From the NCBI GenBank assembly GCA_949751835.1, contig CATKHK010000091.1, positions 62,001 through 126,000 of the forward strand: DNA of 64,000 nt. The letters run 5' to 3'. Below the pieces are notes generated by a model that saw only the letters and a list, made by a program, of their open reading frames with translations, was not told the DNA's origin and did no database searches. Positions 1 through 64,000 of this stretch are shown here, piece after piece. Both the position numbers and the translations under genes were made by a program. The first letter of the stretch is position 1; each line of letters opens with the position of its first letter. The DNA is from Blepharisma japonicum (taxonomy: Eukaryota > Ciliophora > Heterotrichea > Heterotrichida > Blepharismidae).

Positions 1-2502
1 ATTGTTTTCAGGCTTATTTTCAGCGAATTTAAAGAAATTTAATACATGTTTGACTATAATATTTATAGTTTTTAATGTAGAAATTCCAAAATTCGCAAAA
101 AAGCTTGAAGGAAGATGAGAGTTTGTAACTGATGGGCATGCACAAATAATTCTAGCTATATGAATGCAGACTAATTGAGATGTGGAGTCTGCATCTGGGC
201 TATTTTTAATATTAGCAACAGTAGCATTTGGATTGGAAATCATTTGGACGTCGTTTTCAGTATCAATCGGAATTTCTGACATATATTCTTCTATGGTTCC
301 CCAAACATCTTCACCGACTTCATAATAGACTAATGAACCTTTTGAATTTTTGCTTGAAACTACCATTATTGTTTCACATAACAGCTTAAAAGCTTCTTTT
401 CTTAATTCAGACTGGCAGTCAGCTTTTGCAACTAAAGCTGTAAATAATTCAATAATATTATTTCTTTTTTCATTATAATCGTCAACTAATTCTGTTTTTT
501 CTGTAACTTCATGAAGATACCAAAGATTTCAGAAATATAAAATTCTTGCACAGCTAAGTGTGATGTTTGAATTATTAAGGCTATCACTCAAATATTGAGA
601 AATTACATAAGTAAAGTCTTCAAATCTTTCTTTTGTTAATTCTTCTAATATGTCTTTATAAGAAATTAACCCCTCAATTCTTTTCAGCCAGACTTCTAGA
701 ACTCCTTCTTCTCCTTCTAATGTAAACTTTTTGAATTCTTTTTTAAGCTCCTCACAGCAATAATCAGTCAATTTCGTAAGCTCAGTTCTTGAATCTTTTT
801 GTAATGGATGAGGCTCCTTCGCGAATTTGCTGAGGCTTTGTCCAGTTTTCACTAAAGTCTCAGTATTATCTGACTGAAGATGTAAATCAATTAATGCAGA
901 AATCAGCAGATTAAAAGGTGCTTTTAAATCTTTAGAAGCTAAAGCACTAAGATCAAGATAAATAGTAAGCTTTGCAAGTTCATTTGATATTACTTGATTT
1001 GCCCTAAAATACGTAAATAATTGTGACAAATGGGTAATTAAGATTGTGCTGAGATTTACCATTGAATTTTTTGGCTTTTTTTCTGAAAGATTTTGTAAAT
1101 ATTTTAGAGAGGAAATAAGAAAATTTATGATCACTATTTTTTGATCTTCCTGAAGCTCAGCTGTCCCTGGTCTTGAAGAATCTCCAAGAGTTAATAAATC
1201 AGTCATAGCTTCCCATGACCGGATTGCGCTTGTTTTACTCCAAAATGCTTTGACAAAAGGATCAATAAGATATATTTGGCGATTTGAATATTTTAAAAAA
1301 AAATCCACAAGTAAAAGAATAGCTTTTTCAGCATCAATATATTTTCCCTGATCAAGACCAAACCCAGTTGCCATAGTTTCTTTAGGCAAAGAATCATTAA
1401 AAACAGCAGAAATAATGAAATCACATGCAGCGTCTCTAATTTCTTCATTTTCAACCCAAATTAGTCTTGATATTAAATCTTTGTCCTCATCAGTGAATTT
1501 AATAATTTCATTTAATTTTTGGCAAGCTTTAATTGCCTCAATGCAGCATTTATTTTCTATATCATAACACATTGCTATAATTCTTGGCTTTAATTTTATG
1601 AGAAGTCCAATAAATTTGGGATCAATTTCCCAAGTACAAATTTTATTGATAAGCCCTATAACAGCTTCCCTGACTTCTGGAGATTTATCATATAGCATCA
1701 TTCCCATACATTTGAAGGTCTCGTTATTTAAATATCTGCTTGGGTATTTTTCAGCCCAATAACTGATGCATTGTGAGGCTAAAATTCTTATTTCAGGCAT
1801 AATGTCTTTGCATCTAAACCCAATTACTTCTTTTCTTATTGAATCTAGCATTTCAATGAGTTTTTTAATTTTTGTGTCTAATTGAATTTCATGTTCCTTT
1901 AATTCTTCAAGCCTTTGGCTATTGCCACTTTCAGCTTCATTTTGCTTTAAAACCTTTAATTTTTCTTTATCATTGACTTCATTTACTAAAAGATCAAGTA
2001 AAGAATTTCCTAAGCTTACAATCCCAAAAGTGGCGGTATGTCTTATAGGTCGTATTGTCATAAAAGTGAGACTAGATAGCCAATTTATTAAGAAATTCAG
2101 CATAATCCCATCATAAATTTTATCTCCAGCTTCTCTTATGAGATGAAAATAAATTCTATGATACAAGCTTGAATAGTTTTTGAAGCCTTTATTTTTAGAT
2201 ATAAGAGGGTATTCATCACAGTCTTTAGAGTCTTCTTGAATCTTTGATAAGAGATTTTCCATGTCAGACTCTTCAAGATCGTCAAGAGTTACTATGTTTT
2301 TGCTAAGCCCACATGACTGAAGGATTAATGATAAAAATGAAGCCAAAGCTTCTTTTTCATGAGTGGAATATAGCTGAAGCCAATCTACTATAAGAGCTCG
2401 AGGGTCTAGAATTTCATTGTGAAGTGGATCAAAGTAGTCTTTAGTTGTGGAAGAGTTTGACTCAGATCCTTGATCCCGCTTTTTTCTTGAATTTAGTGAC
2501 AT
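1..2502 (-). CDS. Cohesin subunit STAG/Scc3 homologue (3' end outside window)
   Basis: This encodes the HEAT-repeat subunit of cohesin that binds the kleisin and loads onto DNA in the nucleus. The stretch from about residue 50 to 320 follows the STAG family: an N-terminal DWLQLY helix, a PIRHTAT segment that matches the family's RAFRHTST, then a coiled region and the EIRILASQCISYW and MLYDKSPEVRE segments of the stromalin-conservative region. I chose the Met at 2502 (MSLNSRKK) because residues upstream of it are AT-rich and unlike the family. A TGA at 529-531 is read as Trp; beyond it the frame stays open to base 1, giving 834 visible codons, so the C-terminus lies off the window. Condensin HEAT subunits were the alternative, but the N-terminal block fits STAG better. 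Confidence 0.85.
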
Positions 2503-2937
2503 TTTATATAATAAATCAATTTTTAGAAAATTTAAATTTAAGGAGGCTGCACAAGGCGATACTTTGACAGTATTCAGATAAATAAAATCGAAATACATTT
2601 TAATATTTATTTAATAAATTGAAAATAATTTTCTATTAAGGATTATTTATCATTATTTTTGGAATTATTATAGAAGAATTATATTTCGTTGCATATAGAC
2701 TAATAGTATTTTATTTTTGACAATTTCAATTTAATCATTATTTTTCCAATCTCTAACAATAATTATATTAAACCAAAAAATTTTTCAATTTTCCTATACT
2801 TCTATCACAAATAAATTTAAATTCTTTTCTCTCTAGCATTTCTGATAAAAAATCCCTTTACAAGTATCCATTTTCTCAACGCTTAGAAATGCGTTTTTTG
2901 ATCCATTAGGATAAATGTTTGAAATTAAATTAATCAT
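2503..2937. other. AT-rich intergenic region
   Basis: This gap lies between the STAG start codon and the 3' end of the CCCH gene. It is AT-rich with T and A runs. I see no gene, structured RNA or repeat in it. It must hold the STAG promoter and the CCCH-gene 3' UTR. Confidence 0.5.
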
Positions 2938-3405
2938 TTAGCTCGAGAATGGTCTACTCTCTAATTCTATAAAAATAGCTAATTTACTTTTGCATTTTTC
3001 CTCTGAATTTTTCCTGCTTGAGCTATTGCTTCCTGATGGGGAGGATGATGCTGTGTCAGATGATAAAAGTTTGTGTGAATACATACATTGGGTTCCATTA
3101 AGGCAATACCCATGTTCAATATATTGTTTGCATTCTTTTGCCTTCGGGATCTTTCCTGTCTCTGTTTTCTCTCTTAATTCATGTCCTCCATGAGCAAAAA
3201 CGCATCTATCGCCAAATTCGCAGGTCCCTGATTCCCAATTTTTGCATATCTCAGTCTTGAATTTCATAAGGAAATTTTTTTCTGCGGTCTTTGCTTTCTT
3301 CCCTGAGGGTGGTTTTGAAGATGATGAGCTGTATTCACTTGAAGTCTCACTATGGGAGGCAGATGAAGCTTTTAGGCCTGTGTTGTTTTCTGAATAAATA
3401 TTCAT
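2938..3405 (-). CDS. Tandem CCCH zinc-finger protein, TTP/TIS11 type
   Basis: A 155-residue protein with two CCCH fingers, the arrangement that binds AU-rich elements in mRNA 3' UTRs and promotes decay in the tristetraprolin family. The first finger follows the FKTEIC lead-in typical of the family and has spacing C-x7-C-x5-C-x3-H, one residue shorter than the usual C-x8. The second is C-x8-C-x5-C-x3-H. Both flanks are Ser-rich, a pattern that in this family often marks phosphorylation-controlled tails. I preferred the start MNIYSENN at 3405; an in-frame Met 22 codons upstream lies in AT-rich sequence. The gene ends at TAA and is divergent from DHFR-TS. RNA targets cannot be read from the sequence. 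Confidence 0.8.
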   Translation of the reverse strand: MNIYSENNTGLKASSASHSETSSEYSSSSSKPPSGKKAKTAEKNFLMKFKTEICKNWESGTCEFGDRCVFAHGGHELREKTETGKIPKAKECKQYIEHGYCLNGTQCMYSHKLLSSDTASSSPSGSNSSSRKNSEEKCKSKLAIFIELESRPFSS

Positions 3406-3657
3406 TTTGTTCAACAAATTAATGTATATAGTAATTTTTCCAATTAAATTACAACTAAATAATTTAGTCAATAATAATCACTAATTAAAATAATAAAAAT
3501 TTATAATTTTCCACACAAAAATTTCTATAAATTATACATGTCACTATTTATGAAACTTAATTCCTCCCACATAGTTATTAAGCATATATAATATTTTTAT
3601 TTCCTATAAAGTTAAATTCGTAATGTCAAGATTCTCATTAACTGAATGATATAAAAA

Positions 3658-5097
3658 ATGGAAGAACCGCGAAATTTTGTTTTAGTAGTTGCTGCTTGCA
3701 AAAATCTAGGAATTGGCTACGAAGGCGCAATTCCTTGGAAAATTCCTGAAGATCTCAAACATTTCAAAACCCTCACTTTAACAGGTCCTCAAACCAACAC
3801 TGTGATAATGGGTCGTAAAACTTGGGAATCCATCCCATTGAAATACCGCCCTCTCCCATCTCGTAAAAACATCATCGTTTCTAAAACCCTCCCTCCTACT
3901 GAAGGTATAGAAATTTATCCAACCCTTACAGAAGCAATATCAGCCTCCACAGGTCTTTGTTTTATAATTGGCGGGACTCAGATTTTTCAAGAATGCCTGT
4001 CCCCTCCTTTGGTTTCCTATTGCTCTCAGATCTATCTTACACGTATTTCCAATGATTTTAAATGTGATGTTTTCTTGCCAGCTACCTCAAAAACTCTTTT
4101 TCAAGAGCCTTTATTTGAAGGGTTTTCAATATCATCAATATCCAAAACCAAATGCTATTCTAACATTACTTATGATTTTTGTACATTTTGTAATAATAGT
4201 TTACCACCTCAGCCTCAGTTCATTAAATACCCTCCTCATGAAGAATATCAGTACTTAGATTTGATTAAAGAAATTATTTCTAACGGAAATAGGCGAGATG
4301 ACAGAACTCATATAGGGACAATTTCATTATTTGGGAAAATGATGAGATTTGACTTGAGCGAAAGTTTCCCTTTGTTGACGACTAAGCTTGTATTTTGGAA
4401 AGGTGTTGTAGAGGAGTTATTGTGGTTTATTAAAGGGTCTACTAATGCTAAAGAATTAAGTGAAAAAGGTGTTAAAATTTGGGATGGCAATGGAAGTAGG
4501 CCATTTTTAGACTCTTTAGGGTTCACTGATAGAGAAGAAGGAGATTTAGGTCCTGTCTATGGCTTTCAGTGGAGGCATTTTGGAGCCGAATATAAAGATA
4601 TGCGTACTGATTACTCAGGGCAAGGGTTTGATCAGTTAGCTGAAGTGATAAATTTAATCAAAACTGATCCAGATTCAAGAAGAATCATCCTAAGCGCATG
4701 GAATCCAATTGCTCAGCCTCTTATGGCATTGCCTCCTTGCCATGTATTATCTCAGTTTTATGTAAGTAATGGAAAATTATCATGTATGCTATACCAAAGA
4801 TCAGGAGATGTCGGGCTTGGAATACCTTTTAATATCGCTTCCTATTCATTATTAACTTGCTTAATTGCACAAGTTTGTGGTCTTGAAAGAGGTGAATTTG
4901 TTCATATTGTCGGAGATACTCATGTGTATTCAACTCATGTCGACCCTCTTGAAACTCAGCTTAACAGAAATCCTTATCCTTTCCCTCAGTTAAAATTAAA
5001 TGCAAATGTCAAAGAAATTGATCAATTTTCAAGTGAGGATATTGAGCTTATTGGGTATTACAAGCATGGGAGAATCCAAATGGAAATGGCTTTATAA
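3658..5097 (+). CDS. DHFR-TS: Bifunctional dihydrofolate reductase-thymidylate synthase
   Basis: A single 479-residue chain carries DHFR at about residues 1-185 and thymidylate synthase at about 200-479, the fusion typical of ciliates, apicomplexans and plants. TS methylates dUMP using methylene-THF, and DHFR regenerates THF. DHFR landmarks are the early VVAACKNLGIG and IPWKIPEDL segments and GRKTWESIP. TS landmarks are FQWRHFGAEY, the catalytic Cys361 in LPPCHVLSQF, and the terminal GRIQMEMAL. No intron is needed and every Trp is TGG. The start follows an A-rich leader. Only 252 bp separate its ATG from that of the divergent CCCH gene. The junction linker is short, as in other protist fusions. 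Confidence 0.97.
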   Translation: MEEPRNFVLVVAACKNLGIGYEGAIPWKIPEDLKHFKTLTLTGPQTNTVIMGRKTWESIPLKYRPLPSRKNIIVSKTLPPTEGIEIYPTLTEAISASTGLCFIIGGTQIFQECLSPPLVSYCSQIYLTRISNDFKCDVFLPATSKTLFQEPLFEGFSISSISKTKCYSNITYDFCTFCNNSLPPQPQFIKYPPHEEYQYLDLIKEIISNGNRRDDRTHIGTISLFGKMMRFDLSESFPLLTTKLVFWKGVVEELLWFIKGSTNAKELSEKGVKIWDGNGSRPFLDSLGFTDREEGDLGPVYGFQWRHFGAEYKDMRTDYSGQGFDQLAEVINLIKTDPDSRRIILSAWNPIAQPLMALPPCHVLSQFYVSNGKLSCMLYQRSGDVGLGIPFNIASYSLLTCLIAQVCGLERGEFVHIVGDTHVYSTHVDPLETQLNRNPYPFPQLKLNANVKEIDQFSSEDIELIGYYKHGRIQMEMAL

Positions 5098-5247
5098 TTA
5101 ATTTAGATATTATCTAAAATAAATTAATATAGAGGAAAAAGGAAATTTTTCATATGACTTAAGAAACAGAAGAGATTTTAATCTAAATTTTTAAATTTTA
5201 TGATTTGGTTAACATTATTTATTTTTGGTTTCATCATGATTATTTCC

Positions 5248-7915
5248 TTAAAAAATACCTTCTGTTGATATCCTCCAAAACTTAATTGTACCATCAACAC
5301 TAGCAGAAGCAAATATTAGCTTTCCACTATTTACAAATTGAACTGAACTAACAGATTTATGATGATATGGAAGCAATTTGATTATATTTCCTTTCCAAAT
5401 ATTCAGCACTCTTATGAAGCCATTAAAGTACCCAACAACCAAATAATTTTCACATTGAGAAATAGCTATTGATCTTATAATCCCTCCATTTGTTTTCATT
5501 TTCATAATAAGTTGTTGTGTATTTATATCCCAAAGATTAATTAATCCATCTACATGAGCTGAAACCAAACAATTTCTAGATGGAATAAAAGATAAACAGG
5601 AAGTCTCCTTCATCCGTCTTTTGCCAAAACTCACAAAATTTTTTTTATTAATTCTCCATAAATTCAATTTCCTATCACAACTTGCTCCTGCAATAAAGTT
5701 TCCACATGGAGAAAATTTGATACAAGTAATCGCTTTATTATGCTTTAAAAAATAATTTTCTGATGGATTTATTATATTTCATACCTTGATATTGAAATTT
5801 AATAGCCCAGTCCCAATAAAATTGTCATCAAAAGATAAATCAAGTGCTGTTACTGTTTCATTAACTTTAATCTTGCTTAAAGGATGTTGATTTAAAACGT
5901 CTCAGAAAATCACTAAGTTATCTATGCTTAAAGAAACCAGAAAATACGTAATTTTAGAGAAAATCACATATATAACTATAGCATTGTGTCCTTTAAGCTT
6001 AAATATTTTTATATTTTTTTTGACATTTTGGATTTTTATTGATTTTGAATTATTTGTATATGCCATATATTTCCCATCATATGAAAAAGATATAGAAGTA
6101 ACTTCTTTATAAGAATAAGAACTAGAATGGTCTTCTAAAGCTTTGGCATCTCATATTTCTATAGAATTTTCTCTTATCTTTACAACTACGTATTTTCCAT
6201 CTGGAGAAAACGATAGTCATCGCTTATTGAAAAATGTCTCATTGAACCACTTTATTTCTTCTTGGCCATTTTTTGCCAAGCATGCCATAAGTGGGACGTT
6301 TTTCAATGATATACCTACATATGATAACGCTAAATCCTTCTTTAAGAGAAGTAAGTTTTTTGCTGCTCTTAATGGGTTTAGAAATTTACAATGATTTAGC
6401 TGGCTATTATAAGAGGGGTAAGCTAAAAATGCTTTTAGATGAGACGAAATTTGTTTTAATTGATTTTATGATATTTCCTGTTGCTATATCTCATATTCTG
6501 ATTTTAAAATCATCACAATCAGTTATTAAATATCTTGAACATAGAGAAAATGAGGCAACTGTTGCAGACAGAGGATGCGGGAGTCTGTATTTATATTTTC
6601 CTATATCCTCAGTACAAAAAACTGGCACGATAAAGCTAAAGGTACCAAGAGCAATATATTTGCCACAAGAAGAATATTCAATTGAAGATATAACAACCCT
6701 TATGCTAAATGAACTTATCATTAAACCTGTGGTAACATTTCATATTCTTAAAAAGCCATCACGACTTCCAACAGCAATAAATTCTCCTTTTGGAGAAAAT
6801 GCAATAGAAGTTACGAAATTAGTTGGTCCATTTAGCTCTGCGAATTTATTTTCACGCGTAATGTCCCATATATGTAACATATTAGAGTTATCAGCAATTG
6901 CAAGAAAAGACCCATCCTTTGATAAAGCAGCCACTTTTATTGATTTTTTATGTTTGAATTCTTTAAAAACACAACCACTCTTAATATCTTGCAAAAACAC
7001 AGCATCATTATAAATATAAGCCAAAAAATCTTTATTTCAGGAAAAAGTGGTATTCCAATCAGACAGTATATTTTTAAATGGAGGAAACTGGCCGAACCTC
7101 ACATCTGTTAAATCGCAGTCCTTGAAATTTGTATCATAAATATTAGCAAAAGAAAAATCCACCCTTTTCAGATTGCTTCCTTGAAAATTAGAATTGATTA
7201 TGAGTGCTTCTGAGAGATCTGCGCCTTTAATTTTAATTCCATGCAAATCTTTATTGATAAATTTATATTTGGAATAATTTAAGATTGTTATTGCGTTGCC
7301 GGAAGCATATTTTAGGCCTTTATGGTCTCTTGATTGCAAAGTAATGATAAGTAGTTTGGCTTGCAATTCTTCAGTCGCTAAGATTTTAAAGCATTTTAAT
7401 ATTTCTTTAAAGTTTATAAAGTTGATTTTATTTATGTAGCTTACTTTTAGGGAGGAAATATCTGTTATTCGAAGTATATGAGTAGCGAGAACGATAGAAA
7501 TTTTATAGAAAAGGTTTTGGGAAACAAGCTTTGGATATGGAGAGGGGAATCGAGTTTTTGAGAATAAATACTGCAACTCTAGAGTGTCTGGATAGCTTGA
7601 GTCAAGTTTTCTATTGTGAGTATTCAGAGAACAAATAATAATTTCAGCATAATTGATGGCAGAATATAAAGATACTTCAATATTCTCAGCTGTTTTTGTA
7701 TAAATGATTCCTTTTATAGGTAGGATATCCTCAAATTTGCAAATTTTTTGGGCATAATTCTGAAAGAATAAGGATACCCCTTTATGCTGAAGGCCTGGGA
7801 AACTTTCTATGTGCTCAATAATATGTACCTGACAAAATAAATGCCCATTCAATGAACATGCACATATAAAACTTGGAATAATTTTACACTTCTTTTGCTC
7901 ACATTGTAAAGCCAT
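5248..7915 (-). CDS. B-box-like / pentapeptide / WD40 repeat protein with one frame change
   Basis: The N-terminus (from Met at 7915) has a Cys/His module, C-x4-C-x7-C-x-C-x7-C-x2-H-x3-H-x8-H, resembling a B-box zinc site. It is followed by an A(D/N)LxxxxF pentapeptide-like stretch (about 7080-7260) and then a long series of WD40 repeats ending in IWD, RIW, KVW, LWDI and KFWRI strands. Many of those tryptophans are TGA codons. The reading frame shifts by one base near 6390-6440: sequence on both sides gives good WD repeats, but TAA/TAG codons lie between them in the upstream frame and no 15-16 nt intron fits. It is either an assembly indel (a short A run is close by) or real gene damage. WD40 propellers are scaffolds; the partners are unknown. 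Confidence 0.75.
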
Positions 7916-8351
7916 ATTATTATATATCATGTAGAAAATTTGTATCATTAATAGATAATTAATTATTATTAAATTCAAACAATTTTTCTGGAATTTATAA
8001 AAATATTTAGCTTATTCACATAATTATGCTAATATTATAAGAAAAATTTAATTAATATTAATATTAAAAATATGACTATAAATTAAAGCCTTAAATAGAC
8101 AGTAAGATTTACTTAACGATTAGAAACATATTAGAAATTATTTTACTACTTATTTTATTGTAACTTATGCAAGATAATATGGCATTCAGCTCACCAGAAT
8201 GCATAATGTGAAATATGGAGTTTATTAAAATTAATTTATATGACAAAAAACTATACATTTTACTTAACGAATTTACTAATTCTCATGAAATCATTCTAAG
8301 CATATAAATTCACCATATTCATTGGTGTCTTATAATTAAATAAATAGCTAT
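7916..8351. other. AT-rich intergenic region between divergent genes
   Basis: This gap lies between the divergent starts of the WD40 gene and the C2H2 zinc-finger gene and presumably holds both promoters. It is AT-rich. I recognise no coding, RNA or repeat signal. Confidence 0.5.
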
Positions 8352-8873
8352 ATGTCAGCAACGCTCATCCCAAATTTCCAATGCATAGCTTCTCCACAGC
8401 ATTATGAATATTGCTGTGAGCTATGCGGAGTTGGGTTTGATTCTCCTCATCAGTTTAGAGACCATTTGATTCAAGATTTCGAGCTTGACCACGATTCGAT
8501 TTCCTTTTTGCAATTCAGGTTGGGATTAGATTACGAGACAAAATACTCTCCTAAATCACTAGAAACCCCAAAATCTCCTTGTTCTTGCTCAACAGACGAG
8601 TCAGAATGCGACGAAGTTGAATGCCAAACCTGTGGGAAGTTTTACAAAGGCCATAAAGGACTCCAACAACACATAGGGAAAGCTCACTCTAATAAAGAGA
8701 AAGGAGTAATCTGCAGCATATGCCACAAGACGTTCAAGCACCAGCATGCTCTCACTTTCCATGATAGACAAGTGCACCAAAAGGCTACTCGAGTGAATTG
8801 TGAAATATGCGGCTTGACTGTTTACAACAAGTATATGCTTATCAAGCATATCAGTAAGCAGCACCCTTCTTAA
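8352..8873 (+). CDS. C2H2 zinc-finger protein
   Basis: A 173-residue protein with four zinc fingers. The first, near residues 21-50, has an enlarged spacing between Cys and His pairs. The other three, in the C-terminal half, have regular C-x2-C...H-x4/5-H spacing (CQTCGKFY, CSICHKTF and CEICGLTV starts). A Ser/Cys/acidic linker separates the first finger from the rest. Such fingers bind DNA, RNA or protein, so a nucleic-acid-binding regulator is likely, but no specific family is recognised. The start ATG is the first in frame after a short AT leader, and no intron is needed. The antisense reading frame here is a shadow. Confidence 0.85.
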   Translation: MSATLIPNFQCIASPQHYEYCCELCGVGFDSPHQFRDHLIQDFELDHDSISFLQFRLGLDYETKYSPKSLETPKSPCSCSTDESECDEVECQTCGKFYKGHKGLQQHIGKAHSNKEKGVICSICHKTFKHQHALTFHDRQVHQKATRVNCEICGLTVYNKYMLIKHISKQHPS

Positions 8874-9208
8874 ATGTACATATGATAAATAATGTAAATA
8901 CCTTTGTATATAAAAAATTTGTGTTTCAGAAGGGATAGAAAATAATCTTAAAACAAAGTTTTGTAGACAAGGACGGAGAAAATCAAAACCAGGCTTAAGG
9001 GTGAAACGTCTAAAATAGGGTACAGATTTAAAATTTGAGGCCATCATTTATTGATTTAAAATGAGATTTTAGTAAGAATTCAACTGCTTCAAATCCAAAG
9101 TTGCTGATAAAATCATATAAATGATGGAAATTTTTAATTGTCTATTAATCAAAAATTTATTTAAATTTTCTTATAATTCTATGAGGATATTTCGTTATTC
9201 AATTATAA
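8874..9208. other. Intergenic region
   Basis: This gap lies between the C2H2 gene and the next gene on the same strand. It is AT-rich with one moderately GC-richer patch around 8930-9010. No gene or structured RNA was recognised. Confidence 0.4.
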
Positions 9209-9778
9209 ATGTCAAGTATCTTTATGGTATCAGAAAATCAAACTGATTTTTCTGCTGAAAGCCTTTTTGATCAAATGGATATAGAAAATGCAGGAATCCT
9301 GTATCTTGAGAATTTTAAAGCATTATTAAGGCTTATAGAGCCTTCTCAGTCAGTCCTTGTGAAGCAGGTGCTTTCGAATTATATTTTCGATTATAAAAAT
9401 TTCGAAATTACAAGAAATGACTTTGTGAAACTTTACAATAGTTATGCGGAAACTAACCAGCTTCAATACACTAGACAAATAAGAGCCCCAGTTAGAGTAA
9501 AAATTAATTTGAAAGAATTGATGACAGGGCAAACATTGAAAAATTCAAAAAATATAAATGAACCTTTCAGCCAAAGAGTGCTTAGAAGAATAAATGTTGA
9601 TAAAAATTCAAGCACTGGGAATAGCAGTTTGAGACATATTTTAGATGAAAGCGAGGTTGTATGTAAAAGGTAACAAACATTTAGCATTTCTAAAATGTTA
9701 GATAGTGAAAGTAAATATAAAAAGAGACCAACTCAGTCATGAAATGAAGAAAACTTTGTTAGAGAACTTAAAGGATAA
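9209..9778 (+). CDS. Small EF-hand-like protein, spliced
   Basis: Two exons, 9209-9669 and 9685-9778, are separated by a 15-nt intron (starts GTAAC, ends TTTAG). Splicing replaces an early TAA with a further 30 codons, including one TGA Trp, and yields 184 residues ending at TAA. Residues 15-75 resemble a pair of degenerate EF-hands (FDQMDIENAGILYLENF) in which the canonical Ca2+ ligands are largely missing, so calcium binding is doubtful. The C-terminal half is basic and Ser/Asn-rich. I do not recognise a specific family. It could be a cytoskeletal or axonemal accessory protein, but that is a guess. Confidence 0.7.
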
Positions 9779-9906
9779 TATTTTAAATAACTGCTCTTAT
9801 CATCTGTAAAATATTCTTTTAATATTTTGCATAGTCGATAACTTTAAATATTCATATTTTTCTATTCAAAAATCATCTCCCTAATTAAATTAAGGTTTTA
9901 TTACTA

Positions 9907-11325
9907 TTAATGCTTTTGCGCAAGCACTCTTTGGTATCCTTCTAAAGTTTCGATATTTCTAACAGACTCCACTGGGTTTTTGCGGGCTGCTGGATGTTCA
10001 GCCCAATATTTATTGATCCTGTCTTCCATTTCAGCTCGGAAATTCTTAATCAGTCCTTGTACAGGCCAAGCTGCTGCGTCTCCTAATGCACAAATGGTAT
10101 GCCCTTCAATTTGCCTTGTAAGCTCCTCTAGCATGTCAATTTCTGCAAAATCAGCATTTCCATACTTAATTCTTGTTAAAATATCAACAAGCCAGGTTGT
10201 TCCTTCTCTGCAAGGAGTACATTGTCCACAGGATTCGTGCTTATAGAACTTAGATAAACGTAAAATGCAGTCGATAATGTCTACGGATTTATCAATTACA
10301 ATAACAGCAGCAGTCCCAAGTCCAGACTGAACCTCTCTTAAAGCATCATAATCCATCAATACAGTTTCACATATTCTTCTCGGCAAAATTGGCACTGATG
10401 ACCCACCTGGAATAATCCCTAACAAATTATCCCATCCTCCTTTTACCCCTCCACAATGCCTATCAATAAGCTCTTTTAGTGGAATCGACATTTCTTCTTC
10501 TACCGTACAAGGATTATTTACATGCCCCGATATACAAAATAGCTTAGTCCCAGCATTTCCTTTTCTCCCAAATGAGCTAAACCAACTTGCCCCTCTCCTC
10601 ATAATTGTCGGTACAACCGACACTGTTTCTACATTAGTGACAGTGGTCGGACACCCATACAGCCCCATATTTGCTGGGAATGGCGGCTTCATCCTGGGTT
10701 TTCCTTGTTTTCCTTCTAAGCTTTCTAATAATGCACTTTCTTCTCCACAAATATAAGCTCCAGCTCCTCTATGTAAATAAATATCATAATCAATTCCAGA
10801 GCCACATGCATTTTTCCCTAAAAATCCGCCAGCGTAGGCTTCATCAATTGCAGCTTGGATGATATTGGCTTCATGCCAAAACTCGCCTCTCATATAGATA
10901 TAGCCAGCTCTAGCCCTCATAGAGGTCCCTACAATAAGCATTCCTTCTAGCAGCTTATGAGGGTCGTGACGGAGAATTTCACGATCTTTACAAGTTCCAG
11001 GCTCTGACTCATCAGCGTTGACGACTAAATAAGAAGTGCGGCCGTCAGATTTCTTCGGCATAAAAGAGTATTTTAAGCCTGAAGGAAAGCCAGCTCCACC
11101 ACGTCCACGAAGACCACTATCTTTGATTTCTTGGATTAGCCAATCTGGTCCCATTGATAAGATGTCCTTAGTTTGGTGCCAGTCTCCTCGTTTTAAAGCA
11201 CCTTTGAGCAGAGGGTCGCCGTCTTTGTAGACATTTGTGAAGATGCGGTCTTGGTCTTTTAAGCCACCATAGGTACGTTCTGCAAAAGACCGTTTAAGTA
11301 AGCCTCTTGTAAATCTTCCAAGCAT
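9907..11325 (-). CDS. NDUFV1: NADH dehydrogenase flavoprotein 1 (complex I 51-kDa subunit)
   Basis: A 472-residue nuclear-encoded subunit of mitochondrial complex I that oxidises NADH with FMN and passes electrons to a 4Fe-4S cluster. The N-terminus, [17 protein letters not shown], is basic and amphipathic like a mitochondrial presequence. The FMN/NADH fold shows [12 protein letters not shown] and [16 protein letters not shown]. The cluster ligands are [12 protein letters not shown] and the later Cys in [10 protein letters not shown]. Length and motif order match the family, all tryptophans are TGG and no intron is needed. The start codon lies only 20 bp from the start codon of the divergent arrestin-like gene. 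Confidence 0.97.
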
Positions 11326-11345
11326 TTTTTATATGAAAATTTATT

Positions 11346-12362
11346 ATGGGGAACAAAAATCTTTCGCTTTATATAAAACTTGACGATTCAGCTTATAAAC
11401 CAGGCGATTATATACAAGGTGATATATGCTTAAAAATACCGTCAGCCATGAGAGTCGAAAGCTTGATTTTGCAGCTTTTTGGGGTCGAGTCAGTTCATTG
11501 AGAAGATTTCTCTGGGGAAGAAAAAGCTGCTATTGCAATACACCAAGCGAAAAATGTTATAATAGAGAAAGCGTTGACTGTCTATGTATGGCCACAATGT
11601 TTAGGGAAAAAAGGCCAATATGTGTTTCCTTTTACTATAATTCTGCCAAATTCTATGCCTGGAAGTTTTAACTATGAAGCTTCTATGATAAAGGCATCAA
11701 TTAAATACTATTTGACTGCAACACTAATTTCTACCCCTGAACCATATTCGCTTACACAGGAAATTAAACTAATACAGCCTCATATAGAGCATAATAACGA
11801 CTTAAGTGTAGGTTGTGTATCAACAGCTATAACTGGCTGCTGTATGCTTAATTATGGAATTTTATTCTTCAGGGCTAGATTTGATAAAACCTCTTATGAG
11901 ACTGATAATATTTTAGGTGTAATTGTAGATATCGATCATGCAAAATGCTCAATAAATGTAGGGATTATTGAAGTCACTTTATTTAGATCAATGCTTTTAA
12001 GAAGCAATGATGGCTCACAGAAAATTTTGAAGGAAAGAATATCACAAAAGAGTGTGAGGGCAAGAACTAGAGATTCTTTGCTAATAAATGAAGGACTTAG
12101 AATCCCTTTTGCACTTGTTAATTTAGAAAGTGACATTAAAGAAAAATGCACAACAAAAGGACAGTTAATAAATTGTTCTTATTCTGCTCATGTGAGAACA
12201 ATAATGGACTCAGGCTGTGCAGGGCCTGAATCTGAAGTAGAAATTTGGACAGAGATAAAGCCAGCTGTGACAAAAACTCAGCATCCAAAGCCAAAGAAGT
12301 GGAAACCAGTATTTATGCCAGCTGTGCGTTTTGCCCCGTCAGCACCTCCGTTAGAAAATTAA
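11346..12362 (+). CDS. Arrestin-domain protein
   Basis: Reading from the ATG at 11346, with TGA as Trp at one site, gives 338 residues. The N-terminal lobe begins with a beta strand and YKPGDYIQGDICLKIP, the 'Y.PGD.V.G.I.L' signature of arrestin/ARRDC/VPS26-like proteins. It continues with a VESLILQLFGVE strand and FPFTIILPNSMPGSF, which matches the fFpF...lP.s.P.SF core of arrestin domains. A weaker C-terminal lobe follows and a Pro-rich tail ends the protein (APSAPPLEN). Family members are adaptors for membrane-protein trafficking. A shorter start at 11574 would delete the best-conserved strands and is rejected. It shares a 20-bp start-to-start gap with NDUFV1. Confidence 0.8.
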
Positions 12363-12472
12363 TAATAAATGTTTATTAGCAATAATCGCTAATTAATTCA
12401 TTATAAAATCAAAGCTAATTCATGATAAAAGCAGTTTTGCAATATCATTAGTTAAAATATTTCATAATTTAA

Positions 12473-13915
12473 ATGGAAAAACGTGGAGAGTTTAGCGCAA
12501 GAGGGAATAATTTTTTATTTTGTCTATATATTGGTGACGAAACTTTAAAAGTAGAATTTGAAGAAAAAGAGACAGCTAAGAAATGGCTTGGAGAATTCAC
12601 AGCTCAATATATCGAAACAATGACACAGAAAACAAATAATTTTAAGAAATTCCCCACATTTGTCAAAATGCTAATATCAGCTCTTGAGAAAAACAGCGAA
12701 TCAGTAATGCTTGACATATACACAGTTCAAGAACTCGATATATTAAAAAATAGTAGAAGACCTCAAGGAAATCCAGCACCAATTGATCCAAAATTAAGCA
12801 TGAAGCGATATATGATCCTTACTTATTTGGTAGAATTCGACAAAGTTCATTATCCTTTACCTCTATTATACCAGGAAGCGCCTGATATAGATGCTCTACA
12901 AAGGACTATTATTCGACTTCGCAATGAGATTGACCAATACAAGCAAAATCTTCCAGAAGGCGATTTATTAAAAATAATTGAAGAAAACCAAGAAATTAAA
13001 CAAAAAATAAAAAAAATTGAGCATAATCATGCACTGGCAGCAGTTCCTAGAAAAGGGGCTGTAGAGATAGATACGCTTATAAAGGAATCCAAAGCGCTTG
13101 AAGAGGAAAATGATATTTTGAAGCTGGAAGGGAGCAAGGAAGCAAAAATATTGAGGAAAAAGAATGAGGATTTGCAAGTAGAGTTTGATAGGATTAAGAG
13201 TGAAATGGAAATAATTATTTCTCAGTTGGAAGAAGAAAATGAAGAAAAATTAGAGATCAGAAATATTAAAATAAAAGTAGAAAATTTAGAAGAGGAACTT
13301 GAAAAAGCCCAAATTCAAGAAAACCAAGCTAAAGCAACCCTTTTTCAAAGTCAAGAAGAATTAGATAAATTAAAAGAAAGTGATAGAAAACAGAAAATGA
13401 GGATAAAAGAATTAGAAAATGAGCTGCAAAGTGTGCTGAGAGCTAGGAGCTCAAGGGGGTCGAGTCCAGTTCCATCTAAAACATATGGAGCTAATAACAG
13501 AATAAATAGATCGCCAGTATCCAGAAGCCCTGGAAGTGCTGGACGATTTTCACCTAAAAGTTCACAAGGGTCTTCCAGAAGCAACTCAAGGCCTGGATCT
13601 GATAGGGTTGCACAAAGAAATTCTCCAGGATATAGAAACCGATCTCCAGGGGCATCTCCAGCTTCCTCTATTAATAGAAGGATAAATTCTCCACAGCAAA
13701 GAACTCCTCCTGGCAGAAGAGATTCACCAGGAAATAGAAAATCATCACCTGCTTTACAATATTCCCCTAATGCCGGAGCTAGAAGAAATAACAGAAGTTC
13801 AGAAGAAGAAAAGCCTATAAGAAAAAAATCGCCTAAAGCCAATGGAGCTGATGTAAGTGACATTGATGCAAGGTTAGCAAGACTCCAAGAGCTATTAAAA
13901 AGGCAGAAAGCTTAA
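12473..13915 (+). CDS. CCDC61: CCDC61/VFL3 basal-body protein
   Basis: A 480-residue protein. Residues 1-145 match the XRCC4-like head of CCDC61/VFL3: a LKVEFEEKETAKKW strand-helix, GEFTAQYIETMTQKTNNFKKF, and MKRYMILTYLVEFDKVHYPLPL. A coiled coil follows (about 150-320), then a basic, low-complexity tail with many S-P dipeptides (RSPVSRSPGS and similar), a likely phosphorylation and microtubule-binding region. In algae and animals this protein controls basal-body number, orientation and rootlet assembly, which suits a ciliate cortex. It needs no intron, ends at TAA, and converges on a small gene only 35 bp away. Confidence 0.9.
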   Translation: MEKRGEFSARGNNFLFCLYIGDETLKVEFEEKETAKKWLGEFTAQYIETMTQKTNNFKKFPTFVKMLISALEKNSESVMLDIYTVQELDILKNSRRPQGNPAPIDPKLSMKRYMILTYLVEFDKVHYPLPLLYQEAPDIDALQRTIIRLRNEIDQYKQNLPEGDLLKIIEENQEIKQKIKKIEHNHALAAVPRKGAVEIDTLIKESKALEEENDILKLEGSKEAKILRKKNEDLQVEFDRIKSEMEIIISQLEEENEEKLEIRNIKIKVENLEEELEKAQIQENQAKATLFQSQEELDKLKESDRKQKMRIKELENELQSVLRARSSRGSSPVPSKTYGANNRINRSPVSRSPGSAGRFSPKSSQGSSRSNSRPGSDRVAQRNSPGYRNRSPGASPASSINRRINSPQQRTPPGRRDSPGNRKSSPALQYSPNAGARRNNRSSEEEKPIRKKSPKANGADVSDIDARLARLQELLKRQKA

Positions 13916-13950
13916 TGCAATTTTTAGTATATTGATAAATGTGACAAAAA

Positions 13951-14208
13951 TTAATTAAAAGAATGATATAATCTCCAAAGGACTGCACTCGTCACACAGT
14001 CTACTAGAGTTTGCTTTCTTTTATAATTTCCTACTTTCTTCAACTCAGACTGTAGATGGCTTGCTATTTCTTCATTTTGGAAAGCTAAAAGCTCTATTTG
14101 CTGCTTTGCTAGCTTATTAAGATCATCCTTTAAAAGCTCGTTGAAGGCCAATTTTAAGATATCTTGGAGCGAAGAGTCCATCTTTTTAAATATTTCACTA
14201 TAATGCAT
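13951..14208 (-). CDS. Small helical orphan protein
   Basis: An 85-residue reading frame ending at TAA, with in-frame Mets at 14208 and, nine codons on, MDSSLQDI. The sequence is predicted mostly helical with regular hydrophobic spacing (LKLAFNELLKDDLNKLAKQQIELLAF), consistent with a short coiled coil. No family is recognised. I regard it as a likely gene because composition is balanced, it is convergent with CCDC61 at 35 bp, and it is longer than chance frames in this AT-rich DNA usually are. It could still be spurious. Confidence 0.5.
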   Translation of the reverse strand: MHYSEIFKKMDSSLQDILKLAFNELLKDDLNKLAKQQIELLAFQNEEIASHLQSELKKVGNYKRKQTLVDCVTSAVLWRLYHSFN

Positions 14209-14440
14209 TGGAATTTTTCTTTAATGGGCTTGATCGGACTGGATCATGCGATATATTTTTAATATAACTATTAATTGCTTTATCTCGTGATATATATAAA
14301 ATAAAGGTAATATTACTAAATAATTAGTTTAATTAAAGTAGCATAAACTCTCGAATCTACAGTGCAGGTATGATGCAATAGATTTTCTTAGGTACTGTTT
14401 AAATCTAGACTGAGGTAAGAAAATGATGGATGGGGACCAG
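14209..14440. other. Intergenic region
   Basis: AT-rich sequence upstream of the small helical gene. I see no gene or structured RNA in it. Confidence 0.35.
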
Positions 14441-15061
14441 CCTCACTATTTTGACTCACTTTCATCATATATATTATATAGTATACTTTTTCCCTGTTAT
14501 TTTAGGAGACAAAAATTTATAATTGTATGTTATGCTGCTCTTAAATTCATTAAATGTGTTGTTTGCTATTTTTGACTCTCATTTTTAAAGGTTTTGGAGG
14601 GTTTAAAAAAAATACAGAAATATAATCCTGCCTCATAACATATAGTGCAATGAAGAGGAGCAACATATAGTGGAATCTCCAGGAATAGACCTATCAGGGC
14701 ACTGATAAGTTCCATCTCCTTTGCTAGTAGCTCCTGCCCCTTTGAAGCTGTGTATGAAGTCGAAGATTAACAATCGTTGCAGGTCTTCGAGTCGACATCA
14801 AAACTTTTGTCACATCCTTACAACTGCATGAGCCATCAGATGTTTTATCCATATTGAGGCTATCAAAGTAATCGTTGCAAATTGAGGTAGAAGGACATGA
14901 AGAACACCCTGTGCCTTATGGTTGGCAGTCCAGATTAGGAAGGAAGTTATCCAAATATCTTGTTGTACAGCTTCCTAATTTTCTTCGGAATCTTCATCGA
15001 GACTAGGTTCGTTGGAGGCTGAACTTATTACTTGTAAAAGCGTGAAAAGAGCAAGGGTCAT
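14440..15061 (-). pseudogene. Decayed gene for a Cys-rich secreted protein
   Basis: From the ATG at 15061 the minus strand reads a signal peptide (MTLALFTLLQVISSAS) and an acidic stretch, then stops. Downstream, the three frames in turn carry Cys-rich pieces: GSCTTRYLDNFLPNLDCQP, then CSSCPSTSICNDYF and GSCSCKD, then CDKSFDVDSKTCNDC, then GDGTYQCPDRSIPGDSTICC. The spacing C-x2-C...C-x-C...C-x2-C is typical of EGF/furin-type Cys-rich repeats of ciliate surface and secreted proteins. At least three frame changes plus stops are needed to connect them, and 15-nt introns explain none convincingly. I therefore call it a host pseudogene. The distal end near 14440 is uncertain. Confidence 0.5.
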
Positions 15062-15746
15062 TTATTATTAGCCAATTATGTATTTACTATTGAAAATTGT
15101 AAGGAAGAATGGCAAGTTTTTGTGAAATAGGAGAATAAAGTAGTAAAAAATAATTAGCTGAATTAATTTGATAATTAAAAGGAAGATGAGTTAGGCCATT
15201 TTATAGCCATTCCTAGTACTCAGCTCAAATGGAAAAAATCCATATATTATTCGTAAATTTAGGTAGCTTAAGCCAAGTTTTAATATTTTAAAGCTAAAAT
15301 AGATCAGCTTGAATGCTTAATTTACTTTTGGGTTACCTTTTTCATATGTACCATGAAGTTGGAGTAAAGCCTTATTGACGATTGACTTAAAAGGAGTTCC
15401 GTTTGTGGAGCTTTTTCCTTGTTTCATTGTGGATTTTCTAATGAGATTGAGTTCAATTTGAGCTTATCTAAAATGATGAGGACTATCCCTTGGTATAAAT
15501 TAGCCATACCTCCAGTGCTGGTAAAATGCTTTTGTTGGTGGGGCGTTTTATTCTCCTTTGCTAATTTGCTCTTATTTATTGGACTATTTATATTAATCCT
15601 GGCAGTTTCGAGAGAAGGGCTCCATCCTTAAGAAATACATCAAGTATTTAATTTTTCTTGCTATCATCCATTTAATTAACGATATTATTTTTGGTTTGAA
15701 ATAGATTACTAACTCTAAATCTGCGTCTAAAATTGATGAATTAACA
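15062..15746. other. Long intergenic region with one uncertain reading frame
   Basis: No clear gene. A plus-strand frame open from 15368 to the TAA at 15631 encodes a hydrophobic stretch (CWWGVLFSFANLLLFIGLF) that looks like one membrane segment, but it has no good ATG near its beginning and no family resemblance. The opposite strand is also open through much of it when TGA is read as Trp, so neither frame is convincing. It may be a relic next to the decayed Cys-rich gene. Confidence 0.3.
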
Positions 15747-16856
15747 TTAAATTTCTGAAGGATCCTTTAGCCTTTTCCCTTCTTTCCACTCCCCTTCTTT
15801 CTTCTCACCCCTCACAGAAGCTTGATAAGTCCCTCTTCCATGCTGTTTTCCATTAAACCAAGCTCCTTCATACACTCTTCCATCAGGCCATTTAAAAACT
15901 CCATATCCTTGTTTTTTATCATCAACATAATCTCCCTCATAGCACCTCCCATCAGGCCACGTAAACATTCCTTTTCCATTCATTCTGTTACTTTTTCATT
16001 CCCCTACGTATTTTCTTCCATCATTCCAGGTAAAAGTCCCAAACCCATGCAAATTATTGTCCTGGAAATCTCCTTCATATAAATTTCCATCTGCACAATA
16101 AAATTTGCCTTTTCCATGTTTTTTACCATGTGAGTAACTTCCCTCATATTTTGCGCCGTCTGGCCAGGTTTCTAAGCCACTGCCATGCTGCTTGTCTTCT
16201 TCCCAGGTTCCTGCGTATTGGGCTCCGTCAATATGAGTGTAAGTTCCGTAGCCGTGGGCTTTGTCATTAAGCCATGAACCTTCATATACGTCTCCGTCAC
16301 CATGGATAAGCCTTCCATGGCCATTTGCCATATCATTTTTCCAGTATCCTTCATAAACTGACCCATCTTTTATCAACTGCTGGCCTTTTCCATGTCTTTC
16401 GTTCTTTTCGTTCCATTCTCCGATATAAATTTCACCGTTTTCCAGCAAAACAGGGCCTTTTTTGGGAGTTCGAGTGTACTCTTGAGGAGGAGTGTCATAT
16501 TTAAAAGGCCCAAATTTGTGAAGAGCAGCCATTGTAGCAGAATTTGAATAGTCAGGGATTTCACCTTGGAGCTCTTGAAGGGTTTCCCTTTTAAGATTTT
16601 TCGTGATATTTGATTTTTGGTCTATGAAAAGATTTTTTACATAATTTCTATCAATATAGCCACGAAAAACAGCTTGAGTTTTAACTGGTGAAGGTAGTTC
16701 TGGCAATGTTATGGTTAAACTGGCATAAGTTGTAAATTGATTTTCAGTTGAAACTTTTTCTGTATTCTTTTTTATTAGTATAGACTCCTCATTCATTGCT
16801 CCGATTTCTTGATTCGTTGATACGTGAGAGTTGAGGCATGAACAAGATGAACCCAT
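15747..16856 (-). CDS. MORN-repeat protein with N-terminal lipid-anchor motif
   Basis: A 369-residue protein; one TGA at 15996 is read as Trp inside a MORN repeat. The C-terminal two thirds hold about ten MORN repeats of 23 residues (YEGxWxxxxxHGxGxxxxxDGxx), which bind lipids and proteins and organise membrane-cytoskeleton contacts. The N-terminus MGSSCSCL carries Gly2, Ser/Cys and two further Cys, as in N-myristoylated and palmitoylated proteins, so plasma or alveolar membrane anchoring is likely (inference). The region between (about 20-140) is unrecognised. No intron is needed. A cortical or basal-body-associated scaffold is the best guess. Confidence 0.85.
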
Positions 16857-17209
16857 TTGAATTAGAAATTATAATAGAAAATCAGGTTAATGACTATTAA
16901 GAAATGATTATGGAAAATAAATTATCTATGATAAACAAAAAATCATAGTGTTCTTATAGAACTGGCTTTATATTACTGAGAAATCGATAATATACTGAAT
17001 ATGTTTTAATTAAATTTTATAAAATTTATTTTTGACTGATTTACTAAACATTCAGTCTATTAATATTAAAATTTAAGAGCTTTTTAAGGCAATTTAAGCA
17101 TTATTTTTTTTTATAATTATTACTAAATAATTAATGCTGCATCCAAATTTCTCTTGCGAATTTCCTTTAAATCATACTCTATTTTAATACCTAAAAATGT
17201 TAATTAAAT
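16857..17209. other. AT-rich intergenic region between divergent genes
   Basis: This gap lies between the starts of the MORN gene (minus) and the PA14/filamin gene (plus). It is very AT-rich with long T runs. I see nothing beyond the presumed promoters. Confidence 0.45.
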
Positions 17210-20200
17210 ATGATTTTGCTTTTGTTTTTCGCTATTTTGAGTATTTCAAAAGCTTGTAACTTTTAAGCAGCGACACCTTCTCCTGTAACTTGAAGTTCAT
17301 ATGATCGCACAAATAATATCATTGAATTTACCTGACCTTCTTATTCAGGGTCATCTCCAAAGTATCAAGTTATGTATGATTATCAAGGAAAAACTTATTT
17401 TTTGCCTATGACTTCTAAGACTCAAGGCCAAATAAAATGCAGCACAAATGATGGAAGCAGCTTAAAAGCTTATTACTACGCAATTGAAGGAGGCCAAAAC
17501 TCTGGAAATTCCACCAGTGTTACTTTGCTTTGTGCAGGGACACCAGCTGATGTGAATTCTCTGACTTATACACATAAGCTTAAGCAGCCCACATTGATAT
17601 GAGATATTTCAGGAATAGATAACGGTGGATCACCTATTATAGGATATTATATTAATAGAAAAAGTGTTGTATGAGAATTAATAGCAACAATCACAGACCC
17701 GACAAAGACGAATTATACAGATACAGTGGAATATGGGATTTCTTACATTTATATAGTGCAAAGCTATAACTTAGTAGGATCTTCTCCAGGAAGCATATAC
17801 ACCACTGTTTTCCTTACTCAAGTGGCTGATCCAGCTGTCTCCACTATAAGTGTCTCCACAAATCCAGTTTCCCAGTCTTCTCTATCTGTGACTGTAAATC
17901 TATATGATTCTGGTGGAAATGTAGTTATAAACCCAGCAATTCTTTTATTAGAAGTCAGCGATGTTTGTAATATTAATTATGGATATGAGTGTATAAGAGT
18001 GAATTCAACTGACCCAAATTATGTTAATGATTTATTAGAAAAACCAGCTTATATAGTATTCAATGACAATACAGACGGTACAATGACAGCTAGTTACACT
18101 CCTGTCTTGCCAGGCCCCTACACAATGTCAGTCTTACAGCTAACCCAATACGGGATTTTAGGTGACTATTGGCAAAATATCTGATTTTACCAAAACCCTA
18201 CAATAGAAAGAGAAGACTCTTATCTCAATATGTCCTGGCCATTAGGAACCCTTATCACTCCAGACGCCTCCAACTTTATCACTATTAAATGGTTTGGTTT
18301 TTTATTGGCTGACTATAGCGAGGAATACACACTTTATTTATTTTCTGATGATTTTACCAGACTTTATATAGATAATGACCTTATGATTGATAATTGGAAT
18401 AATGCAGTCACAAATTCATCAGTAAAATATACATTTACGGAAGGAGTTTATACTTATATACAAGTGGAATTTAAACAAATTGAAGGGTCAGCAAATATTT
18501 GGTTGGGGTGGAGCAGCCAGTCACAAGCTCCAGAGACGATACCGTCTAGTGCTTTTTATTATCCAATAAGGGTGAATGGGTCGCCTTGGTTACAAGAAAT
18601 AGGGATAGGGACAAGCTCGCCACAGTATTGTTATTTTGAAGCTGAAAATACAGTAAATGCAGGTGTTGTTAATGAAATTTCGATTTATTCTGCTGATGCA
18701 GATGGGAACTTGCTTAATAATACAAATGATGTGTACTCAGTTTCCTTTTCAGGGCCAGCTTCATTGAGCTTCCAAAGTGTTTATAGTGAAAACGGAAAAT
18801 CTATTGCTAATTATATCTTAACTACATCTGGGACCTATACACTAAAAATTACACTTTATGGCAGTCAAATAAAAGATTCCCCTATATCTATTACAGTAAA
18901 TCCTGGCCCCATAAGTATTGACAACTCCTATACGGATTTTTCTTCAATAATCTCATCAACGCTTACAGCTGGAAATAATTATTTATCCACTTTTACTGCA
19001 GTAGATGCTTATTTAAATACAATTACAAGCAGCAATGATATTGTGGACCTACAAATCACTTTTTTAGATAATAATGACTATACAAGCTCTATTGGTGTTG
19101 CTCAGCCAAGTAATTGGACTGAAGTTTATGGGGAAAATTATTCTGGGACTTATAATTACCCTGATATCACTTTCCAGATATTTAGAGCTGGGAATTATCA
19201 GGCAAATATATATATAAATCAAGGACTAATGAGTAATTTTCCAATGAATTTTAAAGTACAGCCTAATAGTATTAATGTAGGATGCTCCGCGATCCAATTT
19301 TCTTCGTATAAAGGAAATGCAGGAACAGCGTTTTCAGTTTATTTTCAGGCTCGGGACATGTATTATAACAATCTTTTAATTACTTCAGTTTCGTCATATC
19401 AAATTCAAGCTATAGGAGCTTCTACAGTCACAGGCACATTTACAAACACATCCCCAGGTGTTTTTACAATTAGTTTCACTATAACAAAAAGTGGGGATTA
19501 CTCAATCTCTGGAACAATAAATGGTTCCTCATTACCTTCTTCAAGCACCTTTACTATTTTGCCTGCATTAGCCTCCAGTTCATCTACCACAACGCTATCA
19601 GGAATCCCTTCCCAAATTTTTGCTGGAAACCAAACAACAGGGACTATTACTGCAAAAGATCAATATTCTAATATAAGAACAGACTCCTCAGATACCTTTA
19701 CAGCTACAATAGCAGGCTTAACTGGAACTACAATTACCTCTACAATAGTAAATAACGGCAGCGGAACATATTCATTGATTTTTACCCCAAAAACAGTTGA
19801 CACCTATACAATAAAAGTCTATTTAAATAGTGCTGAAATTTCTGGCTCCAGCGTAACATTTAGCGTAATTCATAGCCAAGTCTGTGCATCAGCAGCCACA
19901 ATAAGCACTTATTCTTCACCGTCTACAGTCGCAAGCTTAACCCTTTATATCTCTTCTTACGATTTATATGGAAATCTTATATCAAATATCAGCTCAATCG
20001 ACACATCTTCTCAGTATTTCTATGGAAGAATTACTGGGGTAAAAAATATAGACAAAATTGCAACTGTGAATAATAATAAGTTTTACCTTGATTTATCATT
20101 TTTAACACAAAGTGGGTCATATAGCTTGGTATTGCTATGATACCAAGCTAAACAAGATACTTTGGATTTTTTGGCTGAAAATTTGTATTATAATTTTGAT

Positions 20201-21670
20201 GGGACTAATTCTCAGTGTTATCAAGCTGACTATGAATTATTGACGGCTTATGGGTTTCAGCTGGTACCAGCAAGTACAGATGTAGCTAGCTGCAAAATTT
20301 ATCAATACTCTGGGGATAGTTTACCTATAAATCAAGCTGAAGCAGGGATAGAAAAAATGATTACGATAGAAGCAAGAGATAAATATGGGAATATTCAAGT
20401 GACCACTACTGATGTTTTTAGTGCAAGTTTAGTTATGGACTCAACAACAGTGACTGTTACTATACAAAATCAGTCATCAGGATATTATACCTTATCATTT
20501 TTCCCCCAAATTGCAGGAATTTATAATATGACTATTTATTTGCAGGTAAATTCTGCTCAAAGTTTAGTGACAAGTATTTCGATGAAAGTAATAGCTGGGG
20601 TTACTGATCCTACCAAAACACAATTAGTTGGCTTAAGCAGCTGAACTGCAGGAGCTCAAGGCTCAATTTATATACTTACCTATGATACATATGGAAACTT
20701 TGAAATTTCGTCCAATGATGTGGTCTCTATGTCTATATCTGGCTCTAGCACTATTTCTTCAAGCCAAATTTTTATCAAAAATTACCATAATGAATATTAT
20801 ATAGGAAATTTCATTATTTATCTTACAGGAACCTATACAATTTCTGTAGCGATTGATGGTGAAGATACAGGGAAAACTCTTCAAGTCGCTATAACTCCAG
20901 CATTACTATCAATGAGCCTATCTCAATTAGCAGCACCATCCACAGCTACTTCTGGCAGCACAATTGCGGTAGATTTATATTTAAAAGACCTTTATAATAA
21001 TGCCTATACAAGTTCACCAATATGAGATGTATATTTAGATAAAGAAGATAACCCTAATTTTAACCCTTTAGAATTTACTGTTACTGTAGTAGATTCATCA
21101 TCTGGGCATTTTAGCGCGAGTGCAGTTTATGATACATCTAAATTGGATTTAAATAGCTTATGTGGGTCATCCTCAACAGTTGCAAGCTATTTATGTGATT
21201 TTAAGACAAATTTGCAATTTTATGCATATACTTTAGTACAGGGGTTAAGCGGACTTTATTATGGTAATTCTGATTTTGAAGAGCCTATTTCAGAAAATAT
21301 TATTGATGGAGATATTGATTTCAATTGAGGCTCTAATACTGATATAAGTGTAATATGGGATGGCGCTTTGGTTTCTAACGCCAATAGTCTTTATACTTTT
21401 TATTTAAATGCTAGCGATTGGGCTTCTCTTTCATTTAATAATGAAGTCGTTATAAATACAAATCAGCAAAATTCGTATTCAGTTAGCTTAAAAGTAAATC
21501 AAGTCGTGGAAATTCAAATAAAATATTATAATGTGGAAGGGTATTCTTATATTCATTTTCAGTGGCAAAATTCATCAATGGCAAAAACTGCAGTGCCTTC
21601 ATCGGTACTGTATCATTATTATCAAGATATTCCTATAGGGTCAGGAGCAGCTATTATTCAGGGATCATAA
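17210..21670 (+). CDS. Secreted FN3 / PA14 / filamin-repeat protein
   Basis: Exon 1 (17210-17255) encodes a signal peptide, MILLLFFAILSISKA. A 15-nt intron (17256-17270) is removed, and the frame then runs to TAA at 21670 for 1,481 residues with several TGA tryptophans. A fibronectin-III-like domain (about 125-190, SYNLVGSSPGS) is followed by a PA14 domain (about 305-460, LFSDDFTRLYIDN). Roughly eight filamin-type Ig repeats follow (about 465-1280; G-YTI-V-L-G-I strands such as GSYSLVLL), then a second PA14 domain (about 1338-1472). PA14 domains bind carbohydrates in many surface proteins, so an adhesive or cell-recognition role is plausible. There is no transmembrane segment at the C-terminus, so it is likely released or peripheral. 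Confidence 0.85.
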
Positions 21671-22217
21671 ATAATTAGAAATATTTGGCTTCATTTAATG
21701 GTAAAATTTAATGATTTGCATAATTTGGCTTTATTATTTTTTACTATTTATAAAGAATTATTTGAAAAACAATTAAAATGCTTAAAATAAGCATAATATA
21801 TTATATTTAAATTTGCATTTATAAAAGCTTTGCTTTTATGCCAGTTTCACTATAAAATAAAATCAAAATTGAAATGCATGGAACATAAATTAAGTCTAAA
21901 ATTATTATAAATGTATACCTTTTCATATATAATAAAATATGGACGTATACGGATTTTTGTTTTGATTAAAAAAATCAAGTTTTTGTACAAATTTTGATGA
22001 TGAGGAAAGGCTCTCCTGCAGATTTAGCCCATTGATGTGCAACAGTTGACTAACATGCTTTAGCTAGTAATTATGTCTCTATATTTATATATATCAATAT
22101 ATTTATTTAGGGTAAAATAAAATATATTAAAATTCGAAATATTTGATCAGACATAGAAAAAATTCAAAAAAGCTTAAATATTAATGAAATTATTTGAAAT
22201 AGAAATAATCTTAAAGT
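21671..22217. other. Convergent intergenic region with hairpins and a GC-richer island
   Basis: This lies between two convergent genes. It contains two perfect inverted repeats (21779-21793 and 21821-21839) and, around 21990-22055, a patch less AT-rich than its surroundings. On the minus strand that patch reads as a short protein-like string (AHQWAKSAGEPFLI) between stops. It could be a worn gene relic or a small RNA; I could not decide. Confidence 0.35.
21821..21839. repeat. Perfect 8-bp inverted repeat with 3-nt loop
   Basis: The sequence reads ATAAAAGC, TTT, GCTTTTAT, so a transcript of either strand could fold as an 8-bp stem. It lies about 150 bases after the PA14/filamin stop codon. 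Another palindrome, TGCTTA-AAA-TAAGCA, lies at 21779-21793. They may belong to the 3' UTR or be chance in AT-rich DNA. Confidence 0.4.
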
Positions 22218-22727
22218 TTAAACTTGTTTTATGGTATTTTCGGCCGTCGCTTTATCTGTCAACTCTCCTCCTTGTTCATCATTAATTTCTTTAATTTCCC
22301 CATTTTCAATGACTATAGAAAATCTTCTGGTCCTATATCCGAGTTCGTCTCCAAAATCAAACCCTCCTCCCATTAATTGTGTTAAATCGCCTACAGCATC
22401 CGCAATATATTTCAGCTCTCCTCCAAGGCTTTCCGCATAAGCTTTGACGACCCATGGATCATTGATTGACAATGCATAAACGTCGCAGCCTTTATTATGG
22501 AACTCACTCAGCATGTTTATGAACCCTGGGAGATGTCTTGAAGTACATACAGGTGTGAATGCTCCTGGATATCCAATAATTACAGCTTTTTTCTTTGCAA
22601 GCAATTCTGCTAGATCTGCGTCTTTATCTATTTGGAATTTTCCGTCTTTTTTTACGACAAGAACAGCTTTTGATTTAGGGACTTTTTGTCCGACTCTTAA
22701 GAATCGACGGGAAAAGTTTGAAAGCAT
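22218..22727 (-). CDS. PRDX5: Peroxiredoxin-5-type thioredoxin peroxidase, probably mitochondrial
   Basis: A 169-residue protein reducing peroxides through a reactive cysteine. The peroxidatic Cys61 sits in YPGAFTPVCTSRHLPGF, the Prx5/AhpE-like signature, and ELGYRTRRFSIVIENG matches the Arg-containing active-site half. The start at 22727 gives MLSNFSRRFLRVG, a basic amphipathic leader that suggests mitochondrial import. A frame extension upstream has no ATG. Length is right for the family, and no intron or TGA is present. It is convergent with the PA14/filamin gene. Confidence 0.93.
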   Translation of the reverse strand: MLSNFSRRFLRVGQKVPKSKAVLVVKKDGKFQIDKDADLAELLAKKKAVIIGYPGAFTPVCTSRHLPGFINMLSEFHNKGCDVYALSINDPWVVKAYAESLGGELKYIADAVGDLTQLMGGGFDFGDELGYRTRRFSIVIENGEIKEINDEQGGELTDKATAENTIKQV

Positions 22728-23078
22728 TTGCAATAATTATGGAAAGTGCATGCTGATAGGGATTTTTAATGGTTTATATTAAGTTAGATTTTTAGCATCA
22801 GTAATGCGTTTATGGAAGTGAGATATTCAGAATGCTGATTGAATAATGATGAATATGCATTTAGATTTTACGATTGGCAAAAGGGTGCTTATGAATAAAT
22901 CCACAGAAATACTTTTACAATTAAAAGGTTGTCGATTTCTATTAATTTAGTTCAGATTAAGAAATATAAAGAAAATTGCTTCTTTGAGTTAATGATTTTC
23001 TTGATATTTTTTAAAAAATGAGAAATTTATAGTAAACATATTTAATGCAAAACTCATTTCTTGATTGATGGCAACACA
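22728..23078. other. AT-rich intergenic region
   Basis: This gap lies between the peroxiredoxin start and the 3' end of the B-box-like gene. It is AT-rich and I see no coding or structural signal. Confidence 0.45.
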
Positions 23079-23873
23079 TTAAATATTGCATTCATTTTTA
23101 ACATAGCTTTCAAATTGAGTTAAATCATCATGTTTTCTAGTAGCCCATCAATAGCTATTGGGGCTTGATTTTATCATTAAATACAAAGCTTTAACATGGC
23201 CTTTTGCAGTTTTGAGCTCATTCTGTAGTATTTTATTTTTTCTTTCTAATCCTTCTAATCCTTCTAGTCCTTCTTCTTGCTCTTTTCCTTTTTGTAATTT
23301 TTCATTTGCGTCTTCAGCCTCTTTCCTCTCTTTGTCCATTTCACTTTTGAAATCAATTTTTTCGTAGTCATATCCATACACAGGTTCATATATTTGAGTT
23401 AATATTTTCTTAGGCAAAAGATTTTTCAATGGATTATTTTCTTTTAGGTACTCTAATGCTTGATCAAGCGTCATCTTAAAATACTTAAATGTGTTATCAG
23501 TTGGTGACAACTCATCTAAATAGCTAACTTTTCTAATTACTTCTCTTGATGATTTTATTTGAGAATTTACTTGTTTTACAAAATTTTCCAATTGCGAGCG
23601 TATTTCTTTAAGGGATAAAAATACTTGGTCTATTATATTGGATTTTAGATCTTCCAGTTCTTTTATTTGTTTCGAAAGATATTTGAAAACCTCAATTTTA
23701 GTCTGCATATTTATTCTGGTATAAAGATATTCAAAGGTGTGTGCCCCTGGCTCCATCATATGATACCCAATATGCTTGATACAGATATATAGTTCTGGAT
23801 TGGTGCAGAAACACTTAATTTTTACCGGCAGCTCACAATGTCCATAAAGTTCACACGTGTTAATGGATTCCAT
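23079..23873 (-). CDS. B-box-like zinc-finger / coiled-coil protein
   Basis: The N-terminus (7-45) has the Cys/His module C-x5-C-x7-C-x-C-x7-C-x2-H-x3-H-x6-H, nearly the same spacing as the WD40 protein at 5248-7915. A long helix-rich coiled coil follows (about 60-255), with an acidic Glu/Gly patch (EEGLEGLEGLE). Reading a TGA at 23148-23150 as Trp extends the frame to TAA at 23079, for 264 residues. The overall plan recalls the RBCC/TRIM family without the RING. Ubiquitin-ligase activity should not be assumed. Function is unknown; the protein probably oligomerises. Confidence 0.72.
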
Positions 23874-23994
23874 TTTATTTGTTAAATTTTTATCTTACCT
23901 TATTCTGCAATACTAAGACAATACATTTTCTAATCATCAATTTATATCAATTCTTATATTTTAAAAAGTGCCCATGTATTATATGCAAATTTAA

Positions 23995-25710
23995 CTATTT
24001 ATTGACTCTTCTCAGCACTTCTCCAACTGCACAGATCATTCTTGTATTTTCATTAAACGCTAGTTTTCCTCTAATATAAGTCCTCATCACTTTTCCATAC
24101 AGCTCTTCTCCTATCAGTGGCGACATCTCTGAAGGTATATTTTCAGTTGATTTTACTTCAAATCTCTGATAAGGGTCCCATACTACAAAATCAGCGTCTT
24201 TTCCAGCAGAAATTGACCCTTTATTTTTCAATCCTAAAATTTCTGCAGGTACTTGTGAGACCCACTGAGACATTAGGACTAAAAATGATTTTTCATTATC
24301 TTCCCTTACATCAGCCTTGAGTCTTGTTCATATACCTTGTAATAAATAGCCCATACTTGATACTCCATTAACAGCTCTTCTAAAATCTCCTAAAAATTTC
24401 TGAGGAGGGGAAACAGGCTGGTGGTAGCTTGATATAGAGTCTATATAGCGGAGTTTTAAAGAATCCCATAAAAGTTTGAAATTCTTGCAGTCTCTTATTG
24501 GTGGATTTAGCTTATAGCGTGTATCTCCTGGCTTTACGTCTTCATTAGAAAAATATAAATAAGGTAAAGAGGATTCACAAGTAAGATGAGGGTATGATTC
24601 TCTGTAGGTCCTGATAAGCTCTATTGCTTTGTTAGAACAAATGTTAGAAAAATGGATTTTTGCCTTTATGTTGAGACTTAAAATTTTTTCAACGGCATCT
24701 GTTTCCCAGGTTTCTGGGAAAGTTCTGATATGATATTTATAAGACTCTGAGCTAATACTGCCTCTTTTCATAAACGGCAAATCCTGTGGAGGAATTGGCT
24801 TATTTTTTGTTCCTAAAGTACACAAAATAGAATGCCTTTTTTCTTTTGTTTTATTAGGCGTGATTTTGATTTCTTCAGCTGGATGCCGATTTTGAATAAT
24901 GCTTAAAACATTAGGCAAAGATCCACGCTTTTTGTCAGGGCTTTTTCTAGGAGAAAGCTCAAAAGGAGAAATTATGACTGGGATTTTAAATGAAGTTCTG
25001 CGAATTCCGCCTGCATCTTTAGTATTTGGGCTTTCATCAGGGGTATAATTAAAAGGCTGAATTTCTTCATCACTGCTAGAACTTGACTCTTCGCTTTCTG
25101 GAAACTCCTCAATTTTAAATTCTGATGGCATTCTACCTCTTTCTTCAGGTTCCACCATTCTAAACGGTGTATTCTCCAGCAGCTCCTTATGACTTGTAAA
25201 CTCAGGGTGTATAAAAATCGGGAAATTTTCCCCAACTGCCCTCAAGGCTTCTTCAATTTTTGTCAGAATTTGCGTTTCTGGGCCTTGTGGGACTAAAAAT
25301 GCTTTGAGCCCAAAAACATTACTATTAATAAGGCTAGGGATTTCTTCGATCTTATCGTCTGAAATTTGTACCAAAGGTGCTATATCAGTGTAAATTTCAC
25401 CATCAAGCTTGTCAGTCGTTGAAATGCATGTAACTCCTCCACTGAGCCCAGCCTTGGTTGAGACTGAGGCTCCTTCACAGCCAAAAGATGCATTTAAATC
25501 TATCAGCCCGGGAGATATGAAAAGATCGCCTAGATCCTCCACAAGGTACTCTTCCATAAGAGTATCATAAGTATCTTTATTGTAAGGGAGGATTTGGGAA
25601 ATTACGCCGTCTTCGACTAAGATAAAGCCATGATAGGGTTGACGAGAGCTAAATAGGATTTACCCTTCACATATGATATTTTTGCTTATAAGCGCAAGCT
25701 TGGAACTCAT
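23995..25710 (-). CDS. Allantoinase-like pseudoenzyme A with phosphosite-rich insert
   Basis: Exon 1 (25664-25710) and exon 2 (23995-25648) are joined across a 15-nt intron (25649-25663), giving 566 residues with one TGA Trp. The fold follows allantoinase/dihydropyrimidinase: SPGLID near 62, a GLKAF lysine near 131, HPEF, then AIELIR, NPPIRD, and C-terminal GSISAGKDADFVVWDP and YIRGKLAF. The metal ligands are mostly gone: HxH is N68/S70, the HLSS His is Asn, the pHYL motif is PYLY and the SDHSP Asp is Tyr. Hydrolase activity is therefore unlikely. A Ser/Pro-rich insert (about 165-320) holds RRTSF, KRGSL and KRHSI, which look like basophilic-kinase sites. It lies in tandem with copy B. Confidence 0.8.
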
Positions 25711-25958
25711 CGATTTTATTATTATTGCCGATCCAAAAGTCTTACTGAAAGGATACATATCCAGAGTATCTTAATAGGGATTAGGAAATAGAAAAAAAGA
25801 TCGGGGATTCTGAAAGGATATGGGCTGATTTTAGAAGAGATAGCTGTACAATTAAAATATGATAATTATGTGGCTAGAAGACGAACTTAGCACTTCATTT
25901 TAGGTAAAAAAATAGATTATTATTCACTTTTACATTAAATTTTAATTTTATATTAGAA

Positions 25959-27665
25959 TTACATCTTTTTCAGCACTTTTCCAATCGGAAATGATAGCTC
26001 AGTACATTTACTGAAAGCTAATTTCCCCCTCACATATGTCCTGAACACAACTCCATAAAGCTCTTCACCCACAAATGGTGAGACATCCAACGAATTTCCA
26101 CGATTTTCTACAATAAACTTCTCATAAGGATCCCACACAACTAAATCTGCATGTTTTCCTCTCTCAATACCCCCTTTTCTATTAATTCCCAAAATATTTG
26201 CAGGATTATTAGAAATCCAATTAGACATCTTTACAAGGGCTTCTTTTTCAAATTCCTCTGGGACAATTCTTTTCAGCTTGGTCCAAACTGCTTGTAATAA
26301 GTACCCAATTGAAGAAATCCCATTGGATGCTTCTTTAAATTCCCCTAATTTTTGAGATGGTGGAAATTGCTGATGGTAGGATGATATAGAGTCAATGGTC
26401 TGGTTTATTAATAAATTTCATAGCAAATTGTTATTTTTGGTATCCCGAATAGGAGGATTTACCTTGTATCTACCATCTCTGTTCTTGATACTGGTGGTAT
26501 CAAAATATATATAGGGTGTAGAAGTTTCGCAAGTCAAATTTGTGTGGCATCCTTTAGAACTTTTAATAAGTTCAATAGTAGAGCTTGAGCTGACGTTTAA
26601 AAAGTGGATTTTTGCATCCATATTTGCGTGGTTTAGTATTCTCTTCACAGCTTCAAGTTCTCATTCTACAGGGAAACTTTCTACATGCTGCATATTATAA
26701 TCAAAATTTACTTCTTTTTTAACACACTGTAAATCCTGTATTGGTAAAGGTTTTGTGTTAGCCCCAACTGTGCACAAAATTGAGTGTCTCTGTGAAATTT
26801 TTGGAGACATTTTATGTTCTTCTTGTTCTTCATTTTTATTTTTCTCCTCAATTACGCTTAAAACGTTAGGCAAACTTCCTCTATTCTTATATGGACTTTT
26901 AGGTGGGCTCATTTCAAATGGATGTATAATCGTGGGGATTTTAAAAGAAGTCCTTCTTATCCCTCCAATATCTTTTGTGGTTGGAGTGCTATTAGGAGAA
27001 TAAGAATAAGGCAAAATTTCGTCCTCTGAAGAAAATTTTCCTTCTGTATCAGGATTTTCGCTGATTTTACAGTCTGAAGGGGTTGATGGGAATTCTTCAG
27101 GAATAATGCATCGGTGTGGGGCGATCTCCATAAGGGATTTTACAGTAAAAAATTCTGGATGGACTAAAATAGGTAGAGAATTCCCTATGATCTTTAAGGC
27201 TTCTTCTAAATGGGAATTTATTATAGGAAAATTGTAGCTTTGAGGAACCATTATGGCTTTGAAGCCAAAAATCCCGCTGAGAATTAAATTAGGGAGATCT
27301 TGCAAATTTTCATCAGAAAGATAAGCTAGAGGAGCGATATCTGTATAGATATCTTCTATAATCTTTTCGCAAGATGCTATGCAAGTGACTCCTCCTGATA
27401 ACGCAGATTTTGTTGTAACTAATTGTCCATCATATCCGAATGAGACGTTTAAATCTATAATCCCTGGTGATATGAAAAGGTCACCTAAGTTTTCAACTAT
27501 ACAAGTCTGCTGTAAATGACTTTCTAGGCTTTTGCTATATGGAATTATGTCTAAGATAAGTCCATCTTCAATAATTATAGCACCATGAATAGGAAGTTGA
27601 GAGCTATATAAAGGATACTCTGAAGTAATTATATTCTTGCTGATGAGAACGAATTTCAAATTCAT
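25959..27665 (-). CDS. Allantoinase-like pseudoenzyme B (tandem paralogue)
   Basis: A paralogue of the preceding gene with the same order of domains, 248 bp upstream on the same strand. An uninterrupted frame runs 27665-25959 (568 residues, two TGA Trp). By comparison with copy A, bases 27604-27618 form a 15-nt GT..AG intron at the identical position, since exon 1 is 47 nt in both genes. It has no stop and is a multiple of three, so either form translates; the spliced one has 563 residues. Metal ligands are lost in the same way (IIDLNVS, LNVSS, SYHQQ), and the insert keeps RRTSF, RGSLPNVLS and RHSILCT. The shared losses imply that they preceded the duplication. Confidence 0.8.
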
Positions 27666-28172
27666 AAATTATAATTATAGTTAGTCTATAAAGATCAGTT
27701 TAAAAGAAAGATACTTTAGTTGCAGTATCCAAAAGATAAAAACAATATGGAATTTCCTCATCTGAAGATTTTTAAAAAGAAAGATATATTTCAGCAAATT
27801 ATATTTAAAAATTTTAGGTTTTGGAATTTCTAAAATTTTTAAAGGAATAAATATTAAAATAATATTGAATTCTTCAACTATTTTAAAGTTAAGTTCATTA
27901 ATCATTTTTTTTATTAAAAGCTAATTGCAGGGATGAAGACGAAAAATTAACTTAGCTATAATTAAAATAATTTATAGCATTTTATCAATCAAAGCTTCAT
28001 CAAGTTAATTAAAAGAAACTTAAAGGAACAAAATTTTACCATTTTATTTCACCAATATGCATATCTAATAAAAACTTTGCAACCGTTAGAGAAATTTAAT
28101 ATTTAATAAAAATTTGAAATGGCTAGTTTTCCAATCTTAAGTAAATTTATATTTAGTAAATATTAAGAATTA
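27666..28172. other. AT-rich intergenic region
   Basis: This gap lies between pseudoenzyme B and the Polo kinase 3' end. One minus-strand frame (27681-27905) is 74 codons of Ile/Phe/Lys-rich sequence that looks like translated AT-rich DNA, not a gene. No other signal was seen. Confidence 0.5.
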
Positions 28173-29921
28173 TTAGTTATCCAACGGTGGCTCTTCTCCT
28201 TGCCTATTAGGAGCATTTAGCATATGAGTCAAAATATCTTTAGTGTATTTCAGTCTTTTAGTCATTTCATGATTGCTGCTTTCTTGCGCTGTAGCTAGCG
28301 GATAAGTCGTTCTTTCTCCTCTTTTATTAACATAAGTGACTACTCTTGTTTCACTTGACAAAATTATTTCAGTATGATCTTGGAAATTTACTTGTACAAT
28401 TTTATTAGAAAGCCTGAACATAATCGCATGTCTTGTCCTCATCCATTTCTTCACATACACCCTAATAACTGGCATTTGGTTATCCTCAATCCCTGTTTCT
28501 TGTTTAACATCTCCTTCCAAATAGCTTCTAAAATGTTGCAGAAGGGTAACTTTTTTTTGAAGCTCTTTTGGATATTCCGTCAGCGTATGCGTCGTAATTA
28601 CATCTTGTTTTTCAGGTCCTCTTCTTTCCATATACTCAAAACTGTTCCCTGCAGGGCTTAAAATAATTTTTGTAGCGTCATTAAAAAATACCCCAGTCGA
28701 CCCATTTGACAATAAATAGCCCAGACCATATTTTGATGAATAATCTACCCATTTTTTTACCCAAACTTCAGGCCCTGCTGAGCCGATACCTTGTTCAGGA
28801 GCATTCGTAAGCTGAGGCATCTGTTTTGTCTCTTCTCGGATTTTTGAGGCTCTTTCGGTATTTACAAGCTCTTGTCTAGCCGATCTTGCTGATGTATTTT
28901 TTAAGGCGACTGAAGGAACTGTTTCAGTAAGCCTATTAGAAGAATTAGATAAGCCACTTGTAGAAGGTGAAGTAAACTGACGTAGAAAAGATGCACTTGG
29001 AGGGCAAGCTAAAGTAGAAGGTGGCATTAATTTTGGGATAGAGTTCCCTTGATGGAAAAATTCATGAGCCAAAATTTCATCAAGTGATGGACGCTTTGCT
29101 GGGTCATTGACTAGGATTCTTGTAATTAAACTTTTACTAGGCTCGCTAAGAGGGACATGATCTGGGAATGAATAGGCGTTCATTCTGATTCTTCTATAGG
29201 TTGTTTTTACATCTGATGTTTCAAATGGTGGCTTTCCTACTAATAAAGTATACGCAATAACTCCAAGTGACCAAATATCGACTTCATAAGAGTGGCCTTG
29301 TTTACCATCCAATACTTCTGGAGCTATATAGTTAGGTGTCCCACAAATCGTCCTTTTCCTTTCCCCATCAAACTCAAGCTTCGTCGCCAAGCCAAAATCT
29401 CCAATCTTTATTTCCATTTTGTCCGATAAGAAGAAATTTCCCAATTTTAAGTCTCTATGGATCACCCTATGTGAGTGAAGATATTTCAAAGCTGATATAA
29501 CTTGATGCAAATAGCATTGCACCTCTAGCTCTGTCAGTCTTTTTCTGCGCCTTAAAAGCTCATTCGTGGTCTGATTTGTGCAAAGTTCTAATAAAATGTA
29601 CACATTTTCATTATCTTCAAAGAAGTGTTCAAATCCGACAATATTTGCATGGTGAAGGGCACGGTGAATTTTGATTTCGGACATGAGTTTTTGTTTTGCA
29701 CGGGATTTTTTAAGGGATTCTTTAGAAACTATTTTAGCTGCTGTAATTTTTCGGGTTTCCAGGTTTGTAAACTCATAGCATCTTGCAAAGCCGCCTTTGC
29801 CTAAAAATCTGCCTTTATTATAGCGTCTGATAGCAACTTCGCCGTTTACTTTTACTACTTTTTCTTCAACTGTAGTGCTTGATTCGGGTTCCTCCAGATT
29901 TCTGCTTGACTTAGCTGCCAT
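28173..29921 (-). CDS. PLK: Polo-like kinase
   Basis: A 582-residue mitotic Ser/Thr kinase. The N-terminal kinase domain (about 34-288) has the glycine loop GKGGFARCYE, the VHRDLKLGN-type catalytic loop (IHRDLKLGN), DFGLA and an activation segment with RTICGTPNYIAPE, including the activating Thr. Two polo boxes occupy the C-terminal third (the first starts at VWVKKWVDYSSKYGLGYLL, the second at VKKWMRTRHAIMFRL). These bind phosphorylated docking sites and target the kinase to basal bodies, spindle poles or the division furrow. It has the family's normal length, no intron and only TGG tryptophans. Its neighbours include other basal-body genes. Confidence 0.96.
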   Translation of the reverse strand: MAAKSSRNLEEPESSTTVEEKVVKVNGEVAIRRYNKGRFLGKGGFARCYEFTNLETRKITAAKIVSKESLKKSRAKQKLMSEIKIHRALHHANIVGFEHFFEDNENVYILLELCTNQTTNELLRRRKRLTELEVQCYLHQVISALKYLHSHRVIHRDLKLGNFFLSDKMEIKIGDFGLATKLEFDGERKRTICGTPNYIAPEVLDGKQGHSYEVDIWSLGVIAYTLLVGKPPFETSDVKTTYRRIRMNAYSFPDHVPLSEPSKSLITRILVNDPAKRPSLDEILAHEFFHQGNSIPKLMPPSTLACPPSASFLRQFTSPSTSGLSNSSNRLTETVPSVALKNTSARSARQELVNTERASKIREETKQMPQLTNAPEQGIGSAGPEVWVKKWVDYSSKYGLGYLLSNGSTGVFFNDATKIILSPAGNSFEYMERRGPEKQDVITTHTLTEYPKELQKKVTLLQHFRSYLEGDVKQETGIEDNQMPVIRVYVKKWMRTRHAIMFRLSNKIVQVNFQDHTEIILSSETRVVTYVNKRGERTTYPLATAQESSNHEMTKRLKYTKDILTHMLNAPNRQGEEPPLDN

Positions 29922-30164
29922 GATTTGAAAATATGGGGATAGGTGAGGACCTTATTATTTACGTTGCTATCAGTTTTTAAATCTAAAATATAAATAGCTC
30001 ACAAAAAGTTATTTAAATAAACAAAGAGAATAGAAAAAATTTCAAAAATATTTAACTGAAATTATTAATAGGAATAAAATTCAAAAATATTTAAATTATT
30101 TTTACAATTTAACTGACGATTTTTCATCATATCTAATTTTTCCAAATTAATTATTGCTATTTAT

Positions 30165-30740
30165 ATGTGGAATTCGCTAACTCTAAACACGGCACATGGA
30201 AAATTTCTGAGAGAAAAAGAATCACAGAGATATCACCGCTCCCTTTCTAGTGTGAGATCTGTTATTAGCGCAAATAAACCTCCAAAAGAAGTACCCCGCC
30301 TTCAATTCAATTCTAAACGCCTTCATATTCTTAAGGACCGAAATGACGAAATTGAGCATCAAAACCAGATTCTCCTGAATAAAATGTACACTATTGATAG
30401 TAAACCTTCGTCTTTAAACCCAATAAACTGCTTACCTAAAACTGCTTTAATGACTAACTTAAATTCAGCCAGAAGAAATAGAAATTTAAACCGAATTTCT
30501 AGTGAAAATAAAGTAAAAGCCAATTAGATGTTTTTTAAAAGGCTAAACAGAGCTGAAAGTGCGTATTCAATTGAAAAATGGAATGAAGAAGAACAGAGAA
30601 GGAGCTATTTAAAAGAAAATATAAGTAAAAGTTCAAGGGGATGCTCAAGAAAAAATAAGCTTGCACAAGATAGAGAAGTATCAGATTTAATTGTAAAAAT
30701 ATTATCAAGAAGGCCAATGACAGCTAGAGAAGTTTTATAA
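30165..30740 (+). CDS. CFAP97/hemingway-like ciliary protein
   Basis: Two exons, 30165-30512 and 30528-30740, flank a 15-nt intron whose last three bases are an in-frame TAG. Splicing joins two adjacent frames into 186 residues. Residues 10-75 resemble the CFAP97/KIAA1430 domain: a helix starting AHGKFLREKESQRYH, a basic linker with Pro residues, then LHILKDRNDEIEHQNQILLNKM, which matches the conserved 'I..EN..LL.KM' helix. Members act in cilia and sperm flagella. The rest is basic and unstructured. The resemblance is by eye over a short domain, so a different axonemal family remains possible. Confidence 0.68.
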
Positions 30741-30947
30741 GTGCTAAGAGAGTAAAGCAAATTAACCTTATTATATGGGAGGCTATCATCTAATTCTAAT
30801 TCTTAAGTTTAGGCTAAAACTATAAGTGCTTTTAAAGTCTATTACAATAATATAAGAATTATTATTGAAAATAAATATTAAAAGCTGCAATATAAAAACA
30901 TCTTTAAATATGAATCTGATCATCCATTTTGGTTTTTGTTAATTGCT

Positions 30948-32288
30948 ATGCATAACGAATATGAAATAAACAATATTGACTCAAAAATGGCTATTGATCT
31001 CGGTTTATTTACAATCTTTTCTTCAGGACTTGTAATTAATATGATATATACAGTAATAGCTCCATTTTACCCTATAATAGCAGAAGAAAAAGGAATGTCA
31101 AGCTGAATGCTTGGAATAGTTTTCACAATGATGCCAGTCAGCGGTTGCCTTGTTACCACTTATATTGGAGAAAACCTCTCATTTCTTGGCAGAAAAAACA
31201 CTTTAATTAGTGGGATGATCTTAGGAGTAATTTTTATATAGGCTTTATCTCTTATTATCCTTGCATTCATTCCAAACTTTGACATAAAATTATTCACAAT
31301 ATTGAGTTTAATTTCTCGAGCTATTGGAGGAATTGGGATGTCAGCAGTTTACATTGCAGGTTTTTCCATCATCGCAAATGATTATGAAAAAGATCGGGAA
31401 CGAAACATCTCGATTTTTGAGGTTTTTTCAGGACTTGGGATGATGCTTGGCCCTGCATTTGGGTCGATTTGTTTTAATTTACTAGGATTTTCTGGGATAT
31501 TTATAGCATCTGCTGTGCTATTATTAACCCCTATCCCAGGAGCGTGATGTTTAATTTCTAATAAAAATACATTGCAAGAGATTGAAGAAGATTTCAAATG
31601 CCGAAGTTTACTTAAAAAGAAAAATATTTTGCTAGATATTTCTGTAGCATTGTATTCTACTATTGTTTATAATTTTTTCGACCCTACACTTGGTCTGTTT
31701 TTAAAATCTGAAGGATACTCAGAGACAGCAATTGGTTACGTTTTCATAATTTCGACCCTTGCTTATACTTTGGGTAGCTTTTCCTTAGTTTTTATATTGG
31801 AACGATCAAACAAATTTTATTTAATGATCACAAGCATTTTTACAACAATTATCGGATTACTGATGATTGGCCCATGGGTATGGATTTTAGGGTCAGCTTC
31901 AACTTTTCCAACTATTGGCATGTGCTTAATTGCTTTTGGTGGATCATTAGGATATGTTACTCCGCTGCCTTATATGCTAGATGAAGCTGATGATCTTGGG
32001 ATTGCAGAAAAAACAAATATATATGATGCTTTATCAGGACTTTTTAATATGAGTGTAAGTTTAGGAGAAATTATTGGTCCACTTGCAGCAGGTATTTTTG
32101 TAGAAATAAGCGGATTTGCAAATAGCTGCTTGATTATGGGACTTTTAGGCGTTTTGTTGACAGTATGGTACTGGACTTGCCGATCTTGGAGATACCCAAA
32201 ATCTATGAATAAAGATGTTGGAGTGATGCTGCAATATTTCCCTAAAAATCGATTAATTAGTCCATCAGGAAAAATGAATGAGCCTTAG
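30948..32288 (+). CDS. MFS transporter, SLC18B1-like
   Basis: Exons 30948-31226 and 31242-32288 flank a 15-nt intron (31227-31241); one exon in each half also carries a TGA Trp. The product is 441 residues with about twelve hydrophobic segments. Family marks are the first helix LGLFTIFSSGLVINMIYTV followed by APFYPIIAEEKGMS, the FLGRKNTLISG loop between helices 2 and 3, and EVFSGLGMMLGPAFGS in helix 5. The latter resembles SLC18B1/VMAT-type vesicular amine transporters. The substrate cannot be inferred, and the direction is probably proton antiport if the family holds. It ends with TAG. Confidence 0.82.
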
Positions 32289-32620
32289 AATTAATTGTAA
32301 TTAACACTAAGAATAAAAAAATTTAATTTTTGAGAAAATTAATTTTTATACGAAATTTGTTAATCGAATTACTCTATTTTTCTCCTATAGAATATTATAA
32401 TTTAATTTATTTATAATAAACTCAGCATAATTTCTGGTGCTCTAAGCATAAAAAGGGTATTATTATTGCTTTAGTTTTTATTTGAGCTTAAATTAATTCT
32501 TCTTTAATATTTTTAAAAAGCTTTTTATAAAATTTCAATGAATATCAAAATCATGAAAGAATTTTTAAAAAATATTGTAATGTTATTTTACCCATACGAA
32601 TTTCATTATAAACATTTTAT
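32289..32620. other. AT-rich intergenic region
   Basis: This gap lies between the MFS transporter and the START-like gene, both on the plus strand. It is AT-rich with A/T runs, and no feature was recognised. Confidence 0.45.
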
Positions 32621-33253
32621 ATGGAAAAAGAATTTTTAACACTTACAAGTGTAGCCTGTCATGCTTGTGTAGAAGCTATCGATTTAATCGATGATCCATC
32701 AGCTTGGGATGGTGTACATAACTCAGGCAGATGTGTAGCTTATAATAAAAAAGTCAATCCAATAGATGCTTATAAGGTTGAAGGATTTATTGAAAAATCC
32801 CCTAAGCAAGTAATAGATTATATTTATGAAAATTGAAGCGAGCTGCACAGTGACATGGGAACTTTAATTTTATCCTCAAATACAGTCAGAACCTATAATA
32901 GCAATGCTAGACTAATATCTGAAATAACAAATTTCTATCCAGCTGAGCAGCCACGAGAAATATTGAATTTTATCACAAGATTTGAATTAACTGATGGAGC
33001 TTGGGCTATGGGAATCACCAATGCAGAAAATTATGCCCACATTCCACAGTCAAGATACCAAAGAGGCAATTTAAAGCAAGGAATTCATTTAGCACGCCCA
33101 ATATTTAATAATAAGTCTATGACTCATTTTGTTGGAATGCAGTTTTTTGACCCGAAAGTAGATATTCCTCAAGATGTGGCAAATGAAATCAATAATATAA
33201 GATACTTGTTTTATCAGAGATTGATAAGCAGAATTCAAACTCATATAGAATAG
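32621..33253 (+). CDS. START-like lipid-binding protein
   Basis: A frame of 210 residues in which one TGA is read as Trp (in the segment YENWSEL) and which ends at TAG. The layout fits a stand-alone START domain: a WDGV...N strand with VAYNKK, then DAYKVEGFIEKSPKQVIDYIYE (family: 'yr.e..v..p...v...l'), then WSEL. Later TNFYPAEQPREILNF and the final amphipathic helix (DVANEINNIRYLFYQRL) follow, with the usual length. START domains bind sterols or phospholipids in a hydrophobic pocket. The lipid is unknown. It converges on the centrin-like gene with 118 bp between. Confidence 0.65.
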
Positions 33254-33371
33254 AAAAGGGGATTATTTAAATAATTAATAGTTTTATAAGAATTTTTTGT
33301 AAAAGTTAGTTTTTAGTAAGAATAAATCTATATTTAGTATATAAAATTAATAATTTTTTTCCATTTAATAA

Positions 33372-33875
33372 TTATCCATATATTTTCTTAGTCATAACTT
33401 TATAAAAGTCATCAAACGTAAGCTCGGCTCCTTTTGTCGAGACTTTTTCAATAGCTTCAGTCAGTTCTTCAACAGTCATGCTTTCTCCCAGCTCTCTTGA
33501 AACTCTTGCAAGATTTTTAACTGTAATTGTCCCAGTTCCTTCTGAGTCAAAAAGATCCATTATTCTTTGAATACCTTCTTTTGAATTCCGATGGCCTAGT
33601 CTCTCATTAATATGAGCCAGAAATGCATCAAAATCAATTTCTGCACCCAATTCTTCAATTCCAGCTAAAAGTCTGAAAATGGTAGAAGTTCGGTCGTCTC
33701 CAAGTGAATTTATAGCAGCTTGGACTTCTTTAGGATTGATAGTGCCTGAGTTATCACTATCAAAAATATCAAAGGCTTCTCTACAGTCTTTTATTTCATC
33801 TTCTGTCATGCGAATCTCAACAGCTGGCTTTTGAGGAGTTTGCTTGGAAGGGGATTTTGCCAATTTTCTTGACAT
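33372..33875 (-). CDS. Centrin-like EF-hand protein
   Basis: A 167-residue acidic protein with a short basic N-terminal tail and four EF-hand units, the plan of centrin (about 172 residues). The first loop, DSDNSGTINPKE, is canonical for Ca2+. The third, DSEGTGTITVKN, lacks the final Glu. The second and fourth are degenerate. Linkers such as FDAFLAHINERL and RVSRELGESMTVEEL match centrin helices. Centrins form contractile or structural fibres at basal bodies, and ciliates have many paralogues with reduced calcium sites, which this appears to be. No intron or Trp is present. SSNA1 starts its 3' end 112 bp upstream on the same strand. Confidence 0.85.
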   Translation of the reverse strand: MSRKLAKSPSKQTPQKPAVEIRMTEDEIKDCREAFDIFDSDNSGTINPKEVQAAINSLGDDRTSTIFRLLAGIEELGAEIDFDAFLAHINERLGHRNSKEGIQRIMDLFDSEGTGTITVKNLARVSRELGESMTVEELTEAIEKVSTKGAELTFDDFYKVMTKKIYG

Positions 33876-33987
33876 TTTATATCAAAAAATAGGTGTTTTA
33901 TTTTTAGCTTGATTGATTTATATTCTTATATTTTTTACCAATTAATCTACTATATATAAGATTTAAATCAGTTATGATATAATTAAG

Positions 33988-34343
33988 CTAATCTTGCCCA
34001 CTTTTTAATGACATTTTTTCTCTTTTCAATACATGCAGCAATGTCTGAGAAGTCTCTAAAATTTTCTTATAAGCACTTTCAGTTTCTTCAATTGCTCTAT
34101 CAAATCCACTTTTTGCATCAATTTTTTTGCTTAAACCTTCTTTAATATTTCTTACCGTTAACTTTGTCAAGTTCTCGATTAAGTCTTTCAAGCTCTTTTT
34201 CTAGTTCAAGTTTTTCAATGGAAATTTCTTCGATTTGTTTGTTAAAACACTCACGGTTTGTTTTTAGCTCTTCAATACAGAGGATAAGGTTTTGTGTGTA
34301 ATCTGTTTTTTTAGCCTGAGTTGAGAGTTACCTGTGAAACCAT
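33988..34343 (-). CDS. SSNA1: SSNA1/NA14/DIP13 microtubule-remodelling protein, three exons
   Basis: Exons 34332-34343, 34156-34315 and 33988-34139 (read right to left) are joined across two 16-nt introns (34316-34331 and 34140-34155). The first exon is only 12 nt. The 107-residue product is all coiled coil and matches SSNA1/DIP13 along its length: [12 protein letters not shown], then [31 protein letters not shown] and SSQTLL-type [12 protein letters not shown]. These proteins self-assemble into fibrils at basal bodies and axonemes, and branch or stabilise microtubules. The stop is TAG. Without splicing only the last 67 residues form an open frame, so this gene is easily missed. Confidence 0.92.
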
Positions 34344-34411
34344 TTCAATGTTTTTATAAAGAAAGATAATTTAAGAGTTAGATTGGATTATAAAAGAATT
34401 TCCTTAGCTTT

Positions 34412-34633
34412 TTATTTGATATCCTTGGTTAATGTGCTTTGCAGATTGTAAGAGATTTTATACCGATCGCATAGACAAGGGCAACAAACTCTTAAAGCAA
34501 AAAAGAGCCCTAAGCCAAATATGATTCCTCTGAAGCTTGGCCTAATCATCCAAAAAAGAGCATAATTCCAAATTGATGAAAAGAATCCTTCTGTGCATGG
34601 AATTTCGTCATCGTTCTTATATTCGTCTTCCAT
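34412..34633 (-). CDS. Small membrane protein, orphan
   Basis: A 73-residue protein with an acidic N-terminus (MEDEYKNDDE), an aromatic-rich segment (SSIWNYALFWMIRPSF) and one clear membrane helix (IIFGLGLFFALRVCC). It ends in a Cys-rich juxtamembrane stretch and a basic tail. No family is recognised. It is supported as a real gene because a decayed duplicate is found at about 40000-40125, between array copies 1 and 2. The Cys cluster after the helix could be palmitoylated. It lies 68 bp upstream of SSNA1 on the same strand. Confidence 0.65.
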   Translation of the reverse strand: MEDEYKNDDEIPCTEGFFSSIWNYALFWMIRPSFRGIIFGLGLFFALRVCCPCLCDRYKISYNLQSTLTKDIK

Positions 34634-34948
34634 TGAAAAATTACTTTACAAAATAAAGTTATTAATTTTATTGAATTTTGCTGTAAATATTCTCTATTTT
34701 GAATAGAAATAATTAGCAGATTTATTATTATTATCAGCATGATCTATTATCCTTTATTTAAAAAAGTTAAATAATTAGCATTAATAATTGAAATCACAAA
34801 ATATAAATGAATATGCAGATCATTTAAAGCTAGCGTTGAAAGGATTATGATTTCAATAATATTTGATGAAAAATTATACAACCTAAATCTAATTTTTCTA
34901 GAAAATTATAAAATCGATATTAAATCAACTGATATTGAATAATTATTC
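34634..34948. other. 3' flank of array copy 1, part of the duplicated unit
   Basis: AT-rich sequence between array gene 1 and the small membrane gene. Its segments, such as CTATTTTGAATAGAAATAA and AATATTTGATGAA, recur at about 40130-40360 and 44930-45170, so it belongs to the tandem duplication unit. No gene is present. Confidence 0.6.
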
Positions 34949-37900
34949 TTATACTTGATTTTCTTTAATCGTCTTCAACATCAAAGTTTGATTAGTTAAC
35001 CTCTTATCCTTCATTTTTAGGATCAGTTTGTTCATCAAAATGAAGCTCATAACTCCTGTAAGCATAAAAACAGTAGCGACAATCAGTCATATCCACCATA
35101 GCCCTTTATTTTGGTTTTCTTTATATTTTTCCTCAATCTCAAATCTTACTATTGGAGAATTAACCTCATTATTTTCATTTTTTGCAGTAATAAAAATATC
35201 AAAACTATTTGTTCCTCATTCATCAATCATTTTTTCATATTCACTTGAGTTCAGTTTTGAAATTTTAAAAATATTTGGATTTATTTTAAATGTTGCGACA
35301 TTATTCCCAGGAGTACACTCAATAATTGAAATTGTATTTAAATCCACAAAAACATATTCTGAAATAGATAAAGATAGCTCACAATCACATAGTTTTATAT
35401 CTGCAAAAATAAAGGAGCTATTTTGTGCAGATGTGTCATAAATTCTAAGGAGTTGTTTATAAGTATCAAAATTTTTGAAAAATGCTACATATTTTCCATC
35501 CTCTGAGCAAGATATGCTGCTATATGCCAGACTATGTTTTTGATCAGAATAAAATGTATCTATTATTTTCAAATTGTTTAAATCTTTTATCAGAATTTTC
35601 TGCCAAATACCAGATGATTTTAAAGCATATAAATAATCACCACATAATCCAATTGAAAAGTAATAATCATTATTATCATTATAAATTCCATCTCTAATTT
35701 CTAAGTCATTACTTGATATTTTCAAAATTCTTATCCCATATATTTGGTCAAGAATAAACCATACTGTATTTTCTGAATTTTCAGAAAATCCATCAAAAAT
35801 TAACGGTACAAAAGAAGGCAATTTCAATGAAATGGCATCAATTGATTTAACTTGTTTAATATCAATTCTATTAGCAATTCACTTTCCACGAAAATGTAGC
35901 ATTTGAGCCATTAAACAATTAGGACATTGCTGAGTAGTCATTATTTCAAAGTCTGTATCATTTAAAGCAATAATTTTAAGATACGATGGATTATAGGAAA
36001 TTGGTAAAGAAGCGAATTTATTGATAGAAAATGAAATATAGTCAAATTCCCATAAAGCCAGTATATTGATCTTTGAGGAGCCAACCTGAATATTTGAAAA
36101 TCCATTAATATGATAATTGCAAGAAGTTACGAGAAGTGCAGAATTATTTTTTGTGAAATCAGCTGTGTCTATTAAATCGCATTTCAAGTTATTGAAGGAG
36201 TAACTTGAAAAGTTAAGTGATTTTTGGAAACCTGAGGAATTTAAAATAATAAATCCCTCATTTGATGTGATAATTCTTATATCAGTATTCGGAATTAAAG
36301 CTTGATGGAATAAAGTAGATGGAGAACTATAAAAATCAATCATCTCTATTTTTGGAGCAATAGAGGCAGGGAAAGTGCTAATATCTGAATTATTTAAGTA
36401 TTTCCCATTAACATTTAAGCTAAATTCTAAATTTTGACCAAAAAATGCATTGTTCAAGTTAAACTCATATTGATCATCGCAACTTATTGTTTCTTTAATA
36501 TTCCAATTATGCGGCTCAAATCACACAAATGCTCCGTTCACTATTATATTCAATGGCAAACTAATGCTAGAGTATCTGAAGTTATTATTTGCAGCTATAA
36601 TAATTTCAGTAGAATAAATCTGCTCATGCAATATCTGAGGATTTTTAACGCTAACTGATATTTCATTTATAAATTGTTTGTTTAAGTTGCCTTCTATATA
36701 ATTAAAAAAATTTATCAAATAAGTTTCATAATATTTTTCAGTTGAGTTTAAATAAAATAAATATAGCTCACTCCTCTCTTCTTTAGATATCCAATAATTA
36801 TTTGATGAAAAATAACCTTGAGACCCCATTTTCTTTTCAATATATAAAGCATTATGCGTTGGCTCATTTATCTTGATAACAAATAATGTTTCTTTAAATT
36901 GTAGCAGGATTGTATTCCCAACTAATTCAGCTCTTGTCAAGGTTCCGCTATTTTCTAACTGAATTGTTCTTATATAGTTTAATGAGCCTGTAAAAATATC
37001 TATTGAGAAATTTTCTCGCAATAAGATAATTTCTTTCAATGAAGAAAAAATTTTCAAAATACCAGTCAAAGAACTTTCCGAAATAAAATAAGGAGACGGG
37101 AAGCTTGATAATTTCTGGAGATCGATAACAAGAAGCCCTTTAACTTTGTCAGCTAAATATAGATAATCATATGCCTGCTCGTGTGGCTCAAGTGAGCAAA
37201 TTTCTATGTCAGTCAAATTTCATGTAAAATTTCCTTCAAAATTGCTTCCTGATAACAAATTTAATCTTTTCCATCCTTGTTGGTCATGATAATAAATATC
37301 TATTATTTCTCCATTAGAACATATAAATTTGTTAGTCTTCATGTTGATTTTAAAAAATTTGCATTCAGATGCTGGCTCCCAGGATTGCATAGTTATTGGT
37401 GGACCATAATTGTGGCATGTAATCATCGGGCTCAATCCTGCTGTTTTTCAATATATAATAGTATTGATTCCTATTGTAAAAACTTTGATTGGATTTGTAA
37501 CATTAAAGGTTGTATAATCAATAATTATGTGATCTTTAAAATAATAGATTAATCTGTCACTGTTCTCAACTCACTCAATATTATCAGGAAGTGTTTGATT
37601 TTTGATAAATGTTAATTTTTCAATTTGACTTGACTCAAAAGTAAAAAATTCAGAATCACGGATTGATACTGTGAAATTTAAATTTGGCCCAGAAAAATAA
37701 TTAATTGGGGATAAAACTAGATTCGATTTATAGCTATCTAAAAATATATTTTGAGGTGAAATTTTAGGAGATCTATAGTCATCTAATAAATAAATTTCAT
37801 TTGAATTTGCAGGAATTGTAATCACATTTATAAAACTTGAAAGAGAGTTTAAGTTTCCATTATTATTTTCATATGCAATAATTTCTGCTTTAAAATTGGA

Positions 37901-39232
37901 ATTTCCTTTCACCTTAAGAGAATAAGGATTAATATTTATTTTAAAGCGTCTTATTCCGTCAAAATCAGACCTTCAATATGTCATTGATTCACCAGCAGGC
38001 ATTTGAGTTATCATTCAGAAGCCATTTTTATTATAATCTTTTCCAATCATATTTTCTATATCAACTTGATAAAGTGAATTCTCAAAATTATTATTTTTAT
38101 AAATATTCAATATCGACTTGTCTGATATCTCATACTGAATAAAATAAAATCTATCAGCATGTTGAAGAAAGGTAGGACTATGCATAAGTCCATTATTTTC
38201 ATATGCTGGGATTCATTGCTTAAGATCTCCAGAGGTACTAATCAAAATAATTCCTTCATTAGTCAAAACATTAATACACTCTTTAGCATATGAAATGCCA
38301 TGTTGAAACCACATTGATTGCAAATTTCCAGCTGATCGAAGATCAACAAAAGATTTTTCGATGCAAAATATACGGTGTCTGCATAAATAAATTATCAGTC
38401 CAATATTTGAATCGAGAACAATGAAATAATTCAAAGAAGCTAGCATACTTTTAACTGATAACGTCTGAATTTCTTGGGGTGTAATGAAATATTTAGTGAT
38501 TGCTTCAATATAAATAGGACTATAAGGGTTTGTAAAATTATATAGCAATATTGCATTTTTATTATCTGGAAATTCCCCATAAATATAAACTATGTGCTTA
38601 TCCTCTGTTGTGCTCATAATAATATTATTTGCATAAGTTAAATTGCTCAAATTTATTAAAATGGGCTCTTTAATAGCTGAGATATCAGACAAATTCATTA
38701 TATAAAAATCATTTCTCCACATCTCATTATCATCAATATTTTCTTGCTTTTGCAATTGAATAAGAAGAAAAAAGTAATTTTGGTGACTCTTTAACAGAAT
38801 TTCTATACTTTTTATATATGCAAATTTATATTCGGTTTTTATCTGTCCATATCAAATAAGCGATAAATCGCTGGATTTTTCTGAGAGCTTATATAAGTAA
38901 ATATTATTTTCATAAAAATCACACACAATTTGGTCGGTGAAATAATTTAAAACTGTATATGACTTTTGACTCGAGAAGGAGGGTAAATTTTGATTTCTTT
39001 CGGAAAGGTATGAGTCAAATGATAATAGTTCAAAATTTATCTTATTTTTCAAAGATATATCACTGTTTTCTGAATTTGGTGACAAAATTTGATATGTGAG
39101 GTTGTTGCCGACAAAGAAGTCAGATAATTCAAGCTCATGTACTTCGTTTTGAGAAAGATAGATATCGCCTAAACTCTTTTTGAGATACAAAGCTTTTGAA
39201 GCAGCAATAAATAAAAAGAGAAGGATAATCAT
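34949..39232 (-). CDS. Tandem-array type I membrane protein, copy 1
   Basis: With TGA as Trp (at least ten sites) one frame runs unbroken from 39232 to TAA at 34949, for 1,427 residues and no intron. It begins with a signal peptide (MIILLFLFIAASKALYL) and ends with one membrane helix (IWLIVATVFMLTGVMSF) and a tail of about 25 residues ending TIKENQV. The ectodomain is rich in beta-strand patterns and N-x-S/T sites. One stretch, YLYLADKVKGLLVIDL, resembles the LVIVD-type propeller repeat. No named family is recognised. Copies 2 and 3 lie directly upstream on the same strand. It is likely a surface glycoprotein; role unknown. Confidence 0.85.
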
Positions 39233-39260
39233 TCAATAATAAGACAAATTATTATAATAA
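39233..39260 (-). promoter_or_regulatory. Conserved 28-bp block before array copy 1 start
   Basis: The 28 bases immediately upstream of the start codon are identical before all three array genes (also 44681-44708 and 49479-49506), while sequence further out diverges quickly. A second shared core, TATTATTTCACCA on the plus strand, lies at 39350-39362, about 118 bases from the start. These are the best candidates for leader and promoter elements. Confidence 0.55.
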
Positions 39261-39504
39261 AGCATCACAAATTATTTATTTGTTCATGCCTTCTAAGAAT
39301 CATATCTGTTAATCAAATAAGAAGAAAATATTTGCAATTTTTATTTTTATATTATTTCACCACATATCTATTGAATTAATTTAAATATAATAAATTTTAT
39401 ATAGTATATTTTCAAACAATTTTTAAATTTTTCTTTTTCTGAAATTGAGTATTTCAGCCAAGATTATAAGGATTTATTATAATTGCATAAAACTAAACGA
39501 TTAA
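39261..39504. other. Upstream flank of array copy 1
   Basis: AT-rich sequence partly alignable with the upstream flanks of copies 2 and 3. It includes the shared TATTATTTCACCA core. No gene is present. Confidence 0.45.
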
Positions 39505-39970
39505 AGGAAGGACAAATAGTCAATGAATTTTTAACAAAATTATATTAAAAGCAAAAGGGAGCAAAACTATAATCAGGATTAAGAATATAATCTCGAAGAG
39601 TTACATGCATTTGTGGATATTTCGTTGTAAATGTCAGCCTTTGAGAAAGTGGTATAGTTGATATATAAGAACGATTCAAAGGGTTATAAATCATACTGGA
39701 GTCATCATCGAAAACGATTGCAAAGCTGCTGGAGGTGGTCTAGCAAATGTCCTTGCAACGGCACATTTGCTATATCATAAACTTCTCCACTATTCCCCTT
39801 ACCTCAAAAATATCTCCATTCATAAGGTATCTATCTCTTCCCTAGATCTTTTCTGGGAAGTTCCAAATCAATTTGTATTTCCTTTTCATAGTAATTTTCC
39901 TATTTTTTTTCAATTTTTATTATTTGATCAAAAATTTCTGATGCTATTAATTTATTAATTAAATGATGGA
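39505..39970 (-). pseudogene. Decayed duplicate of the orphan gene at 49775-50344
   Basis: The plus-strand sequence from about 39505 tracks 49735-50260 closely: both contain ATAATCAGGATTAAGAATAT-like starts, GGACGATTCAAAGG-like and GAAAACGATTGCAAAGCTGC blocks in the same order. The copy has small insertions, deletions and stops and no frame of useful length on the minus strand. It stops aligning near 39970, where the small membrane gene relic begins. It is a by-product of the array duplication. Confidence 0.8.
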
Positions 39971-39999
39971 TCTGCTTTGATGCATTATATTTAAATACA

Positions 40000-40125
40000 T
40001 ACTCTTAATGCAAAAAAAGTCCTAAGCCTCTGAAGCTTGATGAAACCATCAAAAAAAGCATAATTCCAAATTTATAAAAAGAATCCTTTACCATCGAATC
40101 TCGTCGTCATTTTATATTCATATAA
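40000..40125 (-). pseudogene. Decayed 3' part of a small membrane gene duplicate
   Basis: This stretch matches 34495-34633: shared blocks include CCTCTGAAGCTTG, CATCAAAAAA/CATCCAAAAAAG followed by AGCATAATTCCAAATT, and AAAAGAATCCTT. Internal deletions break the frame. The homology continues into the 3' flank of array copy 2, so the relic marks the left end of the second duplication unit. Confidence 0.8.
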
Positions 40126-40378
40126 ATATTGATTAATTTTAGTGAAATTTTGATGCTAATATTTTCTATTTTGAATAGAAATTATAATAGATTTATTATT
40201 ATTTGAAGTAATGATTTTATAGTACTTCATTTTAAAACGCTAAAAAATTAACATTAGTAAATATTCAGATTAATTAATATTTAGTGCTAAAAGGACTATG
40301 ACTTCAGTAATATTTGATGAAATTATACAAACTAAATCTAAAATTTTTAATTGTTTGATTTAAAAAAAACTAATATTC

Positions 40379-43300
40379 TTAAATTTGATTTTCTTTAATC
40401 GTCATTAGCACCAAAGTTTGATTTTCTAAACTTTTATCCTTCTTTTTTAACATCATATTTTTCATCAAAATGAAACTTATAGCTCCTATAATCATAACTG
40501 CAGTAGCAGCAATCACCCAAATTAGCCAGTGTTCTTTATCTTGGCTCTCTAGATATTTCTCTGTAATTACCCTCACAAATTTTACTATTGAAGAATTAAC
40601 CTCATTATTTTCATTTTTTGCAGTAATAAAAATATCAAAAATATTTGTTCCTCATTCTTCAATAATTTTTTCATATTCGCTTTCATTCAGTTTTGGAATT
40701 TTTAAAATATTTGGATTTATTTTAAATGTTGTGACGTTTCTCCCAGGAGCACATTCTATAATTGAAATTGTATTTAAATTCACAAAAACATATTCATAAA
40801 CATATATAAATTGAGAGCAATCACATATTTCTATATCTGCTAAAATAAATGAGCTATTTTTTGCAGATGTGTCATAAATTCTAAGGAATTGTGTAGAGCT
40901 TGTAAAACTTTGGAGAACCCCTATATATTTTCCATCATCTGAGCAAGATAAGCGGGTAAAACGTGGACTCCAATTATGATTAGAATAAAATGTCTCTATT
41001 ATTTCCAAATTGTTTAAATCTTTTATCAGAATTTTCTGCAAAATATTAGATGATTTTAACGCATATAAATAATCACCACATAATCCAATGGAAAAATAAT
41101 GGTCATGCATATCATTAGGAATTCCATCTAAAATTTCTAAGCCATTACTTGATACTTTCAAAATTCTTATACCATAACTTTTTTCAAGAATAAATCATAC
41201 AGAATTTTCTGAATTCTCAGAAAATCCATCAAAAAATCATGAGTTAAAAGAAGGCATATTCAAGGAAATGGCATCAATTGATGTAAGTTGTTTAATATCA
41301 ATTCTATTAGCGATTCACTTTCCTCGAAAATGTAACATTTGCATCATCAGATATTCAGGACATTGCTGAGCAGTCATTATTTCAAAATCTGTATCATTTA
41401 AAGCAATAATTTTAATATACGACGGACTATAGGAAATTGTTAAAAAATTGAATATATTGACAGTAAATGAAATATAGTCAAATTCTCATAAAGCCAATAT
41501 ATTTATCTTTGAGGAGCCATTCTGAATATTTGAAAATCCATTAATTTGATAATTGCAAGAAGTTACGAGAAGTGCAGAATTATTTTTTGTGAAATTAACT
41601 GTGTCTATTAAATCGCATTTTATGTTATTGAAAGAGTAACTTGAATAATAAAGCGTTTTTTGGAAGTCTGAGGAATTCAAAATAATAAATCCTTCACTTG
41701 CTGTAATAACTCTTATATCAGTATTCGGAATTAAAGCTTGATGGTATAAAGTAGTTGGTGAATTATAAGAATGAATTATCTCTATTTTTGGAGTAATAAT
41801 AGCAGGCAAAGTGCTAACTTCTGAATTATTTAAGTATTTCCCATTAATATTTAAGCTAAAATCTAAATTTCTACCAAAAAACGCATCGTTCAAGTTAAAC
41901 TCATATTCTTCATCATAACTTATTGTTTCTTTAATATTTCAATTACATGGCTCAAATCACACAAACAATCCACTTACTATTATATTCAATGGCAAACTAA
42001 TGCTAGAGTATCTAAAGTTATTATTTGCAGTTATAGTAACTTCAGCAGGATAAATCTCCTCAACCAATTTCTGAGGATTTTTCACCTCAATTGATAATGT
42101 CTCATCACTAAATATTGTTTTTAAGCTGCCCTTTATATAATCCAAGAAATGAGCCAAATAAGTTTCATAATATTTTTCAGTTGAATTTAAATAAAAGAAA
42201 TATAGCCTTAGCTCGTTATAGCCTTCATTCGATGTCCAATAATTATTTAATGAAAAATAGCCTTGAGATCCTATTTTCTTTTCAAAATATAATGCATTCT
42301 GTGCTGGCTCATTTGCCTTGATAGCAAATAATGTTTCTTCAAATTGCAACAGTAGCATATTCCCAATTAATTCAGCTCTAGTAAAAGTTCCACTATTTTC
42401 TAGCTGAATTGTTCTTATATAGCTTAATGGGTTTGCAAAAATATTTATTGAGAAATTTTCTAGAAGTAAGATAACAGCATTTTTAGTCGAAAAAATTTTC
42501 AAAATACCAGTCAAAGAACTTTCTGAAATAAAATAAGGAGATGGAAAACTTGATAAATTTAAAAGATCGATAACAAGAAGTCCTTTAACTTTGTCAGCTA
42601 AATATAGATAATTGTTTAGCGGTTCGCTTGGTGCAAATGCGCAGTCTTCTATGTCAGCCAAATTTCATGTAAAATTTCCTTCAAAATTGTTTCCTGATAT
42701 CAATTTTACTCTTGTCCAAAATCCTTCTTCATTTTGATTATAAATCTCTATTATTTCTCCATCTGAGCATATAAATCCATAACCCAGCTTATTCAATTTA
42801 AAAATTTTGCACTCAGATGCTAGCTCCCAAGACTGCGTAATAATTTTCTCAGAGTACCTATAAAATGTTATCATGGGGCTCAATTCTGCTGTTTTTCAAT
42901 ATATAATAATATCAGTTCCTATTCTGATAGCTTTGATTGGATTTGCAATATTAATAAATATATCATTAACAATTATGTGATCTTTAAAATAATAGATTAA
43001 TCCGTCACTGTTCTCAACTCATTCAATATTATCAGGAAGTGTTTGATTTTTGATAAATTTTAATTTTTCAATTTGGCTTGACTCAAAAGTAAAAAATTCA
43101 GAATCGTGGGTTGTTACTGTGAAGTTTAAATTTGGCCCAGAAAAATAATTAATTGGGTATAGAAATATACTCGATTTATAGCCTTCCACTAATATATTTT
43201 GAGGTGAAATTTTAACAGATCTATAGTCATTTAATAAATAAATTTCATTTGTATTTGCAGGAATTGTAATCACATTTATAATACTTGAAAGAGAGTTTAT

Positions 43301-44680
43301 ATTTCCATTATTATTTTCATATGCAATAATTTCTGCTTTAAAATTGGAATTTCCTTTAACCTTAAGAGAGTAAGGATTAATTTTAATTTCAAAGTGTCTT
43401 ATTCCATCAAAATCAGATCTTAAATATAATATTGACTTAGTAGAAAATTTATGAATTATTGTCCAGAAGCCATTTTTATTATAATGTTTTCCAATCATTT
43501 TTCCTATATCAATTTGATAAAGTGCATTCTCAAAATTTTTATTTTCATAAATATTTAATATTGACTTGTCTGATATCTCATACTGAATAAAATAAAAATT
43601 ATCGAAATATTGTAGGAAAGTGGGATTATAAATAAGGCCATTATTTTTATATGATGGGATTCATTGTTTTAGATCCCCACATGTTCGAATTAAAATATTT
43701 CCTTTATCAGTCAAAACATTAATAGCTTCTTTAGTTAGCGAAGAATCATATAGAAATCACATTGATTGCAGATTTCCAGCTGATCGAAGATCGATAAAAG
43801 ATTTTTCGATACAAAAAATACGAGACTTGCATGAATAAACTATTATGCCAATATTTGAATCGAGAAGAATTAAGAAATTTGGAGAAGCCAGCATACTTTT
43901 GACTGACAGCGTCTGAATTTCTTTGGGTGTAACAAAATATTGAGTTATAGCTTGAATGTAAATAGGGCTATATGGATTTGTAAAATTATATAGAAATATA
44001 GCATTTTTATTATCTGGAAATTCTCCATAAATATAAACTATGTACCTATTCTCTCAAGGGCTCATAATAATATTACTTGCATAAGTTAGATGACTCAAAT
44101 TTGCTAATATTGGCTCTTTAATGGCTGAAATATCGGTCAAATTCATTATATAAAAATCATTTCTCCATACCAAATTATCATCAATATTTTCTTGCTGTTG
44201 CATTTGAATTAGAAGGAAAAAATAAGTTCTGTAATAATTCCATAGACCTTCTATGCTTTTTATATATGCAAATTTATATTCAGTTTTTATCTGTCCATAT
44301 CAGATAAGCAATAAATCGTTGGATTTTTCTGTGAGCTTATATAAATAAATATTATCTTCGTAAAAATCACAAACAATTTGGTCGAGAAGATAATTTAAAA
44401 TTGTATATGTCTTTTGGCCTGAAGAGGTGGCTAAATATTTATTTGATTGGGGAGGGTATGGGTTAAATGATAATAATTCAAAATTCATCTTATTTTCCAA
44501 AGATATTTCGTTACTTTCTGAATTTGGTGACGAAATTTGATATGTGAGGTTATTTCCAGCAAAGAAATCAGATAAAGAAAGCTCATACACTTCGTTTTGA
44601 GAAAGATAAATATCGCCTAAGCTCTTTTTTAAATGCAAAGCTTGTGAAGCAGCAATAAACACGAAGAGAAGGATAATCAT
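40379..44680 (-). CDS. Tandem-array type I membrane protein, copy 2
   Basis: This gives 1,433 residues in one unbroken frame (TGA = Trp), with signal peptide MIILLFVFIAASQALHL, a large ectodomain and a C-terminal helix (WLIWVIAATAVMIIGAISF) before a basic tail ending TIKENQI. It aligns with copies 1 and 3 from end to end. Most strands are conserved, e.g. YLYLADKVKGLLVIDL and FTWNLADIEDC, with substitutions scattered through the ectodomain. I traced the frame through 43499-44299 by hand and found only TGA interruptions. All three copies staying open suggests that each is under selection. Function is unknown. Confidence 0.85.
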
Positions 44681-44708
44681 TCAATAATAAGACAAATTAT
44701 TATAATAA
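44681..44708 (-). promoter_or_regulatory. Conserved 28-bp block before array copy 2 start
   Basis: Identical to the block before copies 1 and 3. The second shared core, TATTATTTCACCA, lies at 44810-44822, about 130 bases upstream of the start codon. Confidence 0.55.
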
Positions 44709-45179
44709 GGCATCAAAAAATGATTTATAAGCTCATATCTTATTTTAAATATATCCACTAATCAATTAAGAAAAGAGAATATTTAGATATTTATAAATTT
44801 TTAATTTTATATTATTTCACCACATCTATCTATTGATTTTTATTTCTTTTTGGATAATTACAAGAAATTTTAGGTAGATAAATTTTTAATTGAGTGCTTA
44901 AATTTTTCTTATTCTCAAATTGGACTAGAAATTTACTGCAAATATTTTCTATTTTGAATAGAAATAATTAACCAATTTATTATTATTTCCAGCATTTATA
45001 TTATTTACTTCGCTTTTAAACTCTAGCAAATTAACATTTATGAAAACTTTAAAACCACAATGAAGATTAATATAATGCTTAGTGTTAAAAGGACTATGTT
45101 TTCAATAATATTTGATGAATATTATGATTAATTTGATTTAAAAATTAAAATTAAATAAGCTCATATTGAATAATTATTC
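44709..45179. other. Junction between array copies 2 and 3
   Basis: The first part (to about 44925) is the upstream flank of copy 2. From about 44930 the sequence switches to a match with the 3' flank of copy 1 (34677 onward; shared TTTCTATTTTGAATAGAAAT). No relic of either flanking gene remains here, unlike the first junction, so this duplication used different breakpoints or later lost material. No gene is present. Confidence 0.6.
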
Positions 45180-48100
45180 TTATGCTTGATTTTCTTTAAT
45201 CGTTGACAACACCAAAGCTTGATTAGCTAAATTCCTATCCTTCTTTTTTAACATCAGATTTTTCATCAAATTGAAACTCATAGTTCCTGTGATCACAACT
45301 GCAGCAGCAACAATCACCCAAACCCACCAAATAATTTTATCTTGGTTTTCTTGATTTTTCTCTGTAATTACCCTCACAAATTTTACTATTGTAGAATTAA
45401 CTTCATTATTTTCATTTTTTGCAGTAATAAAAATATCAAAATTGTTTGTTTCTCATTCGTCGATAATTTTTTCATATTCGCTTGTACTAAGTTTTGGAAT
45501 TTTTAAAATATTTTGATTTATTTTAAATGTTGTAACTTTACCTCCAGGAGCACATTCAATGACTGAAATTGTATTTAAATCCACAAAAACATATTCATTA
45601 GCATATAAAGATTGGTAGCAGTTACATAACTTTATATCTGCTACCAAAATAGAGCTATTTTTGGCATATGTGTCATAAACTCTAAGTAATTTCGTATTAT
45701 CAAAAAAAAGATGGAAAACCCCTATATATTTTCCATCCTCTGAGCAAGATAAGCGGGTAATTTCCTGGCCGTATTTTTGACCAGAAAAAAATGTTTCTAT
45801 TATCTTCAAATTGTTTAAATCTTTTATCAAGATTTTTTGCAAGATGTTAGATGTTTTTAACGCATATAAATAATCACCACATACTCCAACTGAAAAATAA
45901 TAGTCCTCATCATGAGAAATTCCATCTATAATTTCTAAGTTATTACTTGACACTTTCAAAATTCTTATTCCATAACTTTGGTCAAGAATAAACCATACAG
46001 AATTTTCTGAATTTTCAGGATATCCATCAAAAAATCATGAGTTAAAAGAAGGAATATTCAATGAAAAGGCATCAATTGATCCAAGTTGCTCAATATCAAT
46101 TCCATTAGCTGTTCACTTTCCACGAAAATGCAAGATTTGAGTAATTTGAAATTCAGGATATTGCTGAGCAGTCATTATTTCAAAGTTTGTATCATTTAAA
46201 GCAATTATTCTAAGATATGACGGATTATATGAAATTTTTATAGAATTGAATCTATTGACAGAAAATGAAATATAATCAAATTCTCATAAGGCTAATAAGT
46301 ATATCTTTGAAGGTATATTTTCAGTATTTGAAAATTCATTAATTCGATAATGACAAGAAGTAGCGAGAAGTGCAGTATTATTTTTTGTGAAATTAACTGT
46401 ATCTATTAACTGGCATTTCAAGCTTTTGAAGGAGTAGCTTGAATAATAAAGAGTTTTTTGGAAGCCTGAGGAATTTAAAATAATAAATCCCTCAGTTGAG
46501 GTGATAATTCTTATATCAGTATTTGGAATTAAAGTTTGATGGTATAAAGTAGTTGATGAACTATAAAAATCAATTATCTCTATTTTTGGAGTAATCCTAG
46601 CAGGAAAAGTGCTAAATCCTGAACTATTTAAATTTTTCCCATTAACATTTAAGGCAAAATCTAAATTTTGACCAAAAAATACACTATTCAAGTTAAACTC
46701 ATATTCTTCATCATAACTTATTGTTTCTTTGATATTTCAATTATATGGCTCAAATCACACAAATGATCCACTTACTATTAAATTCAATGGCAAACTAATG
46801 CTCAAGTATTTGTGGTTATTATTGGCAGCTATAGTAATTTCAGCAGGATAACTCTGCTCGACCAATGCCTCAGGATTTTTAACCTTAATTGATATCTCAT
46901 TACTAGGCATTGTTCTAGAACTGTCTTCTCTGTAGTCCAAAAAATACAATAAATATGTTTCATAATGCTTTTCAGTAGAGTTTAGATAAAAGAAATATAG
47001 AAATTTTTCATTTCTCCCATCATTCTCTAACCAATAATTATTTAATGAAAAATAACCTTGAAACCCTATTTTCTTTTTAAAATATAATGCATTATGTGCT
47101 GGCTCGTTTGCCTTGATAACAAATAATGTTTCTTCAAATTGTAATAGGATCAAATCCCCAAGTGATTCAGCTCTAGTTAAAGTTCCGCTATTTTCTAATT
47201 GAATTGTTCTTATATAACTTAATGGGATTGCAAAAATATTTACTGAGAAATTTTCTCGAAGTATAATAGTATATTTATAAATAGAAAAAATTTTCAATGT
47301 ACCAGTCAAAGAACTCTCTGTAGTAATATAACGGAATGGTAGACTATATAATCTCTGAATATCGATAACAAGAAGCCCTTTAACTTTATCAGCTAAATAT
47401 AAGTAATTATTTAGCAGTTCATGAGGAACACCTCCGCAATTTTCTATATCAGCCAAATTTCACGTAAAATTTCCTTCAAAATCGTTTCCTGATATCAAAT
47501 TTTGTCTTTTTCAAAATCCTTCTTGCCCCTGATAGTAAATATCTATTATTTCTCCATTAGAGCATACAAATTGATTATTCATCTTGGTCAGTTTAAAAAT
47601 TGTGCACTCAGATGCTGTCTCCCATGACTGTGTAATTATTGGTCCAGAAAATGTATGAAATGTTATCATAGGGTTTGATTCTGCTGTTTTTCAATATATA
47701 AGAGCATCGGTTCCTGTCATGAGAACTTTGATTGGATTTGTAACATTAAAGGATATATTATCAATAATTATGTGATCTTTAAAATAATAGATTAAGCTGA
47801 AACTGTTCTCAACTCACTCAATATTCTTAGGTAGTGTTTTATTGCTGATAAATTTTAATTTTTCAATTTGGCTTGATTTAAAAGTAAAAAATTCAGAATC
47901 TCTGGTTGTTACAGTAAAGTTTAGGTTTGGCCCAGAAAAATATTTAGGAGGAGATAAAAATAGATATTGATCATTGCTGTCAATAAATACATTTCTAGGT
48001 GAAATTTTAATAGGTCTATTTTCATTTAATAAATAAATTTCACTTGAGTTTTCAGGAATTGTAATCACATTTATAATACTTGAAACAGAGTTTAAGCTTT

Positions 48101-49478
48101 CATTATTGTTTTCATATGCAAAAATTTCTGCATTAAAATCCGATTTTCCTTTCACCTTCAAAGAATAAGGGCTAATCTTGATTTCAAATTGTCTAATTCC
48201 ATCAAAATCAGATCTTAAATATGTTATTGAATTAATAGGAAATTTTTGTATTATTGTCCAGAATCCATTTGGATTATAATGTTTTCCAATTATTTTTTCT
48301 ATTTCAATTTCGTAAAGTGTATTCTCAAAATTATTATTTTTATAAATAGCCAATATTGACTTTACTGATGTCTCATACTGAATAAAATAAAAACTGTCAA
48401 AGCATTGAATAAAAGAAGGATTATAAATATGCCCATTATTTGTATATGATGGGATTCATTGCCTTAAAATTCCAGTAACAGGACTAATTAAAATATTTCC
48501 TTTATTACTCAAAACATTAACAACTTCTCTTCCTAGCATAGAGCCATATAGAAATCGCATTGATTTCAGATCTCCAGCTGACCGAAGATCAATAAAAGAT
48601 TGTTCCATACAAGGAATACGAGACATGCACGAATAAACTATAAAGCCAATATTTGAATCAAGTACAAAAAGATAACTTGAAGAAGTCAATATGCTTTTAA
48701 CTGATAATGTTTGAATTTCTTTAGGTGTAATAAAATATTGAGTTATATCTTGAATGTAAATTGGGCTATAAGGATTTATAAAATTATATAGAAATATTGC
48801 GTTTTTATTATCTGGAAATTCTCCATAAATATAAACTATTTGTTTAAACTCTGAAAAGCTCATAATAATATTATTTGCATAAGTTAAACGGCTAAAATTT
48901 ACTATTATGGGCTCCTGAATGGCTGAAATATCGGTCAAATTCATTATATAAAAATCATTTCTTCATACCAAATTATCATCAATATTTTCTTGCTGTTGAA
49001 ATTGAATAAGAAGAAAATAGCAATTTTGGCGATACTCTCGTACACCTTCTATGCTTTTTATATGTGAAAATGCATACTCAGTTTTTATCTGTCCATATCA
49101 AATAAGCAATAAATTGTTGGATTTTTCTGTGAGCTTATATAAATAAATATTATTTTCGTAAAAATCACAAACAATTTGGTAGGGAGGATAATTTAAAATT
49201 GTATATGTTTTTTGGCCTGAAGAGGTAGATAAATTTTTATTTGATTGGAGAGGGTATGGGCGAAATGATAATAATTCAAAATTCATCTTATTTTCCAAAG
49301 ATATTTCGTTATTTTCTGAATTTGTTGACAAAATTTGATATGTGAGGTTGTTGCCATCAAAGAAATCAGATAATGCAAGCTCATACACTTCATTTTGGGA
49401 AAGATAAATATCGCCTAAGCTCTTTTTGAGATGCAAAGCTTGTGAAGCAGCAATAAATAGGAAGAGAAGGATAATCAT
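45180..49478 (-). CDS. Tandem-array type I membrane protein, copy 3
   Basis: This gives 1,432 residues in one unbroken frame (TGA = Trp), with signal peptide MIILLFLFIAASQALHL, the same ectodomain order as copies 1 and 2, a membrane helix (WWVWVIVAAAVVITGTMSF) and a tail ending TIKENQA. The signal peptide, the segments around DKVKGLLVIDI and the tail are the most conserved parts. The stretch after GTMSF keeps the basic KKKDR motif. As the outermost upstream copy it abuts the intact orphan gene at 49775. A ligand-binding or cell-recognition role would fit, but that is inference. Confidence 0.85.
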
Positions 49479-49506
49479 TCAATAATAAGACAAATTATTA
49501 TAATAA
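49479..49506 (-). promoter_or_regulatory. Conserved 28-bp block before array copy 3 start
   Basis: Identical to the blocks before copies 1 and 2. The shared TATTATTTCACCA core lies at 49588-49600, about 110 bases upstream of the start codon. The remainder of this gap up to 49774 holds no gene. Confidence 0.55.
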
Positions 49507-49774
49507 AATGATTTATCTTCTTTTAACTGTATCTACTAATTAATTTATAGATGAGAATATTTAAATATTTTTTAAATCTTTATTTTTTATTATTTCACCA
49601 TATTCTGCTTTTTGCATTTTTGATTATTAGTTGCGAAAATAATATAGGCAAATTTTCCAAGTAATGTTCAAATTTCTTCTTCTGATATTAGACCATTTTC
49701 AGTCTATATAATGTCAAATTTTATCACAATCAATTAGAAATCAATAAATTTTTAACAAAATTATATTAAATACT

Positions 49775-50344
49775 TTAGGGAGCATAACTATAGTCAGGAT
49801 TAAGAATATCACCTCGAAGAGGTACATGCTTTTGTGGATATTTTGTAGTAAATGTCGGCCTTTGCTGAAGTGGGATAGTTGGCATATAAGGACGATTCAA
49901 AGGATTATAAGGCATATAATTCAGTGCTGGAGGCATCATCGAAAACGATTGCAAAGCTGCTGGAGGAGGTCTAACAAGTGTCCTAGCAACCGGCACATTT
50001 GTTATGTCATAAACCTCTCCACTACTCCCCCCTACCTCAACAATATCTCCTTTATTCAGCCTTTCACACGGTATTTCTTCCCTAGGTCTTTTCTGAGGCA
50101 GCTCTACATCAGTTTGAATTTCTTTTTCATAAGTAATTTTCCTATTTTTTTCAATTGATCCTTTACATCGGTCACACAAAGTCTGCTGATTAATAAGAAA
50201 ATTGTCCCCTGTATACATTTCATCAAACACTTCTGACATTAATAATTCATTGATTAAATCGCTTGGGTTCTTTTCTCTTCCATTAGTATTATTAGGCTGA
50301 TCCTCAGAGATTTCTATTTCTTCAGCTATAAAATTCTCATTCAT
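49775..50344 (-). CDS. Orphan Pro-rich protein
   Basis: A 189-residue protein. The acidic N-terminal half has a CDRC pair and a helix (SDLINELLMSEVFDEMY). The C-terminal half is rich in Pro, Met and Tyr (MMPPALNYMPYNPLNRPYMP) and probably disordered. No family is recognised. Its decayed duplicate at 39505-39970 shows that it was present when the array expanded. Pro/Tyr-rich tails of this type often bind SH3/WW-like or RNA-processing partners, but nothing in the sequence specifies a role. It starts 62 bp downstream of the sorting nexin stop on the same strand. Confidence 0.6.
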   Translation of the reverse strand: MNENFIAEEIEISEDQPNNTNGREKNPSDLINELLMSEVFDEMYTGDNFLINQQTLCDRCKGSIEKNRKITYEKEIQTDVELPQKRPREEIPCERLNKGDIVEVGGSSGEVYDITNVPVARTLVRPPPAALQSFSMMPPALNYMPYNPLNRPYMPTIPLQQRPTFTTKYPQKHVPLRGDILNPDYSYAP

Positions 50345-50406
50345 TTGTGAAATTATTTTTGGCCCCCAATTACAAAATTTTATAAGAAAATATTTTTTTT
50401 TAAATT

Positions 50407-51693
50407 TTAATTATCATTTAAATTATCTTCAATTTCTTTGGTTTGTTGAATAATTTGCTGAAATTCGCTGACTGAAGATTTTGTAAATGATCGCAAGATG
50501 AGCTCATATTTTTTTGATTTTTGCTTTTTAAATGCAGGGAGATCTACAGAAACGAACCTTGAGGTAGAAATTTTTTGGAGGACTGCTAAAGCATCAATTT
50601 CTGCTTCTAAGTTGATGGTGCTGCCTTGCAGGTTTTTTAAATTTTGTTCTTTCGTTTTTATTGATAAAATTTGGGAAATTGATTTCCTGCCTGTTTGTAA
50701 TTTTTGGTATTGGACGAGCTCACTCTGAAGCTTCCCTTGAGATTTTATTTTGGTTTTTTCAAGGTCTTTTATTCTGGAAATAGCTTCCATTATAGCTTCA
50801 AGGTCAATAATCTCCCATCTCACCCAATCTAATAGCATAGTAAAAGGATTTGCTGGTTTTTCTTTTAAATGAATACGCAATGGATGACTTCCATAAGCTT
50901 CTGTATAAAATCCGCCAACTTCAATAAATCCACTAAAAAGCTGAGAAAAAGAAGCCCCAAAATAGTAAAAATAATCAGTGTTTGTTTTACAAATTTGTTC
51001 AAATCTCTCTAATATATTTTTTCCAGACTTAAAATAGTTATTAGCTTCTTCAATAACAACTTCATGATTTTCATTATATTCGCCTGATGAGAATTCTCTA
51101 AATATTCTCTGGTATTTTTGGGAGATTTCGTCATAGCTGCTTTTCTTTCACTCAACTTTTCTATATTCTGTATTCCCCCTAATAAATTCTTGAAATTCAG
51201 GAGACTCATAAAGATAACTCATTGACGCAATTTTAGCTAAAAATCAATTAAGTAATTTTTTCCTATGCTCAATGAATTCTGGCTGTGTTGTGCCCTATAT
51301 ATAAAATACCAAGTTTTTTTGGTGAGGAACTGGAGGAATATAGCACCCTGGTCATGAATTAGATAAATGCTCTCTTAAGAGTCTGAAATCTTTGAACTTC
51401 CTAGAACTTTCAAAAGTGCCTGAGCTGTCTTGACCTTTGACAATAAAATAGACACCTTTTAAAAGATGCTCTGATTTAATGATATGCTCAATGATAGATA
51501 TTTTTATACGCAAATCAGATTTTTCTTCCTCATAGCTCCCAGAATTATTAGATACTCTTGGGTATTTAATTTCTATTTTTCCCATAGAAGGATAAGTAGG
51601 CTGAATTTCTTGTTCATTATTTTCTATTGCATCTTCTTTAATATTTTCGACAACTTTTATTTCTGCTAAAGGATTTATATCTGAGCGCTCCAT
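50407..51693 (-). CDS. Sorting nexin (PX domain plus helical BAR-like region), spliced
   Basis: Exons 51310-51693 and 50407-51294 flank a 15-nt intron (51295-51309), giving 423 residues with two or more TGA Trp codons. The PX domain (about 35-140) has SSRKFKDFRLLREHLSN, the R-K-F-x-DF core that contacts PI3P, then PGCYIPPVPHQKNL, the proline-containing membrane loop. A long helical region follows (about 150-423, e.g. RIHLKEKPANPFTMLLDWVRWEI and coiled-coil blocks), like a SNX-BAR. Such proteins tubulate endosomes during recycling. The retromer-type subgroup cannot be chosen by eye. Confidence 0.85.
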
Positions 51694-52041
51694 TTTATAT
51701 TTTGCTTTAAAATATTTGACTAATGCTGATTTTATGTGAAGTTATATTGATGTAATTATCCTTATTTGCTGATTAATAGTAGATCCTAGCTTATTATATG
51801 ATTTATTACCTTCGCATCTGCTGATAGAGTGAGGCAGCAATATAGCTATCTTGAGTAATTAAATTGTCAAAATATATATAGCAGATCATCCTTAAATTTA
51901 AGAGATTTTGTATTATTAGAAATAAGATGAGTAAATTGGATAATTTTTGATACTTTTATCAGAAAAATATTAATTTATTATAATGGGCAAATATATTTTC
52001 TCAATATCATATTGAAATTTTAATCAGTATAAAGGTATTTA
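51694..52041. other. AT-rich intergenic region
   Basis: This gap lies between the sorting nexin start and the potassium channel 3' end. It is AT-rich with no recognised feature. Confidence 0.45.
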
Positions 52042-55000
52042 TTATGAGCTTATATTTAAATCCTCCTCTACATCCATCCCCTGTAGCATTTGTTGTACTG
52101 TATTATATTCACTTGTTAAATTAATTAAAGTTTCATTTTGTCTCTGCATAAAAATTACGTTTATAATATCTCTTTCTTTTTTGGTTTTTTCTAAAAGGTT
52201 TCTAACCATATTAATAATTTCTTCATCAGTAAAAGGCTGAGTTTCATCCCTGACTTCGTCTTCAACTACTTGAACAGCTGATTGGGCAACTGTTTTTTTC
52301 CTTATAGTTAAAGAAGACGTCCTTTTTGTGATTGATTTTTTTCTGCTAAAGTCTATAACAGTTGTTTTTCTTTTGACATTTTTTACATCTTTTAAGTATG
52401 GACTTGACTCTCTATCTTCAAGCTCTCCCATTACAAATATTTTATCGCCAAGGAAAATTGGAGTGCTTGCATCAGGTTTTGTATAGACATAAGGTGTTTC
52501 ATTATTTAATATCCCTGTGTTACGGTAAATTCCTAAAGCGACAAGAGGTCTTTGAAGACTTATTAAATAATTGAATACTTCCCCAAAAGTAATTTTCCCA
52601 TATAAATGTTCAGGTAGTTCTATCGAATTTATCCTATAATTTTCATCAATCCCAAGCTCTGCAAACATATCTTCATATACAATCAAGCGCTGAACTAAAT
52701 CAATCAAAATATTATTATGAAAAGCTTGAGCTATAATATAATCCAAAGCGCTCGAAAAAAACACATGAGAGGCTGCATATCTTGGCCACACCACAAAAGG
52801 CAAATTTTCAAGCTCAGTTCTTGGCTTTTTATCTAAATATTTTAAATTAATTTCATCTACCAGCTCCACAGTAAATTTACAAGTAAAATTCTTTTCAATT
52901 AAACTCACAAGTGGCAGTAGACCAGAATCTTCCATTGTGGAGCCTTCAATTCTATTGCTTAATAAAATTGTGTGGTAAGCAAAGCTTATTGCAGTGTGTG
53001 AAAGCTCTTCTACGTCAGAAAAAGAGCATTCTAAGTACAAAGCGTCTCTATATGTTTGTGATATTCTTTTTCATTTATTATCAGGAGGCTGATCAGATAC
53101 ATAGCAAACCAATTGGTTGCTAGTTTTCGCAAAAGTCTCCAATAAAATTTCTAAATGCTCAAGTCTGCCAAACACAATAATATGATCCCATACAGACCCT
53201 CTCAAATCTGTTAGCCACATAAGTAAATGTCTTTGCTCAATAGGTTTATATACACTTTTTATTGGTGGTGGCGTTTTCATCTGTCTTAACTGCTCAAACA
53301 TTTCAAATTTAACCGGTTCCACACCAATTTCATGGACATCAAGATCTTCAATTTCTTTGGCATCTTCAATGCCTTCAGCAATCATAAAAGCTCTATCACT
53401 TTTTTTTATATAATAATCCACAGGATTTAATAAAATTTCTGAAGCGTCATTTAATTTAGTTTGGATGCCTATAATTAATGAGCCATTTTTAAAATAAAAT
53501 GCTTTGACGACATCTGTATATTTTACTCCAATTAAATGCTTTGGAAATTTATAGTAATAAACTTCATTTGAAAGTCCTGCAATATATTCAGTTATCCAAT
53601 GATTCCCAAAACATTCTTTTTTCATAATTCCAGAAGAAGAAATCATTAAGTTTGATAATAAAGTACTAAAGCCAGGCGTAAATGCATTGGCAGATAACAT
53701 AGAAAGTTTAAATTTCCAAGTGCTGAATCCAGTTTCCCACCCTGCCCAATAGTGATGCATAAGCAAATCAGGTCTGACAAGCTGAAGAAAGACTGGAGTT
53801 TCAGCTGAATATTCTTTAACAGCACTAGACGCTAATATAGCATTGACGTCTTGGTTAGCGATTTCGTCTTCGTATTGGTTTGTTAACACCACAACTCCTC
53901 GACTTATATCAATTGCTGCATTTTTTAGCGTTTCTTCACCCATAAAGTCAGCTTCTAAATATTTTACAGCATCTTCATACATAGGATGGTTTAAAATAGC
54001 TAAAATATCTTTGCTTGGAGGCTCTGAGTTTACTATTAAAACTTGGCATTCAGTCATCGGCATGTCGTGATCAGGGTGATAAAGCTCTTTTAGGAATCTA
54101 TAGAGGGTGGTGGCGTTAAATTTTCCGGTTACCACAATGTGCTTACCTGGTTCTGTTTTATATGGATTTTTGTAGGGAGAGCTGTTTTTCATGAGCTCGC
54201 CGAGCTTTGAGGTTTGTTGAGTCATAATGATGACTGCAATAATGATATAGAGACCTATAATTGCTCGAGCAAGCCTAGTAGTTGGGCTCATATCTCCATA
54301 ACCGACAGTTGAGGTTGTAATTATAATAAAATATAAGGCCTTCTCAAAAGTCATACTAGTTTCGCCATTTGGCAAGCTGATATCAAAGTCGTTGGTATTT
54401 TGTAGAGCAAGGACTACTCCTGCAGATATAAAAATCAAGGTAAAAACTGTTAAAATTGCTATCATTATTTGTCTTGCTACTTCTGAAGATTGTATCACAA
54501 AGCCTCCTTGGGGCTGGTCTTCAGCTTTTGATAGCTAAATAATTTTTACTGCAAACAGTCTGTATAATCTCAAGATTCTGATAACTCTGACAACACGGAT
54601 AAATCTAGTAAACGTCAAAGAGCTATGCGATGAAGGCTAAATGTAATTTACGCTTAAAAGAGTAATGTAAACTGGGAGAATAATAACAATGTCAATGATA
54701 TTAAGAGGTTTTAGCATAAATTTCTTCTTGTCAATTGCAGTAATGAACCCAAGGATATAATCTATTGTAAATAATATTGCAATTGCGAGCTCTAATGAGT
54801 TGAAAAATAAAGTTTGCTGATCTCCTATATATGTGCTCATGACATAAACTATACAAGCAAAAACAGTTAAAATCGCTTGGAAGATTGAGCCTGTCAGCTT
54901 CAGTAGGATAATTGTAGGCATTGAGTTCGTCTTTTTCTTAAGGACAGGGTTATCTGTATAGGATTTACTATTTTTCAGATTATCACCGATTGATGATACT

Positions 55001-55161
55001 GAAGGCGTTGAAAGCTTTGAATGTCTCCTTGTATCGATATGCATTTGAGCGATGCGCGATCTTCTTCTATTATTAAGATTTTCTGGCGATCTTAAGTCTT
55101 GAGTTTCATTAGTAGTTTCATCTAAGTTGACTGAAGCGTCAACTCCGGTTCTTTTACTCAT
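52042..55161 (-). CDS. Slo-type potassium channel, three exons
   Basis: Exons 54652-55161, 54550-54636 and 52042-54534 flank 15-nt introns at 54637-54651 and 54535-54549, giving 1,029 residues. A basic cytosolic N-terminus precedes the membrane core. S4 is RFIRVVRVIRILRLYRL, and the pore has TSTVGYGD near residue 275. Next comes an RCK1 domain with GKHIVVTGKFNATTLYRFLKE, very like Slo channels, then a second RCK-like unit (DHIIVFGRLEHLEILLETF). No obvious calcium bowl of consecutive Asp residues is seen. In ciliates such channels shape swimming and mechanosensory responses. Gating by Ca2+, Na+ or voltage cannot be settled from sequence alone. Confidence 0.88.
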
Positions 55162-55487
55162 CAAAATAATTAAAATGGTCAAGTGAATTAAAATCGTCCG
55201 CGGGAAACTTGTAAACTAAAAAGAGGACTTATTTCTATTTTTTTAATGTAATTATTTTGATTTTCTTGTATTTGCTATAAATTTAATCTAGATTGCATAG
55301 TGTTCTGATCCAGCCTGATAAAAATTATGCTTATTTTTTCTTTAAAGATTATGAAAACCGCACCTCAAACTAAGGTATTAGCATTATTAAAAACGAAATA
55401 TAAATAACTCTTTTTTCGTATCAAATATATTAAAAAACCTATGCCATGACGTAATTGAGTGTTATTTCTCATGGTGAAATAATTAAG
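55162..55487. other. Intergenic region between divergent genes
   Basis: This lies between the channel start and the amino-acid transporter start. An ATG at 55441 opens a frame that soon ends and does not join the transporter. No other feature was seen. Confidence 0.4.
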
Positions 55488-56887
55488 ATGGGTGAAGTGT
55501 TCTTATTAAAAGAAGACCAAAAACAATTAGAGCATTTAAGTATAAGGGACACAGAGACTACAAGGGAAATGGACTCAATCGGTTCTATGTCTCCACGACA
55601 AAAAATCGCTAGAGCCTTTGGAGCTCCAAAGAGATTACTAGAAAAGAAATTCAGCCCTGGATCTCTAAAGGGCAGCGTTTTCACAATTATTGCTTCCACT
55701 ATTGGTTCAGGAATTTTGACCTTACCTTATGCAATTAATTTGGCTGGGCTATATTTGGGTGTTTTTCTTTTTATTGCCGGCTTTGTTGTTAGTCTTTATA
55801 CATGCCAATTACTAGTTATAGTATCAGACCTAACAAAAGTTCCTACATATGAAGGTGTTGGCGAGCATTTATACGGCCCTAGAATGAGGACTTTTTCAGA
55901 AATTAATATGATCATTAGCAATTACGGGACTTATATCGCTTACGTCGTTTTGCTTAAGAGTCTAGAACCACACGCATTTCATTATTAGGTATTAATGAAG
56001 GTATTCTTGACAGTGATTACGCTTGAGGAATCATAATTACTACAGCAATCGTCTATCCACTTTCAATCGCCAAGAAGATTTCAGTTCTTAGGTTTACATC
56101 AGTTTTAAGCTGCGGAGCTTGTATTTATTTATTAATTGTAGTCACTGCAGAGTTTTTTGACCTCAGACGAAATGAAATCGGTAATCGATTCGAGGATGCT
56201 TCACCAGCAGAGTTTACTGCTTACAGCATTTTTGAGGTTTGTCCATTAGTCGTCTTTGCTTATACTTGCCACCCCAATGTCCTGCTTATTTATACAGAAC
56301 TACAAAGAAGGACCACTGGTAGAGGCTACAAATTTTTAATGAGAGGGTTGGCGACTGTGATGATAATTTATATCATTGTCGGAGTTTTTGGGTTTTTAAC
56401 TTTCTATAAGGAGTACCATGGGTTAGATAACTTTCCCAGCAACATATTGAGTGCCAAATATCCTCATGGAAATGCCCCAGTTATCATTGTAAGATTTATT
56501 TAGAGCTCTTTTACGATGTTTATAACGGTGCTTTGTGGAGCACCTTTGTTGATGCATCCATGTAGGGATGCGACGTTGTCGTTGGTTTATAAGGGTAAAG
56601 AGTGCCCGAGGTCAAGATACTTAATTCTAGTTACAATTTTGGTGTTTTCTGGAATGGGACTTGCATTGATTATTCCAAATATCGCGCTTGTCCTTACACT
56701 TTTAGGGTCTGTATCCAATCCAATCATATGCTTTATTTTGCCATGCATGCTCTATATGAAAGCCAAGCCCGGCAAATGGACCAGGCCTGACTTGTTCATC
56801 TGTTGGGCAGTGATGATAATAATGACCTTGATTGGTATCATGGGATTCATCATGTTCTGGTGTGGACTTGCAGGCTACACATTTTAA
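55488..56887 (+). CDS. Amino-acid transporter (AAAP/SLC38-like) with one frame change
   Basis: The start MGEVFLLKED at 55488 is the first good ATG. A cytosolic N-terminus leads to GSVFTIIASTIGSGILTLPYA, the helix-1 signature of AAAP/SLC36/38 carriers. A 15-nt intron lies at 56489-56503, and later helices continue to FWCGLAGYTF with TAA at 56887. The frame moves from one phase to another near 55960-55990 (stop TAG at 55986): sequence on both sides is good transporter (LEPHAF before, LLGINEGILD after). A single-base loss in the T run fits, as does a 29-nt intron (55960-55988); a 15-16 nt intron does not. About eleven helices are expected. Confidence 0.8.
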
Positions 56888-56971
56888 ATGATGCTAGATT
56901 TTTAAATTCTTCAATAAGGAGGAATAATATTTATTAAATATCTACATCAAATTATTATTGCATTTTGTATA

Positions 56972-57867
56972 TTATGTTGGCTCGAAAAGGTTTAAAAAGT
57001 CGCCATCTAAAGATGACTGAAAAGCAGATTTCACGTTTTTATAAGAAGCTGGCTTGGATTTCGGAGAGTTTGCTTCGATTATATGAGCACTGAAAATCCT
57101 TCTGTCTCTATTTAAAATAATAGGAACATCATACAGCTTTTCAGGATTGTTTATTACATCAGTCCCTAATAATGACTGCACTTGTTCCTGAGTCGCTAAA
57201 AGCCTCATTCGCCTTGTTTTTTCATTCTGAGTTTTTGGTCGTGTTATACCTTCATCCCAAGCATGCTTAAATGTAGGAGATTCTGTAGTTTTTCTATCTG
57301 AATATTGTGGCTCATTGTTTTCTGGAACTTTTGGGTAGACACACCAGGTTTTTTCAAACATGTCTTTTGTATTAATTTCTTCAGGTGGGGGTACAGCTGC
57401 CAGGAGGCAAAATTAAATTAAGTGCTTTTTGAGGGGTTTTGTGTCTTGAAGGAGGCCTATGTTTTTTATTCTCATTAATTTTTGTAATTTCTGGGATTCG
57501 GTAACTGATGGTTAATGGCCTTTTTAGATCTTCTGGGGGTTTTGAAGTGCTGAGTTTGGGATTTTCTTGCATTATGGTGTGTAATTTTACGGGAGCTCTG
57601 ATATTTGAGGAATTTCAGCCTGATCCTCGAATAGAAACTTTGCTGCTTTGTGGAAGAATTGGAGAGTCCATAGAACTCACTCCGAACTTGTGAGAACTGA
57701 CGGGAAGTTTTTTTGGGTAGTAGAAATTCTTTTCTGGAGGACCTGGGGCTGTTCCACCTCTTTTGGCTTCGTCTCTGTAATAGAATTTACAATTGGCTGA
57801 ACGGCCAAATAGAGTAGCTAAGTGGGGTTCCTTCTTTTGATCTCTTTTGCTCTGCTCTTGAATGCAT
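56972..57867 (-). CDS. Hypothetical basic Pro/Ser-rich protein with one frame change
   Basis: Exon 1 (57791-57867, from MHSRAEQKRS) and a second exon starting at 57774 flank a 16-nt intron (57775-57790). The reading frame then continues to about 57390, changes phase by one base, and resumes as MFEKTWCVYPKVPEN to TAA at 56972. A 31-nt GT..AG intron would join the phases, or it is an indel. The protein is basic and low-complexity at first (RPPSRHKTPQK) and more structured later (QEQVQSLLGTDVI). No family is recognised. It converges on the transporter with 84 bp between stops. Confidence 0.5.
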
Positions 57868-58426
57868 ATTAAATTTATTTATTTTAAATTTTTAATATAA
57901 TTAAAAATTAAGTTTATATAAATTAAAATAATTAGAGATTATCTGAATAGATTTTTAAAGTTTTCTTTCAATACTGTATGTGAAGGGTTCCTATCTTGAA
58001 ATTCTCTACATAGTAAGAACTTTTCATAAGATAATTACTTATAATATAATTTGACTTTATCAATATAAAGAAAAATTGAAAATAAATAAAAATTTTTGGA
58101 TCATCTACAAATAGAAATGGAAATGATGAAACTATTAAATATGAAAAGCAATACTAGAAATATCAAAAACCAAAAAATTAGTTTAAGGCAATTGAACAAG
58201 TTTCATATATCAAGATAATTCAAAAAAATTGATAGAAAAAGAGCAAAGAAGTATTGATATCAATAGACAGATGGATGAATGGATTGATTGCTGAAATTTA
58301 AGAAAGAAAACGCTTCTAATTTAAGCTTTCCTTATGCGTAAAATAAATAATAGTGAATGTAATAGAAATGCATTATTAATTTTTTTAAATAGATCATTTA
58401 AATCTAAGAAAGCATTGTTTGTCCAT
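57868..58426. other. AT-rich intergenic region
   Basis: Long AT-rich gap between two minus-strand genes. A repeated GATGGATGAATGGATTGATTG motif near 58268 is local simple sequence. No gene is recognised. Confidence 0.45.
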
Positions 58427-58933
58427 TTAGCGCAAACCATCATAAACTTGTTTGGCATAGTGTCTGCAATTATTCGTCGCTAAGTTGTAACCTGTCTGAT
58501 TATGGCATATTCATTTTAGATCAGAAACTGTGCTATAATGAAGAATCTTATGCTGTGAGCTCTCACACCTTTTATTATTAATATTGCCACAACTAATGGC
58601 TTCATCTATGTTTCGAAAGAATTCTGTAACATGCCAATTAAAAGTTTTAACAGCAGTAAAATAATATATTAAGCCTGAAGGTTTTTTAATTTCACACAAC
58701 TCAGTCGTGATGAAATGCGTTTACAGCTGTCGTAGCAATTATAGTTTAATTAGAAATAAAGGAAATAAGGGTCCTGTTGTTTCTATCATGTCTCTTACAA
58801 CTCTTTCTAGCTCTCGGTAGTAATATACACATATCACTTTATCTTCCTCACTCACAAGGCCATTAAGCGCTCTAGTGTCTACTCCTGAACAAGCACATCT
58901 AGCGTTGCTAGAACTGCTACTAGAAGAACTCAT
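58427..58933 (-). pseudogene. Broken LRAT/HRASLS-like gene
   Basis: From MSSSSSSSSNARCACSG (58933) one frame runs to a TAA near 58741. A second frame then carries AFHHDWVVWN, and a third carries CEIKKPSGLIYYFTA to a C-terminal TNNCRHYAKQVYDGLR, read through one TGA Trp and ending at TAA 58427. The HHDW and NC(R)HYA motifs with the conserved spacing resemble the catalytic His and Cys of LRAT/HRASLS acyltransferase-like proteins. Two frame changes (near 58740 and 58695) lack plausible 15-16 nt introns. It may be a real pseudogene or an assembly problem. Confidence 0.45.
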
Positions 58934-59259
58934 GAAATAATTATAGTTTAATTTTATCAAAATGATCACAAAATTAAGTACTATTTGTCTAATAATTATA
59001 ACACACTGATAAGGCAAGATATATTATTATTTAAAGAATAATTTTTCCGATTCTACAAAACATAAAGGTTTTATGTGTGAATAAAATTGTCTAATTGAAT
59101 AAAACTTTAACTTCTTTAACTTTTAGCAAATTTTCGCGTTTCTGAACTTTCAGAAATATAGAGTAATATATCCATCTACTTTCAGTATTATTGAAATTAT
59201 TGTACCATAATTAATTTTAAATCAGCATAAATATCAGCTGTTTCAGCACTATTTTAGTA
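58934..59259. other. AT-rich intergenic region upstream of the tRNA
   Basis: No feature recognised in this gap; it is AT-rich and precedes the tRNA. Confidence 0.4.
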
Positions 59260-59333
59260 GCTCCCGTAGCTCAGTTGGTTAGAGCATTGGTCTTATGAGC
59301 CAAAGGTCGCGAGTTCGAGCCTCGCTGGGAGCA
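59260..59333 (+). tRNA. tRNA-Ile (anticodon UAU)
   Basis: A complete cloverleaf can be drawn. The acceptor stem is GCTCCCG with TGGGAGC, D arm GCTC..GAGC, anticodon stem TTGGT with GCCAA, and T arm GCGAG with CTCGC and loop TTCGAGC. The anticodon loop is CTTATGA, so positions 34-36 are UAU, which reads AUA (Ile), a frequent codon in this AT-rich DNA. Position 37 is G, whereas ANN-decoding tRNAs normally have A37. No intron and no encoded CCA. A run of six T directly follows (59334 on) as the Pol III terminator. Confidence 0.93.
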
Positions 59334-59768
59334 TTTTTTAGAATTGATTATCTATAACTGCAAGATAATAATCCATTCAAATCTACTTACTGATGCATGA
59401 TTGAATTTCTCTTAATAAGTCTTTATAGCAATTTTAAACATAATATTTATTTATCTCTAAAATTCCATAATATTTGCTTTCTTTTATCTAATTAGCAATA
59501 TTTTCTTATTTTATATATTTAATACATTTGATCTATTTATTATCCCAAGTACAAAAATTATCATATATTTAAGATAGCTTATAATAAGCTACATATTTTT
59601 ATATATATTTCCCTATATATTTTATCAGTCTCTGGCAAGACTCTTTCAATCAAATAGCCACTTTTTATAATTTAAATCTCACTTTTTTTCAAAAATATCA
59701 TTAATTAATCTAGTTAAATGCTTAAATAGTCATAAATAGTCATAAATATAGCAGAAAAGAAATTAAAT
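59334..59768. other. Intergenic region after the tRNA
   Basis: It begins with a T run that should end the tRNA transcript. The rest is AT-rich and contains a short direct repeat, TAGTCATAAA, twice near 59727-59750, just before the casein kinase start. No gene was recognised. Confidence 0.5.
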
Positions 59769-60836
59769 ATGCATGACATTCGTATAGGAGGCAGGTATCA
59801 AATCGGCAAAAAAATCGGCAGTGGCTCATTCGGCGAAATTTTTATCGGAACTGATATCCAGACAAATAGTGAGGTCGCCATCAAGCTCGAAAACATGAAT
59901 ACTCGGCACCCTCAATTAATCTACGAAAGCAAGCTCATAAAGCTACTACAAGGAGGCCCAGGTCTCCCAGGTGTTTTATGATATGGGGCAGAAGCAAACT
60001 ACAACATCATGGTGATGGACCTTCTAGGGCCGAGCTTAGAAGATCTTTTCAGCCTCTGCAACCGCAGATTTACCTTGAAAACTGTACTCATGTTAGCTGA
60101 TCAGTTAATTTGCCGAGTCGAATATGTCCATTCAAAGAGCTTCATTCACAGAGATATAAAGCCTGATAACTTTCTAATTGGACTTGGCAAGAGGAATAGC
60201 ATTGTCCATATCATTGATTTTGGGCTGGCAAAAAAATACCGAGATTTTAAGACACAAAAACATATCCCATATGTGGAAGGGAAAAGTTTGACTGGGACTG
60301 CGAGGTATGCTTCTATTAATGCACATGTAGGAATTGAACAAAGCAGAAGAGATGATTTGGAGGCAATTGGATATGTGATTATGTATTTTTTGAGAGGTTC
60401 GCTGCCATGGCAAGGGATTTCTGCAAGAGGGAAAGAAGAAAAATATCAGAAAATAAAAGAGAGTAAAATGAGCACGTCAATAGAAGTTTTATGTGACGGG
60501 TTTCCTAGAGAATTTTCTATTTATATTAGTTATTGCAGAAACTTAAAATTTGAAGAAGCGCCAGACTATGCTTATTTACGAAGGCTTTTCAGAGACCTAT
60601 TTTTGCAAGAAGGCTTCGAATATGACTATATTTTCGATTGAAATTCTCATAATTTGCCTTCAAAAGTCCCTAAAAGCCCACAAGTAGAAGAAACAAAACA
60701 CAATCCAATTAATAATCGAGCCCAAACATTTGCAAAAACAGATTTAGAGAAAGCTGAACCTAAGCCAATTGAAAGGTCGAAAACTGCAGAAAATAAAGTG
60801 CAGGAAAAAAAGAAATCTAAGTGTGAAATATTTTAA
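59769..60836 (+). CDS. Casein kinase 1 family kinase with C-terminal CaaX-like box
   Basis: A 355-residue protein reading two TGA codons as Trp (after GPGLPGVL and FEYDYIFD). The kinase domain (about 9-290) has the CK1 marks: GSGSFGEIF loop, [24 protein letters not shown], and [22 protein letters not shown] (family [15 protein letters not shown]). The C-terminal tail is short, with a basic run and the last four residues CEIF, a plausible CaaX prenylation signal after KKKSK. That would anchor it to membranes, like palmitoylated CK1-gamma or yeast Yck, but by a different lipid. The frame begins at MHDIRIGG, the usual start position. Confidence 0.92.
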
Positions 60837-60879
60837 TAAGCTATTATAAATAGTTAAACTTAAAGGAGGTAAATTTAAA

Positions 60880-63800
60880 ATGGATATTGATGAATCATAT
60901 TTGAGCGGGCAGTACTTAAGCAAAGATCTAGAGACTGATGAACTCACAATTCGATTAAAAAATCTGAGTAAAGCTTTAGCGGAGTCTCCACAAAGTCCTA
61001 CAAGTGTAAGTAGTTTTAAAAACCTCGCAAACAAACTTATTGAGCTTTCTGAAATAGAATATAGCGAGCTCCAGCTAATAATAGCTTGCTGTATAGCTGA
61101 TATTTTAAGAATTATTGCTCCAAGTCCAGTTTATAAAGAAAAGCAAGTAAAAAAAGCTTTTGAGCTGTTTGAAAGAGTTGCAAAATTTTTAAAAGATCAT
61201 AATGACCCAACTTTTGCGCAAATTATGCATATGATATCTGTAATCGGGGAAACAGGAGCGATGGCAATTGCAATAAAATCAAAATGCATAGATATAGCTA
61301 TCAAACTTATCCAATCATTGCTTGAAAATATTCCTAAAGAAATAGGCCATTCTGAAGAAATTGTTATAAGCATGATAATTATTACAACGTTTGATGAAAT
61401 TCATGATATAAAAGAAAATCAAATTTACCCAGTTATTTCATCACTTGCTGATTCTTATTCGAAAAAGCCTAGAATGAAAGTTGTTAAAATGGCTCTGCAA
61501 AGTTTACCATCAGAAATAAAACAAGCTATAAATGATTACATATATAAACTGTTTATTTCACCAAAAGAATGTAAAACTGCACAAATGATAGGAAGCAATA
61601 AATTTTCAATAGCTTATCGGCTATTTAAAATTAATTCAGATTTCATTTTAACTTTATTAAGTTCTTTATCAGAGCTTATGAACGATGCAAAAATTGGAAG
61701 TAAAGTAATAGAATTGGTAGGGAAATTAGCATCAGCCAAAAAATCAGTCCTTCCTGCTTTGCATTCTCATTTATTTAAAGAATATTTAAAAAAATTCGAC
61801 GACCCAACTGAAAATGCTAGAGAAATCGTTATGAATGCAGTTCCCAAATTTGTAAAAAATAATCGAGACAAAGAAGAATTAATTGATTTAATTTTAAAAT
61901 GCACAGGAGACCGTTTAAGAGATAAAAGTGACAAAGTCAGAAAGCTGGCCGTCAAAATTATTTGTGAAAGCTCTAAATATATAATTTTGCCTAAAAAAGT
62001 ATTGGAAAGAATATGTGAAAGAATTAAAGACAAAAAAGAACAAATCAGAAATTTAGCGATAAAATATTTAGCTAATATATATTATAATGAAGCAGTTTTT
62101 CACTATGCGTTGAGCTCATGAAAAGAAAGTGTTTATTCTATTATTCCAAACCACATTATAAAAGCTTATAAAGACATAGGCACTGAAGAAGACCAAGTTA
62201 TTATTGTTAATACAATTGAAGATATAATTCTTCCATTATCTGCACTGAAGGATAATCATTTTGTAGCTCTGGTTGGGGTTTATAAAGATTTAGCTTTAGA
62301 AACTCGGCCTATATTCAGTAGCATTATTCAATCCAAACAATTTTGAGGAAACAAACTTGCAGTCATCCTCCACTCCCAAAATCCAGCCGAAATTGAAGAA
62401 TTAATTGGGATTTTTAATGGCCATATTAAAGATCCGCTGAACTCAACTTTAATAAAAGAAAGCAAAATTCAGCATAGTTCGGCATTAGGCAACTTATTAA
62501 AAAACGTAGAAATTTCTGACTGTTTTAAAGTTTTATGTGCGCCAGCTGATAATTCAACAAAATTAAATGCAATTATTAACTTAAAAAAATTAGCAGAGAA
62601 GCAAAGTGAGAGTATACAAGGGTTAATTAATCAATTAAGAGCAAAATGTGGAGACACAATAATTTGTGCTAATTATGTATCTATGCTGATAAACAATGAC
62701 CCAGACAATTTGCAGCTTTTACGAAATATCGGCCAAGCCTACGCTGATATTGTAATTCCATTTATTCCCCAAATCCTCGAACTTTTAGACGAATGTGCTG
62801 ACAAGTCTCCACTTCTAGATTTACTATGCAGCATTTTAGGAAATATTAGACTCACCCAAAAGCAAAAAAGCGATCTCCAGCTTATCTTACGCCAAATGTG
62901 TGTAAGAGGCACCGTAGAAGAAGCCAAAGCCGCTAGTAAGCTTGCAGCTACTTCAATGCCTAATAATTTTATTCAGGTCGCTTTGCTTGATTCTATTGTC
63001 CCTAAACTTCTTGTTACTTCAGAAAACCCATCACTGCTTATAACCCATTTGGCAGCTTTAAGAGAAATCATTTTAAATTGCCCAGACGGTTTTTCTGACT
63101 ATAGTAACACAGCTTTAAAATTCACAACAAATGAGCTACTTGTAATGCATACTTCTTCAGAAAAAGATGATGAAATTATATCAGAAATTGCCCAAGCCAA
63201 AATTGAAGGGGTAAGACTTTTGGTAGCATGAGCTGCACATGGGAAATTTGACGGGCCAGGGGTGATGAATGCGCAGAATATTTATAAAATTTTGATAAAA
63301 TTGTGCTTTAAATTGGAAAAATATATAAGAAGCTTTATTGTGAGCCCTAGGGAGTTTAAGTTGGAACATTTGTTTAGTAGAGCTGAAGAAGATGCGTATA
63401 GGATACAGGCTTTAAAAGGAATTTTTTCAGTTATAAGAAGGAGCGAAAATAAGCATTTTCTGAAAGCGAAACATTTGCTGTTGATTTCTGAGCTGGTTTT
63501 TAGTGAAAATCCTGCATATCGTGATACACTAGGGGATATAATGCTGAAAAATATATATCAAAGATCCAAACTTCTTCCGCCGCTTTTATCAGTCTTAGGG
63601 CTTCTTTTATCTGATTCTCACAAATCGAAAATATATAGAGAAGCTTTACTACAAGTATTTAAAGGGATGAAGGCAGGAGCTCTTCAGCAGCAAGATCAAA
63701 ACAGGCTTTTAATGTTGCAGCCAGAAAGTTACACCCCTTATTTCATTTATGTGATTGCCCAGCTGTCACTTGACAGTAAAATGGTTAAACTGATAGCTGC

Positions 63801-64000
63801 CTATTCAGAGGCTTTATATAAAAGCCATAAAGATATTGATACAGATTATTTAATTTATCTATTAAAGCAGCTAAAAAAATACAAATTGGTAGGGACTCAG
63901 CCAAAGCATGAAATAAAAATTGACAAAAATCCCAATAAAATAGGCCCAGACTTAGAAGAAATTTGTGAAACCATGATGGATCATTTAGTGAATAATTATA
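60880..64000 (+). CDS. PDS5: Cohesin regulator PDS5 (3' end outside window)
   Basis: A HEAT/ARM-repeat protein, 1,040 codons visible, with TGA Trp codons at 62122 and 62344 and at least one further. The early segment LQLIIACCIADILRIIAPSPVY matches the PDS5 signature (family: ACCLADILRIYAPEAPY). The segment around ERICERIKDKKEQIRNLAIKYL fits its C-terminal ARM repeats. PDS5 binds cohesin near the SMC3-kleisin gate and balances WAPL release against cohesion. No stop is seen through 64000. It starts 43 bases after the casein kinase stop on the same strand. Confidence 0.85.

Follow-up and report, generated by a model that had tools for sequence, protein, structure and literature searches.

Three tandem genes of Blepharisma japonicum encode predicted receptor-like membrane proteins with a threefold ectodomain module and a probable beta-propeller fold

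In this study, we analysed a window of 64,000 nucleotides of Blepharisma japonicum DNA (contig CATKHK010000091.1, positions 62,001 to 126,000, forward strand) and report three tandem genes, designated A, B and C, belonging to a larger family of predicted type I membrane proteins. It is well supported that their ectodomain consists of one module of approximately 440 residues (about 415-465) occurring three times, and each module is likely an Ig/cadherin-like domain split by an inserted beta-propeller, for which the lines of evidence are weak but agree with each other. With a probability of roughly 0.45, we consider that these proteins may act at the cell surface as receptors for recognition or adhesion and may share one partner in the cytosol. 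New with respect to the initial annotation of this DNA are the probable propeller fold, the threefold occurrence of the module and the existence of a wider family.

The genes lie on the minus strand at 34949-39232 (A, 1427 aa), 40379-44680 (B, 1433 aa) and 45180-49478 (C, 1432 aa) when translated with NCBI table 4 (UGA=Trp). The full open frames extend over 34949-39268, 40379-44758 and 45180-49493, respectively, and the starts were placed at the first Met common to all three; alternative in-frame ATGs are located further upstream in A (39265) and B (44713), C having none. Each frame carries a single terminal stop, in agreement with the earlier description of three intact genes, with their starts, ends and copy number, open across some 4.3 kb each. 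The pairwise identity is 69-74% at the amino acid level and 81-85% at the DNA level. The frames are not open by chance, given that simulating substitutions alone, for half the divergence between A and B, produced a mean of 17.8 stops and a minimum of 8 (300 runs). The alignments contain 3-5 gaps per pair, all of them in frame because they were taken from a protein alignment of open frames.

Hidden 15-nt introns breaking these frames were rejected, as none of the internal insertions that at least half of the family lacks exceeds 4 residues; one intron-like GTA..AG candidate of the 15-nt form was found in the three genes, in C. One paralogue carries a 15-nt GT..AG insert with an in-frame stop, and CCCTAACA repeats are present in addition to UGA=Trp. 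For B. stoltei, UGA=Trp, 15-nt GT..AG introns and CCCTAACA repeats are on record in PMC9942806, and these features support a Blepharisma-like host.

The sequences and their hydropathy profiles sustain the previously proposed type I layout, with a putative signal peptide, a C-terminal helix and a putative cytosolic tail. The N-termini of A, B and C (MIILLFLFIAASQALHL) were judged hydrophobic by eye, as were those across 17 aligned family members, and the putative signal peptide of B spans residues ~1-15 (44636..44680, minus strand; by eye and from the aligned N-termini). As anticipated for a single membrane helix, A, B and C each show one hydrophobic 19-residue window (KD 2.2-2.5) near residue 1390, corresponding in B to residues ~1387-1405 (40466..40522, minus strand; hydropathy). 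Over the stretch of their ectodomains that was scanned, no further window exceeds KD 1.6. The strongest hydrophobic window is C-terminal in 15 of the 17 members; of the remaining two, one has a helix recognised only by alignment and the other ends before it; six of the 17 have ectodomain windows above KD 1.6 besides the helix. The tails of A, B and C are short (28-32 aa) and basic, and all three end in TIKENQ(V/I/A), as had been noted; that of B (40382..40465, minus strand) has 28 aa, ends in TIKENQI and contains a shared hydrophobic motif. This pattern, [LVI]x[LM]xx[MIF], was found in 16 of 20 tails versus a mean of 1.9 and a maximum of 7 in 2000 shuffles, bearing in mind that it was picked after inspecting the tails and that many of them are related to one another. 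In one clade, the tails carry an acidic-hydrophobic motif (DEGLLLKEI, DEGVMMEEM).

The threefold organization was revealed by an all-against-all comparison of 54 profile windows (1326 pairs). In B, the modules comprise residues ~15-477 (43250..44638), ~489-903 (41972..43216) and ~909-1373 (40562..41956), all on the minus strand and with approximate borders; the first consists of a first Ig/cadherin-like half, an insert and a second half, and the second includes a sub-threshold LVIVD match. The top off-diagonal matches joined residues 43-68 with 516-541 (E 3e-7), 37-60 with 931-954 (4e-6) and 449-472 with 1351-1374 (6e-6), and mid-module matches kept the same order (280-292/699-711, 2e-4; 694-716/1167-1189, 4e-4). 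Out-of-register matches were also obtained, some as strong as the mid-module ones (39-72/1018-1052, 2e-4). The domain halves also match between modules in a further profile self-comparison, in which the second half of module 1 gave no direct match to that of module 2 (E 0.13). We take these halves to resemble Dystroglycan-type cadherin-like or He_PIG Ig domains; neither was among the Pfam matches listed for 17 whole members or for 10 fused halves, and the latter matched no cadherin or CADG family, one of them matching an Ig family (0.021).

With respect to the inserted part, a propeller-blade-like DxxxGxxI line was recognised by eye in each module. When 51 modules were compared singly with Pfam, 5 of the 21 families listed below threshold were propellers, namely LVIVD (0.002), Utp8_b_propeller (8.6e-5), an RSE1 propeller and two WD40 models. 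A consensus sequence matched LVIVD only at an E-value of 2.7, its best match being LonC_helical (0.006), which is not a propeller. Two structure models of window copies were of low confidence (mean pLDDT 36.9 and 31.9, pTM 0.29), and the secondary structure in them agrees with the ectodomain being beta-rich, as previously suggested. Among the 50 Foldseek rows listed for each of two module models, 49 and nearly all, respectively, were propellers judging by their titles; the query TM-scores of the listed rows ranged only from 0.11 to 0.22 and an E-value of 0.001 was reached by only 4 and 1 of them.

The ectodomains of A, B and C contain 15-18 cysteines per ~1360 residues (11-22 in the family). 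With positions given as B numbering plus 11, Cys 635, 649, 1033 and 1053 are conserved in every one of the 17 members, and Cys 1212 and 1257 are each present in 16. These invariant, paired cysteines suggest an ectodomain that would be lumenal or extracellular, and it is likely disulphide-bonded. The ectodomains of A, B and C have 19, 21 and 20 sequons, respectively, and composition shuffles gave 19.8-20.5, so that these sites are not enriched. Therefore, the attribute N-glycosylation-rich given to the ectodomain reflects only its Asn-rich composition and was not upheld, and heavy glycosylation read from sequons was rejected.

The family, known here from one genome, comprises at least 21 long copies and at least 5 fragments. 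Five copies are fragmentary or decayed, a further long one is frame-shifted and one member is without the membrane helix. The profile searches proposed in the initial annotation were carried out and, in line with the lack of a family assignment there, no convincing known family emerged: the best E-values were 0.00029 in Pfam (17 members) and 0.0069 in NCBIfam, none of the 8 members with listed scores reached a curated Pfam cut-off, and the PDB gave by sequence one chain with B (E 1.3) and nothing with two profiles. For LVIVD (PF08309), the best listed score was 16.8 bits, below the cut-off of 20.2 bits, and its profile had no match in the own genome, 3 of 14 control genomes being positive. Literature searches for LVIVD in ciliates, for a Blepharisma 'gamone receptor' and for dystroglycan-type cadherin-like domains in combination with ciliates yielded nothing related.

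The flanks of the array were partly duplicated with it. An ORF of 189 aa upstream of C (49775..50344, minus strand), with no Pfam match at E-values up to 0.01, has a decayed copy between A and B (39520..39915, minus strand). This copy contains stops and, over 381 alignment columns with an identity of 87.5% outside the gaps, 7 indels that shift the frame. Downstream of A there is a putative small hydrophobic ORF (73 aa; 34412..34633, minus strand), and copies of this downstream flank were located between B and C (44928..45125) and, in diverged form, downstream of B (39997..40341). Since the co-duplicated neighbour decayed and the three receptor frames stayed open, the latter are probably maintained by selection. 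The dN/dS comparison that had been recommended gave values below 1 in the six tandem pairs (0.38-0.46). For pairs on separate contigs, it was 0.36 (C165/C117, evolving about as fast as the tandem copies) and 0.10 (C9/C44). Clear positive selection driving the copies was rejected, as 43 of 45 sliding-window values fell in the range 0.21-0.64 and the two exceptions (0.97 and 1.18) came from one pair each.

Under the favoured reading, single-pass type I receptors would form a tandem array within a larger family, and the chain would three times begin an Ig/cadherin-like domain, be interrupted by a beta-propeller and then complete the domain. The proteins might be placed on the cell surface or ciliature, with propeller faces binding glycans or proteins of other cells. 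For the short basic tail, which carries the hydrophobic motif, the probable partner would be an adaptor in the cytosol that all of them share. Tandem copies would diversify the binding and at least one slowly evolving pair would keep a core role.

A role in sorting along the secretory or lysosomal pathway, in which propeller ectodomains would work like sortilin/VPS10 receptors, taking up Golgi or cortical-granule cargo while the tail engages adaptors, is unlikely. The single-pass layout with a propeller-like ectodomain, the slowly evolving pair, consistent with housekeeping, and the DEGLLLKEI and DEGVMMEEM tails of one clade, similar to sorting signals, would suit it. However, Pfam comparisons of 17 members, with matches considered up to an E-value of 1, brought up no Sortilin or VPS10 family, three modules replace the one propeller, and fast-evolving tandem arrays would be unusual. 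It is likewise doubtful that the copies merely vary a passive coat with no specific ligand, on the model of the immobilisation antigens of ciliates. Tandem, fragmented and decayed copies and the relaxed constraint in most close pairs agree with this, but in place of a GPI anchor the predicted proteins possess a membrane helix and a tail motif that they share, the ectodomain cysteines are only 11-22, C9/C44 is strongly constrained (dN/dS 0.10) and positive selection is not clear. The tail motif and this slowly evolving pair would be more in keeping with a receptor than with a variant antigen of passive type.

Binding of gamone 1, or adhesion between conjugation partners, by some of the members is improbable, although large ectodomains and diverse paralogues would suit such a function. 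In PMC10892320, gamone 1 receptors on type II cells are putative and the mechanisms of later conjugation steps are called unclear; that paper also cites an analysis of the gamone 1 receptor from 2009. PMC10974281 deals with a Paramecium mating substance. About twenty copies exceed the need of one pheromone, however, and no link to mating was seen within the window. The broader idea that split-domain propeller receptors expanded for self/non-self or partner recognition, with one array providing the Blepharisma mating receptors, is more improbable still. The five fragments or decayed copies, the frame-shifted long copy and the member lacking the helix could point to an expansion that is selfish or in decay and now serves no function; this is very improbable given that A, B and C are open next to a decayed co-duplicated neighbour and that dN/dS is well below 1.

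The receptor reading concerns very large proteins, receptor-like in layout, of which a single protist has a coherent family of about twenty, with no convincing curated-family match and with dN/dS below 1 in the measured pairs. If the split-domain propeller is true, its arrangement was not met in the libraries searched. Given that the gamone 1 receptor is still putative and later conjugation unclear in PMC10892320, the large surface-type proteins listed here are testable candidates, for which the developmental expression profiles mentioned in PMC9942806 are usable.

Among known systems, LVIVD-repeat proteins (PF08309) are similar in the weak matches of module 2 of A, B and C (E 0.004-0.025) and in the DxxxGxxI line seen by eye in each module, but the matches fall below the cut-off and the remainder of the module is dissimilar. 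For the module 1 model, which is of low confidence, Foldseek placed the EPTP propeller of LGI1 and other PDB propellers at the head of its list (9kzc_B, E 4.5e-4), at a TM-score of ~0.2, an rmsd of 15.9 A and 10% identity. Ciliate immobilisation antigens are also large surface-type proteins of multigene families but are GPI-anchored and Cys-periodic, whereas the predicted A, B and C proteins are poor in cysteines and end in a helix followed by a tail, with no apparent GPI anchor or periodic Cys-rich repeats. The predicted A, B and C proteins resemble VPS10/sortilin proteins in their type I layout, in a probably propeller-like lumenal part and in a short tail whose motif is similar to sorting signals, but VPS10/sortilin proteins have one large propeller, and A, B and C have three modules and no match to that family. 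Integrin alpha chains combine a propeller and Ig-like domains with one helix, a short basic tail and a function in adhesion, similar to the architecture and role proposed here; A, B and C differ from them in showing no sequence match and in that the propeller apparently lies inside the Ig-like domain, three times over.

Genes A (34949-39232), B (40379-44680) and C (45180-49478) are transcribed from the minus strand in the order C-B-A and together span 34949-49478. In agreement with the initial annotation, which had claimed three intact tandem genes, their frames are open throughout when UGA is read as Trp (11, 14 and 13 such codons in A, B and C, respectively). The starts at 39232, 44680 and 49478 were set by the first Met common to the three genes, and upstream starts are possible in A and B. 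Each protein has a hydrophobic leader, an ectodomain of ~1370 residues, a single helix and a tail of 28-32 residues as delimited by a hydropathy cut. From the most economical reading we infer, tentatively and with a probability of roughly 0.45, a family of cell-surface recognition or adhesion receptors with a common cytosolic partner. That these proteins are instead sorting receptors is a serious rival. A putative mating role is possible; PMC10892320 describes gamone 1 receptors as putative and says that it is unclear how the later steps of conjugation work.

The pattern [LVI]x[LM]xx[MIF] was found in 16 of 20 tails, being defined after the tails had been seen and in a set where related tails are not independent. 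This set leaves out the helix-less member L004, counts the C2 member L005 as a miss owing to the scoring of a wrong stretch (its hydropathy maximum is in the ectodomain) and includes one tail of a fragment and one of a frame-shifted copy. The ratio dN/dS was obtained from nine pairs. Among A, B and C, the comparison proposed at the outset, it was 0.45-0.46; it was 0.38-0.40 within a trio on contig C18, 0.36 between the C165 and C117 copies, on separate contigs, and 0.42 between B and a C61 relative (dS 1.4), while the C9/C44 value of 0.10 is approximate, dS (1.86) being near saturation. Tandem copies are thus fast, and dispersal alone does not imply slow evolution. The common tail motif and the one constrained pair speak against a coat that is purely variable.

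The interval between A and B contains a diverged copy of the downstream flank of A and a decayed copy of the 189-aa minus-strand ORF located upstream of C (49775-50344). Over 381 columns, the decayed copy carries 7 indels that shift the frame; its ungapped identity is 87.5%, and its search row contains three TAG. The receptor frames of A, B and C, with a DNA identity of 81-85%, are open throughout, which argues against their being relics. We infer from the sequence that one duplication would have taken downstream flank, receptor and neighbour ORF, the receptor alone being retained. In addition, a match to this ORF (53% over 57 residues) lies ~4 kb from the C61 array, home of L004 (G000:C61:222638-226750), the nearest relative of A, B and C in a tree of 21 rows; both observations point to an older segmental duplication.

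In the assembly analysed (G000; 45.2 Mb, 224 contigs), B as query gave 28 matching stretches; with three divergent members as queries the numbers were 30, 26 and 27, and no additional long copy emerged. All family counts are lower bounds. There are at least 21 long copies: 17 aligned single frames, a second C21 copy, two on C28 (one with a 15-nt insert, one with a frame change) and one on C165 cut by the contig end. Contig C18 carries two sites with fragments or decayed copies, and C165, C205 and C54 carry one apiece, which makes at least five such sites. In the tree, bootstrap support was 100% for the trio A-C, for three C18 copies, for the two C21 copies and for a pair from C28. The array mates that did not pair first with their own neighbours were both C61 copies, both C165 copies, the third copy on C28 and the fourth on C18. 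Several deeper joins of this tree involve long branches and are unsure. The frame of L004 ends just before the membrane helix, with no helix directly downstream in any frame, and this member may be secreted or truncated. C117:726-5018 and C165:55-3906, both close to contig starts, are nearly identical (branches 0.025 and 0.028), possibly as alleles or an assembly duplicate. Trp codons are 1 UGA and 22 UGG in the slowly evolving C9 member L012 (G000:C9:108897-113390), 3 and 19 in L005, and 14 and 7 in the C44 relative of L012; most other members favour UGA. A search of open-licence PMC papers did not show the receptor family among the records listed.

The ectodomain repeats a ~440-residue module three times, as judged from profile windows of the 17-member alignment compared all-vs-all (54 windows, 1326 pairs). 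The eleven best off-diagonal matches (E up to 6e-5) all joined first half to first half (at about 43-68, 516-541 and 931-954) or second half to second half (449-472 and 1351-1374). Ranking next were mid-module matches that keep this order, 280-292 with 699-711 (1.8e-4) and 694-716 with 1167-1189 (4.2e-4), interspersed with out-of-register ones, 39-72 with 1018-1052 (2.1e-4) and 111-141 with 1257-1287 (5.2e-4); 6% of all 1326 pairs score below 0.01. The second half of module 2 was the weakest: its best non-overlapping match was the second half of module 3 (E 0.004), and profile comparison gave no direct match to that of module 1 (E 0.13). These half-to-half matches place Ig/cadherin-like halves ~310-360 residues apart in each module, where the two together look like one Ig/cadherin-like domain. 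The halves were presumptively named cadherin/CADG-like from motif resemblance; ten fused halves gave zero matches to cadherin/CADG families in Pfam, and one matched an Ig family (0.021).

The module insert is likely a beta-propeller. Profile searches and structure prediction had been suggested with the initial annotation. None of the 8 whole members with scores listed reached a Pfam cut-off, and the structure models were poor. The 51 single modules (E up to 0.1) matched 21 Pfam families, five of them propeller families, with LVIVD first (3 members), followed by Utp8_b_propeller and the unrelated LonC_helical (2 members each); a consensus-sequence scan did not help the propeller reading. For two models from the trio copies (pLDDT 36.9 and 31.9), Foldseek (E up to 10) returned 686 and 1120 matches, and propeller proteins, recognized by title and, for chains in large complexes, presumptive, were 49 and nearly all of the 50 listed per model, with TM-scores by query of 0.11-0.22 among them. 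In a low-confidence model, module 3 superposed on 3scy at 3.6 A across 140 columns and on 4qrj_A at 3.5 A across 117 columns, which corresponds to a few blades. Weak beta-meanders may bias such matches toward propellers. Cysteines are invariant at four ectodomain positions in all 17 members and at two more in 16 of 17 each, and their separations (14, 20 and 45 residues) suggest that they are paired. The ectodomain had also been described as rich in N-glycosylation sites, which did not hold for the trio, where sequons are no more frequent than composition predicts; in five other members (C18 trio, C9 and C44) they reach z 1.8-2.7.

Elsewhere in the window, a 1432-aa ORF (17372-21670, plus strand) matched Filamin (2.9e-35, 6 stretches), PA14 (4.4e-21, 2 stretches) and the GEX2 N-terminal Ig-like domain (4.9e-13). 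As GEX2 is a gamete protein of plants, this ORF may interest ciliate mating researchers. The minus strand encodes a potassium channel with a Slo-like RCK domain and a BK-channel alpha domain (52042-54465) and a Polo-like kinase with POLO box matches in 2 stretches (28173-29921).

The C28 paralogue L024/L023 (G000:C28:84369-88673) is broken by GTAAACTCTATTTAG, an in-frame insert of 15 nt (GT..AG) that contains a stop and is probably a tiny intron of heterotrich type. Three CCCTAACA units gave 168 overlapping exact matches in the assembly and 0 in the reversed control. By these sequence traits, i.e., UGA=Trp, the 15-nt GT..AG insert and the CCCTAACA repeats, the host genome is Blepharisma-like. 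According to PMC9942806, B. stoltei, with an assembly of 41 Mbp in 64 telomere-to-telomere sequences, has the same code (UGA=Trp), intron size and telomere repeat.
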